From Aptenodytes patagonicus (taxonomy: Eukaryota; Chordata; Aves; Sphenisciformes; Spheniscidae): 64,000 nt of DNA. The DNA lies in contig NC_134975.1 in assembly GCF_965638725.1 (NCBI RefSeq), forward strand, positions 1,128,179-1,192,178, in the 5' to 3' direction. The position numbers and the translations under genes were made by a program. Positions 1 to 64,000 of this stretch are shown here, piece by piece (the first letter of the stretch is position 1; each line of letters begins with the position of its first letter). The notes beneath the pieces are model-generated. The model did not search any database. It was not told the DNA's origin and saw only the letters and a list, made by a program, of their open reading frames with translations.

Positions 1-50
1 GCCGGAGGTAGGCAGCGCTCGACGGGGCTGCCCGGCTGCCCCCCGCGCCG
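1..50 (+). other. TESPA1: Probable non-coding first exon of TESPA1, 5' part outside window
   Basis: The window opens in very GC-rich sequence that ends at a consensus donor (GTGAGT at 51-56). The next good acceptor on this strand is at 1724-1726, just before the TESPA1 start codon. I infer that this is the end of an untranslated first exon. No ATG in frame with TESPA1 is present in it. The transcription start must lie upstream of the window. Confidence 0.5.
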
Positions 51-1726
51 GTGAGTGCCGGAGCCACGCGGAAGGGTTTGGGGGTGGTTTTGCCCCAGGA
101 GGGGCTGCAGGGGTTGGGGGTGGGGCCTGGGATGGAGAGCGGAAGAGCAGGAGGTGGATGGACCTGGGTTTGGGGGGGAGGAGATGGGGCCGTGGGGGTG
201 ATGGGAACTCCGGGCATCTGGGAGAGACGATTCCCGTATCTGGAGCAAAGGGAAAACTCTTTTGTTGCAGCAAAGGGACGGGGAGCGGAGTGGGGACCAG
301 GGGGGCTGAGGGGGACGGGGCTGGGGGCAGCAGGGGACGGGGCTGGGATGCTCCGGGACGTGGCAGGACAAATGAGCCCTGGCCTGGTCCCCCCATCCAT
401 GGTCCCGTGCGCCGCGGCCCCTCGCTGGGCTCTGCAAAGCCCCTTTGCCCCCCCCCAGGGCTGGGTCAGCCTGGGGGGGCCGGGTCAGCCCAGGGGGGCC
501 GGGGGCCGTTAACGCTCACACGGGGCGATCGCAGCATCTCCTGGGGCTGCGGCTCCCGAGGGGCTCGGATGGGGAAAGCACCCGGCCACGTGCCCTGGGC
601 GGGCTGGATGTGGCCTCAATGAAGAGCTCGGCTACGAGGCCGCTGCTCCCTGAACGCCCCCAGCCCCCCCAGCCCGGTGCCCGGAGGTGACGTCCCAGCC
701 CTGAGCATCGCGGGGGTCTGGGGTGGCCCAGGCGGGTGCTGCCAGGTCCTGCCCGGGGCTTCACCCCGTCCCACACCCTGCCCGGCAAGAGGTGAAATGG
801 GGAAATGGTGACAAGATGCCGTCCCTCCGCTGGGGACTTTCGGCGCGGCTGCTGCACGGCGCCGTGGGGTGGGGGATGAACCGCTCTGGCCTTGGGCATG
901 CGGAGCCGGCACCGTGGTGGCTCTGCAAAGCGTTTCCCTCCTCACCCGTGCGGTGGGTGACGGCTGGACCAGGATGCTGGTGCCGCGGGAGATGGCTGGA
1001 TGGGGACGCTCCTGCTCCGGCAGCGCTCGGGTGATGGCTGGACCGGGATGCTCCCGCTCTGGCAGCGCTCAGCCATAGGGACGTGTGGCCGGAGCAGGCG
1101 GGCGGCTCGAGAAACCCATCCCCTGTGGCTGCAGGGGTCTGCCCGGGCTGGGGGGTCCTTGTCCCCAGCCAGGACCTGTGCTGGGGAGGGCAGAGGATGA
1201 GGGACCAGGTGTCCTCAGTGGGTGCCACGGAGTCGCGCAGGAGCTGGGTGCCGGGAGCCTGGGATCCCTCAGGTCCTTCGGGACCAGGGGACTCCTTGGG
1301 GACGTGGTCCCTCGCTTTGCTTGGGGGCTGTAGGACGGGGAGGGGACGGGATTGGAAATCACCTCCCTATGGCAGCTGGCGGGGAGAGGCGCCCGTTCCC
1401 CAGCAGGGAAGGTCCAGGCTCTGGAGATCTGCATCATCTGCCCTGGTGCGTGCCCAGCCGTGGTGCAGCTCTGCACGCCTTATCTCGGCCCTGGCAGCTC
1501 TTCCGTTTGCTCCGGCAGCTCCGTCCCTGTCCCCCTCCAGCCCCTGGGTGCAGCGGGTGCCCGTCGGCACCCAGGGCAATGCCCAGGCTGGGGCAGAGCA
1601 TCCCTGGGATGCCCAGAGCCCACCCAGCCTGCGCCTGCCCGTGGAGCACCCGACTGTCCCACCCCATGGGCAGGAGGTGGAGGAGACCCCCCCCACCAAA
1701 TCTTCACGGCTCTCCTGTCCCTGCAG
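51..1726 (+). other. TESPA1 first intron
   Basis: This is an inferred intron of about 1.7 kb, very GC-rich, between a GTGAGT donor and a TCCCTGCAG acceptor. It contains a short tandem repeat at 957-1073 of about three ~40-bp units sharing the words GATGGCTGGA and GGCAGCGCTC. I see no coding exon or RNA gene. The open frames running through it are long only because stop codons are rare at this GC content. Confidence 0.45.
957..1073 (+). repeat. Short minisatellite, ~40-bp unit, about 3 copies
   Basis: Three degenerate units contain GATGGCTGGA followed by GGATGCT and GGCAGCGCTC. It lies in the first intron of TESPA1. No function is suggested. Confidence 0.6.
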
Positions 1727-1757
1727 GGAGACCCCCGGCCCGCCTGGCGCTGCGGCC

Positions 1758-4700
1758 ATGGAGGGCACGTCGGTGCTCAGCCCCTCCTCGTGGGAGAAGC
1801 GGCGCGCGTGGGCCAGGCAGAGCCGGTGCTGGCGGACCACCGTGGTGGAGGAGGAGGCGGCTGCCGCCATGCAGGACGTCCACGAGCCGCAGCCACCCCA
1901 CCTGGACGACGTCTTCCTTGAAGGTCGGGGGGACCCCGGGGTGCACATGGTTACGGGAGTCCTCGCGTGCTGGGTCGTCTCATGGGTGTTTCTGTCCCCC
2001 CAGGAAGCCCCTCCAGCAAGATAGAGACGTGGCTGCAGGAGTGCGGGTGAGCCGGGGGGCAGGCGGGGGCAGCCTGGGGGTGCCTCTGCCGCGACGCCAT
2101 TCCCACGGGGATTTTGGTGTCACCGCGGGGGCGGCAAGGGCGGTGGGACGATGTTCACGCTTGGCCCTTCCTGGAAGTTGCACCCGAGCAGGCGCGCGGG
2201 TGCCGGCGGGACGACGGCGTGTCCCCCCCCCTCCCCGCTCCCTGCTCGCCCCCGCGCAGGAAGCGCAGGTGGCACCCGGCCGCGGCTCTGCCACATGCCA
2301 GGGCCACCGGCGCGGGGTGCCTGTCCCACGCCAGGCGTCACGCGGGTGCCTCCTGGGAGAAAAACCCCAGCACCATGCCGGGGGGGTCTCCAGGGTCTCC
2401 CGGGGATCTGGGGTCCCTGGGATTGGGGGTCTGCCGAGGGGACCCCCTTCCTGAGCATCCCACCATGGAGCACCTGCCTGCAAGCCCGGCTGCCGTCTCC
2501 TTGCTCTCGCCCTGTGCCCCATCATCTGTGTCCCTGTCCCCACCTCCCGTCCCGTCGTGCTCAGGTCTCCCATCCCATCTCCAGCCCCCCGGCATGGCTG
2601 GGGGCGGGGGGGGCTGTAACCGGGGTTTTGCTCTGACGCAGGTCATCGGTGGAGGTCCAGCCGGAGGAGCTGGGCTTGCCGGGCCCCTTCGGTACGTCGG
2701 CTTTGCCCCCGTGGTTCTCCTGGGGTGCTGAGGCTGGTGGTCCCTGCGCGTCCCCAAAGCCCACCCAGCCCGCGGGCTGTGCGCGAGGTGCAGGGCGATG
2801 GGCAGGGAGGTCTCCGAGGACCTTGAGACCTGTCCCCAGCTCTGGGTGTCCCCGCGCCTCGCAAGGCTTTGCTCTCTCGCAGTGTGTGGGAGCAACGGGA
2901 CCAGCTTCGAGGATGACCTGACCCTGGGAGCTGAAGGTACCAATGAACCCTGGGCGCTCCGGGGTGTCCCCTCCTGCGGTGTCACTGTCACCCCATGGGC
3001 AGAGCTGCCCCGGTGGAGGCAGGGGAGCTAGGGACAGGCAGGATCAGACCCGGGGGGATAGCTACCATCGGTAGCTTTTTCTCCAGGAAGGTTTCGGTGG
3101 GGCTGGGCTGTCCCCAAGCTCTGCGTCCCCCCGGGCTCCGGGCTGTGGCCGCCAGAAAGGACATCTCCCAGGGTGGCGAGTGTGGGACCTATCCCCAAAA
3201 CGCCCCATCTCACTCCCTGCCGCCTCTCTGCTCCCTTTTCCCAGCTCTTCTGCTACCGGGGAGCGACAAGGCCACGGGCAGGTGAGGTTTTGGGTCCCGG
3301 GGGAGGCTGGCGTAGGGGGCTGGGGGCACTGTCCCCGTGCATCCCGCTGGCAGCATCCCCTTCACTCAGCCCCGTCCCTCTCCCTGCCACAGAGCTCTGT
3401 GGAACAAGCACCTCAACCTGGGGCACAGCATGGCATCCAGTGCCCTCTCCAGCCTCACCACCAAGACCAGCTCCAGGTAGGAGCTGGGGGGGGTCTCGGG
3501 GGGGGGGGTGTCAGGTCACCCCCTTGTGAGACCTGTCCCTGTGGGGCTGAGCCGGGGCTGCCCCCCACCCCGCAGCATCTCCGAGGTCCTGGATTGGCGG
3601 CAGGCGGACGCCGAGGAGATCCTCTACAACCTGGGCTTCGTGCAGAGCGAGCCGGGGGCCGTGGCCCGCATCCCCGCGCGTTTCTTCTCGGCTCCTTCCC
3701 GCGCCAAGGGCATCGACTTCCAGCTCTTCCTCAAGGCCCAAGTGCGGCGCATGGAGATGGAGGACCCCTGCCTGATGCTGGCCAGTGAGTGACACCTGGG
3801 TTCCCAAGACCCCGCCCGGGGAGACACCGACACGTGGGATGGGATCCGCCATGCTGGCTGGGCTTTGCCCCTTTGGGGTGGTGGGAAAGATGCTCCCGTG
3901 CCTCAGTTTCCCCATGCATGAGCTGGGGGAATGCACCCAGCCCACCCTGCCCCTGCTGCAGCCCCCTGCCCCATCTCCCAGCCTCCCCGAGCATCCCTCA
4001 CCCCACAGCCCCCCTGACGCCCCCCCCATCTCCTCCTGGCCCCCCAGGTCGCTTCCAGCAGGTCCAGGCTCTGGCTGCCACGGCCGACGCTTTCTTCTGC
4101 CTCTACTCCTACGTCTCGCGGACCCCCGTGCAGCGCATCTCCCCCTCCCGCCTCACCTGGGCTTGTCCCGACGTCCCCGACATCCTCATCGCCCCCACCC
4201 AGCCCTGCACCCTCTCGCCCGTGGAGCGTCTGAAGAAGGCTGTGTCCACCATGTGCCTCTACACGTCCCCGCGGGACGAGGACAGCCCGCGGGGGACTGG
4301 CCGGGCGCCCACCGTGCCCACCGGCCAGCCCAGCACCCTGGGGAAGGTGGTGCAGGAGGTGCTGGAGCGGGCGCGGGAGAAGCGGTTTCGGTTTGACCCG
4401 GCCGATGTCCTCGAGGGCTGGGGAAGGGACGGGGGTGCAGGGACGGTGCAGCACTGGCGGGGAGCGAAGGGGGGTCCCCCAGTGCCGCCGTCACCGTGGC
4501 TGGTGCAGGGTGTCCCTGCGTGTCCCCATCACGGTGCTGCGGATGCCCCAGCGTGCTGCCGAGGGGAGTGGGAGCCGTCCCCGAGGCCAGCCCCAGGGGG
4601 GACGCCGGCGGGTGCTGCACGGGGATGCCTGGAACGGTCCTGTCCCCATGGTCGGGGGAGCGGTGACAGCCCTGCAGGGGTGGCTCAGGGGGCCGGGGAT

Positions 4701-5891
4701 GCTCTGTGCCCAGTGGGAGCAGGACGGGTCAGCACGGAGGAGCACCAGTCAGACGCTGCTGCGAATGTCACCTTGTCCTTGACGCCAGGTCCCCTGTCCC
4801 CCCATGCCGGCCGCGTGTGGGTCACCCCTGAGCACACAGAGGGGCTGGGATCCGAGGGGGACTCCGGCTTCGGCTCCGGCTCCTGGGGGACCTCCCCCAG
4901 GAGGAAGGCAGGGTCCCGCGGGTGCCACCTGGGCGACCCCCTGGACCCCGCTGGGGCACGTTCCCCTGGCTCAGACACACCAAGAGCTGGAAGCCACCGG
5001 GCTCGGCGGAGCAGGGGCCGGCACCGGGAGGGGCCCTTGAGGGATGCCGGGCCGCAGCAGGGGGATGCGCCAGGGCTGCAGCCCCCCGGGAAGGGCCCCT
5101 TGCCCCACCGTCCTGGCTGTCAGGAGCCGGCGGACTCCTTCGAGATGGAGGAGGTGAGGGGCGATGCCCGGGTGATGGGCGCAGAGGGGTGGGGGGCAGG
5201 AGAGGGCTGGGAGCAGGGGGCAGCAGCGCAGGGGGACCCTTTGGCTGGCGGGTGATGCTGGGCGAGCCGGCGTGGGGCGGGAAGGAGCTGGAGTGGGAAA
5301 CGTCCCCGGAGCGTTCTTAGGCTTTTAAGGTTTGAATGATTTAGAGCTTCAAATGGAGCCTCTTGCAGGGGGGAGCTGGGGTCACGGGCACGATGGCCGG
5401 CTCCTGCACACGCGCGCACGCCTGCGTGGGCTCACATATGTGCGCAAGCATCCTTGCACACACACAGGGGTGCATGGCTGTGCACAGAGGCACTGATGCA
5501 CCTCTGCACATGCACACGTGTGCACCGACACACTCACCCGGTGCAGCTCCTCACCCAGCCCTGCTGCATCCCATCTGCAGGTCCTGAGCGCCAGCGAGGA
5601 GGATGATGATGATGGCGATGCCTGTAAGGAAGCCGGCCGGTCCCTCCATCCCTCCGTCGGGGTCCGGAGAAGTAAGTCGTAGGGTTTTCCCGTCCTCCTG
5701 GGGGGCAGAGGGGCGGCCATCCCAGCGGGTGCCCGGTGCCAGTGTGTGTCCCCGTGTCCCTCCGTCCCCCTGCTCCAGGCTTCATGCTGCACGCCAGCAG
5801 CGGGCAGTCTGACAGCAGCGGCTTCGTGGAGGAGCCGGTGCCCGGCCAGCCGCCCGCCGCCCGGCTCCACGGCACCGACCAGACGGTCTGA
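1758..5891 (+). CDS. TESPA1: TESPA1, thymocyte-expressed positive-selection-associated protein 1
   Basis: Adaptor of the ITPRID/KRAP family. In mammals it binds IP3 receptors, PLC-gamma1 and GRB2 and supports TCR calcium and ERK signalling in thymocytes. Coding exons: 1758-1923, 2004-2046, 2642-2691, 2883-2936, 3245-3281, 3393-3476, 3576-3784, 4048-5153, 5581-5671, 5779-5891. They total 1953 nt (650 residues plus stop) and all phases agree. Recognition rests on the N-terminus (VLSPSSWEKRRAW), KIETWLQEC, GTSFEDDLTLGAE, the RIPARFF...KGIDFQLFLKAQVRR block (about residues 180-205) and DAFFCLYSYVS. The human protein is about 521 residues; the excess lies in exon 8, which stays open for 1106 nt, and in the last exon. 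Part of exon 8 (about 4415-4788) is low-complexity and could hide an in-frame intron, since a good acceptor sits at 4786-4788. The last exon encodes an SSGQSDSSGFVEEP tail that I associate with the larger KRAP-like relatives. Identity is firm; exon 8 is less so. Confidence 0.94.
5401..5535 (+). repeat. CA/CG-rich simple repeat in TESPA1 intron
   Basis: A degenerate alternating CA/TG/CG tract lies between coding exons 8 and 9. It matches the style of the larger tracts near 27.3 and 28.4 kb. Confidence 0.6.
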
Positions 5892-6015
5892 GGCCACCGC
5901 AGAAGGACCTGGGCTTGCCCTGGTGCCGGCAGGAGCCACGGCAAGGTGCTGGATGGACCGTACCGTACCGCCATGTTTCGGACACGGAGACCATCCTCAG
6001 CCGAGGGCTGAGCAC

Positions 6016-6097
6016 TGCCTGTACACGTGTGTGTGTGTGTGGGTGCACGTGTGGGTGCGGGTGCACATGTGGGTGCACGTGTGGGTGTTTGGCACAG
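6016..6097 (+). repeat. GT-rich repeat in TESPA1 3' UTR
   Basis: A (GT)n run followed by repeats of GTGGGTGCAC lies inside the inferred 3' UTR, between the stop at 5891 and the poly(A) signal at 6325. Confidence 0.65.
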
Positions 6098-6324
6098 AAA
6101 ACATTTTGACTCAGGACTTTTGCTCCGAGGGGCACGGGCATCCCCCCTCTGCCCAACCTGCTGGTTCTGGGGCCGTGGCTGCACCGGGGCAGCACCGGGG
6201 ACGTCTCCCCCGCGCCTGGCTCTTGGGGACATCACTCGCACTTTGGCCACGGTTGGTCACCCGTGCTGCAGCGCCTGTAACACTAGGACGGGGGTTTGCT
6301 AGGCAGAGCCAGCAGCACGCTGGA

Positions 6325-6330
6325 AATAAA
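6325..6330 (+). terminator. TESPA1: Poly(A) signal of TESPA1
   Basis: AATAAA lies 434 nt after the TESPA1 stop codon and is followed by GT-rich sequence (GGTGGTGCTTGTG). It is the first canonical signal downstream on this strand. Confidence 0.75.
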
Positions 6331-6349
6331 GTTCCCAAAGGGACGGTGG

Positions 6350-9300
6350 TGCTTGTGTCCCTGCCTGGAGCTGCCGGGGGTGTGGGGATCTGGCCCTGCC
6401 CACCCCCTCTGGGGTGGAGACCCCCAGCACGAACCCTCCTGGTACCCCAAAGGGGCCTGAGCTGGGGGGCTCCGCTCAGCTCCGGGTCTTCCCTGGGGAC
6501 AGAGGAGCTACCACCAAGGCTGGGGGGTTCCTGCCCGACAGACCCCATGTGCCATCCCACCCCTGCTCAAGGGCTTGCAGCAGGGCTGGGGACCCGTGGT
6601 GCCCCCCACGGACACGCATGCCCCGGCTGGGGTGCGAGCCCAGGGGTAGGAGTGGAGCAGCAGGTGCTGCTGGGGACTTTTTTGGCCTCTCCATCTTCTC
6701 TCGCCCCTGCTGAGCCTCCCTTCTGTTTCCTTATCGGGGTACTTCATGGCTCCAGGCCTGTTTTTCATCTTCCTGCCACCTTATCTTTCTGGCTCGTTCT
6801 TCTTCCCCTCTGCGCGATCTGGGCATCTGAAGGAAACCGCATCGAGATGATGCTGGGTCTGCGCCGGCTGCTCCTTAACCCCTCCTGCGCTGCTGCCGCC
6901 GCTCACCCGGGCAGGGCACGGGCAGCTTTGTTGGTGGCTTTTCCCCCAGGTGATGTGGGCACCGAGCATGGGCACGGCCCCAAATTGGGCAGTGGAGGGT
7001 AGTGGGTGCTGGTTGGGCACCCCAGCAGCCTCCCGTGGGGCTCACCCTGAAGTGGCCGCAAGCCACAAATTCAGGGTCCAGCTCTGCTCCTGCCCCTCTA
7101 GATCTACCTAGGGGATGGGGACAGGTCACGTCACCCCAGGCCAGAGACCCATGACCTCAGGAAGGAGCCACCACAGTCGCCCTCCTCCCCGGGCTCTCAC
7201 GGTCCCCATCCTGGCTGCCCACCACAGCGGTGGTCCACGACCCTCCGCTCTCGGGTGCAAGGATGGCACCAGCCCCAGGGCATCGGCGCTGGAGTTACTG
7301 GAAAAGAAAAGTCCTGGTGGATAAGCAAACCCCAGGGCTTCCCCGTGGAGAGCAGCCAAAGGCGGATTATCCTGGATTAGCCCCACGGCCCCTCCGGCAC
7401 CAAGGCTGGCTCCCACAACCCATCCTGGCAGCACTGTGGGTCTCATGGCAGGGGACGGTCCCAACCTGCCAGGGCTGCTCCGCGCTGGTTCGGGCTGCCC
7501 AGGGCTGCGCTTTATCCTCCTCCTCGGTCTCTGCAGAGGGGTCCACGGGGGACCCCCCAAACCTGGAGACTCCTGCAAGCTCTGGCAGTGACCCCCAGGT
7601 GCCTTCTCGGTCCCCTGGCTCTGCCCGGCCCCGGCTCATCCGAGAAACACACCCTCCTCTGCCCCGGGATTTGTCAGGCAGCTCCTGGACGGGGCTGTCC
7701 GAAGCCTCCTGAGAAAGCCTTGGTGGAGCACGGCTGGAGCTCAGGACCAGGTTACCCATCCCTGCGGATGCCCGAGGCCAGCCCCACCCTGACGGTGCCT
7801 GCAGGAACCATTTGTCAGACCGAACTGGGACCCGGCTGGAAACCAGTGCACTGAACGGAGGAACCGCTGGGAACAAGTAGCTGGTGATGGGGACGGGGCA
7901 GGGGACACGGCGTGACATCTTCATCCAGCTTTGCTGCCGAACCCAGGGAAACGGCAGCTGCGGCTTCGTCAAATTTCATGCAAATGTTGAAGCCCTCGGT
8001 GCTTCTGAGGCCGGAGCCGGGGGTTTTAGGGCAGAGGTGAATTAACCTGGCGGGATGGAGTACCTTGTAAATGGTACAGCATCAAATTGAAGTTACACTT
8101 GTGCTCCCCAGCCTCCCCACGCCGGGTATTTGGGTATTTTCTCCCCGAGCCAGGATCCCAGCTGCGACCCGCTCCCCCCCGGGGGGTTTTGGTTCCGCAT
8201 CGTGCATCCAGGTGCCTGGAATCCCACCCCGGGGCAGAGCTGGGTGCTCTGAGGTTCTCCCCTCCCTCCTCTTTCCACGGGGAATGAACGTACCCGGCCT
8301 GCGAAGCCAGGTACGCAGCACAAATCCTCCCTCGGGCAATGGGCAGGAGAAATGCATGGAAAATACTGAAGATTTATCCCCTGTCTCTGAAGCCAAGAGG
8401 CAGCGAAGGCTCTGCCTGGGGCCAGCGATGGTGATTTATGGGTGCAAACGGGTAAGTGTCCTCTTCTCTGAGCTCTTGCAAAGAGACTGTGCAATTTCTG
8501 AGACCCCACCTGAGCAGGGACAATGTGATTTTGCAGGTTTTAGACTGAAAATAAAAGACTTGGGACTGTGCAGAGCGTTTAAATTCGGGGATGAACAGCC
8601 CACAGCCCGCCGCAGAAAGAGCTCAGTGCATTCGCTCGCCCAAGGGCCGGAGGAATGATGCCGCCAAGCTGTGGGAGCACCTTCCCACGGGGAGCATGAG
8701 CTGTTTGAGATGGCAGGGAAGCGGCCAGGAGCTGCAAGTGTGGACCATGTCCTACATCTGGGTACGGGTTTGCTACGGGACCCCATCCGCCACCCCAGTA
8801 GCACCCCATCCACACCCCCATCCAGGACCCAGCCTGCTGGACCATCTCCTGGGGCACGTCCCTGGGTGTCCCCCCCCCGCCCGCCAGCCCAGGCAGCTGC
8901 TGTCGGCGCCTCCGCAAAGCTTTCCCTAAAGTTTCACCTAAACCTTTTTCCCGCGTTTTCAGTCTGGAGGTCTGAAACCACCCAGGCGAATCCCTCCCGG
9001 CCGCGCCGTCAGCGCTGTCTGTGCCGGCATCGCGGCGGGTCACGCTCGGCTGCTCCATCCGCCCCGGCCGCGGTGCAATGCCGATGCAGGGCTGTCAAGC
9101 CGGGCTGTGCCGGCACCGCACTTCCCCCCCGCCTTGCATGCCTGGAGAGACATGACATGGCTCCCTCCCTCCCCCGGCTCACGTACGCTCCGGACGGGGT
9201 TTGTTTGCTGAGCAGTGCCGGGGAGATTATTCATCCAGGTTTTTTTGCAGTTCACGGCAGCCTCGGCTCTCCCTGCAGAGCCATGGCTTGTCCTTGTCTC

Positions 9301-9596
9301 GTGCAGCTCGTGGTCCCTCCCGTGCTCCGGCCCATGCCCTTGGCCTCAGAGCACCAACCCCCTTTGGCTCAGCTAATCCCGTTAATCAGTGAAGATGTTC
9401 TGAGCTCAACCCGCATCCCCAAAAGGGGGGAGAGATGCTCTGCCCCACTCACCCCCGAAACGAGGAGGAGCTGGGGCCGGACTGGACCACGAGGATGCTC
9501 CTGCACCATCCCTGTCCCGCTGCCACCTGGTGAGCGCAGCTCTGCCCCAATTCCCAAGCGGAGCCGTCCTCCCCTCCTGTTACCTCTGTGTTTCAG
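6350..9596. other. Intergenic stretch, no gene recognised
   Basis: Unique GC-rich DNA follows TESPA1. A somewhat less GC-rich patch at about 7900-8600 holds a consensus GTAAGT donor at 8453, preceded by an open frame. Another donor (GTGAGC) is at 9530. These could be upstream exons of the terminal exon proposed at 9597, but no protein family is recognisable. I see no RNA gene or transposon. Confidence 0.4.
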
Positions 9597-9790
9597 GGGC
9601 TGCGTGTATCAGCATGACGATCCCCACCATCACCTCCCCCGTGCATCCCCACTCCCTGCGCGGCCAGGACCGGGCTGGCTTCACGTGCCCCTCCGTCTCA
9701 CCAAGCCTCTGCCGTTCCCGCACGTCCCCTCGCTGTCTGTTATCTGTCAAGCGGTGAGAAATAAAGTGCTGGAGCCAAAAACGTGCTCCG
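9597..9790 (+). other. Possible orphan 3'-terminal exon with poly(A) signal
   Basis: A pyrimidine-rich acceptor (CTCTGTGTTTCAG, ending at 9596) is followed by about 165 nt and then a canonical AATAAA at 9760-9765, with a GT-containing stretch downstream. That is the layout of a last exon on the plus strand. One frame is open to a TGA at 9755-9757, almost touching the poly(A) signal, so the exon may well be non-coding. Possible upstream donors are at 8453 and 9530. No homologue is recognised. Confidence 0.35.
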
Positions 9791-9829
9791 TGATGAGCAG
9801 GAAAGGTCTGCGGCTGGGGGGCTGGCGGT

Positions 9830-10010
9830 CGAGGAGCATATAGGGGCTGGGGAGTGAGCAGGGGGCTAGAGAGTGAGCTGGGGGGGGGCTTGGGGAGTAT
9901 GGGGTGCGTGGGAGGGCATGGGAGGCTTGTGGGGTGAACTTGGGGGACTATGGAGTGTACTGGGGTGGTACGGAGCGCACTGGGATGATGCGGAGTGGGA
10001 GCCATGGAGC
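9830..10010 (+). repeat. Degenerate G-rich repeat
   Basis: Irregular units of roughly 16-20 bp resembling GGGGAGTGAGCTGGG and GGGAGTATGGGG. It lies just upstream of the small secreted-peptide gene. Confidence 0.45.
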
Positions 10011-10272
10011 TACACGAGCTGTTGGGGTTTTGAGGACTCAGGAATTGCTTGGCACACGGAGGACCGGGAGCCCTGGGAACGGGGCCGGGGCTGGTTGGGG
10101 TGTTCTTGGGGCTGGCAGCGGGGCCAGCTGTGCTGCCCGGAGGGGCTACAGGGCTAATCCGGGCTAATCCTGCCCCTGGCTGGGCGCCTGGGCACGGGTA
10201 TCTTCCCACACCTGGAAAATCCTGTGCATCCCCGAGCCCTCCCAGCCCTGGCTGATTGATGCCTGCTGCCTT

Positions 10273-10278
10273 CATAAG
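10273..10278 (+). promoter_or_regulatory. Possible TATA-like element of small secreted gene
   Basis: CATAAG in a TTCATAAGG context lies 75 nt upstream of the ATG at 10348. This spacing would give a start site near 10300 and a 5' leader of about 45 nt. It is a weak match to TATAAA and is only suggestive. Confidence 0.3.
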
Positions 10279-10347
10279 GGACAGACCCCAGCCCCGGCTG
10301 ATCCCTGGGTGGCTCCTGGCCGTGCCTGTCATCCGAAATCCTCCGGG

Positions 10348-11411
10348 ATGATGAAGCTCTGGGTCGTCCTGCTGCTGGCCAGGCTCGCCTGCAGCCTGGC
10401 TGCTGGCTGTGAGTCGGGCAGGTCCCCGGAGGGACGCGGGGTGGCACTGGGGTGGTCCCCAGGGGGGTGCGGGAGGGGGGTCAGGCCGTCCAGGCGTGTG
10501 TGTCAAGGGGCTGGGTGCAGAGTGGGGGGTGTTCTGTGCGCGGTGGGGGGTCCTGACAGCCCGCTGAGGTGGGCGATGCCGTCTTTCTTCCTCCTGCAGT
10601 TCCTCTTGATGAGACGCCTTCCGCAAGCTCTGGTGAGTTGGGGGTCCCGCCTGTGAATCCTGCTCACCCGGGGGGGTCTGGTGGCCGGGCTGCAAGGTAG
10701 AGGTTTGGGACCCCCCAAAGACCCCGAGCCCTCCAGGGAACGGCGAGTCTTTGAGGTTTTTTCTCTTGTTCTGAAGGCGGGGTTGTTCCTGGCGGGTGAG
10801 GATGCTCCTGCATCCGTCTCTTCCCTCCAAGGCAGGTGGGGAAGCGTGTGGGTCGGACCCAGAGGGCACAGATGGGGTCTGAGCAGCCCCGGCTGCCTGC
10901 GAACCCCGCAGCAAGAGGCGGCTCCCTCGGGGCCGGGGAAGGGGCCGGTGGCCTTGGCCTGGGTGTCAGCGCAAGGGTCAAGATGTGCCGGGGCGTCATG
11001 GGCCACCGGTTTCGGTGGGTGGGTGGGAGGTACCGTGGGGGGGGATGAGGAGCACCCTGTTAGCGGCACATTGGGGTGCTCGGGTACCCCCGTTTCTTCC
11101 CGCAGATGTTGAGACAGCCAAGAAGGCTGACGAAGGACTGCTGGGCCTTCTTGTTGACATGCTGGACAGACTCTCGACGGCTCTGAATTCCAACCTCATT
11201 GGGTGAGCGGGGAAGGGGGGGCTCTGCCGCGGTCGGTGGGGACAGCAATGCTGCCGCCCCGAGAGGCATCCCCAGCTCCTTCCCACCCGCTGGATGCCGG
11301 TGGGGGAGGTAGTGGGGTGGGTGCTGGGGGGCTGGTTGCGTGCTCCCGTGAGGGTGGGATGGTGGGACTGGGCCAGGTCTCACCTCTTCGGTGTTTTCTC
11401 TCTTCCAGGTG
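10348..11411 (+). CDS. Candidate small secreted peptide gene (~64 residues), unrecognised
   Basis: Coding exons are 10348-10408, 10600-10632, 11106-11202 and the stop in 11409-11411. All splice sites are canonical and phases agree (phase 1, 1, 2). Exon 1 is a textbook signal peptide, MMKLWVVLLLA...SLAAG. The mature part is about 44 residues: an acidic segment (FPLDETPSASS), then DVETAKKADEG, then GLLGLLVDMLDRLSTAL, whose Leu/Val spacing suits an amphipathic helix. Eight acidic and three basic residues give a net charge near -5; there is no cysteine. Exon 4 continues as 3' UTR to another donor at about 11432, and a poly(A) signal is at 12068. I do not recognise the protein. Its size, signal exon, acidic middle and C-terminal helix, and its place beside TESPA1 and NEUROD4, recall mammalian dermcidin, lacritin, GLYCAM1 and MUCL1. 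A role as an antimicrobial, tear or mucosal peptide would be inference only. Confidence 0.6.
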
Positions 11412-11628
11412 ACCAGCGAGCAGCCAGCACAGTAAGTCACTCCCTTCCCAGGGGAGCCTGGGGACACGGGGTGTCCTGTCGCTGGCAGGGATGCAGCTCC
11501 AGGGATGGGGGTTGGGTGGGGGGGTCCTCTCCTGGCGGCACTGGGAGTCCCCACCACCTCCCATGGCTGCCCGGGACCGTGCCCTGCTCCTTCTCTGCTG
11601 GGCACTGAGCACCCGAACCTCCTCGTCA

Positions 11629-11737
11629 TCTCACCAAACCACTCTGCCATCCCACCAAACCACCCTGCCATCCCACCAGACCTCCCCACCATCCCACCAG
11701 ACGTCCCTGCTATCCCACCAACCCTCCCCTGATCCCA
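11629..11737 (+). repeat. 20-bp tandem repeat, about 5-6 copies
   Basis: Units resemble CCATCCCACCAAACCACCCTG. It lies between the stop-bearing exon and the poly(A) signal of the small secreted gene, so it is in an intron or the 3' UTR. Confidence 0.7.
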
Positions 11738-12067
11738 CACCAGGGACCTCCACATCCCTGCGTGTCACGGCGGCTCGTCTGGAGCCAGCGCTGGGCTGGG
11801 AGGGCCGACTCAGAGCAGGTTTTGGGGCAGTGGAGGACCCAGGACTGGCTCCCCCTCCATGGTGCGATTTGGGTTCCCTCCCAGGGCTGGCCACGGGTGC
11901 CAGCGTGCTCCCCGGGGAGCAGGATGCGTCCCTCCTCCTCCTTCTGAACATGCCTGGCTTCTGCACAAGCATCGCGCAGCTCCCTGACGCCAGGTCTGGT
12001 TGACTCCCAGCTCATCCCGTGGCTCTTCTCCCACCACGTGTGTGCATCGCTCCAGAACAAAGCTACC

Positions 12068-12073
12068 AATAAA
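12068..12073 (+). terminator. Poly(A) signal of small secreted gene
   Basis: AATAAA is followed by GT-rich sequence (TGTCTTGTCCTGCCTGGTGTTTGCCTG). It is the first canonical signal after the coding exons at 10.3-11.4 kb. The terminal exon start is unclear; CAG acceptors lie at about 11998-12010 and 12053-12055. Confidence 0.6.
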
Positions 12074-12693
12074 GCAAACCCCCAGTCGCTGCCTGTCTTG
12101 TCCTGCCTGGTGTTTGCCTGTAACCCGTGGCCGTGAGGGACTGAAACCCAGCCCAGCTGTGGTCTAGTCCAGGGTACGATCCTGCTGCCAGATGGAGGCA
12201 GCTGCTTTAGATGAACCGAGTCCCCCCCCCCCGACTCGATTCAGGTGCCCGTGGAGGGGACTGGTGCCAGCTGAGCCCCAGCTACCCATCCCACGTGTCC
12301 CAGGACATCCGCCAGCCCTATAGTCATGGTCTTCGGCCCTTACCCGGCGTGGAGACCACCCCACTGCTTCCCAGGCCTGCTGGCGCCCCTCCAGCTGCAG
12401 GGGCTCAGCTGGATCCAGCTGTGCCCAGCTGTGCCTTTGAGCCTGTCCTGCAAAGACAGACCCCAAGACCCCAGCCCGCAAGACTTCCCTGTCCCCAGGC
12501 TCTCATTCCCCTTACAGGGCTTGGGTGCCGGGCGCTCTCTCCCTCATTAGTGGAGTTCGTTAGCTCCCGGGGCTCTGCCCACCCCCTTCCCGATTGGCAC
12601 CTGCCACTCAGGCGGCGAGGAGTGGGGACAGCATGGGCCTCTCTCGGGGTCCCCACGGTGGTCCCCAGCTCGGTGTCCCCCCCTCCGGCGCAG
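12074..12693. other. Short intergenic gap
   Basis: GC-rich unique sequence lies between the two candidate small secreted genes. I see no exon. It would hold the promoter, and perhaps a leader exon, of the second gene. Confidence 0.35.
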
Positions 12694-13500
12694 GGCCGAT
12701 GATGCTCTGGGGTGTCCTGGTGCTGTGGGCGTCAGTACGGCTGGGACACGAGGTGACGCTGGGCGGCCGGGGGGGTGCGTGGGGACAGGCTGGCCACCCC
12801 TGCCACATCCAGCATCTTCTGTCCTCCTTGGGGCTAATGGCTTTCGCCCCTTTCCCTTCGCTCATCGCTGAGGGGGCGATCACCAGCCCCGGGGGGGGGG
12901 GGTTCCTCCCGCCCAGGGTCTCCTTGTCCCAGGCTGCGGACCACCCTGGCCGTGGCCCCAGGTCCAAAATGCGGCTGTGCCTTCTCCGCCCCCCCCCCCC
13001 CCCCCGCCACACATGGAGGTCCTGTGGGGGCTGGGGTGTCGGATTTGCAGCTCTGACACCCCCCGCTCTGCCAAAAACCTGCCTGTGGCGGGGCTGGGGG
13101 GGGGGGGGGGGGGGGGGGGGGGCTGCCTAGTTGCCATGGCAATGGGGATGATGATGGCAGCTCCGTGGGAAGCGGGTGATCTTCCCGGGGATGGGAAGGG
13201 GGGGGGAAGGGAGGGAGAAGCTCTGTGAGTCGTGGGATGCTCTGGAGAGAGACGGCTCCATCCGGGAGAAGCCTGGAGCGGTCTTGAGAAGGGCTCCGCG
13301 GGGCGCAGCTTTTAGTTGCACCCCCCCAAAATCCGCGTGCAACCAGGACCCGGTGCTGAACCAGCGCTTCCTGCCTTCCAGCTTGGGAGACCAGTGAGAA
13401 GAGTCTCATGGCTTTGCTTCTGCGTGGAGGACGGACAAAACCTGGTCGCCCACGACCGGCTCATCTCATCTCGCCACCGGTGGTAGGATGCCCTAAATGA
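12694..13500 (+). CDS. Second candidate small secreted peptide gene, possible tandem paralogue
   Basis: An acceptor at 12691-12693 is followed by two adjacent ATGs at 12699 and a signal-like peptide, MMLWGVLVLWASVRLG. At the DNA level this closely matches the signal exon at 10348 (ATGATG, CTCTGG and GTCCTG in the same order). A GTGCGT donor after 12774 leaves phase 1, as in the first gene. An acceptor at 13379-13381 opens an exon at 13382 in the same phase: AWETSEKS then LMALLLR, against DVETAKK...LLGLLV in the first gene, with a stop at 13498-13500. The joined model is 64 residues (25 + 39). A poly(A) signal follows 36 nt after the stop. The tail (GGRTKPGRPRP) is basic, unlike the first gene. 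An alternative donor at 12753 and missed exons are possible, and it may be a decayed copy. This model is speculative. Confidence 0.33.
12893..13122. repeat. Long C and G homopolymer runs
   Basis: A G run near 12893, a C run of about 17 near 12990-13006 and a G run of about 27 at 13096-13122 lie within 230 bp. Such tracts are prone to sequencing error and to G-quadruplex or hairpin formation. They fall in the inferred intron of the second small gene, so any length error there would not change its reading frame. Confidence 0.8.
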
Positions 13501-13535
13501 ACGATTTTTTTCCCCCCCGATAAACTCCTTCTAGG

Positions 13536-13541
13536 AATAAA
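13536..13541 (+). terminator. Poly(A) signal following second small gene
   Basis: AATAAA lies 36 nt after the TGA at 13498-13500. It supports 13382 onward being a true last exon on this strand, though a chance hexamer cannot be excluded. Confidence 0.4.
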
Positions 13542-14734
13542 CCCAGCACCTCCTGGAGCAGGCAAATGCCTCATCCCCGTGCGAAGAGCTGCCTCCTCCT
13601 CCTCCTCCTCCTCCCCTCGGCTGGCAGCTCTTCCTCCAGCTGGGCGCAGGGGTGCGTGCTGCTGCACACATCTCACCACCGCCTCCCTCCTGGCATTTCT
13701 GGGCAGCTTTTTGAGTAAACAAAGCTTTTTTTTTTTTTTTTTTTTTGGCACGGTTTTGCAGGGGAAAGGTGCGTCGTGCAAGCGCATGGGAGCTCTCAGA
13801 TGGCGAAGTCCACCTCCGAGCTGGCCAAGGGAAGCGTTGGGGGGGTGGATAAATATATGCAGTGACAACTGCAGCGGCCACCTCCGGCTTCCCACCGCAG
13901 GTGAGATAAATCTCATCTTAAAAAACAGCTTTTTTTTTTTTTTTTCCTCCCCAGGAAAAGGCTCCTGGCGGGGACGCTGAGAGCTGGGACGCGGCGGCGC
14001 TGCCGCTCTCTGCAGAGTGGGATGTCCCCAGGGAGACGGCACAAGTTATTCCTGACGGCTCCTTGCCCCGTAATTGTTCCCCGAGGTGGGTTGGTGCGTT
14101 ATTAGCGTTGGATTTGCCGGGGACGGAGTGGAGCTTAAATTAGACTCCGGCTGACAGAGCCCTCCTGGGTTTGTGCCGGGCCGTGTAATCCGGCGTGAAA
14201 GTCTCGCTTGTGTTTGCCTGTCGCACAAAGCGAGGTGTGGCGTTGTCCCTAAACCTCGAGAACTGACCTTAAAAAGGGACCTGTTTTTGGCTGAGCAGAA
14301 AACCTCTGAGCGAGGATGCTCGGGGCAGCAGGGTCCCGGCTGGATGTCGCCGCCTGGGAGCTGGTGACCCCAAAAGACTGTGGGGTCCCCAGTAACTGGA
14401 GTGGGGGGCACTGGGGGGTACTGCAGCTGGGGACCAACCTCCATCCAGCACCTCTGAGGCTTCAGGGCACCTTTTCTTCCAGATCTGAAGCATCCGTAGG
14501 CAGGAGATGGGCATGGATGCGGTCCCAGCTCGCAGAGGGTCTTTGGCTCTCCATCCTTTTGAGGAGCAGGCAGACGGCATCAGGAGACGCCGCGGTGTCC
14601 CAGGACGTCGCCTCTCGCTCCGATCCCCTCAGGAGCACCCGCGGCTGCAGCCTCCACATGCAGTTTGAATTCGGAGCTTGGAGCCGTGCTGCGCCTGGAG
14701 CCGACCCAGCTGTCTGGGAGACGTCACCGCGATT

Positions 14735-14885
14735 ATTTCAGTTAACTCAATTTACTGCTATTACTGTCAGCCGGACCTAACGACCCGACACGGAGCAGCA
14801 GCCCTTAGGGGACCCATTTCTAATTAATTTTAGCTCATAAACTAATTAATGGATTTACTTGTAAATTCTCAGAAAATCCATGTTC
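14735..14885. promoter_or_regulatory. AT-rich island with TAATTA sites, candidate enhancer
   Basis: Within GC-rich surroundings this patch holds two TAATTAAT blocks, about 20 bp apart around 14820-14850, plus GTTAACTCAATTTACTG. The core TAATTA is the binding word of many homeodomain factors. Candidate regulatory DNA by composition only. Confidence 0.3.
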
Positions 14886-15688
14886 CCTGCAAGGAGCGAC
14901 CTTTTCTCCCTAGGGAGGCCGGGCATCCTTGGGGATGCTCTGCTCTGACCCTGGCGAACGTCTCCCTCTGTTGCTCCTCCAGCAAAGTCGTCCCTCGGCT
15001 GGATCCCGGTGCCCGCAGAGGTGCCCGGGCTCCTTTTCCCCGGGGATGCTTTCCCTGAGCCGGCGCAGACCCGTGCAGCCCTGCCGGGGATGCCGGCAAA
15101 TCTCCACGCCTGGGTCGGGGCCAAGCTGGACCAGGTGCCGTAGCGGCTCCTCGGCGCCGTCGGTCCTGGGGGACGGTCCAGGGACGCTCCAGGGGGACGG
15201 CAGCCCCGGCTGCGGAGCCGGGGAAGAGGGGGCGGCAGCTGGGCGAGGAGGTTGCCAAACGGGCAGAGACAGCGGCTCCCGGCAAAGCCGTGCCCGCAGC
15301 TCAACATCTGGGGCCCGTGGTCGCCGTCCAGGCAGCAGTGCCGCCGCCTGTGCCAAGGCATCTTCCTCCTCCTCCTCCTCCTCCTGCAGAGCCTGGCCGG
15401 GGCAGGGGGACCCGAGACAAACTTCCTCCAGCCTCTGGGGACTTTGGGGCAGGCTCCGGGCAGACCCCAATAGGCTCTTTGCTGGGATGAATCCGGTCCC
15501 AAGAGGCCAGGACCACCTTGCCGATGGCCGCACGGGGTCCTTTTGTCCCCACCCTGAGGGTTTAAGGGGTAGAAGTGGCCGCAGACAGCAGTGGGGGGGA
15601 GCCTGGGGCTGCTGCGGGGTGGCACCCAGGGATGCGGGGCTGTGCGGTGCACAGGGCAATGCCCATCCCAAGGTCCTGGGCCCTGGGG

Positions 15689-15851
15689 CTGTGCTGTACC
15701 CCATGTCCTGGCACCCCAGATCTGTCCTGCGACCCCAGGGCTGTGCTGTACCCCATGTCCTGGCACCCCAGATCTGTCCTGCGACCCCGCTGTGCTGTAC
15801 CCCATGTCCTGGTCCCCCCAGTCTGTCCTGTGACCCCAGGGCTGTGCTGCC
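15689..15851 (+). repeat. 52-bp tandem repeat, about 3 copies
   Basis: Units begin CTGTGCTGTACCCCATGTCC at 15689, 15741 and 15790, with a partial copy from 15842. Spacing is 52, 49 and 52 bp. The first two copies are nearly identical, so the array is recent or homogenised. Confidence 0.85.
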
Positions 15852-18039
15852 TCCAACCCCACACAGCGGAGGACGCACAGATTTGCACGAGCCCTCCCGC
15901 TTGAGGGCCTCTGCATGAACAAGCTCACGCTTCCCCCAAATTTGTGGTGACGCCCGGACGTGGGCCCGGTGAGCGCCCCGAGCGGGACGTGGGGCACCCT
16001 GCGGGGCTGTCGGCTGCTGAGGTTTCTTACCAGCAGATGTCAGCTCCCGCCCGGGGATGCGTGGCCGGCGCTCGCCCGGCTCGGCTTCTGGCTCTGCACC
16101 CTCGCACACGCGTGTGGCCGGGCTGTAGCCTTCCTTGGGGGGTGACAGTCCCTGGGGGCAGCGGGGTGACACGGCGGTCCCAGGGCTGTGTGTGCCATCA
16201 CCGCTACAGCAACCCGGGACAGCCCCCGGCTCTTCCTCCGGGAGCTGTGCAGCTCCCGTTCGCGACCTGGGCCCGTTGGGGTCTGCTCTCCAGTGGTCAT
16301 ATAAGAAAATATCTCATTATCAAAATTTGGGTGTGCAGGGGAGGGGCTGGGTGCTGTGCTGAGCACCCCGGGGAGTTTTGCAGCAAGCAGAAGAGCAACG
16401 GTCCCGCTCGCAGGCAGCCTGGGTGGTGGTGGGAGGGCGAAGGGCTGCCCGGGGCTGGAGAGCCCCCGCAGAGCTGTCAAGGAGTGATGGAGCGGGGCTG
16501 GACCGGCACCCCCAGCCCTGCAAGCAGCCCCCAGCCCGCGAGCAGCCCCCGGCCCACCAGCAGATGTTGTCCGAGCCTGCGAGGGCCAGGAATCCCCTCT
16601 GCTGAATTATGCCAACCTTCATTGAGATGCAAAGCAGGGGCCGGGGACGCCACACGCCAACTGCTCGTCCCAGGCACCCTCAGCCCCGCTGCGGATCGGG
16701 GCTGCACCCCCGGTTTGACAGTGCCCTCCGGGGCAGCTCCGTGCAGGACCCGCCGTGTCACGCTGGCTGCCCTGAGCGTGGGGACCCCCAGGGACCCTGC
16801 CCGGCATGTGCATGCGTGGGGCAGGGGGAAGGGGACGTGGCAGGCTGGATCCTGCTCCTCAGCAGCCGGGTTCGTGCTGCTGAGCCCACCCAGGACGCCC
16901 CCGCTACGAGCCTGCCGGTGCGGCCCCACTCCCAGTAGGAAAAGCCCCTCTCGGGGCTGAGCCTTGGGGGGGGGTTTCTGCCCCAGCAGCGCTGGGGAAA
17001 AGGGTCTTTCCCCACTCTGATAAACCCTTTTCTGGACAAGGTGCTGGGCATTGCACCCCTCTCTTTTCCAGAAAGCTCTGGCGACGGGGTCCCCACCGAG
17101 CCGTGGGGACGTCCTGGCTTCACGCGGGCTGATGCACCAGGCGACAGCACGGCTGGGGTGTCACTCGCTGTCCCCTGCGTGCGATGGAGACGTCTCCCTT
17201 AAACAGGGACCGTCTCCAGCGTCCCCCAGCTCCAGGGTGTCCCCAGCCCTGCTCTTGGGAGGAGGACGCCTGGGCATCCCTGCCAGCTCCACGGGGCCGG
17301 AGGCAAGCGGGAGCGAATCTGGGCTCTCCCAGCTGTGTCCGCAGCCGCCGCGTCCTGCGGGCAGCCAGGAGCCCAGCGGGCCAGCAGCCGCTCTGGGAAC
17401 AGCTCCTGCGCTGAACGGGGGGCTTGCTCCCGGGGGACAGCGGGGTTGCGGCCCTTCCCTCCCCGCTTGCCGGGGGTGCTTGAGCCCATCTGTGCCTCCC
17501 GGTCCATCTGGGCACTTCGCCATCCCACCCCCACCTGCCTCCTCGCCGGGGAGCAGCCCTGGGCTGGGCAGAGGGAAACTGAGGCAGGGAGCCATGTGAG
17601 AGGCTCGGCCCCGAGCACCTCGAAGCATCGGGACACACTGGGTGCCCCGTACTCTGTGCCCCACACCTGGGGGTTTTGGGGAGCAGGAGGCAGCCAGCAG
17701 GCAGGAGGAGTGCTGCAGCGAGGGCTGGGGACGCGGCTGGTCCCCACAGAGTGTCCCCAGCCCCTGACACGTCCCTTCTCCAGCGCCAACAGCCATCAGG
17801 GTGGTGAAACACCCTCTGCAGCCAACTGGACCCCGTGGTTGGGCCACCAGGACGGTGCCCGTCGGGCTTGGGAGACCCCTAAACCTGAGCTGCCGGGGGA
17901 CCCCAGGGACAGCGTCCCTTTGTCACAGCACCCCCGTCGCCTCTCCCCGGTGCCACCATCGCTCAAATTGACAAACACGGGTCAGCGAGCGCTGGCCGTG
18001 GCCCCCCTGGCCCCCCGCCACCCCGCCGGGCCCCCCAGC

Positions 18040-18255
18040 CCCTGATTTCTCTTTAATTGCATTCCCCAGTGTCATGCAAATCAGCCGTCCCGGGCGCAGC
18101 TGCCGGGATTAAATTAGAACCCGTTAATACGCGGTAATTGCGTTTCCGCACAGGCCCAGGAATGCCGGCCCGGGCGCAGGGGCGGTGGGCGCCCGGCACC
18201 GGGGCGGCAATCGGCTTTCACAATATTTACTCTGGCAATTACCCTCCCTTCCAGG
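18040..18255. promoter_or_regulatory. AT-rich island with POU octamer and E-box, candidate enhancer
   Basis: It contains an exact octamer ATGCAAAT at 18074-18081, a CAGCTG E-box at 18097-18102, and GATTAAATTAGA, GTTAATACG, GGTAATTGCG and GGCAATTACC words. POU and proneural bHLH sites occur together in many neural enhancers. It lies about 3 kb upstream of the NEUROD4 first exon. Inference from motifs; no conservation data. Confidence 0.35.
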
Positions 18256-18454
18256 CTGCGGCCCCTCCGAGGCCGGGAGCTGGAAAGGGGATTAGGGGAT
18301 GGAGACAAACGCTGGGGTGGGGGGTGGTGGTCTGGAGTGCTGGTGGGACATGGGGATGAGCTCCCCCCCCCTTCTCATCATCCCCAAATTTTCCCCCTTG
18401 TTTGTGCCCTGCCTGGAGCAGGGGGGTGGTGGCTTCATCCCCTTTCCAGGTGGA

Positions 18455-18530
18455 GCATCACTGAGGTGGAGCATCCCAGGGTGGAGCAGCATCAAGGTAG
18501 AGCAGCATCAAGGTGGAACACCCCAAATCT
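18455..18530 (+). repeat. Short ~18-bp tandem repeat
   Basis: About four units of the type GGTGGAGCAGCATCAA. No functional signal seen. Confidence 0.6.
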
Positions 18531-19854
18531 AGCTCCTTTTGGCAGGTCCTGCAGCCATTGGGAGGACTGCTCCAGGTCCCCCCGAAGTCCCCCACATCGC
18601 CCCAGCCCCGCCGGGATTGTGGCTTTCCCCCCCCGCCGTCGCAGCCCCAGGACGTGGAGCATCTCAGAAGGATGGTGCTTTCAAGGGAGGTTTCCTTGCA
18701 GAGCACCAGGGAAGGGCCACAGGGTGAGGGACATCTTGTGTGTCACCAACAGATGGGGGTAACGTGGACAAGCTCAGGACCTGCCACATCTTCTCTAGGT
18801 GTCACGGGGACGGTGCAGTCTGTTCCTCACGGGCTGCACTGCTCAGAGCCCTGCAGCGGAGAGGGAAACTGAGGCTCGGGACGAGAGGGCAGGGGTGGGA
18901 ACATGCAGGGTGACAGGGACCCAAGCCATGCCCCTGAGCTGAGATGGGTGTGGGGTAACGAGCCGGTGTCTGGAGCCACAAGTGCCCGGGGAATGGAGAG
19001 CTGGGGAGGGATGTGGGGGGGTGGGAAGGCAATGGGGGGGACGGGATGAGATGGGGGGGACCTGCAGGGGATGGGGGACCTGAGGGGATGACCCCTGAGA
19101 GATGGAAGGGTTAAATGGGGGATGGAGGATGCCTGGGAGGGATGAAAAGACACCATGAGAGGGCTACGCAGGGGGCATCGAGGAGGGGGGGCACAAGGAA
19201 AGGACACATGGGGGTGGGAGGGTGGGAGGCTCCTGGGGTGGGCACAGCTTGGGGTTTGGGGATCACCAGCGCAGCCCTGGTTTGCCGGGGGCTGGATGTG
19301 GGGCTGAGCCCAGCTGGTAAATGGTAATGCCCGGCTGCGCTTCCCTCCCGTCCACCTCGGAGACTCCCAGCGCCCACCCGGGATGGGGCAGGGGGGCTGT
19401 GCCTCCACCCCAGCCAGAGCCCCCCCCCAGCCCTGTCCACCGAGGTCCCCGTCCCGGGGCTGCGGTGCCCATCCCCGGGGCTGGCGATGGAGGCGGGAGC
19501 GGGAAGGTTGAACATCTTGCGAGAGCAGTCCCGGGGGGCCAGAGCCGCCCGTAACCCCAACAGATGCAAAGCCCCCGCACAATGGGATTAGCGAGCGGCA
19601 CGTGGCCGGGCGCTGAAAGGCAGCAGGGCCGGCAGACAATGTGCCCGCCATCGCCCCGCTCGCTCCCGGGGGGTCACTCACGCTCCCGGCATCCGGGGGC
19701 CACCGCCGGCTCCCGGGGGAGGTTTCGCTGTGTCCCCACCCACCCCCCCCCCCCCCCGGGCGCCCACCGGCCTCTTTGTGCGGGTGCCCGGACCTGTTGG
19801 AGCCATCTGTCAGGGAGGGGACGAAGCCGCCGCCGAGCCGGGCAGTGTGGCAAC

Positions 19855-20015
19855 AGGCAGATTTATTGGCCGCAATCTGTTCCTGCCTGCCCTGCCCATC
19901 CCAGCCTGGCGGTGGGAAGTAAGCCATGAATCCACTAATGAATTAATTAGTATTCCCTGTAATCCCAGGCTGCCAGAGACATGATTGCAAACGCTTTAAA
20001 TTAATGTGAAGGGTC
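19855..20015. promoter_or_regulatory. AT-rich island with homeodomain and OTX/CRX-like sites
   Basis: It holds ACTAATGAATTAATTAGT (near-palindromic), TAATCC at 19960-19965 (the core word of OTX/CRX factors), GATTGCAAA and TTAAATTAATG. It lies about 1.3 kb upstream of the NEUROD4 first exon. NEUROD4 is known to act in retina, where CRX and OTX2 operate, so the match is suggestive. Not proven. Confidence 0.35.
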
Positions 20016-20254
20016 CTGCGGGCTGGCGCGTGCGGGGAGGCTCCCACGCAGCGATGCTGAGCTCTGGGACCAGAGTCATGGCGGGGGGGGGGGAATGACT
20101 TTTGGGGTGCCATCGCCGTCCCTTGCTTCCAGCCCCGCTGCCGCAGAGGGTCCCAGCCCAGCCCCTTCCCCAGGCTGGGCGGCTGCAGCCCCTGCAGTCG
20201 GAGGAGCCGAGCTCCAGGTCTGAGGGGCAGAGCAAGGCGACCCGTAACGCCCGT

Positions 20255-20420
20255 CCCTTAATTAATGGGGGATCTTTTTCCATCGCCCCCTCTCGCCGGC
20301 CGGGGGCTGTGGAGCCTGGGGCCCCTTCCCTTGTCTGAGCGGCGGAGAGCTCAGCCGGGCCCCTTCTGGCCGTACCAGCCACTAATTACTCCCCCTTTGC
20401 TCTCTCATTACAGCTGGGAG
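20255..20420. promoter_or_regulatory. Candidate regulatory patch with TTAATTAA, TAATTA and CAGCTG
   Basis: CTTAATTAATGG lies near 20258. TAATTA at 20383-20388 is followed closely by CATTACAGCTG, with the E-box at 20411-20416. It is within about 1 kb of the NEUROD4 first exon. Confidence 0.3.
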
Positions 20421-20692
20421 GGAGCCGCGGCCCCCGCGCCCACCCCCAGCACCTGGGTCGGAGCCAGCGTCGCCCAGGGCCTGGCCCCCCCGGCTCTCCC
20501 CAGCACCAGCATCACCACGGCAGTGCCCGGCCAAGCGCGGCAGCGGGTGATGACGCCCGAGTCTGAGACCCCGGCAGCCCTGTGTCACTGTCACATCATG
20601 GTTGGCTGTGCCCCGTCGGATGGGGACTCCCTGGGGGACTCCCCCCGTGGAGGGAGCTGTGAGGCAGGGTCTGTCCTGGTGCTGAGCAAGCT

Positions 20693-21165
20693 GGGATGGA
20701 CGTCCAGGGGTGCCCATCCAGGGGTGCCCACCTAGGGGTGCTCATCTAAGAGTGCCCATCCAGGGGTGCTCATCCAAGGGTGCCCACCCAGGGGTGCTCA
20801 TCTAGGGATGCCCATCCTAAGGTGTTCATCCCAGGGTGCTCTTCCAAGGGTACTGGTCCAGGGATGCCCATCCAGAGGTGCCCATCTAGGGGGTCCCCAT
20901 TCAGGGGTGTCCATCTAGGGGTGTGCATTCAGGGGTGCTCATCTAGGGATGCCCAGCCTAGGGTGTTCATCCCGGGGTGCTCATCCAGGGGTGCCCATCC
21001 AGGGATGCCCAGCCCAGGGTGTTCATCCCGGGGTGCTCATCCAGGGGTGCCCATCCAGAGGACCCTGGCCAGCATACCCACCTGAGGATGCTCGTCTAGG
21101 GGCACCCATCCAGGGCTGCCCAGGGACCGGGGATCCCCACCCGGGGGCACCCATCCAGGGATGCC
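20693..21165 (+). repeat. Minisatellite, ~13-28-bp units, directly upstream of NEUROD4 exon 1
   Basis: More than twenty degenerate copies of the word GGGGTGCCCATCCA or GGGGTGCTCATCTA run without a break. Higher-order copies include a ~55-bp repeat beginning GGATGCCCAGCC near 20947 and 21003. The array ends within about 250 bp of the NEUROD4 first-exon donor. Confidence 0.9.
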
Positions 21166-21179
21166 CGGGGTTGCCGTCG

Positions 21180-21436
21180 GGGCCCCGGTGGGGCGGCGGG
21201 AGGAGCCGGGCTCGGTCACCTCCCCCCCGTGGGAGGAGCCACGCGGGATCCGCGGCCGGGCAGGAGCCGCCGGCAGCGCGGAGCTCTCAAAACCGCCCGA
21301 CAGCGGAGCTGCCCGCTGCCGGTGCCGCTCCCGGTGCCGCCCCCGGTGCCGCCGCCGCGGGAGCTGCCCGCGCCTCCGGGGCTGGAGGCACCATGCGCCC
21401 GGGCAAGTGACAGCGGGGACTCGCTCCGGTGCCCAG
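21180..21436 (+). promoter_or_regulatory. NEUROD4: NEUROD4 promoter region and non-coding first exon
   Basis: CpG-rich sequence ends at a consensus donor (CAG|GTAAGG; exon end 21436). The next suitable acceptor on this strand, at 24261-24263, lies 9 nt before the NEUROD4 ATG. Genes of this family typically have a non-coding exon 1 and a single coding exon. No TATA box is visible, so the exact start is unknown. CpG richness continues past 21700 into the intron. Confidence 0.6.
21393..21410 (+). other. Five-codon upstream ORF in NEUROD4 leader
   Basis: ATG in a fair context (GGCACCATGC) opens a reading frame MRPGK followed by TGA, wholly inside the proposed NEUROD4 leader exon. Such short uORFs often lower translation of the main frame. 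That effect is inferred here. Confidence 0.45.
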
Positions 21437-24263
21437 GTAAGGGCGGACCGGCACCCCCGGGGGTGCGGGGGACCCGAAGGACTCCGACGGGACTCCCCGG
21501 CCGCTCGGTGCTCCCGGTTCCCCGGGCGACCCGCCGGGAAGGCGCGGGGGGCTCTGCCCCGACGGCGGAGCGGCGGGACCCCGTCCCGGGGGGGAGGGGG
21601 GGGGCTCCGCGCCCTCCGAGGGGAGCCGCCGGGGGTGCAGGGCGAAGGGTGGGACGGAGCCGGCGGCACCGAGCCCCAGCCGCTCCCTCCCCCGCAGCTC
21701 CCCGCAGCCGTCGGGGCTGGAGCCGCAGCCTCGGAGCCGGGCGGGGACCCCCGTGCTGGGGGCTCTGCCCTGCCTCGGGGCCGGGCACTGGCTGACAGCG
21801 GATCCGGCCACCCCCGGCCACGTCGGAGCCGGGTTTTCTCTGGGGATGGAGGTGACGAAGGTGATGGGGGAGATGAAGGACCTGCTCCAGCCCCCGGCTT
21901 TTGTTTCTCTGCTCCCGGAGGGGGCAGCCCGGGGAGGGGAGCCCGGTCGGAGTGCCCGGTGCTCTGCAAGCGCAGCCCCTTCCCCAGCGAGTCCTGCCCG
22001 GGGCCAGGACCCCAGCAGGGAGGAAACCAGCATCCCCCACCTTCCTCCCCTTTTTCCAGGTCTGTGTGGATGCTGCAGGGCTGCCCTTGAGCAGATTCCA
22101 CCCCCCAAATGTCAGCGCATCCCCTTTCCCCTGCCCCAGTTGCCTGAGGGTGGGACTGGGACTGGGACCATGAGTGGGACTGGGAGCTCTGGGCAGCCCC
22201 GGGTTCAGGACTCAGCCGACACTGGTGTCCCCGTAGCCACCCCGTTGGCTGTGCTGGAGCTGATGGAGCAGCTGTAGGGCTTTTAATCCGCCCTGCAGCC
22301 GGAGCCCACCGGGTCCACGTACAGCTGGGCCACATCCTGCTGCGTTCCCAGGCAGGACGTGGTGCAGAGGTCTCAAGCAAATCCTAATTTTCATGGTCTG
22401 CTTGTGGGTTTCTTGTCTTTCCCGCCCCTCTTGAATTCCCGGCCCCAGCTGCCTGTTTTGTTCCTGGCTCTTGCGCCAGCATCTTTCCTGCATCCTCCTC
22501 CCCAGCCCTCTGTGTTTCTTCTGCCTTGGGCGGCCCTGTCCGGGCTCAGGGTCTTCGTACCAGGGGCTGTGCGGGGCTGGAGTCGGTCAATCTTTGTCCT
22601 GAACCAACTGTCCTCCTCTGGGGGATCGAGTCCGTTGGAAGGAAACCAGTGGATGGTTGAAACCAAGTTCCTCTTCCCACAGGAAAGGAGAATGAATTGA
22701 ACCCACTTGTTTTGGGATGGGAGCTCGGTGCCTGGTGACACAAAGGGAGAGCATCTCCCTCTGCTATGAGCTGAGCCATCCCTACTTGAAAATTAAGTTT
22801 TCGGCTACAGCAGGCTTTTTCCTGCAGTGGGTTTCTTGTGGTTCTTTCCGGCAATGTGGGATGGAGACGTTCGAAAATGAAAGGTATCCAAAATAACGGG
22901 CCGGACAGGCTTCCCATTCCACAGTTGTTTCCTACACTCCTCTTCCGTGGGATACTGGGAAACTACCAGTTTGGTAGGGTGACTTCATCAGGCAATTCCC
23001 TCTTTGTCTAATTTCCTCTCCTTTTAAAGAAAAAAATCAGTATTCTGGAGAAAAAAAGAGAGCAAAATCCCTAAAAATTCAAACTGGATTTCCAAAGTGA
23101 CAACCTTCCGAAACATTTCCGTGGGAATACTGCGCTGCAAAGTGCAGGGAAGGGGGGAAGACGCTGGGCTCGCCTCTTGAACAGAGCCCCAAACCTAGTG
23201 ATTTTCTTCTGGGCTGGATTCTGGTGCACAGGACCAGCAAGGGACGGGAGCTGCAGGCAGGGACGCTGCGTTTGGGACAGGTCCCCAAGGGTGGAGTGAA
23301 AGTAAGCCTCAGACTGCAGCCTGGAAGGGTTTTGGAGCAGATCTGCAGCCGTTTCTGGGCTGCTCTTCCCACACAAAGCGGGTGCAGCCCTGTGATCCCA
23401 CCAGGAGGCTGGCAGAAGGTATGTGGACCCACTCCATCCTGGCTCAGCCAGACCCCTCCATCCGTCCCAAAGATGGTCCTTCACCACCTTCGCCCACCAG
23501 ATTTCCGAGCATCCGACAGACCCCTGTTACTCTGCCGAAGAGTTAATTGGGGACACATGGTCCTCCGGGGATACGATGGCTGCGCGCAGCAATTAACACC
23601 CTAATCCAGCCCGCAAGCCCCATCACACATATTAAAAGTGGGATTTTCCACGTGGGGTGGACAGGGGCAGTGGAACCAGGGCTTGGGCAGCACACTTTCA
23701 GCAAAGCTGCTTAGATGCTAAGCTTTATTAAATGAGTCAGGCACGATGACAGGATTTTTGGGGCTGATTAACATGAAACCCAGGCTGGCGTGTGCGGTGT
23801 GACCGCGTTCGTTATGGCAGAGGGAAACGAAGGTTCAAGCAAATGTGCTCAGGTTAGAAGAGCTCAGGCAGGAAAATCTCCAGAGGCAGCTCAGCAGAGG
23901 ACCTTTACGTTCAGGCTCCCTTTTGCAACCCACAACGGGACAAATCAGGGTTGAAGCCACAAGGGGAGGGACTCATGAGTGGGAATAACCCCAAAATTGA
24001 ATTGTTGGAAGCCCTGGGCCCTGGAAAAGAGCTGCTGGGCCCCAGGGAGAGGCTTCAGTGGCTCCCCAAAAAATTCAGCAGAAATTATTGTAGATAGATA
24101 AATAGATAGATGATGGATAAATAGATTCTGTAGGTACCATTGGTGGACGGAAAGCAATTGATGCCTCTGGAAGATGATTTTGACCTCGGTTCCTAATGCC
24201 CTCAGCATGTTGAGTGACTCTCCTGCTGGAATTCGTTAACATCTCCTTGTCCCTTTGTTGCAG
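21437..24263 (+). other. NEUROD4: NEUROD4 intron
   Basis: An intron of about 2.8 kb between the leader exon and the coding exon. Its first part is a CpG-island continuation. From about 22.3 kb it becomes AT-richer, and it ends with a GATA/AGAT microsatellite (24089-24128) and the acceptor CCCTTTGTTGCAG. No other gene seen. Confidence 0.55.
24089..24128 (+). repeat. GATA-type microsatellite
   Basis: Interrupted tetranucleotide repeats of TAGATAGATAAATAGATAGA type lie in the NEUROD4 intron, about 145 bp before the coding exon. Confidence 0.8.
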
Positions 24264-24272
24264 AGATCAGAG

Positions 24273-25268
24273 ATGACCAAGACGTATGCCAAGCCCAAAG
24301 AGATGGCGGAGCTTGTGAGCGCCCAAGCTTGGATGGACGAAACGTTGGGCTCCAAAGATGAGCTGAAGGAAGAGGACAGCAGGCAAGGTCCTTTTGGATT
24401 GATGTCTGGCTTGAATGAAGAGCACGACAGCATCGAGGAAGAAGAGGAGGAAGAGGATGATGGGGAAAAGCCGAAGAGAAGAGGACCAAAGAAGAAGAAA
24501 ATGACCAAGGCGAGGCTGGAGCGGTTCAGGGCCCGGCGGGTGAAGGCCAACGCCCGGGAGCGCACGCGGATGCACGGTCTGAATGATGCTCTTGACAACC
24601 TGAGGAGGGTGATGCCCTGCTACTCCAAGACTCAGAAATTGTCCAAGATTGAGACACTGAGGCTTGCAAGGAACTACATCTGGGCTCTGTCTGAGGTGCT
24701 CGAGACGGGGCAGACTCCTGAAGGGAAGAGCTTTGTGGAGATGCTCTGCAAGGGCTTGTCCCAGCCCACCAGCAACCTGGTGGCTGGCTGTCTGCAGCTG
24801 GGACCGCAGACCTTGTTCCTGGAGAAGCATGAAGAAAAGTCCCCGGTGTGTGAATCGGCCATATCCAGCCACTCCTTCAGCTACCAGTCCCCAGGGCTCC
24901 CAAGCCCACCCTACGGGACCATGGAAACACATCTGCTGCATTTAAAGCCTCCGACCTTCAAGAGCTTGGTGGATGCTTCCTTTGGAAACCATCCCTCTGA
25001 CTGCACCACTCCCCCCTATGAGGGTCCCCTGACGCCGCCCCTGAGCATCAGCGGGAACTTCTCCTTGAAGCAAGATGGGTCTCCAGACCTGGATAAATCC
25101 TACAGCTTCATGGCCCACTATCCCTCAGTCAGCCTGGCTGGAGCACATGGACATGCCTCTCACTTCCAAAACACAGTGCCCCGCTACGAGATCCCCATAG
25201 ACATGAGCTATGAGTCCTACCCACACCACGTGGCCGGGCCTCAGCTCAACGCCATCTTCAACGAATAG
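24273..25268 (+). CDS. NEUROD4: NEUROD4 (NeuroM/ATH-3), neural bHLH transcription factor
   Basis: A single uninterrupted coding exon of 331 residues, the same length as human NEUROD4. It is a nuclear bHLH activator that pairs with E proteins on E-boxes and drives neuronal differentiation in neural tube, retina and cranial ganglia. The N-terminus [11 protein letters not shown] is diagnostic. A glutamate-rich stretch (about 55-63) precedes a basic nuclear-localisation patch (KRRGPKKKK, about 69-76). The bHLH spans about residues 87-141, with [12 protein letters not shown] as the basic region and [14 protein letters not shown] as helix 2. A NeuroD-family domain follows, ending ...QLNAIFNE. The start was chosen from the family N-terminus; an acceptor lies 9 nt upstream. 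The frame is intact. Confidence 0.98.
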
Positions 25269-26920
25269 CAAAGCAGAGTTAGACCCAAATTCTTGATGCA
25301 GAGAGAAGTTCAGCCGCGTCGTGGAGCTGTTTCTAGAACGGACACAACTGGAGCGAGGATATTGCCGCTATGGGGTGACAGACTTCTGAGCATCCCTGCA
25401 GGACATCGCTGTGGAAGGTTCAGCTGGCCCTCCTGTCCTCTCCCAACAGGTCTGCACTGGTGCCACCTCACTGATTTCTGAGCTGTCCCCAGGAGCCACG
25501 TGAACCCTTCCTGACAGCTGAACTCTGAGCAGCCACCGCCGAAAGCTGAGCTGTTGCCTCCCACTGCCTCTCCCCTAGAGATGCTCATGAAGGTGGCTTC
25601 ACCCTGCAGGACTTTCTGTCTGAATGTGCTCCAGCACTTGGGATTGTCCGTTGCCAAGATGTTACGGCTCCTTTTCCTCCTTCCTTGGGGTGCTGGGGCA
25701 TGGGCACACCTCTGTCTCGCATCAGGTGGAGACAAGCCCCTCCTGCCCCTTGGGATGACCGGTTCCCCTTCCACACACTCTGATGGGAACATGGTTTTCC
25801 CAGTCCAGCCATGGCCAGGCGGGCTGGCAGAGATGGGTTTGATCTGGACCACTTGCAGAAGACCAACACGGTTGCTCCTCCTTGAAGCTTCCCACCCAAC
25901 GGAGGACCTTATCTTTGCTGCCACCACATCATTCAGGGATGGCACGGTCCAGCCAGGCTCAGAGCTTCTCCGTGACCGTCCCTCCACTGCTCTCCTCCTG
26001 CACTGAGCCCTGCTGCCCGTCCTCTCCTGAGCCTCAGACCTCGCCTGTGACCTGCAACCAGCATGAGATTATCAGCACACGGATCTTGAAACCTCGTTAA
26101 GGGACTGTTGATCTTTCAGAGCACAAATATCCCGGCTGGAAGAGGAGCTCTCAGCTGAACCCTTGCTCCTGACTAGGGCCACGTCTTCTTACGGTTTGTA
26201 GTGTTATTTATCATGATCTGTGTCCTGAAGACATCCTGCCAAAAGAAGTGTGTCTTAATTTCCTGTTTTATTTATTATTTACTGTGTGTGTGTGGGGGTC
26301 TAATTTATTTCCTTCCATTTTACATGAAATGTGGAATGTGCTAAATAACCTCCTCATTTTCCAGTTGACTTCCAAGTGCTTAGTTGGAGTTAGCTTTGTA
26401 GAGACGTGTGGTTTTTGCAGTGCTGTTGCTCCAGGATTATTTATTAGCCATTATTTATTTAATTTATTTTCTTCCTGCCCTCACGGTCTATTCTCTGGTG
26501 ATGAAACCAAGTATTTAACCAAGGGGTTACATATTTAATGTTCAACTACATATTTAACATTGCCATTTCTTGGATTTTGGAGGTTGATCGTGCCCAGCAG
26601 CTCCCGACTTGTCCCTTGTATTTCTATATGAGCAATAACTTTTAAAGGCTATGCAACTATTTTTGTTTTCAAGAAAATCCAGGCAACTATTTTTGATGTC
26701 CCACGGGCCTTGCGAGCCCGGCTGGCCAAACCTCCCTGTTCTGCAGAGGTGTTTTTTATAGCGTTGGGAATTTGGAGATGACTTGAGCTCCGGAGGTCCC
26801 TGCCCAGCCCCCGGGTCCTGGGGCTTCTTCCCTTTTGTACTGAGAGCAAATGTTTATCCTTTTGTAAAGAAAGCGGAATTGGGTTTTTAGCTCAAATAAA
26901 GTTGTGGTCTTGTTTCAAGC
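25269..26920 (+). promoter_or_regulatory. NEUROD4: NEUROD4 3' UTR, AU-rich, with poly(A) signal
   Basis: About 1.65 kb of non-coding sequence ends at AATAAA (26895-26900), followed by a TGTGGTCTTGTTT downstream element. The stretch 26195-26560 is rich in ATTTA and TTATTTATT words (TTTATTTATTATTTAC, ATTATTTATTTAATTT). These are typical AU-rich elements that shorten mRNA life, as would suit a transient neurogenic factor. Confidence 0.75.
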
Positions 26921-27289
26921 AGCATCGCCCCGGGGCTGTTGTCTCTTTTTCTGTGGTCTTTAGCGTGGTGGTGGTGGTGGTGGTGATGAGGGGCTGCCTG
27001 GGGGGAACCAGAGGATCCGAACCCACCCTGTACTGGGCTCCAGCTGGGATCCCTGACCTTGGGGCTGGGCTCCACGGGCTGCTGCCGGTGGCCAGCGCTG
27101 GCCATGGGACCAGCACTGGCCGTGGGACTCCCTGGGAAGGGACTCCCTGGGAAGGTCATCTCCAGAGGCATGGGGAGGGGGTGGGTGGTGGGGGGCTCGG
27201 CTGTGGGACGAGGGTGGGTGCATTTAACAAGGAGCTGCTGCTGGCTCTGCCCAGGGGCTCTGCCCGTCCGGCCCCGGCGTTCATCGGGT

Positions 27290-27545
27290 GCACGTCACGA
27301 ACACGCGCGCGCACACGTGTAGACGTGCACGCAAACACGCACGTAGTCACACGGGTGCTGCCCCAGACGCGCACACATGTGTGCACCTATATGGACGTGC
27401 CTATACAGGCGTGCACACACAAATACCACACGCACGTGCACAGACACGTGCAGACAACCCTGTGCACGCTGACACGCCACGCACGTACATGCGGATGCAT
27501 TGTCCTGCACAGCTCTGCGTGTGCACACACCCTTGTGAGCAATGC
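27290..27545 (+). repeat. Alternating purine-pyrimidine (CA/CG/TG) tract
   Basis: A degenerate tract of CACACGCACG-type words over about 250 bp. Such alternating sequence can adopt Z-DNA. Confidence 0.75.
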
Positions 27546-28329
27546 ATGGAGGCACAAAGGGAGATGTGCACATGCAAGCACACGCACACGCGGGTCGGCT
27601 CTGCACCCGTGGCCGTGCAGAGGCACTGGGATGCATCCTGCCTGCTCCGCGAACGGCAGCGTTGTGCCTACGCAGGGGACACAGGCGTGCTGACTTCACC
27701 CCATCTAAGCCATCGCCCCTACTGAAAGCGGGGGGGGTGCGTGACCCGGCCCCCGCAGCACCCACGAGTCCTCATTTCCCAGCTGCGCTAAAAACCCGAA
27801 ACAGCTTCTGGCTGCCATCGGGGCCTCTCCTCCCCGCAGCCCCCGCGGCCCCTCGCGCGGGGACCCCACGCTCCACGTGTCCTCGCACAGCTCAGTGCTT
27901 CTCCGTCCCCCAGCCCCGCGCGCCGGCTGCTGTTGGGAGCCCGGTGGGAGCTGCCGAGAACCTCGTCCCTGCAAGCTGTGCCCGGCACGTGGCTGCCACT
28001 GCCCCGCGTGGGGCGAGGGCGGGGGGCTCTCTGGGGGGACCCGCAGCTGCAGCCGCGCTGCAAAGGGCTGGGAGAGATGCTGCGGCTCCGAGCGGGGACA
28101 GCGCTGAGCCTCACGGGAGGTGTGAGCCGGGCAGGGGGCTGGCGAGGAGAGGAGACCTCGTGTGTCCCCCAAGCAAGTGGGGAGCGGCTGCTTTGGGGAG
28201 CGGGCTGGGCTGGGGATGCGCCTACCTGGGCACGCACCTACCTGGGGATGGGTCTTAGCCTGCCCCGGTCTGTACCGTGGGCTGGGGGTTATTGCAGCCT
28301 GTGGAAATGGGGAGACCCTTCCCAGCATG

Positions 28330-28600
28330 TACGCACAACATATATATGCACCCGCACTTTCTCAAAACACTCCAGCACTTACACACGTGTGCCCACAGAG
28401 AGAGAGACGTGCATAAATAAGTAGGTACAACATCTGTGCATGCACACGCAGACTCGCAACCCTCCTGCGCAGCTCTGTGCTGGATACCTAAGGCCGTGCA
28501 CAAATGCGCACACGTGCACACAAACCCCCACCCCGGACAGCTACGGACGCGCACACGTGTGCCCACACCCACAAACACGCACCCGAGGGCAGCGTGACCC
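28330..28600 (+). repeat. Second CA/CG/TG tract
   Basis: The same composition as the tract at 27.3 kb, more interrupted, including GCACACGTGTGCCCACA twice (about 28380 and 28550). Confidence 0.65.
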
Positions 28601-30184
28601 CCCCCCCAAACAATGCTCTAGGAGCAGCGGGATAAGGACAGTGGCCGGCTGCCCGCTGGTGCCCAGGGTCCAGCTGTGCCCCTGGCCCCCCCCCCCCCGC
28701 CCCGGCCCTTCACTCGCTGGCCGGTGGCCAAGCCCTGCTCGGTGCCAGGTCCCCCGGGGCGCGTGTGCGCCCGACAGCAGGGGAATCGCCCCTTCCAGCA
28801 GCCCCAGCCTGTGCCAAGAGGGCAGGGAGCCGTGCCAGGCTGGGGCAAACGCTGCCCTGCTCCTGCGCCGGCCCCCGCGGGGCTGCGCGTGTGCACGGGC
28901 GTGCGAGAGCACAGCTGGCCCCCGCTATGCGTGCGGGGGCAAGGGAATACCCCTGCGTGTGCGCACACAGGGTGAGCGGTCCGTGAGGAGCTCCGGGGTC
29001 ATGGCTACGCTGGCTGGCACTTGGGCTTGTTTAAATCCCCCATGTCTCTGCAGGACGCGGAGGCTCGGCTCTGCTGAGGCTGCTGTGATGGCGAGGAGCT
29101 GAGAACTGGCGCACTCGCTGCACCACACGGTTCCCAGCACCGGCACGGCCTGGGCATGATTGGGGCAGGTCCCTCTTCCCCTCTGGGTGGCCCGGATGGG
29201 GTCCGTCTTCACCCCACGCCTTGGCAGGGCCCCACGGCCGCCCCCCCACCCACCTCCTCCCAGCGTGGGGGGAGGCTGGGAGAGGTCCCACAGCCGGGGG
29301 GGTGGACGGGGCAGGCAGGGTCTGGGTGCTGGGAAGGGCTCCTGGGGGAGCAACGCCGCTTTTTCACCAGCCCTAGTGAGAACCCACAGAAACGCTGGGG
29401 ACGAGTGGGTGCCCAGGAGCTGAGCCCTGCGAGTCGAGTCCATCAGCTGCACTTACGCAGCTTTAGTGACTAATTAGCATGTAGGACAAAGGAGCCCTTG
29501 TTAAAAACTCTCCCCTTCCCATATGACGACACAGCTGAGACTGGAGGATGCTCCTTCTCCTGGAAGAAGGACCAGGGAGGCTGGAGCAGGTATCGGGAAC
29601 CTCCGTCGTCTCCTCATGCTCCAGCTCCTGCGTCTCCAATTGCTGGGTGAGCATCGGTTTTGGATGCAGTGCAGAGACATCTCCAGACACCTCTTGGACT
29701 TCTAAAGCTTTGCTTTAAGTCCACCAGGGTCTCCATCTGGGCCCATGTGGAGGTCGGCTTGGATGGCAGAGCAGCCCTTCCAGCCCCTCTCTGGCACCCC
29801 AGCAGCCAGCCCCATCCTTGGGGGACCTGGCCAAAAAACCAGGACTCTTTTTTTAAGGATACTGGCAGGAGAAAGCCAGCTGGGGAGCATGCAAGATGAA
29901 GGATGACCATCAGAGCTGAAAAAGCCAGCTGGGAACAACCTCCTACACTGTCCTTTCCTGGGCAGGTGGAGAAGACCCCAAGGCAGGGATGCTTCATCTC
30001 CCATCCCACGTGAGGCATTCCCACGGCAGCGATTGGGGCGTCCAGCACCAGCCAGGCACGTGGCTTGGTCAGCGGTGGTGGTGTCCATGGCAAAGCCACA
30101 GTTGGGAGCAACTCTTCATTCTGAGGGTCCTGGCTCCAAGTCGCCCTGGTTTCCACAGTGGGGCGGGAGTGCCCAGAGCTGTAT

Positions 30185-30415
30185 AATTGCTAAGTCCTTT
30201 TAAACCCCAGATTTAAAAGCTGTAATTCTGATATTGTTTGTAATCTGATAACACTGTGAGCCACTGAGCTCTTAATGTGCCCAGCTTGGGAAACCACGAG
30301 GATTTTCCCACTAAGCCGAAATATCAGACTGTTGATTCCTGAGTTAATCGTCTTTTCCCCCTTGGGGACATCAGATTTTGGCAACTAACTTTCTTGCTGA
30401 TTAGTGTGGGCCGGT
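30185..30415. promoter_or_regulatory. AT-rich island, candidate regulatory element
   Basis: A sharply AT-rich patch contains CTTTTAAACC, GTAATCTGATAAC, TTAATGTG, GAGTTAATCG and CTGATTAG. Composition contrasts with both flanks. It is 3.3 kb downstream of the NEUROD4 poly(A) signal. No conservation evidence is available here. Confidence 0.3.
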
Positions 30416-32464
30416 GGGAGAGGAGCTGCGCGTGGTCCCAAGAGGATCAATGTGGTGGCACCACGCTTGGTCCTGAGGAAACTGGGATGTGCCAGGGTAC
30501 AGCCTGTCTGCACCCACTAGGCATCGAGGGTTAAACTGGGCTTGTCACGACCCTCAGGCTCACACCGTGTGTTGCAAACCAACCCACCATTTGCATGTTT
30601 GCAGCCTTCAGGACCAGTCTCTTCTTTCCATGAGTCCAAGCTGTTGCTCCTGGACGTGGCGCAGGCGGGTAACTCCTGCGCACGGGGCGTCCCCATCCCT
30701 GCATCATCCAGCATCCTCCACCAGCATTCCACCAAGCCCTGGAGCAGTGTGCGTGCGGCTCCGGCCGCCCAAGTCCTTGGAGCATGGGACTGGGCAACGT
30801 CGCAGCACAGGAGATCGATCTCCTTGGACATGCTGTGGGGATGGATGGCTGGGAGAAGAGCCTGGCCAGCCTTAGCTGCAGTGCCCCAGCCAGCGTGTCC
30901 CGGGCTGGGATGTCCTGTGAGCTTTCAAAGGTTGCACCTCATCCATCTAACCGGGGATCCGTGGCTGCCCCACCACCCTGCTACACCCCCTGCACCCTGC
31001 CCGGGCCAGGGGACCCAGGGGAGGGCAAGGTCCCCTCCCCACATCCAGGCCGGTGGAGGTGGGACCGAGCTCCCCATCCCGCCAGCTCCTCCGGAGCCTC
31101 CTGCCAGCGCGGGATGGGTAATTCGCACAAATCCTGGCGCTGGCTCCCCCGAGCCCCTAAGCTCTTTGCCGCGCTCCAGATCAGCCGCGGTTCAATCTGT
31201 TTGCAAAGCTGTACAGAGTGTTTACGCAGCGGGGACTGGTCCAGGGGATTAGGGGAAACGCTCCCCCAGCATCTGCTTGATCCAGCCGCGGCCAGTGTCG
31301 GGGCACCCCTTGCCTCGGGGGGCCATCCCGGCTCTCCCAGCCTTCCCAATCCCCACCCTGCCATGGGATCCAGGGAGTGCGCTGTCTCCAAAGGTGCTGT
31401 GGGTCCTCCTGGCACCCAAAGGGATTTTGCTGCTGGCAAAGGGTCTCACTCATAGGGGGGATGTCATGGTCTTACCCCCGAGCTGTTGTGGGTCCTGGTG
31501 GGCTGGCTGACCCCAAGGAGAGCTCAGGGCAACAAGAGGGACTGTCATGCACCTGGGAGAGGTGTCACCCCCCTCCCCTGGACTCCGGGGAGTCTCAGGA
31601 CATCCCTGAGTGATGAACCCATGAGTACCTGGGCAATCCTAACCCCGTGCCAGCTTCCAGCAGCAGAAGGTCCCCTCTCGTAGGGTCCACTCCTTCCTGA
31701 ACCCCTCTTTAGTGTCCAGAGCTGAGCCAGAGTGTGATGACCATGCGGAGAGAAGGGGATGCAGACGCCACCATGAACTGAGTCTTACCCTGGCTGGGCT
31801 TGCAGGCAGCGGTGGCCGGGGTGAGGGAGGACGATGGGCTCTGTTTGGAGGATGCCACACGCAGCACTGCAGCCTTCTCCCCCTCTCCCACCATCTGCCC
31901 TGGTCTGGAAGCCTCAGAGATCATGTTTGAGGGACGTTCCTGGGGTGTCACTTGGACCTGAGCCCTGGTGCTCCAGCAGACTGGATGGAAAACACCTGGG
32001 CCACCAGAAGAGCTTGTGGGGACGCGGCTGCTCGTCCCCAAGCTGTGCCAGCCCACAGCCGTCCCACAGTCCGCTCTGCTGAGGGCCGTGGTCACCACCT
32101 GGGCTGCTGTTGGGGCAGTAAATCGTGTCCTGCAAGAGCAGAGCACGTCGCTGTCCTGCACACAAGGATCTGGGCTCCCGGCAAGGGCTGGCAGCCTGAA
32201 GCATCCCAAAGTCAGCCTGCGGGAACAGGCGGCCCCGCTGCCTGGGCTGGGATGGGACCAGGGCTGCACGCCCCATCCCGGCGGCTGAGCAGCTCCGTCC
32301 GGACCGGCGGCAGCACAGGCAGCGCGGGCAGGGACAGGCAGCCCTGGGCAATCCCCGGAGCCCACGCTGGCATCTGGGTGGCACCAGGCGTTTCATTCAG
32401 CCCCTTCCTTGGCTGAGACGTGGGAGATGGCAGCTGTCACGCACTGGCCAGCACACACACACAG

Positions 32465-32715
32465 GGTTGGGGTTTTTTTATATTACAATACAAGTTCAGG
32501 AACCTCCCAGCTTAATCCCCACCAGATAAACTAACAGCGGAGAGATTTGGAGTTATTGACGAAGTCTTGCTGCTCGGGCGAGATTAGAGCTCGGCTTAAT
32601 CTTGTAGCAGGAGGGTTTGGGGACGGTTTAATCAGAATTTGTACAGGAATAATCCCGTCTTTAAACTCGTCCCCGGCCCAATCCCTCCCAAGTTGTAATC
32701 AGGCAGGAGTCTCTC
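32465..32715. promoter_or_regulatory. AT-rich island, candidate regulatory element
   Basis: It contains TTTTTTTATATTACAATACAAG followed by repeated TTAATC words (CTTAATCCCC, CTTAATCTTG, TTTAATCAG). TAATC is the core of K50 homeodomain (OTX/CRX/PITX) sites. Confidence 0.3.
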
Positions 32716-33594
32716 AGATGAAGAGGCCTTGGGGGGTATTTCCAGCCCAAGTGATGCAGGAGGAGCCCCAGAGATGTGAGCCAAGGGCAGGCAGGTGCTG
32801 AAGACCCCGTACGCGCCCACCCACGGGCACTGCCACCTCCTCCAGCCGTTCCCTGAAGGGGAAACTGAGGCACTGACCCCAGTAAACCCTGAGGCTCTAA
32901 TTCTTGCTCTCCCCCTGTGTGGTGACTCAATACGGGTTTCTGCAAAGGATTAAACTTGCCAGATTCAGCCATATGCCCACGAGATGCCCAAGCCGGTGTC
33001 AGCCCTGGAGGTACCTGGAGGCTGAGGGGGGGGGACACTGGGATGTCACCTGGCCAGGAAAGCATGAATCCCCCCTGGACGATGGGATGGGCACCGAAAG
33101 GCAGGTGGCACGAGGATGAGCCCAACCCTGAGGACTAACCCGAAGCCGGGGGCTCATCCTGCTTCCCACAGCCCCCCTGTGCTCCGGATGGGGCCCTGAG
33201 CAAGCAGCCGTGCTGGGCTATTGGAAGGAGATCTCCCGGGCAAGCAGCCCTGCACAAAACCCACCTAACTCACAAATAAAAGTTAAATCACCTGCAAACG
33301 ATGTTGCAACCGGCATCGAGAGAGCTGGGTGCATGTTTTTGCCCTCCAAACCCTGCCACGGGTGCCATAAGCTGCTCCTTTAACCTTACCGTGCCTCAGT
33401 TTCCCCCCCAGGGCTGCCGGGATCGCCGGACCCTTGTGCAGCGCCAGCGCCCGGCGGGGACGCGGCTGCTTTTGTGCCGCGCCGGCTCTTTCAGGGAGCA
33501 CAAAGACGGGACACGGCGGCACAGATGGACCCTTTCAGAGGGGAGCGGGCTCCTTTCTCCGTCTGCCGCTGGGCTCTGCCTTCCGTCGCAATCC

Positions 33595-33655
33595 CCCTTA
33601 ATTGAATCCGCACTTTCATAGCTCATTACCCCCCTGATGGATTGGATTAGCCCGG
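33595..33655. promoter_or_regulatory. Cluster of homeodomain-like motifs
   Basis: Over about 60 bp: TTAATTGAATCC, CTCATTACC and GGATTA (33644-33649). Dense for a GC-rich setting. Confidence 0.25.
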
Positions 33656-34919
33656 GCTGCAGCCCGCCAGCCTCTGCGGGGAACAGTTGGCTGCTCGGCG
33701 TCCCCGCGGGGAGCAGGAGAAAGGTGCAGAGGGGGCCCAGCGGGCTCCCGGCCGTTAGCTGAAGCTCGGGGGCAACGGACGAGACTTCAGCTTGCCTCTC
33801 CAACGGCCGGACCCAGCCGTGGTCCGGCAGCGCAGGCATCCCTGCCCACTCGCCGTGCCGTGGCTGGGGTGGAGGCAGTGCCGGCAGTGGGTGCGTGGTC
33901 CTCGCCGTGCTCCCATCCTCTGCCCTGCAGGGTGTTGGACCCCCCAGGTGAAACGCTGTGATCTTGTTTTTCCCCGGTGGTATTTATTTGATCATAGGAA
34001 GAGCATCCCTGGGACGGGAGGGATGCGGGAGAGATGGGGGGACCAGCTCCGGATTGGGGCATCAGCAACCTAACCCTGCATCTTGGGTGACTTTTGGCAG
34101 CACAAGAGGAGAGGGGGCTCTGCCACCCCAAATGCGGGGCAGGACGCTGGCATGCGCCGATCCCCCCTGCTGCCGCCACTGCTCGCGTGTCCATATGGGC
34201 TAACGGCCGCTGCCGCGGCGGCTCCCGGCTCCTCTCGCTCATTAACCTCTGCTCCGGGGGTGGACCCCCAGCCCAGCTGCCAGCAATGCTTCGCGCCCCC
34301 TCCCCGGCTGCGCGGGGGGGAGCTCTGCTCTCCCCCACCCCTTTCGCCCTCAGGATGAAGCACTGTAAAAGGAGGATTTAGCGTACCTAAACCCTGGCTG
34401 GCCTCCTACCCTGACCGCGGCAGGACTCGACCCATCTCCGCTGCATCCCCGGGTGGGCTGGGGGAGAAGGGGGATGCTGCCCCGGGGTTCCTTCCAGCCG
34501 GTTGCTCACAGAGCCCACCGCGCAAGCTTGGGTTGGGTTGTTTTGGGTCGTTTTCTCAGTGAACTCGTGCTCAAGGCTGGGACAGAGGGTTTCTGAGCCA
34601 CCTTGGAGTTTCCCATACGCAGGACAGCATCTCCCTCACCGTACAGCTGAGCATCGCAGCTGCGCGCTGAGTCCTGCTGGGGATGGGGCAGAGCATGGGG
34701 CTCATCGGTGGGGGGCATTTCTGCCCCCCTTAAGGCGCTGAGCCCCAGCAAAGGGAGGTGGCCATATCCACACCGGGTTTTTTTGTAGGAACACCCCAGC
34801 GGTGCTTCTCCAGCGGCCGGCAGCGAGGAGGGATGCTGCCCGGGGTGCAGGAGCAAGCCGAGGGCCGGGGCCGTACATCCAGATGGAGATCCCGTCCTGC
34901 CAGCTCAGACATCTGATCG

Positions 34920-35220
34920 CAGTGGATAAAGAAGTGCCCGTGGCATAAATGGTTTAGCATATTCCCCTCTGCATCCTCATCCTCTTAGCAAAAGGTATAG
35001 CCGGGTACTCCTGGCAGGCTCTCCTACCAGATGTGGCCAGAGTCCCATTGGGGTAGTTAGTGCCGTATCGTTTACGGGAGGGGATTAGAGAGCCTCCACT
35101 TAGAGTCACGGTCCCCAAGGCCTCTCAGATTAGGATATAATGCAGCAGGCTTTGCCTTACGGGGGCTCAGATGGAGCTGTAACCCTCTTCATCCTCATTT
35201 TGCAAAAGCTCTAATGGCCG
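34920..35220. promoter_or_regulatory. Candidate regulatory patch with GGATTA and CAGATG motifs
   Basis: It contains GGGGATTAGAG (about 35080), CAGATTAGGATATAATG (about 35126) and CAGATGG (35169), the E-box form preferred by NeuroD and Neurogenin factors. Candidate only. Confidence 0.28.
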
Positions 35221-36247
35221 GGAGCTGGTGGTGGTACCCGGGGCTGCGGCTGTCCAGAGCCCTCAGTTGTAATGCCCGGGCTGCCATGGTCCACGCCAGG
35301 ATAAATCCTGGAGGGATCTTTTCAGAAAGCTCAGCTGTTTCCAAGAGCGAGAACAAGGTGAGACGCAGAGGTTGAGCTGGGGCAAGTACCTGTGGGTGAC
35401 AGAGCATCCCTCCACCCAGGACCCCCGAATTTTCAGCATCTCTCTTTCAAAACGTGGGGGACCTCTCCTGCCTCCCCCCCCAGGGCAGTTCACCTTGCCC
35501 CAGGGTAGGGGAATGATTCGGGCACACACGTGCAGGTGTCCTGGGAGATGCTTGGGGTGTTCTACCTGGCCTCCAACAGTCTCCCCGGAGGAGCCTGGGT
35601 CCGCAAGCCCTGTGAATGTCTCCCAGCACCCCGGTTATCTCAAAGGGTAGCCCTCCTTGCCCGGGTGTCTGTGCACCGGCTCATCCAGGTGTGGTTCATC
35701 TTGGCCTCGCATAAACCTCGATGTAGGGAACCCAAACCAGGCTCCAGGGACGGACGGAGCACTGCTGCCCCTGGGCTGGCAGGGCAGGGGAGGGATGCTG
35801 CGATGGTCAGCCTCTCATTTCTCCTCCTCCTGGTTCCCTGTTCCCAGTACAGCACGGGAAAAAGGGGAAAACATGGGAAAAACACCCTATGTGTGCTAGC
35901 GGCTCAAGATCACACTGGCAGAGCTGTGCCCAGGGTCCGGTTGTCCTAATATTGGTGTAAGTCAGGAGCATCTCCACTGCAGGGTCAAAGTGATGCTGCC
36001 TGGAGGTTTTTGGTCCTGGCTGTCCCGGATCAGGTGAAGGAGCCCAAGCCCTGGCCCTGGTTTGCAGGCAGTCGCTGCACACACCCCTCCCGTGTGCAAG
36101 GAGGGGACACATCTGGCCAGAGAGTTTTGGGGGGGAGCTGAGGGGTTACCCCAGTATTCCCTCCACGCAGGGAGCGGGGGGCCAACGGTCACCCGAGCCT
36201 CCCCAATGAGCTCAGCTGCGGTGAAGGCACCCAGGCAGCCCACGAGC

Positions 36248-36270
36248 CCCACGGAGGGAGGGAGGGAGGG
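36248..36270 (+). repeat. GGGA microsatellite
   Basis: Five to six tandem GGAG/GGGA units. Confidence 0.7.
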
Positions 36271-39200
36271 CCAGCATCAGGCCAGCATCCCCCTCCGAAA
36301 CTCCCCGATGTGGCTGCGCTTAGGTGGGGGATGCGACCGCGCAGTGTGTCCCCCCCAGGAGTGAGTGTTGTCCCCGTCAGGCACAGAGCTGGGGGGGCCC
36401 TGGAGTCCCCGAGCTGGCAACAGATGGCTGGAGGCAGCTTGCTGACACCTGCCCCTCCTCTCCACCCCTCTCCTGCCCTTCCCTTTCTTCTCCATTCGTT
36501 TTGTTTGATTTCCCAGCACTTTAGGTAAAGCCGGAGGGCTCCACCGTGCTGCTCCCCTTGGCCGAAGGGAGCCTGTCCCGGGAGCTGGACCCGGCGGCAA
36601 AAAGATGAAGAGGGATGTGCTGGCCCCGGGGAGGGCCAGGAGGTCCTTTGGATGGGGGGGATGATGCTGCGGAGGATGCTGTGGTGTCTCTGCCAGCAGC
36701 GGGCAGGGAGTTTTGGGGTACGGGGAGCCCCGCTGACAGCTAGCTTTCCTCTGCTCTGCCTGGTCCGGCCGGCTGGGTATGACCTGGAGCCTCCTGGCCT
36801 TGGCAGGCTGCTGCCTCACACCCTACAGACTGAACTGATGCAGGCAGGGGGTCCATCAGACCAGCAGACACCCAGAAACGTGCTCACCTTGTCCCTCCTT
36901 GCTCCCCCGTGGCTTGCCGGTGGGTGGGGGGGTTCTTCTGGATGCGGATGAAGTGCAGAGCAGCTCCCCAGCATCCCCTGAGCATCTCCAAGCACTGGCA
37001 AGTCCCCCAGTGCTACACCCACCACCACGGCAGCAACCCGGGTCAGGGTGGGTGACCTTTCTCTGCGAGGGTTTGTCTCCGTTCACCCCAGAGATGGGTG
37101 CTGGAAAAGCAGCTTCCCAGCCCTGGGCGTGGGGCTGGCAGTGACTGCAGGGTGCAGGGGACCTGTGGGCACGGGACCGGCACTGTCTGTGATGCCTGGG
37201 GACACCGGAGTCCTTCTAGATGGAGAGGTTGGTGATGAGGCGGGCAGGAATGGGAGTGGGTTGAGAGATGCAGAACCAGGAGGAGGAACTGGGTCCTGTG
37301 CCAGTGCAGCCCTGCAGCGAGCAGCAACCACCCGCTGCCTCTTGGCAGCTCTGGTGCAAACCTTTAGGACGGGCTTTAGCTAGGATGAAGGTGCCTGGAG
37401 CATCCTCGTTCCACAGCCGGGTTGTGCTCTGCCCCGTGCAATCTGCCCCTTGCAAACCGCCCCGCCGTGAGAGCATCTACCAGCTGGCACAAGCCGCCTT
37501 GGCCAGGGCCCTGAGCTGCCCCGCAGCGCTTGAACCCGCAGCTTAACCCCCCCACCATGGCTCCTGCAATCAGCCCCTGCTGCGCCCTGGCTCCCGGGCA
37601 CGGGAGACGAGCGATGCCCACGCTGCCGGGAAGGGAATCGATGGCGAGGAGCCGACCTGCACCCATCCCGGGTCCCTCCGAACCGCCTCTTCCCCAGTTT
37701 CCCAGTGCATTTCTATAAATCAAGCTCTGGCATGCCCCCCTCCCCCTGCGGCGGGGTTTGGGGGTCACCTGTGACCCCTGGCAGATGGTGCGGGGACTCC
37801 CACCCCTTCCCCAGGAACTGTTGCAGCCGGCCATCTGTCAGGCAGCTCAAATCTCCCCGGTCCTGCCTGGGAGCTGCTGCGCAGCCATCTCCACCCTGGG
37901 ACCCGGGCTGCTGCCTGCCCTGCCAAGGCAGGGGGTGCAGGCAGGAGGGGACGGGGAGGACGCGACAAGCGGCTGCCCCGAGCTGGTGGCTGTCCTGCCT
38001 GCTGCCCACGCGAATCCGGGTGGGTGGTGGGGGGGTTAAGCGGGAGAGGGGGCTGAGCATAGAGGGGATTATGGGATCCCAGTGCCTCGGGGGGAGCTCT
38101 CGGGTAGGGCTGGCATCGTCAGGCAGCGATGGGGCTGGCGGGGGTCTTCTCCCGAGCATGGGGCATTGTGTCCTTGAACCAGCCTGGGAGGCAGCGAATG
38201 GAGTTAGAGGGGGTGTCATCCTGGGGGTCCCACCGCCAAGCTGTCTGTCCTGCTGCCCAAGGGGGCTCTGGATTTGTCCCCCAGAGCGCAGTCCTGAGAA
38301 AAGCACCTGGAGCCCTGAGCAGCCCCAGCTCTGGGTGCGGGGTTGGGGGGTGTCTCTGGGGACCTGTGGCCCCCGGAGAGAGCACAGCTGGGTGAGGATG
38401 CACCTACCGCAGACCCTAATTTCCTTGTGATGGTCCCCAGGGAAAGGCTGCCTCTGGGACAGAGACCCAGGGGCCCAGCAGCTCAGCCGTCTCCTCGGTC
38501 CCCAAGTGGGGCAATTCCTCGGGGCAGGACCCACGAGCAGCTCCTGGGGCTCACAGGCAGCAGGGAGCGAGGCTGAGCCCGCTGCATTCGGAGAAGCTGG
38601 GTGCAGGGGTGGATAAAGGAAGGTAGGGGACAAGTTTTGGGTGCCACACTGGAGGAGTAAGTGGCACAGAGGGTGGCACTGACGCTGGCTGGCAGGAGCT
38701 TGCTTTTTCCAGTATCCTCACTCCTCTGGTATCCCACACCAGTAGACCCAGGACAGTGAGGGGCTGCTCCCTGGAAGCAGGGGAGATAAATGAGGATGAG
38801 GGTCCCCCCATCTGGTAAGATGCCCCAGTCCTGGGGGCTCTCAGCCATCCCCTGTGATCTGGGATCCCCAAAAGAGCCAGCTCCCCAGTGGGGTGCCCTT
38901 CCGTCGGGCCAGGCTGCAGCACTGCTGCGAGCTGCAAGCACCACCTTGCGGCTGCGGGACCGGCTGCCTGCAGGGAATGGGGGGGGGTGGGTGCAGCCCT
39001 GCAGCCCCCCCAACCCGCTCCCCCACGCCAGGCAGGGCTCCTGGAGGGGTGTGGGAGGGTCATCACCGCAGGCACAGGCTTTGCTCCACGTCCCTCACTG
39101 CACCAACCTTACCAGGGAGCTCCAGGGCTGGAGGCTGCAGCAAGAGGTGAAGGGCGTGCAGCCCATCCTGCTACACCCCATGGGCTGGATGCGGCCCTGG

Positions 39201-39364
39201 CAGCACCCGGGGGGTCCCAACACCCACCCTGGGCCAGTACCTGCCCTGTCCCTGGCACAGAAGTGATGGGCAGGGGGAGCTGCTGATGGGGCAGAGGGCA
39301 GGCTGCAAGGCAATCAGCAGCTCCTGCGCCGAGGAATTAAACACTTCTCCATTCACGGTCAGTA

Positions 39365-39370
39365 TTTATT
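39365..39370 (-). terminator. ENDOU: Poly(A) signal of ENDOU
   Basis: AATAAA on the minus strand (TTTATT on plus) lies 314 nt past the ENDOU stop codon. Confidence 0.75.
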
Positions 39371-39683
39371 TTGCTCGGGGGTGCTACTTTCCACTGCAAG
39401 TCCGTCCCTTCCCCCTCCTCTTATACTGCGACTGGGGAACACGACGCTCGATGTGACTGGGGAGGTGCTGAGGCTGCTGCCTCCATCCCCTTGCTGCCTC
39501 CACGCAGGGCACGGCCACCGCCCTCCTGCCCAGCTCCCTCCGGTACCCTGCACCGGTCCTGCAGCGCAGCCGTCCGCCTCCCACAGCGGGACCAGTCCTG
39601 TCCAGTGCCATGGGCCCCTGGCCTGGGGGAAGCCCAGGGCCCCAGAGTGGGGCTGCAGTCGTCCCCCCCGGCTCCTCCCAGCC

Positions 39684-42600
39684 TTAGGGCGAGATCACAT
39701 AGGCGGTGGCGATGTACTTCTTGCCGTTGCCATAGGTGGTCTTGGTCCAGGCGTAGGTCTGGATGCTGAGGCTGTAGCCGCCCAGGCTCAGGTGACAACT
39801 GTGGGGACACAGCCTGTGTCATAGTCCTGGCTCCGTCCCCGAGCCCTGCAATCACATCTCCAGGATGCTCTCGGTGTCCCCACACAGCCCCCCCCCCCCC
39901 GCAATGCCCCAGAGCTGTGCCGGGCTCAGGGGCCGACCCGGCTGCCGATGGGGCTCTGGAGGGCACTGCTGGCTCCACGGCCAGAGGACAGACAGACAGA
40001 TGCAGGCAGGTACGGTACTTACGCCCTCCCCGGACGCGCGATGAAGCACAACGTGTACAGGCCAAACTCAAACTCGGGGCTGCAGCCGATGAAGGCAGAG
40101 CCCACCTCCTTGTAAAAGCCGTCCCAGCTGAACTGCAGCCCCAGCACGTCGGGGTAGGTGTCCCACTAGAGAAAGGGGGTTTGGGGGTCAGACCTCTGGC
40201 TCCGCTTGGCTCCAGGTGCAACAGGGCAGGGAATTCAAGCAAAGCCCATCTGTGTATGAAGCCAGGCATCCTCGCACCCTCTCCAGGGACAGATCCAGAG
40301 CAGCTTTCAGATGGTCTGAGGGGCTGCCAGACAGAGGCCCCCAGTCTCAAATCTCTCGCTTGTAGTTTGGGAGCCCCTTTTGCCCCTTGCATCGTCTTTT
40401 CTGGACCTTCCCACCGTGCCTCCATCCCAGGGTCCACACAGGGAGGCAGAGGGGATGCGGCAGGGTGAGCATCTCTGAGGGTTCTGATTCGCCCTATTTG
40501 GGATGCTGCCGGCTGGTGCAGCGCCGCCGGCTGCAGACCCCACAGGATCACTTACCGGCCCGTTGAAGTTGTGGCTGAAGTAGTTGACGATGCCCTGCTT
40601 TTCAAGGAGGTAGAAGCGAATCCAGTTGTGAAATCCAGACACTTTCCCTTTTTTCACCTCTCCTAAACACAAGCGAGACCCTGGGGTGAGCCCCCCAGCC
40701 TGATGCTGCCCAGCACCCCCTGTCCCACCGGTGCAGGCTCTACCTGAGAAGATGTGCTCGAAGCCGCTGGAGTCCTGCTCGCCATCACCTCTGGAGTAGA
40801 GGCCGAACCACATCTCCTTCAAATCGGCGACAAACTCCTGCTCGGAGCCGTAGCGGTCTGCAGGCAAGGTGGCGTGGAGAGGTGGGAGCAGTGTCCCGGG
40901 ATGGGAGCACTGGGAGAGGGCAGAGCTGGGGCTCCCCCCGATCCCTGACCCAGTCCTCTCCCTCAGGAACAATTCAGCTTTGCCCTGCTCAATTCTCCCA
41001 TGTCCTGGCAGCTCTGGAGAGCCCGCTCCCGTGCTCCTCCAGTCTGCATCCTCCCAGGTCACCTCCCACCCAGCCGGGGCTTTCCTTTTGGATGCCCAAC
41101 GTCCAGGGACCCCATTCCCCCTGGTCAGTCCTGCCCTGCTCCGCACTCACTTTTTTTGTGGAGGAAGGCGAAGAGTTTCTTCATGAGCTCAGTTTTCATC
41201 ACCTCCTTGAGGAAGTTGTCCTGCTCCCTCAGCTCCTCCGCCGTCACGTCCTCCTCCCTGCCAGTCACCCTCTGGTAGTTGTCCAGCAGTTTAATGAAGC
41301 TTGCGTAGGTGGGTTTGGAGAAGAGCTCCTCATTGACGTATTTGTAGAGCCTAGGAGAGAGCGGATCCTGCACTCAGCGGGGAAGCAGAGGTCCCCTCCA
41401 AAACCAGCCCCGCAGCCTGCCCGGCTGGCTGGTCTCTGTCGTGGTGACCCCTGGCCACCCCCCGAGGATGCTGGCGCACACTCACGGCTGCGGGGAGCGG
41501 TCCTCCTGGTCACCTGTCTCGTCGGGGGAGGCCTGGTACTGGGGGTTAATGGCGATGTCGGTCGGCCGGGCTTTGTTGTGATCTGCCTTGTAAAGCTGCT
41601 CCGAGATGTGCAAGAGGTCCTCGTCAGCGATGGCGTCCCGGCTGCTGGAGAAACCCACTGCAAGGAGAGGCAGGAGGCTGGCAAGAGCAGACAGCAGCTC
41701 CTGGGGCTGCCGATTAGCTGCCCACGGAGAAGCGAGGGTGATGCAGCACCTGATGCTGCACCGATGCACGGGTGTCACGACCCTGGGACACCGTGAGAGC
41801 CGGGTGCTCAGCACGGAGGGTTAAGGGGTGCAGGGGCGGCAGGGGGGTCCCAACCCTCACCAACCCCACGCCCCAGGGAAAAGAGCTGGCCACAGGGCTG
41901 CAGGCACGGGAGCCTTTCGTTAAGCACTGGGAGAGCTGGGAAGCGTCAGTCCCCGTCTCCCAGGCACGACGCTGCTCTTTGCAACACGTCTGCTGGGATC
42001 AGCCCCCTCTCGATCTCCCACGTTTCAGGTGCGCGGCGACCAGGGGATGCAAACGCCAGCTTGCCCCTGCCTCTGGCCGCTCTGCGCCTGCCTGCTTCAC
42101 CTGGCTCTGGTGAAGGGAGATAACGCTGCTGGTAAATAGGCAGGCAATGCTGGGGCTCTCGCTGCACCGTCTGCTCAGCAACGACACGCAGTGGCTCGGA
42201 GCGGCTGGCAACGGGGCGGTACGGGCACATATGTGGCCAGAAACCAGCGCGAAACCCCGACGCTATCGACCCCCAAGAGCCACAGGCGGCAGAGGAGCGA
42301 GCTGCCCCGAGGTGCGCGGGGTGAAACCAGGGTGGTGGTTTATTGCCGTTGCTCAGAAGCGGAACTACTCACCGCGGGCGCGCGCTGCCTCCTCGGCCCA
42401 TTCTCCACCTGCGTGGAGCCGGGGGGGGGGAAGAAAAAGGAACTCAGAGTGACGGAGACACGGGCTGACACACACGCAAATGCACAGCGGCACGGGCAGA
42501 GACACGCTTGCAACCAACCCCTTTGCACCCCATAGCTGGGGTCTGGCAGCCTCAGGGGGAGAGCGGCTCCCCCAAGCCTCCCCGTCGCCCGAGGGTGCTC

Positions 42601-45600
42601 ACCGGGTCGGCAGTGCCTGTAGTAATCCTCGCAGCAGTTGCGGTACCTCTCGCACTCAGCGTTGCAGTGGCACTCGTCCTCCTTGCTGTAGGGCTCCTCG
42701 CAGCGTCCCTTGCAGGAGTCGGGGGCTGTGTACAGGTCTTTGGGAGAAAGAAACAACAGCGTGGTCCGCGGGACGGACTGACCACCCTGCCCCATCCAGC
42801 CCACGACCTGAGACCATCCTTCCTTCTGCCCACGCTCCCCTCCTGAGAGAGCCTGAAGGACCAGGCTCCTACCCTGGAGCTATTTGGGATCCTTTGTCAG
42901 CGTTTAGGGGTGGCATTTTGACCGGCTGAATCCTTGGGATGCACATCGCCATGGGTCACTCCTCTTCAGCCGTGGACGTCCACCACGTCAGGGCCACTTC
43001 ACACCAGGAAACACGTTCTTGGGTCCCCACCATTAATTGCTCCTTCTGATTCACCCTTTTAATGCCAGGCTTAGCAAGAGTGCCCCAGGTCCTGCCGTCT
43101 CCAGGCCGGAGGAGGAGTGCCACATTCCAGACACCCTTATTTGTAACCCGACCGTCGTTCTTTCTGCAATGCTGGGAAAACTGGGAACTCCTTCCCGAGC
43201 TATTTATATGATAAATGTGTCACTGAGCATGTGCTTTATTACACATGGTGGCAAAGCTAAAAATAATGCAGCAACTCAAGCTGTGCTTTGAATAGGGCAA
43301 GTGCCACATCTCAGATGGACGATGGACATTTGCCGTCAAGCAAAGAGGGGCTGTAGGAGACCAAGATGTTGGGTTTGTACTAGGAGACAACCCAGAGACT
43401 GTGAGCTTAGGGAAGGTGCCTTATCTTCTGTGCTGCCCATCAGCTCCTGACAGGAGGAACGGGACAGCAGGCAGCCCGGGCATGGCTTTCTCGGCAACCC
43501 TTTACTCCAGCCAGGAAGGTGACCATCTCCAAGGAGGTGCCGAGAAGCCATGTCCCAACCAAGCTTCCAGCCTGCAAAGCGATCCTTGGAGGAAAGGGTG
43601 GTGCTTTCCCTTGCAAACCTGCAATCACGCAACATCTTAAACACCTCTGGGTTGCCTGCCTTGAACTCCAGCAGGTGAAACATGCCCTCAGGGCAAATCC
43701 TGATACAGCAGCGATGAGACTGACGTCCAAGTGTCATGCTTGCTGGCTTCTCTCTGCACCCGCGTTGCTTGCTCTGTTGTCTTCCATTTTACCCAAATTA
43801 TTTGTGCTTTTCAGAATCAGGTAATCAAGGTCCCACATGTGCTGATGAGAGAGGAAGAACCTCTTCGCCCCACCAGCCAACCCAGCCCAGGCTGGCTGAC
43901 CGTGCGGCAAGGGCACGCTGCTGACTCCCGTTTGGCTTCTCGCCACCAGGTCCTTTTCCGCAAATCCACTTTATAGCAAGAGGGGTGTTAGTAGGAAGGG
44001 GTTGCTTCAGACGCTCCTGGAGGCCATCTGCCCTTGGTGCTACTTTAGTCCCACCTTTGCTCGTACTGATGCAGGAAGAACCGGGAAGGGCTGCAGAGGG
44101 AAGGGGCACCCGTGGTTTGGGTGGAGAGCGATGCTCGTGGTGTCCAGACACCCCAGCCTCACCAGTCCACGCAGCAGAGCAGCCAGGTCTGGAGCTCTGA
44201 TGCAGTCGGCAGAAGTGATCCCTGTCCCCAGGACAGCACCCCTCTCGCCCCCAAAGCGGCAGTCGGGATAAGTCAACCTGAATCACGCATCCAGGCTCAT
44301 TTTCCAGCAGCAGTCCCGGAGGGATTGTGCAAGGCAGGAACTACCCACACATAAGTCACCGCTGAGATGTTCCCGGTCCTGGGGCATGTGCTGCCAGAGC
44401 ATGTCGCAGCAAAACACCAATACTGGGGTGTGCAGTGACTCAGCCAAGGCCGGGAGCCCTGCAGAGTCCTTGGAGGAGCGAGCTCAGCATCGTCCCATTT
44501 CCCGCGGGGCTCAGCTGCAGGGTGCCGAGGCTTCTCCCCGCACGGGGAACGTGAGGAGGGCAGGGGGGACGGCTGCAGGAGGGTGTTTGCTCCTCCTCAG
44601 ACAGGCATGAACCTAAATAGCTGCAGAGCAGTCGGCCACTTGTGATGGTCAAGTTCAGAGGGGCTGCTGGAGCTTTTGGGGAGAGAAGGGCTGCCGGGAG
44701 AGCTGGCAACGCTGCAGCCAAGGGACGGTGGCTGGAGCAGAAGGACACGGCCAGCAGTGCTCAGCACAGCGCATCCGCACTCAACTACTCAGTCAATATT
44801 TGGCTGGTCCGGCCAGTAGATATTTTCTGGCTGCACAAAGCCAGACAAATATTTCTTTCTCATTTTTAGCCCTTCAGCCAGATCCATCCCTCCCCAAGCA
44901 CAGCTTTTTTGACGAGAACAAACTCATTTTCGTTTCCACCAAAAAAGTTTTGACCGAGAAAACACGGGCTATTTCCTGAGCAGCTCCATTCACCAAGGTG
45001 AGGGGAAATGTCTGAGACATGACGGAGCCCTCCCAGCAGCTCCCAGCTCGGTTTAGTACATGAACATGAGTTACGGCTCGTGTCAGAGCAGCGTCTGCGA
45101 GTCCCTGGCCTGACTCAAGACCTCGCCGCGCTGTGCAAACACAGACCGAAGATCAACCCTGCCTCTAAAAGGGCCCATTTGAAGGACAAATTAACTTGCA
45201 ACAAAAGAGCTATTGGTAGACTGAGCTCCCCAAATATTTAGTTACATGCTCCTGGCCCCCAAAACCACATATAACCCTGGGTGCAAGCTCTCTGTGAGGT
45301 GATCAGGCAAAATCTCCCACCACTGTCCTGCCTAGCCGAGGAGAAGCAAAGTTACTACACGGTGGAGGTGTTACAGCTCAGACGGGTCCACCAGGGTGAT
45401 GCTCCGATAGCTCTGGTCCAAAGCGTGTGCCAAGGACAGACCACGACACGAGCCAGGAAAGCTGCCCAGCTTCCCAGCCATGGTAAGCCCAGTTATTCCT
45501 TCAAGCAAGAATAACTCAGCACTTGCGTTAAACAAGATGAGACCATGGCAAATCCTCCTGCTTCCAGGGCAACCCAATGGCTGGTTTGCAGCAGAAGCAG

Positions 45601-46484
45601 CTCCTCTTCTGCGCTGGCCTTGCGAAACTCCTCACCATTAATTCCGAGGGGAGTCATCCGCTTCTGAAGCATCAGATACAGCCCTCTGGCAGCGTCAGAA
45701 GTGACGAAACTCCCTTCTTGCAAATAGATCACAGTTCACATTTTGTGCAAGAAGACGGCGATGAAGGCACCTAGTCACGTGCAGGATCCTGGTCAACTGG
45801 GAGTCAAAACCTGATGCCCACAAGCCACTCCTTGTTGCAGCATCTGCCTTAAAGACAGAGCTATTCTTTATCATCTCTCCAAGCCTGTCTCCTCTCGTAA
45901 CAACCGTGGAGTCGTGAAGGGCAAAACACCCGAGTTCACGTTGCATTTTCCGTTGCATCTGACTGGCTCCTCCGCTCACCTCCAGCGGCCGCGGGGGGGA
46001 TTGTGGATAAGGTATTAGAAAAATATTTCCCTTCATCCTCGCCCGGTGTGGGAGGATGAAGGAGCCAGAGGAAGGAGGGCTTACATGACGAAAGCACAGC
46101 AAGATGCACCAGGAAGCAACTGGTGGACAAGGCTGAAGACCAGGGGAAGTCTCAACCCATCAAAGGGAAGGATAAACCACCCTCATCACCAGCTGAGTCC
46201 CCCAGAGCTCGAGGAAGCCCTCCAGCATGAAAACACCCCTCACTTTTTCCCCTGTGAAGCTCTGCTGGATCCAGCCTCGCAAGGAACCAGCTGCCCCAGT
46301 ACAGCCGAGCTCCTGGCTTACGGCAGCGCCCTCAGCACCGTCTGCTTTCAACCCATCGTTGGCCCCTTCCCATCGGATGCACCAGCTGGTTTAGCCCCTC
46401 TGCCAAAGCAAGGCTCCATTACTCACTGCCAGACACGCAGCCCAGGGCTATTCCTGCCCCGACAAGGAGGATCCAGGTCTTCAT
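39684..46484 (-). CDS. ENDOU: ENDOU, secreted poly(U)-specific endoribonuclease
   Basis: Nine coding exons: 46484-46427, 42737-42603, 42408-42373, 41657-41486, 41350-41151, 40857-40744, 40662-40556, 40165-40023, 39798-39684. They give 1080 nt, 359 residues plus stop, with consistent phases and GT-AG sites. Exon 1 is a signal peptide ([15 protein letters not shown]). Exon 2 is a somatomedin-B domain with the expected eight cysteines (SCKGRC, CHC, CC, HC). The rest is an XendoU/EndoU domain, which cleaves RNA at uridines and leaves 2',3'-cyclic phosphate ends. Likely catalytic residues are His235 (GFEHIFSG), His250 (GFHNWIRFY) and Lys293 (DGFYKEVGS), by analogy with His162, His178 and Lys224 of Xenopus XendoU. 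Only one somatomedin-B domain is present, whereas I recall two in long human isoforms. The neighbouring RAPGEF3 on the same strand matches the human gene order. Confidence 0.97.
42738..46426 (-). other. ENDOU: ENDOU first intron
   Basis: An intron of 3.7 kb between the signal-peptide exon and the somatomedin-B exon, longer than all the other introns of the gene together. The stretch 44760-45260 is AT-richer. No other gene or repeat was recognised in it. Confidence 0.6.
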
Positions 46485-46565
46485 CGTCCCGTAGACGGCA
46501 GGCTGGGCGTTTCGGAGCGTCCCGGAGAGCAGGTTGGGAATGACGGTGCTCCCTGGCGCTCCCTG

Positions 46566-46572
46566 CTATATG
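46566..46572 (-). promoter_or_regulatory. ENDOU: Probable TATA box of ENDOU
   Basis: On the minus strand CACATATAGCAGGG lies about 82-88 nt upstream of the ATG at 46484. A start site about 30 nt downstream would give a leader of roughly 55 nt. This is the only TATA-like element close to the start. Confidence 0.5.
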
Positions 46573-46599
46573 TGGGGCCCCTGGGAGCGCGGAGGGGAG

Positions 46600-49500
46600 G
46601 GAGGAGCGTGATGCCACTGAGGACTTCACAGGCAGGCTGTACCCAAACTTTGCCAAAACTCATTATGTGCACAGCTTAATTATAGGCTGCCCGGAGTGGG
46701 AGGAGGGCTGGTAAATCCAGTATCCCAGTATTGCTCCACTCCTCACGTGCATGGCCCCTGGGGGGTGATTGAGGAGCACGGGGAAAGCTTCTCAGTGGGG
46801 TCTTTGCCCACCCAGAGCCCAGCGAGTCCATTAGAGATGCGAGCTGGTGCTCAGTGCCACAGCTTGGTCCCTCGGTGTGCCACATGTTCCCGCGCAACTG
46901 GTGCTAACTGGGAGCAACTTTCTGCTCCCCAGTTAATTGGAGGTAGTGACCTCTCCTTCCTCAGCTGCTCCCTCTGGAGGCTGTGCCCCCCCTTACGGCA
47001 CAGACCAGCCTTGGTTGAAGCCTCCAGGTCCTCCAGCAGCACAAAGAAACCCTGAGACATAACCACAAGCCAGGCTTCAGCATCAAGGCTGCTCAGGGAG
47101 TAGGTTTTGTGGACTGTCCCAGTGTGGTCTCACTCCTGAGGCAAGCCCAGAGCTGGTCCATCCCCACCCTGCGTGGGGCTGCCCTTCTCCAGGGAGCCTC
47201 CACAGCCCCGGGTAACGCCGAGGGGGAGCTCAGCCCATGCCTGGCGTGGTCACCAGGCTCTTCCCTGCCCACAGCAGGGCCAGCCCAGGCTCAATTCAGT
47301 GCATCCCAGTGGAAGATGTTCCCAGATGGTGGGTGTTTTGGCAGGAGAGACAGCTTTCCATGCTACCACAACCTGGGGGGGGACCCTGCTCCCACCGGTT
47401 CCCAGTCCTGGAGCGTGTCGTACATGCTGACGAGTACACCCAAAGGCATGGGAGTGATCAGACTGGAACAGGTCAGCGCCCATCCTGCCTCCAAGGGCAT
47501 CTTCAAGCTGCCTCGGAGCCGTGGCACAGCCTCTCAGTTTTCAAAGGGGCATCGCAATCGTCCCTGAGCCGATCTCCATCCACAACCCTCCGCTGCCCAG
47601 CTCAGCCGCTCATGGGGCTGCACTCAAAACCACACTGGGAAAATAACCCAGACCTAACTCACCATCCTTCTGGAGGTTGGTTTAAAAACTGCTATTTTCC
47701 CCTTCTGGTCTGGGGAGCGGTGCACCGAGGCGAGCAGGAAGGAACCTCCTCAACCCGTTTTGCTGCTGGAGGATGTTGGAGATGAAGTTCAGCTCTTCCA
47801 CACATCTCCCTGTCTCTTCCCAGCCACGGTCCCTCAAGGGCTGGCATGGGCTGACCTCAACTCATCCATCAGGGAGCATGGTTGTATTGTCCGCATCACC
47901 CTTCCTTGTCTTTCCAGGAAAATAATAAAGAGACCAACAGCGCGTGTTGGTGCTGCACCTGAGGGTCCGTCACAGGCACCAGCTGGTTTCTGGCTTCTCC
48001 TCACACGGTGACGTGGTTTCTCAGGAAGCCTCATCACAACCCTTGCCCAAAGCCCAAATGATTTATACCAGCCTCTTCTCCACCTCCTCGCCGGTGCACT
48101 GTAACAGACCCGGGAACGGCCCAGTACTGGCTGGTCCCTTGTGGTCCGTGTCCCTCTGGTTTGGCCGGGTGTTTGCCTGGGAAGACTCCCCAGCCGCAGG
48201 CTCCTGGAGCTTCTGTAAACAGCCCCGGGCTCTCCTGGGCTGCCTGCCCCAGCGGCTGCCAGACGGCCACGCTCCCGACGCTTTCATCGCCAGAAGCAGC
48301 AGGTCCGGGGCAGGGTTTCCCCACCGAGGAGGGGATCGCTCCCTGTGCATCTCCACCTCGGCAGGTGATAACTCATCTCCAGACACCACCTGAGCCAAGG
48401 GGAGGCAATTTCTAACCTCCACCAGCGGAGCGGGCAGCAACTGCCTGCAATTCATCCTGCCGACAGAGCAGCATTGCAACAGCCTTATTAGCTGGCGCAG
48501 GAGAGCGGCGTTTGGTGTAATAAGGACCAGGTTTGGCTTCTTTCTCACCCCTCAGTCATTTCCTACCCTCCACCCTGGGCTGGTGACCCTGCTGACCTGT
48601 CCTCCCTGAGAGCAGCCTTGGTTTTTCTGACATCTTTGTGTCGCTCTGTGCTGAGGCTGCTCTTTGAATCTATCAGCTGGCTCGTGCACAAGCCAACCTT
48701 TCCCCAACTCCAGGCTGTGCCTCAAGCCCTGCTGGAGGTGAGGAGCTCACATCAGAGGGGTTGGACGTTGGGTGGATGGCTGCAGGCATCATGCATCCGT
48801 CTTGCTCCTCTGAGATGCCCAGGAAGAGCAGAAGCTGCAGTGCCTGGAGATGAAGCGAGTCCCACAGCGCTCGATGAGGGAGCTGGATGCCCACCATGGA
48901 GAAGGATGGAGGTGGAGCCCACCTCTTCTTGCAGAAGGTTGCTTTCCCAGCCTCACCGTGGAAGATGATGCCTTTTGCCTTGGGCTTAACTGGGAGCATC
49001 AGCTCCACCAGCAAAGGCGTGGGAACAGCGTGTTTGTCCCCGTTTTCTCAGCCACGCTTTCCAGAAGCTGGTGGCCGGGTGTAAGCACTCCCCACCTGCC
49101 GTCCTCGCACACCCCCATGGTCCAGCACGTCTTGTTGCCACCTCTACCTTCCAGCAGTGCTGGACCTGCAGGCACCAAAGCCCTCCGAGCTCCTGGGGAC
49201 AACCTGCTTCTCCTCGCCCAGTCTCATGGTTTGCAGGTCCAGGGACAAGAGCAGGTAGGTGTGCGCTGGGCCACGGTCCAGAGTCAGTCACTGGCGACAG
49301 AAGGACAGCATCACCGGCTGTCACCGAACCCCGTGACCCCATTCAGGGCGCTCGCCCATGATGGGTGTTGCAGGAGGGCGGTGAGTCAAGCGCCCCGGGG
49401 CTGGCTCCACGGCGCTCTTGCATTAGAGCCGAGGAGACAGGAATTTCCCACGCGCTGAGCCCGTGGCAGCCAGCCCCGACCCCGGCCCCGGGGATGCAGG

Positions 49501-51607
49501 AGGGGAAGCCGGGAGTCCGGGCAGCCACGCTTGCTCCTGTGCCCAACAATGCCGTTAGCTCTCGCCCCTTGCATTACACCCTCGTCCAGACCCCGGCTTT
49601 ACCCATGGTCTTGCTCGAGGAGGCAGGCATCCAGCCTCTTATTTTTCCACGGTCCAGTGTTTTCTACAAGCAGGGCTGCCCGACACCGAGCTTCATCCCC
49701 ATCCCCTCCTGCCGTCCTCCTCTCCACATCCCCCTAGACTCATTGCCCTTTTCCAGAATATTTTTCCAGGTTTTCCCTCACCCTTGGGACATCATGGGGC
49801 TTCTGCAGCTCCATGGGAATTGCTGGTGGGGCTGGACCTTCACGCTCGTGCTCCTAGGGGTAACACAGCTTGTGGAGGTTACCGGCTTGTGGGTTGTGGA
49901 GGTGCATGGACCGTGCCGAGCTCCCCAACGGGATGCTCTTCACAGCCTGCACCGGGAAAACCAGACAAGGGTTAACTTTTCCACTCAAGTGGAGATTTCT
50001 CCAGCCAAGCCAGCCGGCCGGACCAGCATCCCACCTGCAGCTGAGGAAGGGAAAGCCCCGAGACACATCCATCGACCCGGCCAGCCAACCTGCAGACTGA
50101 AGGTAATCTGCAGGCCCAGAAACATCTGGAAAATGTGCAACTCTGGTTTAACCCTTCCTTCCCCACACATGAGCTTTTTCGTTTCAGGGCTCCTTTGGTC
50201 CTTCAGGGCAAACATCCTGGGAAAGGTGACTGTGGGAGGTGTGGGCTGCCCGATTTGGGTCCAGATGCCAAGGAATTGCCATCGCCTCTCTGCTTTGCCC
50301 TGGCTTGCCTGGACACGCACGCTGCTGGGATCATGCATGGGGCTGGAGTTAGAAACCTGGGAGATGCCAGGTGTCAAAACCTGCTCCCCATCGAGCACAG
50401 CCACCCGCTCGCTGCCTTGCAGAGAACCAGAAAGCCAAGCTTTGCACTGGGGGGGACCCGGGGGTCCTGGGATGGATGTGGTGCTGCGAGCTGCAAGGAA
50501 CCCGCATCCCATCTCGTAGCTGGCTGCATCGCTTGAAACGTTATTTAGGTGTGATGGGGACTTTTATTTTAAGCAACCCATTCATCTGCATGGCGAGATT
50601 GAAAAGAGCAATTAATGCAGCGGTGCTCTGGTCCCTTGTAGCCCAGTCGTACTTGGGGCAAGGCTGGGGGGGGCTTTGGCTTGCGGCTCCGTGCTGTGGC
50701 TCCATGGTGTCCCGGCTGGGGCACAGACCTGCCAGGGGCTGCGAGCCTCCCCCGCGCTGGTACCCTGCAAATGTGGGAGCTTTTAGGGGCTGCGATCTCC
50801 CCTGAACCCCGTAGCTTCATCCAGGCCTGCTCAGAGTGTTGGGAAGGTCATTGCTAAAACTGCTCCGTGCGCGTACAGAGATGCTCTGGGGGGAGGGATG
50901 GGGGTCCTCACCCCTGGGGTCTGTCAGCTCTGCCTCCTTCAGAGACATCTCCCCCAAACCCCTGCTCGTAGCCCAGCAGCAACTGGTCATGGGTTGGGAA
51001 CGGCCAGAGCAGGTCACCATCTCCATCACAAGGCCACCACAGCTTCCTTCCATGACGGGTGCTGTCCTGCCTCCGCGCCATGGCTGTACGTGGCTATTCC
51101 TGCCCCCATCTATGTGGGGGAAACCGAGGCACGGAGAAGGCTGTGATTAGCTCAAGGTTTGGCAGCATGGGCTGGTTTAAGCCCCAACAGTACTGGGGGG
51201 GATCAAGATACTTTCCCCATGGCTGCTGGGGTCGTGCAGGTCCCAGAGGCGGGGACAGGGGACGCAGCCAGCACCTCCCATGGGACACACAGGACAGAAG
51301 GAAGGGCAAGTCCCCTCTAGGGCTGCCCCCAGGATCCGTGGGGCAGCACAGCAGCACGAGCCAGACCCTGAGCTCAGCCTGGGTGTCTGCATGCCGATGG
51401 AGACAGACGTGGTGTTCCCTGCTCATAGGGATGCTCTGGCTTGAGTCCCTCCAGGAGGAAGGGGCATCTTCCAGCCCGGCACCTCCAGGGCGGGCAGCGT
51501 CGGGGGGCAGCCAGGGCTCCTTCCTTCCCCCCTGGCCAGTGCAGGGAGCGAATCCAGGCTGCTGCACGGAGAAGAAAGGCGAGTGCAGCCTTGCATACAA
51601 AAATACC
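46600..51607. other. Intergenic region between ENDOU and RAPGEF3
   Basis: About 5 kb upstream of ENDOU and downstream of RAPGEF3, both on the minus strand. It is moderately GC-rich unique DNA. I find no exon chain, RNA gene or transposon. Confidence 0.5.
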
Positions 51608-51613
51608 TCTATT
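51608..51613 (-). terminator. RAPGEF3: Possible variant poly(A) signal of RAPGEF3
   Basis: The minus strand reads AATAGA, a weak variant hexamer, 240 nt after the stop codon and followed by GGTATTTTTGTATG. No canonical AATAAA is nearer than about 1.3 kb downstream, at about 50564. Confidence 0.3.
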
Positions 51614-51852
51614 GCTCACTCCGCTGTCCGTGGCCCTCGCCTGCCCGCAGCCCACATGGGCTCCCGGCTGCCTCGTGGTGCCGGACCTGGCACCTGCAGC
51701 CGGTGGCACGGCTGAGCAGAGGCTGCTCTCGGCTGGCTCCAGCACAGCCCCGTGCCCGGTGCTACCGGGAGCAGAGCCACAGGGCTGCCCCCGCCGCCGG
51801 CAGACAGGCTGCCGCATCCCTGCTCCGGGCCCCCTCCGTCCCTCCATCCCTG

Positions 51853-54800
51853 TCAGGACTCCAGGTCGTGGGAGAGCCGCAGCAGCTCCTTCTGGCTGTC
51901 GATGGCTTTCAGGTGCTGCAGGTATGCCCAGGTGGAAACGGGACTCCGCACGCTCAGGGACTGCTCCGAGCCTGCCAGGGAGAACTGAGATCAGGGCTGG
52001 GCTCCTGCCTCTGGCTGGGCTCACCAATTCCCCCTCCGGCTCAGCTTGCCAACCCTCTCCCTCAGCGTTGGCTCATCTCATGGATCCCTCTTCACTGCCT
52101 CTCGCCTGACTCACTGATCCGCTTCCACTGCTGCTGGCTCGGCTCATTGATCCCCTCCATCACCGCTAGCTCAGCTCATCGAACCTCTCTACCACCTCTG
52201 GCTTGGCTCGTGGATCCCTCTCTATCACCTCTTGCTCAGCTCATTGAAATCCCCTCCGTCGCCTCTCCCTCAGCTCATGGATCCCCCTCCATCGCCTCTC
52301 CCTCGGCTCATGGATCCCCTCCATCACCTCCAGGAACCCGCTGGAGCTGAAGGAGCAGGAGCAAGTGGGGACGGACTTGCTCCATGGGGCAAAGCGATGC
52401 GCCAGCCTGCAGCTGGAGTGCTTCAGACATGCTGGAAGCACTCCATGACCCTCTTCAGCACGAGGAGTTGCTGCTTGACTGGTGCCTCCAGCCAGCAGTG
52501 TGCGACCCATGGGTTTGCACCACTCAGGAGAGGGAGCTCAGCCTCCATCCCTGGGTACTCCGAGGCATCAACAGCATCCGGACCAGCTTTCACCCATTGT
52601 AGCCAGGCTGAGGCCCTCGGGACGTCCCCGTGGGATCCCCCCCACGAGGACGGTGGGTGCATGCTCCCCTGGGTTGGCCTCGTCCGGCCCCGCGTAGCCC
52701 CGAGGGGTAGGGGGGTCTCCCAGCGCAGGGGTGGGGGGCAGATGGGTGAGCCCCAGACATACACGTGGAGATCCTGACGGCCTTGGGGTCCTCCGGCCGG
52801 TGTGGGGAGCGATTTCGCAGCGGGGAGAGCGGAGCTGGGTGCGGACAGAGACCAGGAGCTCAGCCCCATCCCCAAAGGAGCGCTGGTCCCTGGCCCCGTC
52901 CTCGCCCCCAGCCGGGAGCACTCACCATGCGCGTCGCCCCGGCAGCGCTGCAGGACACGCACGGTCTTTGCCATCATGTGCTGTGGGCAATGCACAAAGG
53001 TCACTTGCTGTCACCTGGCCCCACTTTGCTCCCAGGCTGGTAAAACACAGTCCCCTCTGGCTTCAGCGGTGACTGCGGCTGCCCCGTGTCCCCCGCGAGG
53101 GGACGGCCAGGGGTCCTGGCTGCCGGGGGGGGGGGGGCTGCGCTAATGCCACGGGGATGCTCTCGATCTGCATCCCAGGGGATGGGGGGGACAGCAGGTC
53201 CCTCAAGGTGGGGATCCATGGGGAGCCAACCCGCCCCACTCACCATCTTCTCAAAGTTGATGAGGTTCTCGGCCAGCGTGCGATTGCCCTCGTGGATGAA
53301 CGTCATGTCTGGAGGGGGGGGAGGAATTCAGGGATCAGATTTGGCTTCCTGGACCCTGGGGAGGGCTGGATGAGTCCAAAGGGGTCCCTGCCAGCCCAGC
53401 CCAACCCATTCCCACCTGCACCCCCAGCAAAGGCCCCGCAGCTCCCGAGCCGAGGTACCCACCTTTGAGGAGGAGGGGCACGAAGGGGATGATGGGGGGG
53501 CTCAGCTTGGCGACAGCCAGGCGATAGACCCTGTGGTTCCACGAAGGGTCCTGGGTGTGGAGTGAGACCTCAGCGCAGGGCAGGCAGGGGACGCAGCCCT
53601 GGCTGCTGCCTGCCACGGGTGCAGGGAAGAAAGGGGGGGGCCAGCGCTTCCACGGCACCCCTGTGACCTTGCACCTTTTGGGAAGCAGGGGCAAACCCTG
53701 CCAGGAAGGGGGATACGGGGCGGGAAGGGGCTGCGCTCACCAGCATCCGCTCCAGCGCCGAGTGCAGCTTCCGGATCTTGTGGGGCAGCCTCTGCGCAGA
53801 GAGAGGGTCACCGGCACCGGCACCCCGGCTCTCCCACCCCCAGAGACTCCCCAGTTCCCTCGGCACCTCCTGCTCTCCACCCACCCCATTGCACCTCTGT
53901 GGGGGTCTGTAGCACCGCCTGCTTCAGGTGCTCGTGAGCAATAGGCTCGGAGCCCGTTGCCACTCCGGTACGGGGGATTTTGGCTCCCAGCTGGGTCTAA
54001 CCAGACCCAGGGGCTCATCCTGGCCCCCTGCCCGGTGGGAAACATGCTCCCTGCCCTTAGCAGCTCCCTTGCTCAGAGCTTATGGGTGCAGGGTCTGCCT
54101 GGACCCCAGCACCCAGGCCACCCTTGCTCCTTGCCCAAGCCAGGGGCCCCAGATCCATCACTGCAGACCTCGGAGGACCTCGCAGGGCTGGCAGCAGCCC
54201 GAAGGCGGTTACCTCCCAGGTCTTGGCCAGGCGGCTGACGGCCGTGTTGCTCACACCGAACATCACCGCAAAGAAGGAATTCAGGTTCTTCTGCTCCTTG
54301 AGGCTGCAGGCGAGGACAGAGTCAGGCGAGGAGGCCGTCACCGGCTCCGTCCCCGCAGGACTGGGACGCAGGCGGCGAGGCACTCACTGTGCGGCCAGCT
54401 TGATGAACTTGCGGAGGAGCTGGGCTCGCCTGCCCACCTCGGGGCAGAGGCACAGCTCCGTGGCCACCCAGTACTGCAGCTCGTTGAAGCGCCGCATGAC
54501 CCGTTCCAGGTTGGCCGTGGTCACGTCATGAAACTTCTGCGGCCCGACAATGTAGTGGATCATTTCCACCTGCAAAGCCCAGCGCGGCGGCTGAGGGGTA
54601 TCCCGAAAGCCACCCCAGAGCCATCTCCTGCCCTGGTCCAGGTGCTGGCCTTACCTGGTGGATGCTCTTGAAGAGGTTCCAGTCGTAGTCGGTGAGGTGG
54701 CTGGCCAGGTCCTTGGAGCTGATGAGGTCCAGGGTCTCTGAGGAGCCGATGTGGGGGCCCAGCTGCTCAGGGTGGGGGGTCTGTGCATGGGAGAGAGGAC

Positions 54801-57800
54801 GCCCGACCTCTCCTGCCATTAGCCGCCGTGGCAGGGAAGGCAACACCAGCCCCTTCCCCAGGATGGACACCCCCAACCCTGAGCTGCTATGGAGGCACCA
54901 CAGCCCCAAATCCCGCTTGGGGGGCCAACCCGGTGTTGCCCATCCCCGAGACTCCCCCACCCTGCGCTCACCAGGCTGCCCAGCTCCTCCACGCTCACGG
55001 CGAAGAGCCTCTCGTTGAGCCCCAGTGCCGTGAACACCCCGACGGCGTCCAGCTGCAGCCCCACTTTATCTGCAGGAGAGAGGACGGTCAGTGCTGGGAC
55101 GAAGAAGGGGCCAGATCCTGGCTGGGCACGGGGTAATTGCCGCCATGGCACGGTGGCAGCCCACAGGAGAGACCCCGAGGATGTGGCATCCCCGGGAGAG
55201 CCCGCTCACCTCCGGCTGAATTCACCTTCACCAGGACGTGCTCCCCGTCCCGGCCGAGCCGGGGGGCGAGGGACCGCAGGATGTCCCGCACCGAGGCATT
55301 GATGGGCAGCACCGTGATCAGGCACGAGTGGTCCGGTCTGTAGATCTCGTAGGGCACTACGGCGGGGGGAAAAGGGCTTTAGTGTCCTGGCTGCCGGGGA
55401 GGGCACAGTCCCCACCATGCGTGGCCGTACCTTTGTCCTGGGCTCTTAAGGCACAGCTGCTGTTCAAAATCGCCTCCTCCTGGCTTGCGAGCCAGTTCAC
55501 CGAGCTCCGAGCCTGCGGCCAAGGTGGGAGAGAGCGAGGAGGATGCCTCCCCACCGGCCACCCCTCCTGCTGACGGTCCCCAGAGGGCAGGGGTGACCCA
55601 GCTCTCCACCCCCCGCTGCCCTGGCACCCCCCAGGGCCACCCCTACCTTGGGCTGGGGAGAAACACTGCCGTCTCCGTTCTCCAGCCTGCAGAGAGAGGA
55701 TAAAGGTGGTGTTAGAGCCCCACAGCCCACACCTTGCGCTGGAGACAGAACTGGGTCCTGCAGCTCCCAGGATCCAGGCCACCACCGAGCCCCCCGAACA
55801 TCCCTGCCCCACAGGGCACCGGGGGATCTCGGCGGTGTTTGACACCCTCCCTGTGGCTTGGAAACCCCCACGCTGGGGACAAGGTGGCCTGAGAGCTGCT
55901 GGCATCCCCCCAGTCTTGACAATCATTGCTTTGCTGGCCGAAAGCTCAGCCCCATGAAAAGTGCAATCCCTCTGCGCACGAGGGGTGCAGGATCTGGGGA
56001 CGTGAGCATCAGCAGTGGCATGGGGGGACAGAGCCAGGCTCCGTTTCAGACGGGGACACCCCTCCTTCCCCGGGGGACTCACGCTCGGGGCCGCCGGCGG
56101 TCCTGCGCTTGCTCCTGGACCAGCCCGCCCAGGCGGGGGTCCTGGCTTGCCAGGTCCGCGAGGTTCTGCGGGAGGAAGGTGCCTGGCGGTCAGCATGGGG
56201 TGTCTGTGGCCAGCCCCCCCACCCTAGGGACATCCCCCCCCACCCCCCGCTCCCGGTACCTGCAGCAGAGCCGTGGTGCTGCGGTCGCCCTGCAGCAGCC
56301 GCCCATAGAGCAGCACCCACTGGCTCACCAGCCGCAGGATCTTCCGGCGCTTGTGCAGGGAGTAGGTGGCCTTCTCCTGCTCCGAGCCCTCCAGCAGCTC
56401 CGCGCGGAAACTGGGACCAGTCAAGGGCACCAGCACGGGCGATGCAGGGCTGGGGAGCGGGCAGGGACCCCCGTACGTGTGCACCCAGGACAGGATGGGA
56501 GATGGGGATGTACCCTGTGCCCAAGAGCCTGGGGGATTTGGGGCTCCCCTGGCCAACCCCTGAGGTTCCAGCGGGGTGACAGGGACCAAGCTGAGCGTGC
56601 TGGTCCCTCGCAGGGGGGTGCATGGCGTAGGATGGAGACCGGTCCCCCCCCCAACTCCAACCGCAGAAGGATATTGGTGCAGCAGGGCTCTGCAGAGCTG
56701 CGAAGTCGGCATGAACACGGTGTAAGTCAGCAGGAAATCCCCCAGCAGGGTATCTGGAAGAGTCCAGGCCACCATCATTCACCCTTCACGGTGTCCAGCG
56801 GGTTGGGGACACGGTGATCACAGCCAGGCGGTGCAGCTGGCTGCGAAAGGGTCACCCGTGCCCTGCGTGGCGTTGGCCTGTGGTCTACCCCCACGGTGAC
56901 CGTGCTCATTGCGCGCCACTTTTTGCTCCTAAACACCACGGAAAGGGCTGGCAAGGTTGGCAGCCTTTGGGGGATGAAAGAAAATTAAAGGGTTGCACTA
57001 AAAGTGCAGCACTCGGCGGAGAGTTAACTCCAAGGCAGCCGCTGATGACGTCAGCTCGGCAGCTCTGATTTTTTACCCGCTGGGGACATCTCCTGGTTCC
57101 CGTCTCGCCCGGCTTTGCTCCTCTCCAAAGGCAGAGGGAGGTGGGACAGGAGGGAGGAGATGCTCCTGGCCCTGGATCTGCCTCCCTCTCCTGGCCTCAA
57201 TGGGGGATTTTAGGGTGAGAGGAGCAGCTTTTGGGGTTGAACACCGGGAAGAAGGCAGCCCCGCTCGGTACTGGTCCTCCTGCTGGCACCCCGTCCCCAG
57301 CCTCCTGCCCATCTCGGGGTGGTTCTGGGACGTGGTCCCTGGACCAGGGGGGTGACTTCCCACCTACCCACAGGGTCGTAGAGCGTGGCGTCGAGCCTCA
57401 TGAATTCCAGCAGATGCTCGAGGATCTTCTCCGGCGTTCCAGCCATCACCAAGTACCTGGTGGGCAGAGCACCGGGCACATCAGGGAAGGATGCGGCACC
57501 CCAGCTGTGGGCAGGACCACCACGCCGGGCCACCGGGCCACTCAACACAGCTGGTCAGCATGGCCTGGCATCCCTGTTACCCCTCCGGGGACACGGTCGT
57601 CCCAGCAGACTCCTCCAAGGGCAGCCAGAGAGCAGCAGAGAAGGCAGGGGGACAGGCAGCATCGGCTGGCAGCGCTGCCGGCACGGCTGCAAGGAGGGAT
57701 GGGGACAGGCTGCTGTCACCTGGTGCTCCGCGCTGTGGCTGGCTGGCTGCTGCCACCCTGCAGGTTCTTCTGCAGGACGAGCACCACCTTCCCGTGCTCC

Positions 57801-60354
57801 TTCAGGCGCATGGTGTTGGCCTCCACGTCCTAGGGAGAGAAACCAGCCGTCAGCCCAGCTCGGATCCTGGCTGGCTGGTTGCACCCCAAACCCCCATACT
57901 GGCATGCAGAGAAGTGTCCTCTCCTGCAAACACCATGGAGGGTGCACGGTGGCACCCGGCTCAGACCCAGCACCCCGCGAGCCCCCTGCCCACCTTGAGG
58001 ATGTGGTTGAAGTCCTGCTTGTCCACGCGGAGGAAGTGGCAGTTGTCCTCCCGCAGGATGATGGTGGCCGCGCGGGGCGCATCGTTCACCAGCGCCAGCT
58101 GCCCAAAGTCGTCCCCCTCGTGCAGGGTGGCCACCAAGCCCTGGGGGGGGGAGGGAGGGGGGAGCACAGAGGGTGAGGGATGGGGTGGGAGCCCTCGTCC
58201 CCGCCGGGGGCCAGTGATGTGGGGTGTCTGGAGAGACCTGCTGCCGCAGGGACACACCTACCTTGCCGTGGGTGACCACGTTCACCGAGCCCTTCCAGAT
58301 GATGTACCACGACGTGCCTTTATCTCCTTGGCTGAACACTGCAGGGGAAACGGCGGCATCCAGCAGCCGAAGAGGGGGAGCCCCCAAGCACCCCTCTTCA
58401 GTCCCCCCCCATCCCAAGCCCCCAGCCCAGGCGAACGCAGCGAGTGCTCTGGTCCCCTCCATCCCTGGTCCACGAAGACACAGCAGGAGCAACCACTTCG
58501 ATGACAACAGCTCCAGCCGTCCTCCCTGGGCTGGGGACCCTTTCCTGGGGGACCGGCCAGCCCTGCACGGCTCCTGGGGCACACGATACTCACGCACGGT
58601 GCCCGCTCTCTGGTGCGACTCGAACATCAGCACGGACGCCAGCTCCCGCTTCACCTGCGGTAAGAGGCACCTTGCCATTAGGGTCACCCCAGCCCGGAGC
58701 TGAGCGAGGAGGGGACACACATGGGCAGGTGGGATGGGGTGGGAAGCGGGTCCAGGTCTCGGAGAGGGCCAGGAGAGGATGCCCAGATGGGAAGCGATGG
58801 GATGCAGGAGGATTTGGGGGCCAGAAGCAGTTTGGGAGGGACACACAGGCCGCGGGGGAAGCAGGGCACAGCCGCACTCACCGAGTTGGAGAGATGAGCC
58901 ACGGCTTTGATGTGCAGGAGCTCCTCAAATATGAGCTCCAGCTCGTCCTCTGTGCGCTGGGCAGGCCTGGGAGGGGAAAGGGGGGTGAACGGCCATCTGT
59001 TCCCTCTCTCCCTGCCACGTCCCGAGGTACAGACACCCCTCTCCAGTCACAACCCCCTGGCCAGGCACCCTCTTTCTCTCCCCGGTCTGACAGCCATGGA
59101 AGAGATGCTTGGGTCGCCCCATCCACAGCAGCCCCTTTGGTACTCCAGACTCCCATGGAGCAGGGTAGAAATGAGCCCCACGTCCCCCCCCAGCCCCTGG
59201 GGAGCACCCGGCCACTCACGGCTTGCGCAGGGCCATGGTGAGCAGCGCGTCGGGACCCAGCTGGGCCAGGAAGCCCAATGCCTCCAGCAGCTCCTCCGCA
59301 TCCCGGAGCCCGGTGCTGGGCTCCGGGCTCAGCTCCAGCTCGGCAAAGCGGTAAAACTGGGTGTCCTTGTCCTGGAAATGCCACTCCTGCTTCACTGCGG
59401 GGGGGAGAGCGCGCGTGAGCTCGGCCGTGTACCCATGGGAGACCCATGGGGTGCCACGTGCACCCATGGGAGACCCCAGCAGCCCCCAGTGCACCCAGTC
59501 TCGCCTTGCAAGACCCTGCCGCTGCGCAGGGGGCTGCCAGCGCCCGCCCTCACCGTGTGTCAGGACGCCTCCGTCCACCAGCACCTGGCAGATGCCAATG
59601 GCCTGGCTGCGCGTCTGGACGGCAAGCCCGGCGCTCAGCAGCCAGTCCACCAGCTCCTTCCCGGAGCAGCACTGCCTGCAAGGGGAGAGGGCGTGAGAAA
59701 CGCCCCCCGAAACGGGGCTGCGGTGCCCGGCACCCCAGGTGAGCCCTTGCCTGGGACGGGCAGCAGAAGTCCTGCCCTCCTCGGAGGGCTGCCGGGGTCC
59801 TCAGCAGCCCGCGGTGCCCCCCGGCATGGCAGGGGTGCCGGCCGTCCCACCTGTGGTGCCGCAGGTGATGCTTGTGGTCCCGGATGAGGCCAGGACGGGT
59901 GCTGGTGAGGTGGATGAAGAGGAGCTTCCCAGCTCGCCAGATCTTCTCCGAGGATGCCTGGGGGGGGTGGAAGGAGATTTTACAGCTTGCAGGGGAAGTG
60001 GGGAGGGCACGGGCAGCGAGACACGGACCCTGACTGCGCTGACACCTCGCACGGTCGATCGTGCCCCCAACACCCTGCCTAAGGTGCGACACACTTGCAC
60101 GCCCACCCCAGCACCCCAGGATCTCCATCACCTGCCCCCAGGAAAAGATGAGCCCAAGGACCGAGCATCCCAGAGCCGAGCCGAGGACCCCACGATGTGC
60201 GGGTGGTCTGGCCCCCCACCCCTCACAGCCTTCAACACACGTTTCTCCATCTCCCACCTCCCCAAACTCATGTCCTCGTGGGTTTTCCCAGCCCACCCAC
60301 CTGGGTAAGGCTGTGTCCATAGTCCAGGGTGGATTCAGTGTCCAAAAGTGGGGT
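51853..60354 (-). CDS. RAPGEF3: RAPGEF3 (EPAC1), cAMP-activated Rap1/2 exchange factor; first coding exon not found
   Basis: Twenty-six coding exons: 60354-60301, 59957-59851, 59675-59554, 59394-59220, 58966-58882, 58654-58594, 58338-58262, 58140-57994, 57829-57720, 57456-57368, 56753-56675, 56410-56260, 56165-56083, 55686-55647, 55512-55431, 55356-55210, 55069-54972, 54780-54655, 54569-54388, 54303-54213, 53791-53741, 53550-53463, 53308-53244, 52980-52926, 52834-52763, 51971-51853. They sum to 2556 nt, 851 residues plus stop; human EPAC1 has 881. Order: DEP domain (about 20-95, GKELVDWLL), one cyclic-nucleotide domain (about 182-310) with the cassette [17 protein letters not shown] domain, Ras-association-like region, CDC25-type GEF domain ([24 protein letters not shown]). 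The Gln at 241 matches Gln270 of human EPAC1, where PKA has Glu. A single cyclic-nucleotide domain separates it from RAPGEF4. About 30 N-terminal residues are missing and should lie on an exon upstream of 60354. Confidence 0.96.
52040..52345 (+). repeat. ~36-bp minisatellite in last RAPGEF3 intron
   Basis: About eight degenerate units of GGCTCATGGATCCCTCTCCATCACCTCT type lie wholly between exons 52834-52763 and 51971-51853. The last two units, near 52270 and 52308, are almost identical. Confidence 0.85.
56411..56674 (-). other. RAPGEF3: U12-type (minor spliceosome) AT-AG intron of RAPGEF3
   Basis: On the minus strand the exon ends ...CTGCACCA and the intron opens ATATCCTTCT, a full match to the U12 donor consensus. 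The intron ends ...CCCTTGACTGGTCCCAG. CCTTGAC matches the U12 branch-site consensus CCTTRAC, with its adenosine (56421) 10 nt before the exon. No GT donor near the exon end gives the right reading. The U12 join reads LLHHF then [11 protein letters not shown], the same length as human LLHHFHVEPAGGSEQE. Seen directly; splicing itself is inferred. Confidence 0.8.
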
Positions 60355-60359
60355 CTGGA

Positions 60360-63300
60360 AAACCGAAAAGAAGGGAGTTGGTGGCCACGGGGGCTCTGCC
60401 GTGCCCCCCCTCGCCCTGCACACCCCAGGGGGGCTCCCGCCTCCCCCAAGGCACAGTTCAGCTTCATCCGCTCTGCACCAGGCAAGGAGGCAAGCATCCC
60501 TGGATGCTCACCAGCACCGATCTCCTAAAACCAAGGCAAAGCCTTTACTCTGCCCCATCCTTGCTGAAAACAGACGTGTAGCGGGGACCTAACCCCCTGA
60601 CCCCCCCCCGCGGTTATGTTTAACTTCAGAAAGGGAAGTGCATTCAAATGAGGGAGCTGGGAGATAAAAGAAGGAAGCTAAAAGTAAAATCCTTGCAAAC
60701 AGGGATCAAAGACATTGTATTTGAGACATGGAGCTTGCCGCTGGAAGAGAAGGACTTCAGAAAGACCTGGGGAAGCTGGCACAGCCTCAGGGGAGGGAGA
60801 GGTGTCCAAAGCCGGGGGTTTTCCTCCAGCTTTGAAGCCGGGTACAAACAAAGAGGATGGAAAAGATCCCAACTCCGGCGGGTTACGGGAACGGCCCAAG
60901 CAAAGCCTTGGAGAGCTGGAGGATCAGCTTGCGGAGGACACCAAGGACTGGGCTCATGGCCAGCCTGTCCCACGGCAGATGACGGGGAGCAAGAGCTCTC
61001 ACGGAGGATCAGGGTAGCAGAGAGCCATGAGGAGTGCGTGCCCGAACCTTTCCCTGCAGACACCGTGTCGGGGGATTGGTCTCAAATCACAGCACGGCCA
61101 GAAAAACTTATGCAATAAATCCTGAAAAATCAGCTGTAACGAACCGCCGGGACGTGGCGGTCCCCAGCGCTGAGAGGAGCTCGGCAGCGAAACAGCCGAA
61201 TTGCTACGGGTGATGTGTAACCTCGCGCTTCCCTTGGTGCCAAGGAGCTGGTGAATATGAAGCAGTTTTTCCAAAGGATTTTAAGGGAGGTCCTGGAAAC
61301 GATGGACCAGCGAGGCAGAAAGTCACTGAGCATGTGCTGGGTATGGGGAAACAGCGCAGCGGGTAAAATTCAACACAGACGTGCCTAAAATAAGGCATAT
61401 TAGAAGAACGCAAGCCCAATTTTCCCTCGCTTGCGGTCAGAGGATCTGAGCTCAAGCAGGAGCCCATGGCGGTGACCGAAAATGTGAACTCAGGCCTCGA
61501 CGGCTGTAAAAAAATGCAAATCGTGGGACGGGTGTCAGTAGGAAGAGAGCAAAATAGGAAACCTCACTGATCCATCCCGGTTCACCGGCAAGTCAGTGCT
61601 CCCTTAGCCTAAAGGAGAAAAACGCGCCCTTTGGGGATGGAAAACCCCAGTCACCCACTGAGTTTTTTGCTCTATTTAACTTAAATCTGCACATGATGAG
61701 TTGATCCAATGCTGTTTTCTAAACCGGTTTCTCTTTAGTATCTCTGCCATTTACTGATCCTAAAATAGCCTGGGGATCCTAAAATGGCTCGGGGAGTCCC
61801 TCCTGGAGCGATCTGTCATCACACCGTCGGGAATAGCTGGGGACTGTCTCTGGTCTGAGCCGTGGCCCCGCAGCGGGTCCCTGCTGTCCGGGATGGACCG
61901 GCTGCCGACCGCCACGGCACAACCCCGGGGTCAGGTTCAGCTCCGCCGGGAGCGATGCCAATCCCTGCCAGGCCACGCTTGAGTCCTCAGCTTCTCCATG
62001 ACCACTCATCCCTCTGGATATCCCCCATCAGCAGGTGCTTTTTAATCCTTGCGCTTATTTTTCTCCCAGTTTTTTCCCCTTGGGGAGGGGATGCTCCAGG
62101 TAAAAGCAGAGCAACGAAGGGATGAGCCGGTGCCCACCCCAGCTGCCGCCCTAATCCCGGTGCAAAGGCGGCCGCGCTTTCATCCAGGCGCTGCCCAGAG
62201 GGACGAGGGCTCCCACGTGGCCACGGCCCTGGATAAACAACCTTTCATCCCGGCTGCGTGTGCTGCACAAACCACGGGCTGGGGGAAGCCGAGAGCACCC
62301 GTCAGACCTGTTCTCCACCCGCTGCCCCGCCGAGGCAGCTAATGCACTTTGAGCATTAACCCCGAGACAGGGCGAGAGCCATCCTTCCTTGGGGTGTCTT
62401 CACCTCGAGGGGAAGGTTTTGTGGTCCCCCCCCCTGTTTATTTCTGGCTGGTAAGGGGTCTGCTGCGCTCCGGGCTGGTGGCGGAGGTGGTGGGCACTTG
62501 AAACACGGCGTCATCTGGGCCAGATCCTCCTCGGATCTGCTGGCTCTGGGCTGGTTGGGAAGGTCTGAGCAACCACAGCAAGAGGGACGGCTGGATGAAA
62601 GCCTCAATTAAGGAAGCCAAGGGCAGGAGTAATTAACTGCAGAAACCTTCTCTGCAAATGAATTCAAGGACAAAACAACCTACCAGGAGCTGAGGGGAAA
62701 CCAAAGAGCCCTGGCACCTCCTGGCCCAGGCAGCAGGGTGATGGAGGTGGACACCCACTGACGGGTGCTCGGATGGGTGCTCTGCCCTGTGCTGCCTGCT
62801 TGCCTGTCCCAAACCCTGCCTGCTCACACCCTGCCGGGCTCAGGCTGCTCCCTCATTTCCTCCAGCCCTTTCCATACCCCCGGGGCTTCCCCATCCTCCT
62901 CCGGACAGCCCGGACAACTCGAGCCACCAACATGCCCCCAGCAGTTTGCAACTGGTTTAGGAGAGATTCGTGGAGTGGACGGAAGACAAGCAGCTCCGTG
63001 AACGCAGCAGGTCCCTGGGGATGCTCCTGATGCGGCCACGCTGCCGCTGAGGCTGGGACATTGTGACTTACTCTGCAAACTTTCCCGAGCCTCGTGACCG
63101 CCCTGTGGAACAGGAAACGCGCCGGCAATTGCAGTGCAAATGTTTGCAAATAGGAGCCGGGCTGCTGCCGCAGCATGGAGCTACCTCCCGTGGGACCCGG
63201 CGGTCGATGTCACCCCCTCGGGTGCAAGCGAAAGCTGCTCCGGTCCCCAAACAGCCTTTGCCGTCAACCCGTAAGCGAGGTCTGTCCTTGAGGCGGGGAG

Positions 63301-64000
63301 CCAGGACGTGCCACGGTCCTACTCCAAGCTGCGCTCACAAGGACACCGAAGGAGACTGAGAAAAACCCTGCCCAAGGATGAGTGCTCGGAGCGATTTCTC
63401 CCTCCTGGGGTTTTCTCGTTGCCAGACCAGCTCTGAAACACATGCAAAAATCTCACGGCTGGCCCCAAAAAACCCCTCCCGAAGCATCCTTGCTCCCCAA
63501 CTCCCGGGTCTGGACCCACAGGATGCCCTCCCCACCCTCACACCCTGCCTAATTGTCACAGCATCGCGGCCGCCGTCTCCAAACAGCTTCCTAAGGAGTT
63601 GCCTCTTTCCACCTTCCTGCTTACGGGACACACGGGTGCTGAGATCCTGCCTGTCTCCAGAAATCCGGCAGCAGCGGGCAGCTGGCCAAGGCCGGCAGTG
63701 ACCGTTCCGTGCTCGCGCACTGCTTTTGTTTGCGATCCCGAGGAAAACAACAGGAGTTATTTCAGGCTTTACGGCTCCGGAGAAAGTCCTCGCCCATCCG
63801 CAGCCTCAAAAGGCACGGCAGCCAGCCAGGGGCTTGCCGTCCCAGCCGGGAGCCTTGTCAGGGAGGGGGTCTCGGGGGACCCGCTCTGTCCCCTCCGTCC
63901 TCTCCAGGGATGTGGCGAGAGCCAGCACGATGGCACTTGTACTCTGGGAAGGGTGAAGGACAGAGCTGCTTGGGAATGCCGGGCTGCGATGTCCCGCTGA
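60360..64000. other. Region upstream of traced RAPGEF3 exons, no gene recognised
   Basis: It should hold the first RAPGEF3 coding exon or its intron. I searched the minus strand for an exon of about 30 codons ending in phase 0 and resembling the human N-terminus, and did not find one. The part at 60600-61800 is AT-richer. No RNA gene or transposon was recognised. Confidence 0.4.

Follow-up and report, generated by a model that had tools for sequence, protein, structure and literature searches.

A candidate secreted-peptide gene next to TESPA1 in Aptenodytes patagonicus, a possible positional counterpart, in sauropsids, of the mammalian GLYCAM1-LACRT-DCD-MUCL1 cluster

Mammalian peptide genes beside TESPA1

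In mammals, genes for short secreted peptides of tears, sweat and milk are gathered beside TESPA1, and we take the human order to be PPP1R1A(-), GLYCAM1, LACRT, DCD, MUCL1, TESPA1(-) and NEUROD4(+). The activity of lacritin is commonly placed in a C-terminal helix. MUCL1 and DCD share one locus at 12q13 that adjoins lacritin (PMC3688712), and the human region orthologous to the koala MM1 locus is described as containing DCD, LACRT, a GLYCAM1 pseudogene and MUCL1 (PMC5054531). In pig, PDE1B, PPP1R1A, TESPA1 and NEUROD4 are placed within one association region, the source giving no order for them (PMC8227816). The hydrophobic coiled-coil of dermcidin (residues 80-103) is thought essential to its antibacterial function (PMC4353460), and antibacterial activity of cow GLYCAM1/PP3 is cited as well (PMC5054531).

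Dermcidin, lacritin, MUCL1 and GLYCAM1 have so far seemed lineage-restricted and devoid of outgroups; for DCD, Southern blotting is reported to have found no homologues further afield than the New World monkeys (PMC4353460). A study of hawk and caiman tears enters lacritin under human only in its table of the most abundant glycoproteins (PMC8656020). Among the matches listed in the open PMC literature, neither a bird or reptile member of the cluster nor any of four literal pieces of the peptide described below was found. A predicted "uncharacterized LOC" record for the gene may well exist. What is new here is its place next to TESPA1, the home of the mammalian tear, sweat and milk peptide genes.

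Gene model and its standing against chance

The window analysed is a stretch of 64,000 nucleotides from the Aptenodytes patagonicus assembly GCF_965638725.1, within which an earlier note had proposed a gene for a small secreted anionic peptide. Its exon boundaries, canonical splice sites, matching phases, stop and poly(A) signal were all confirmed (Table 1). The coding sequence runs from exon 1 through exons 2 and 3, and the exon at 11409 supplies the third base of its last Gly codon and the TGA. All introns are of the GT..AG type, with the successive donors GTGAGT, GTGAGT and GTGAGC, and the exon lengths give intron phases of 1, 1 and 2. The predicted protein has 64 residues; with a cut after Gly20, the mature part comprises 44 residues, carries a net charge of -5 and contains no Cys. 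The proposed signal peptide and anionic, Cys-free mature peptide are thus upheld as sequence and prediction, and the proposed leucine-patterned helix stands as a prediction from its hydrophobic moment and from AlphaFold2.

Table 1. Features of the candidate gene and of its neighbours, in window coordinates unless otherwise indicated.
Feature	Position	Strand	Remarks
PPP1R1A	4.7-9.4 kb left of window	-	three tblastn pieces, E 5e-12 to 1.5e-4
TESPA1	1770..6330	+	human TESPA1 query matches across 1770-4385 by tblastn, strongest pieces at E 6e-29 and E 5e-28
TATA-like element CATAAGG	10273..10279	+	75 bp 5' of first ATG; read in the sequence, putative promoter role
Exon 1, coding part MMKLWVVLLLARLACSLAAG	10348..10408	+	predicted signal peptide; phase 1 end; hydrophobic-core score 2.52
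Exon 2, FPLDETPSASS, 33 nt	10600..10632	+	phase 1-1; short acidic linker; acceptor 6.36, donor 6.57
Exon 3, DVETAKKADEGLLGLLVDMLDRLSTALNSNLIG, 97 nt	11106..11202	+	phase 1-2; predicted amphipathic helix; acceptor 6.34, donor 2.39
Exon 4	11409..12085	+	last Gly-codon base, TGA 11410-11412, 3' UTR; 3' limit approximate
Poly(A) signal AATAAA	12068..12073	+	G/U-rich stretch behind
NEUROD4	24273..25265	+	human NEUROD4 query by tblastn: 81% across 331 residues (E 8e-166)
ENDOU	39.7-41.6 kb	-	tblastn with human protein
RAPGEF3	57.8-59.7 kb	-	tblastn with human protein
HDAC7	~129-134 kb (right flank)	-	tblastn

Splice sites were scored with weights taken from general splice-site frequencies. On this scale the first and third donors are unremarkable, scoring 1.8 and 2.39, levels reached at about 2.2 and 1.6 sites per kb, and the exon 4 acceptor scores 11.14, a strength equalled about 0.07 times per kb. 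Between 11471 and 12050 there is no acceptor scoring above 3, so exon 4 probably extends to the poly(A) site and the GTAAGT at 11432 is probably unused, giving a gene of probably four exons. Removal or retention of the last intron leaves the protein and its stop identical. A variant joining exon 2 to exon 4 would encode 97 residues and lack the helix; its splice sum is 25.87 versus 21.07 for the described form, and splice-site sums by themselves therefore fail to favour the helix-bearing form.

The combination of signals was compared with chance by a scan of both strands for an ATG with a signal-peptide-like start, two introns, an open frame no shorter than 55 residues and an AATAAA at most 1 kb from the stop, its thresholds being the observed values, fixed post hoc after the gene had been chosen. 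In the 17.8-kb interval from TESPA1 to NEUROD4 (6401-24200), the + strand yields four models of the observed strength and the - strand yields none; the four are two adjacent ATGs, each combined with the described and the exon-3-skipping forms. When the interval was simulated 1500 times with an order-3 Markov model (both strands), an equally good model with a poly(A) signal arose in 0 of the 1500, and none was present on either strand of 246 kb of real flanking DNA, which includes real genes. Without the AATAAA requirement, the strict thresholds gave 0 of 400 simulations and two flank starts, and looser ones 37 of 400 and ten.

It might be argued that there is no protein gene here, the signals having been assembled by chance or belonging to a non-coding transcript. 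Open frames abound in GC-rich DNA, two looser threshold sets that kept the poly(A) signal were satisfied by 2 and 23 of 400 simulations, with 3 and 12 starts passing them in real flanking DNA, and the coding sequence as a whole has a codon score of -1.4, which is not coding-like under a table trained on seven exon pieces from neighbouring genes. Under the same table, however, the predicted frame of exon 3 has the highest score of its six frames, a value that 1.0% of the open non-coding frames (14479, overlapping) also attain. With this and the absence of comparable models from the simulations and flanks at the observed strength, a chance assembly or a non-coding transcript is very unlikely, and the candidate is very probably a real gene. 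The GC content of exon 3 carries little weight: the lowest-GC 97-bp window within the gene begins at 11104, two bases 5' of the exon, and 10.7% of the 97-bp windows across the interval are equally GC-poor.

The helix prediction was approached in two ways. The hydrophobic moment of GLLGLLVDMLDRLSTAL, a segment picked post hoc, was equalled by 23 of 20000 shuffles on the Fauchere-Pliska scale and by 381 of 20000 on the Eisenberg scale, the corresponding counts for a 31-residue stretch being 128 and 625 of 20000. AlphaFold2, run on exon 3 alone from the single sequence, returned one helix spanning residues 2-31 of 32 with a mean pLDDT of 94.5; since helical peptides readily give confident single-sequence folds, this is support that stops short of proof. 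The candidate is accordingly predicted to possess an amphipathic alpha helix of the host-defence-peptide type.

Copies of the gene were sought in the penguin's own 1.35-Gb assembly (618 contigs). Among the best candidates, to which scoring was confined, three matches appeared: two are the exons of the candidate itself and the third is at chance level (E 4.77) and has an internal stop. The gene is probably single-copy. Downstream, the stretch 12699-13541 begins with an exon-like start, ATGATGCTCTGG (MMLWGVLVLWASVRLGHE at 12699), that resembles the beginning of the gene at 86% across 28 bp (E 0.07). Its donors are weak (1.31 and -0.04), acceptors lie at 12933 and 13382, and an AATAAA is present at 13536; two spliced readings of the 12.7-13.5 kb stretch matched no NCBIfam family. 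Decay or divergence of a tandem duplicate may explain this stretch, or the likeness may be due to chance. A 21-bp tandem repeat of 5.4 copies lies at 11616-11729, within exon 4 and the 3' UTR.

Position and kinship of the candidate

Protein queries placed by tblastn over 264 kb set the candidate among its neighbours, 6 of the 15 queries matching at E<=1e-3 and 9 having no such match; pieces of VDR, ITGA5, GTSF1 and COL2A1 found no match within the 264 kb. The placements give the order PPP1R1A(-), TESPA1(+), candidate(+), NEUROD4(+). The TESPA1 coding sequence ends near 5.9 kb, as judged by eye, with an AATAAA at 6325, and its 3' end faces the candidate, which begins about 4 kb 3' of that poly(A) signal. 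The gene thus lies beside TESPA1 and within the PPP1R1A...NEUROD4 stretch, the same place as the mammalian cluster, whose order is in part presumed. The model also has the build of a short precursor with few exons, namely 64 residues, a signal-peptide exon and four exons in all, its secretion being predicted.

Relative to NEUROD4 the candidate is on the opposite side of TESPA1 from the mammalian genes, and an inversion has to be assumed. With the human order given above, a single inversion of the block formed by the cluster and TESPA1, between PPP1R1A and NEUROD4, yields the penguin order and keeps the gene at the 3' end of TESPA1. The koala account calls MM1 "upstream" of TESPA1 (PMC5054531) and the candidate is downstream, a mismatch unless scaffold direction was meant.

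PDE1B, which we presume to adjoin PPP1R1A in mammals, was queried as a left anchor and gave 32 matches in the genome, none of them on the window's contig (C27); the best of these, on contigs C6 and C2, possibly belong to other members of the PDE1 family. Relative to its mammalian place, PDE1B has been moved, lost or is absent from the assembly. To the right, ENDOU and RAPGEF3 come after NEUROD4, with HDAC7 beyond them outside the window. In human these three presumably lie some 7 Mb from NEUROD4, and the arrangement indicates a rearrangement relative to mammals between NEUROD4 and ENDOU.

The earlier note had matched the peptide to no family that it could name, and this was borne out for Pfam, for PDB sequences and for the prokaryote-centred NCBIfam library. 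The 64-residue model matched 0 Pfam families at E<=10, and hence neither GLYCAM1 (PF05242), dermcidin (PF15291) nor MUCL1 (PF21823). As controls, cow GLYCAM1, human DCD and human MUCL1 each found their own models (2e-62, 8.2e-49 and 1.4e-42), and LACRT fell below the cut-off of every model. PDB sequences returned nothing useful, the sole hit being a designed enzyme (E 5.9); NCBIfam returned no family, and Rfam on 9900-14000 nothing useful. GLYCAM1, LACRT, DCD and MUCL1, searched by tblastn, gave only chance-level matches in the window (GLYCAM1 E 0.94; DCD 0.32 and 0.49) and none at E<=1e-3 in the window with its flanks. Secretoglobins, apolipoproteins C and A-II, BPIF and SFTA2 were set aside on general knowledge of these families, no likeness having been noticed.

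Pairwise alignment against shuffled sequences was more graded. The whole candidate aligns best with GLYCAM1, at a score reached by 7 of 500 shuffles (cow) and 11 of 500 (mouse); for LACRT, DCD and MUCL1 the counts are 50, 89 and 126 of 500. When only the mature part is aligned, no cluster member does better than shuffles, the best being DCD at 76 of 500, with GLYCAM1 at 175 of 500 (cow) and 170 of 500 (mouse). The GLYCAM1 likeness appears to reside in the signal peptide, a region in which secreted proteins resemble one another even when unrelated. Among the mammalian proteins, LACRT-DCD and LACRT-MUCL1 whole alignments reach scores found in 0 of 500 shuffles, and some accepted members also fail each other in their mature parts (DCD-MUCL1 457 of 500, cow GLYCAM1-MUCL1 300 of 500). 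Likeness is patchy among the mammalian members too. The candidate is not filed as GLYCAM1, DCD or MUCL1; its position makes it a probable counterpart of the cluster in sauropsids.

Comparison with individual members shows both sides. GLYCAM1/PP3/lactophorin, together with marsupial VELP, is likewise a short secreted precursor, with a human pseudogene in the TESPA1-orthologous region and four exons (PMC5054531), the number in the candidate model; it is also free of cysteine (PMC5944991), as is the candidate's mature part. It differs in being known from mammalian milk and in its 141-164 residues in eutherians (PMC5054531) against 64 here, and PF05242 is not matched. DCD and LACRT resemble the candidate in their neighbouring locus, short length, secretion and a C-terminal part thought to be active (for DCD, PMC4353460). 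Their sequences are longer, however, at 110 and 138 residues, and PF15291 is not matched. MM1, a marsupial milk protein, is likened to the candidate by description and not by sequence: it is a peptide of 98-99 residues of no known family, lying about 8 kb from TESPA1 beside a LACRT/DCD-like gene and from this context suggested as a member of the cluster (PMC5054531). Dermcidin and lacritin had been invoked earlier as functional analogies. The location at TESPA1 lends that likeness positional support and suggests a possible kinship by position, which the analogy had lacked; the sequence itself is no proof of homology, the mature part aligning no better than shuffles.

The same data could describe a secreted-peptide gene of independent sauropsid origin, a generic amphipathic surface peptide that sits beside TESPA1 by coincidence. 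The mature sequence shows no significant similarity to the cluster and no family match, and new short secreted genes are frequent. Such a coincidence would nevertheless have to hit an 18-kb place in a 1.35-Gb genome, at the same 3' end of TESPA1 as the mammalian cluster (orientation presumed), and produce four exons and a helical end, so an independent origin is unlikely. The data show the gene model, the position and the predicted helix, whereas expression, secretion, homology and activity are inferred. We prefer, with a probability of about 0.5, a real protein gene, probably present once, that corresponds by position to the GLYCAM1-LACRT-DCD-MUCL1 cluster in sauropsids and encodes a gland-secreted precursor with an active C-terminal amphipathic helix. 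Tentatively, a founder of the cluster would already have adjoined TESPA1 in the ancestor shared by mammals and birds; the candidate would be what survives of it in sauropsids, its product being released by one of the avian glands (ocular, uropygial, oviduct, crop or skin). If this is true, the bird gene is an outgroup for the cluster, the founder predates lactation and sweat glands, and the cluster of tear, sweat and milk peptides was not invented by mammals. The candidate names a short peptide to be sought in avian gland secretions, and its locus allows a direct test of the origin of the milk and tear peptide group.

Proposed secreted helix and further observations at the locus

As a counterpart of the cluster, the precursor would be secreted by an epithelial gland and would consist of a signal peptide, a short Ser/Thr/Pro-acidic linker and the C-terminal amphipathic helix as its active part. 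The linker would be disordered and possibly O-glycosylated, and the helix might or might not be released by a cut near Lys37-Lys38. It could then bind lipid surfaces or membranes and serve surface protection, either antimicrobial or film-stabilising, in the way attributed to the C-terminal regions of dermcidin, lacritin and GLYCAM1/PP3.

The same residues could also belong to the precursor of a regulatory peptide. Cleavage behind Lys37-Lys38 and amidation at the expense of the C-terminal Gly would then give a 25-residue helical amide acting on a receptor. The translation does place KK at residues 37-38, an acidic linker ahead of it and a Gly right before the stop. KK is generally a weaker processing site than KR, however, no family is matched and the locus favours exocrine peptides, which together make a receptor ligand very unlikely.

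Other features of the region were noted in passing. A minisatellite of imperfect GGGTGCCCATCCAGGGGTGCTCATC-like units, recognised by eye, occupies 20690-21110, before the CpG-rich stretch upstream of NEUROD4. At 46428-46484 on the - strand there is a signal-peptide-like start of 19 residues, possibly the first exon of ENDOU. In the right flank, a second bHLH-like stretch at window coordinates 115876-116070 matches NEUROD4 at 45% over 66 aa (E 1.6e-10).
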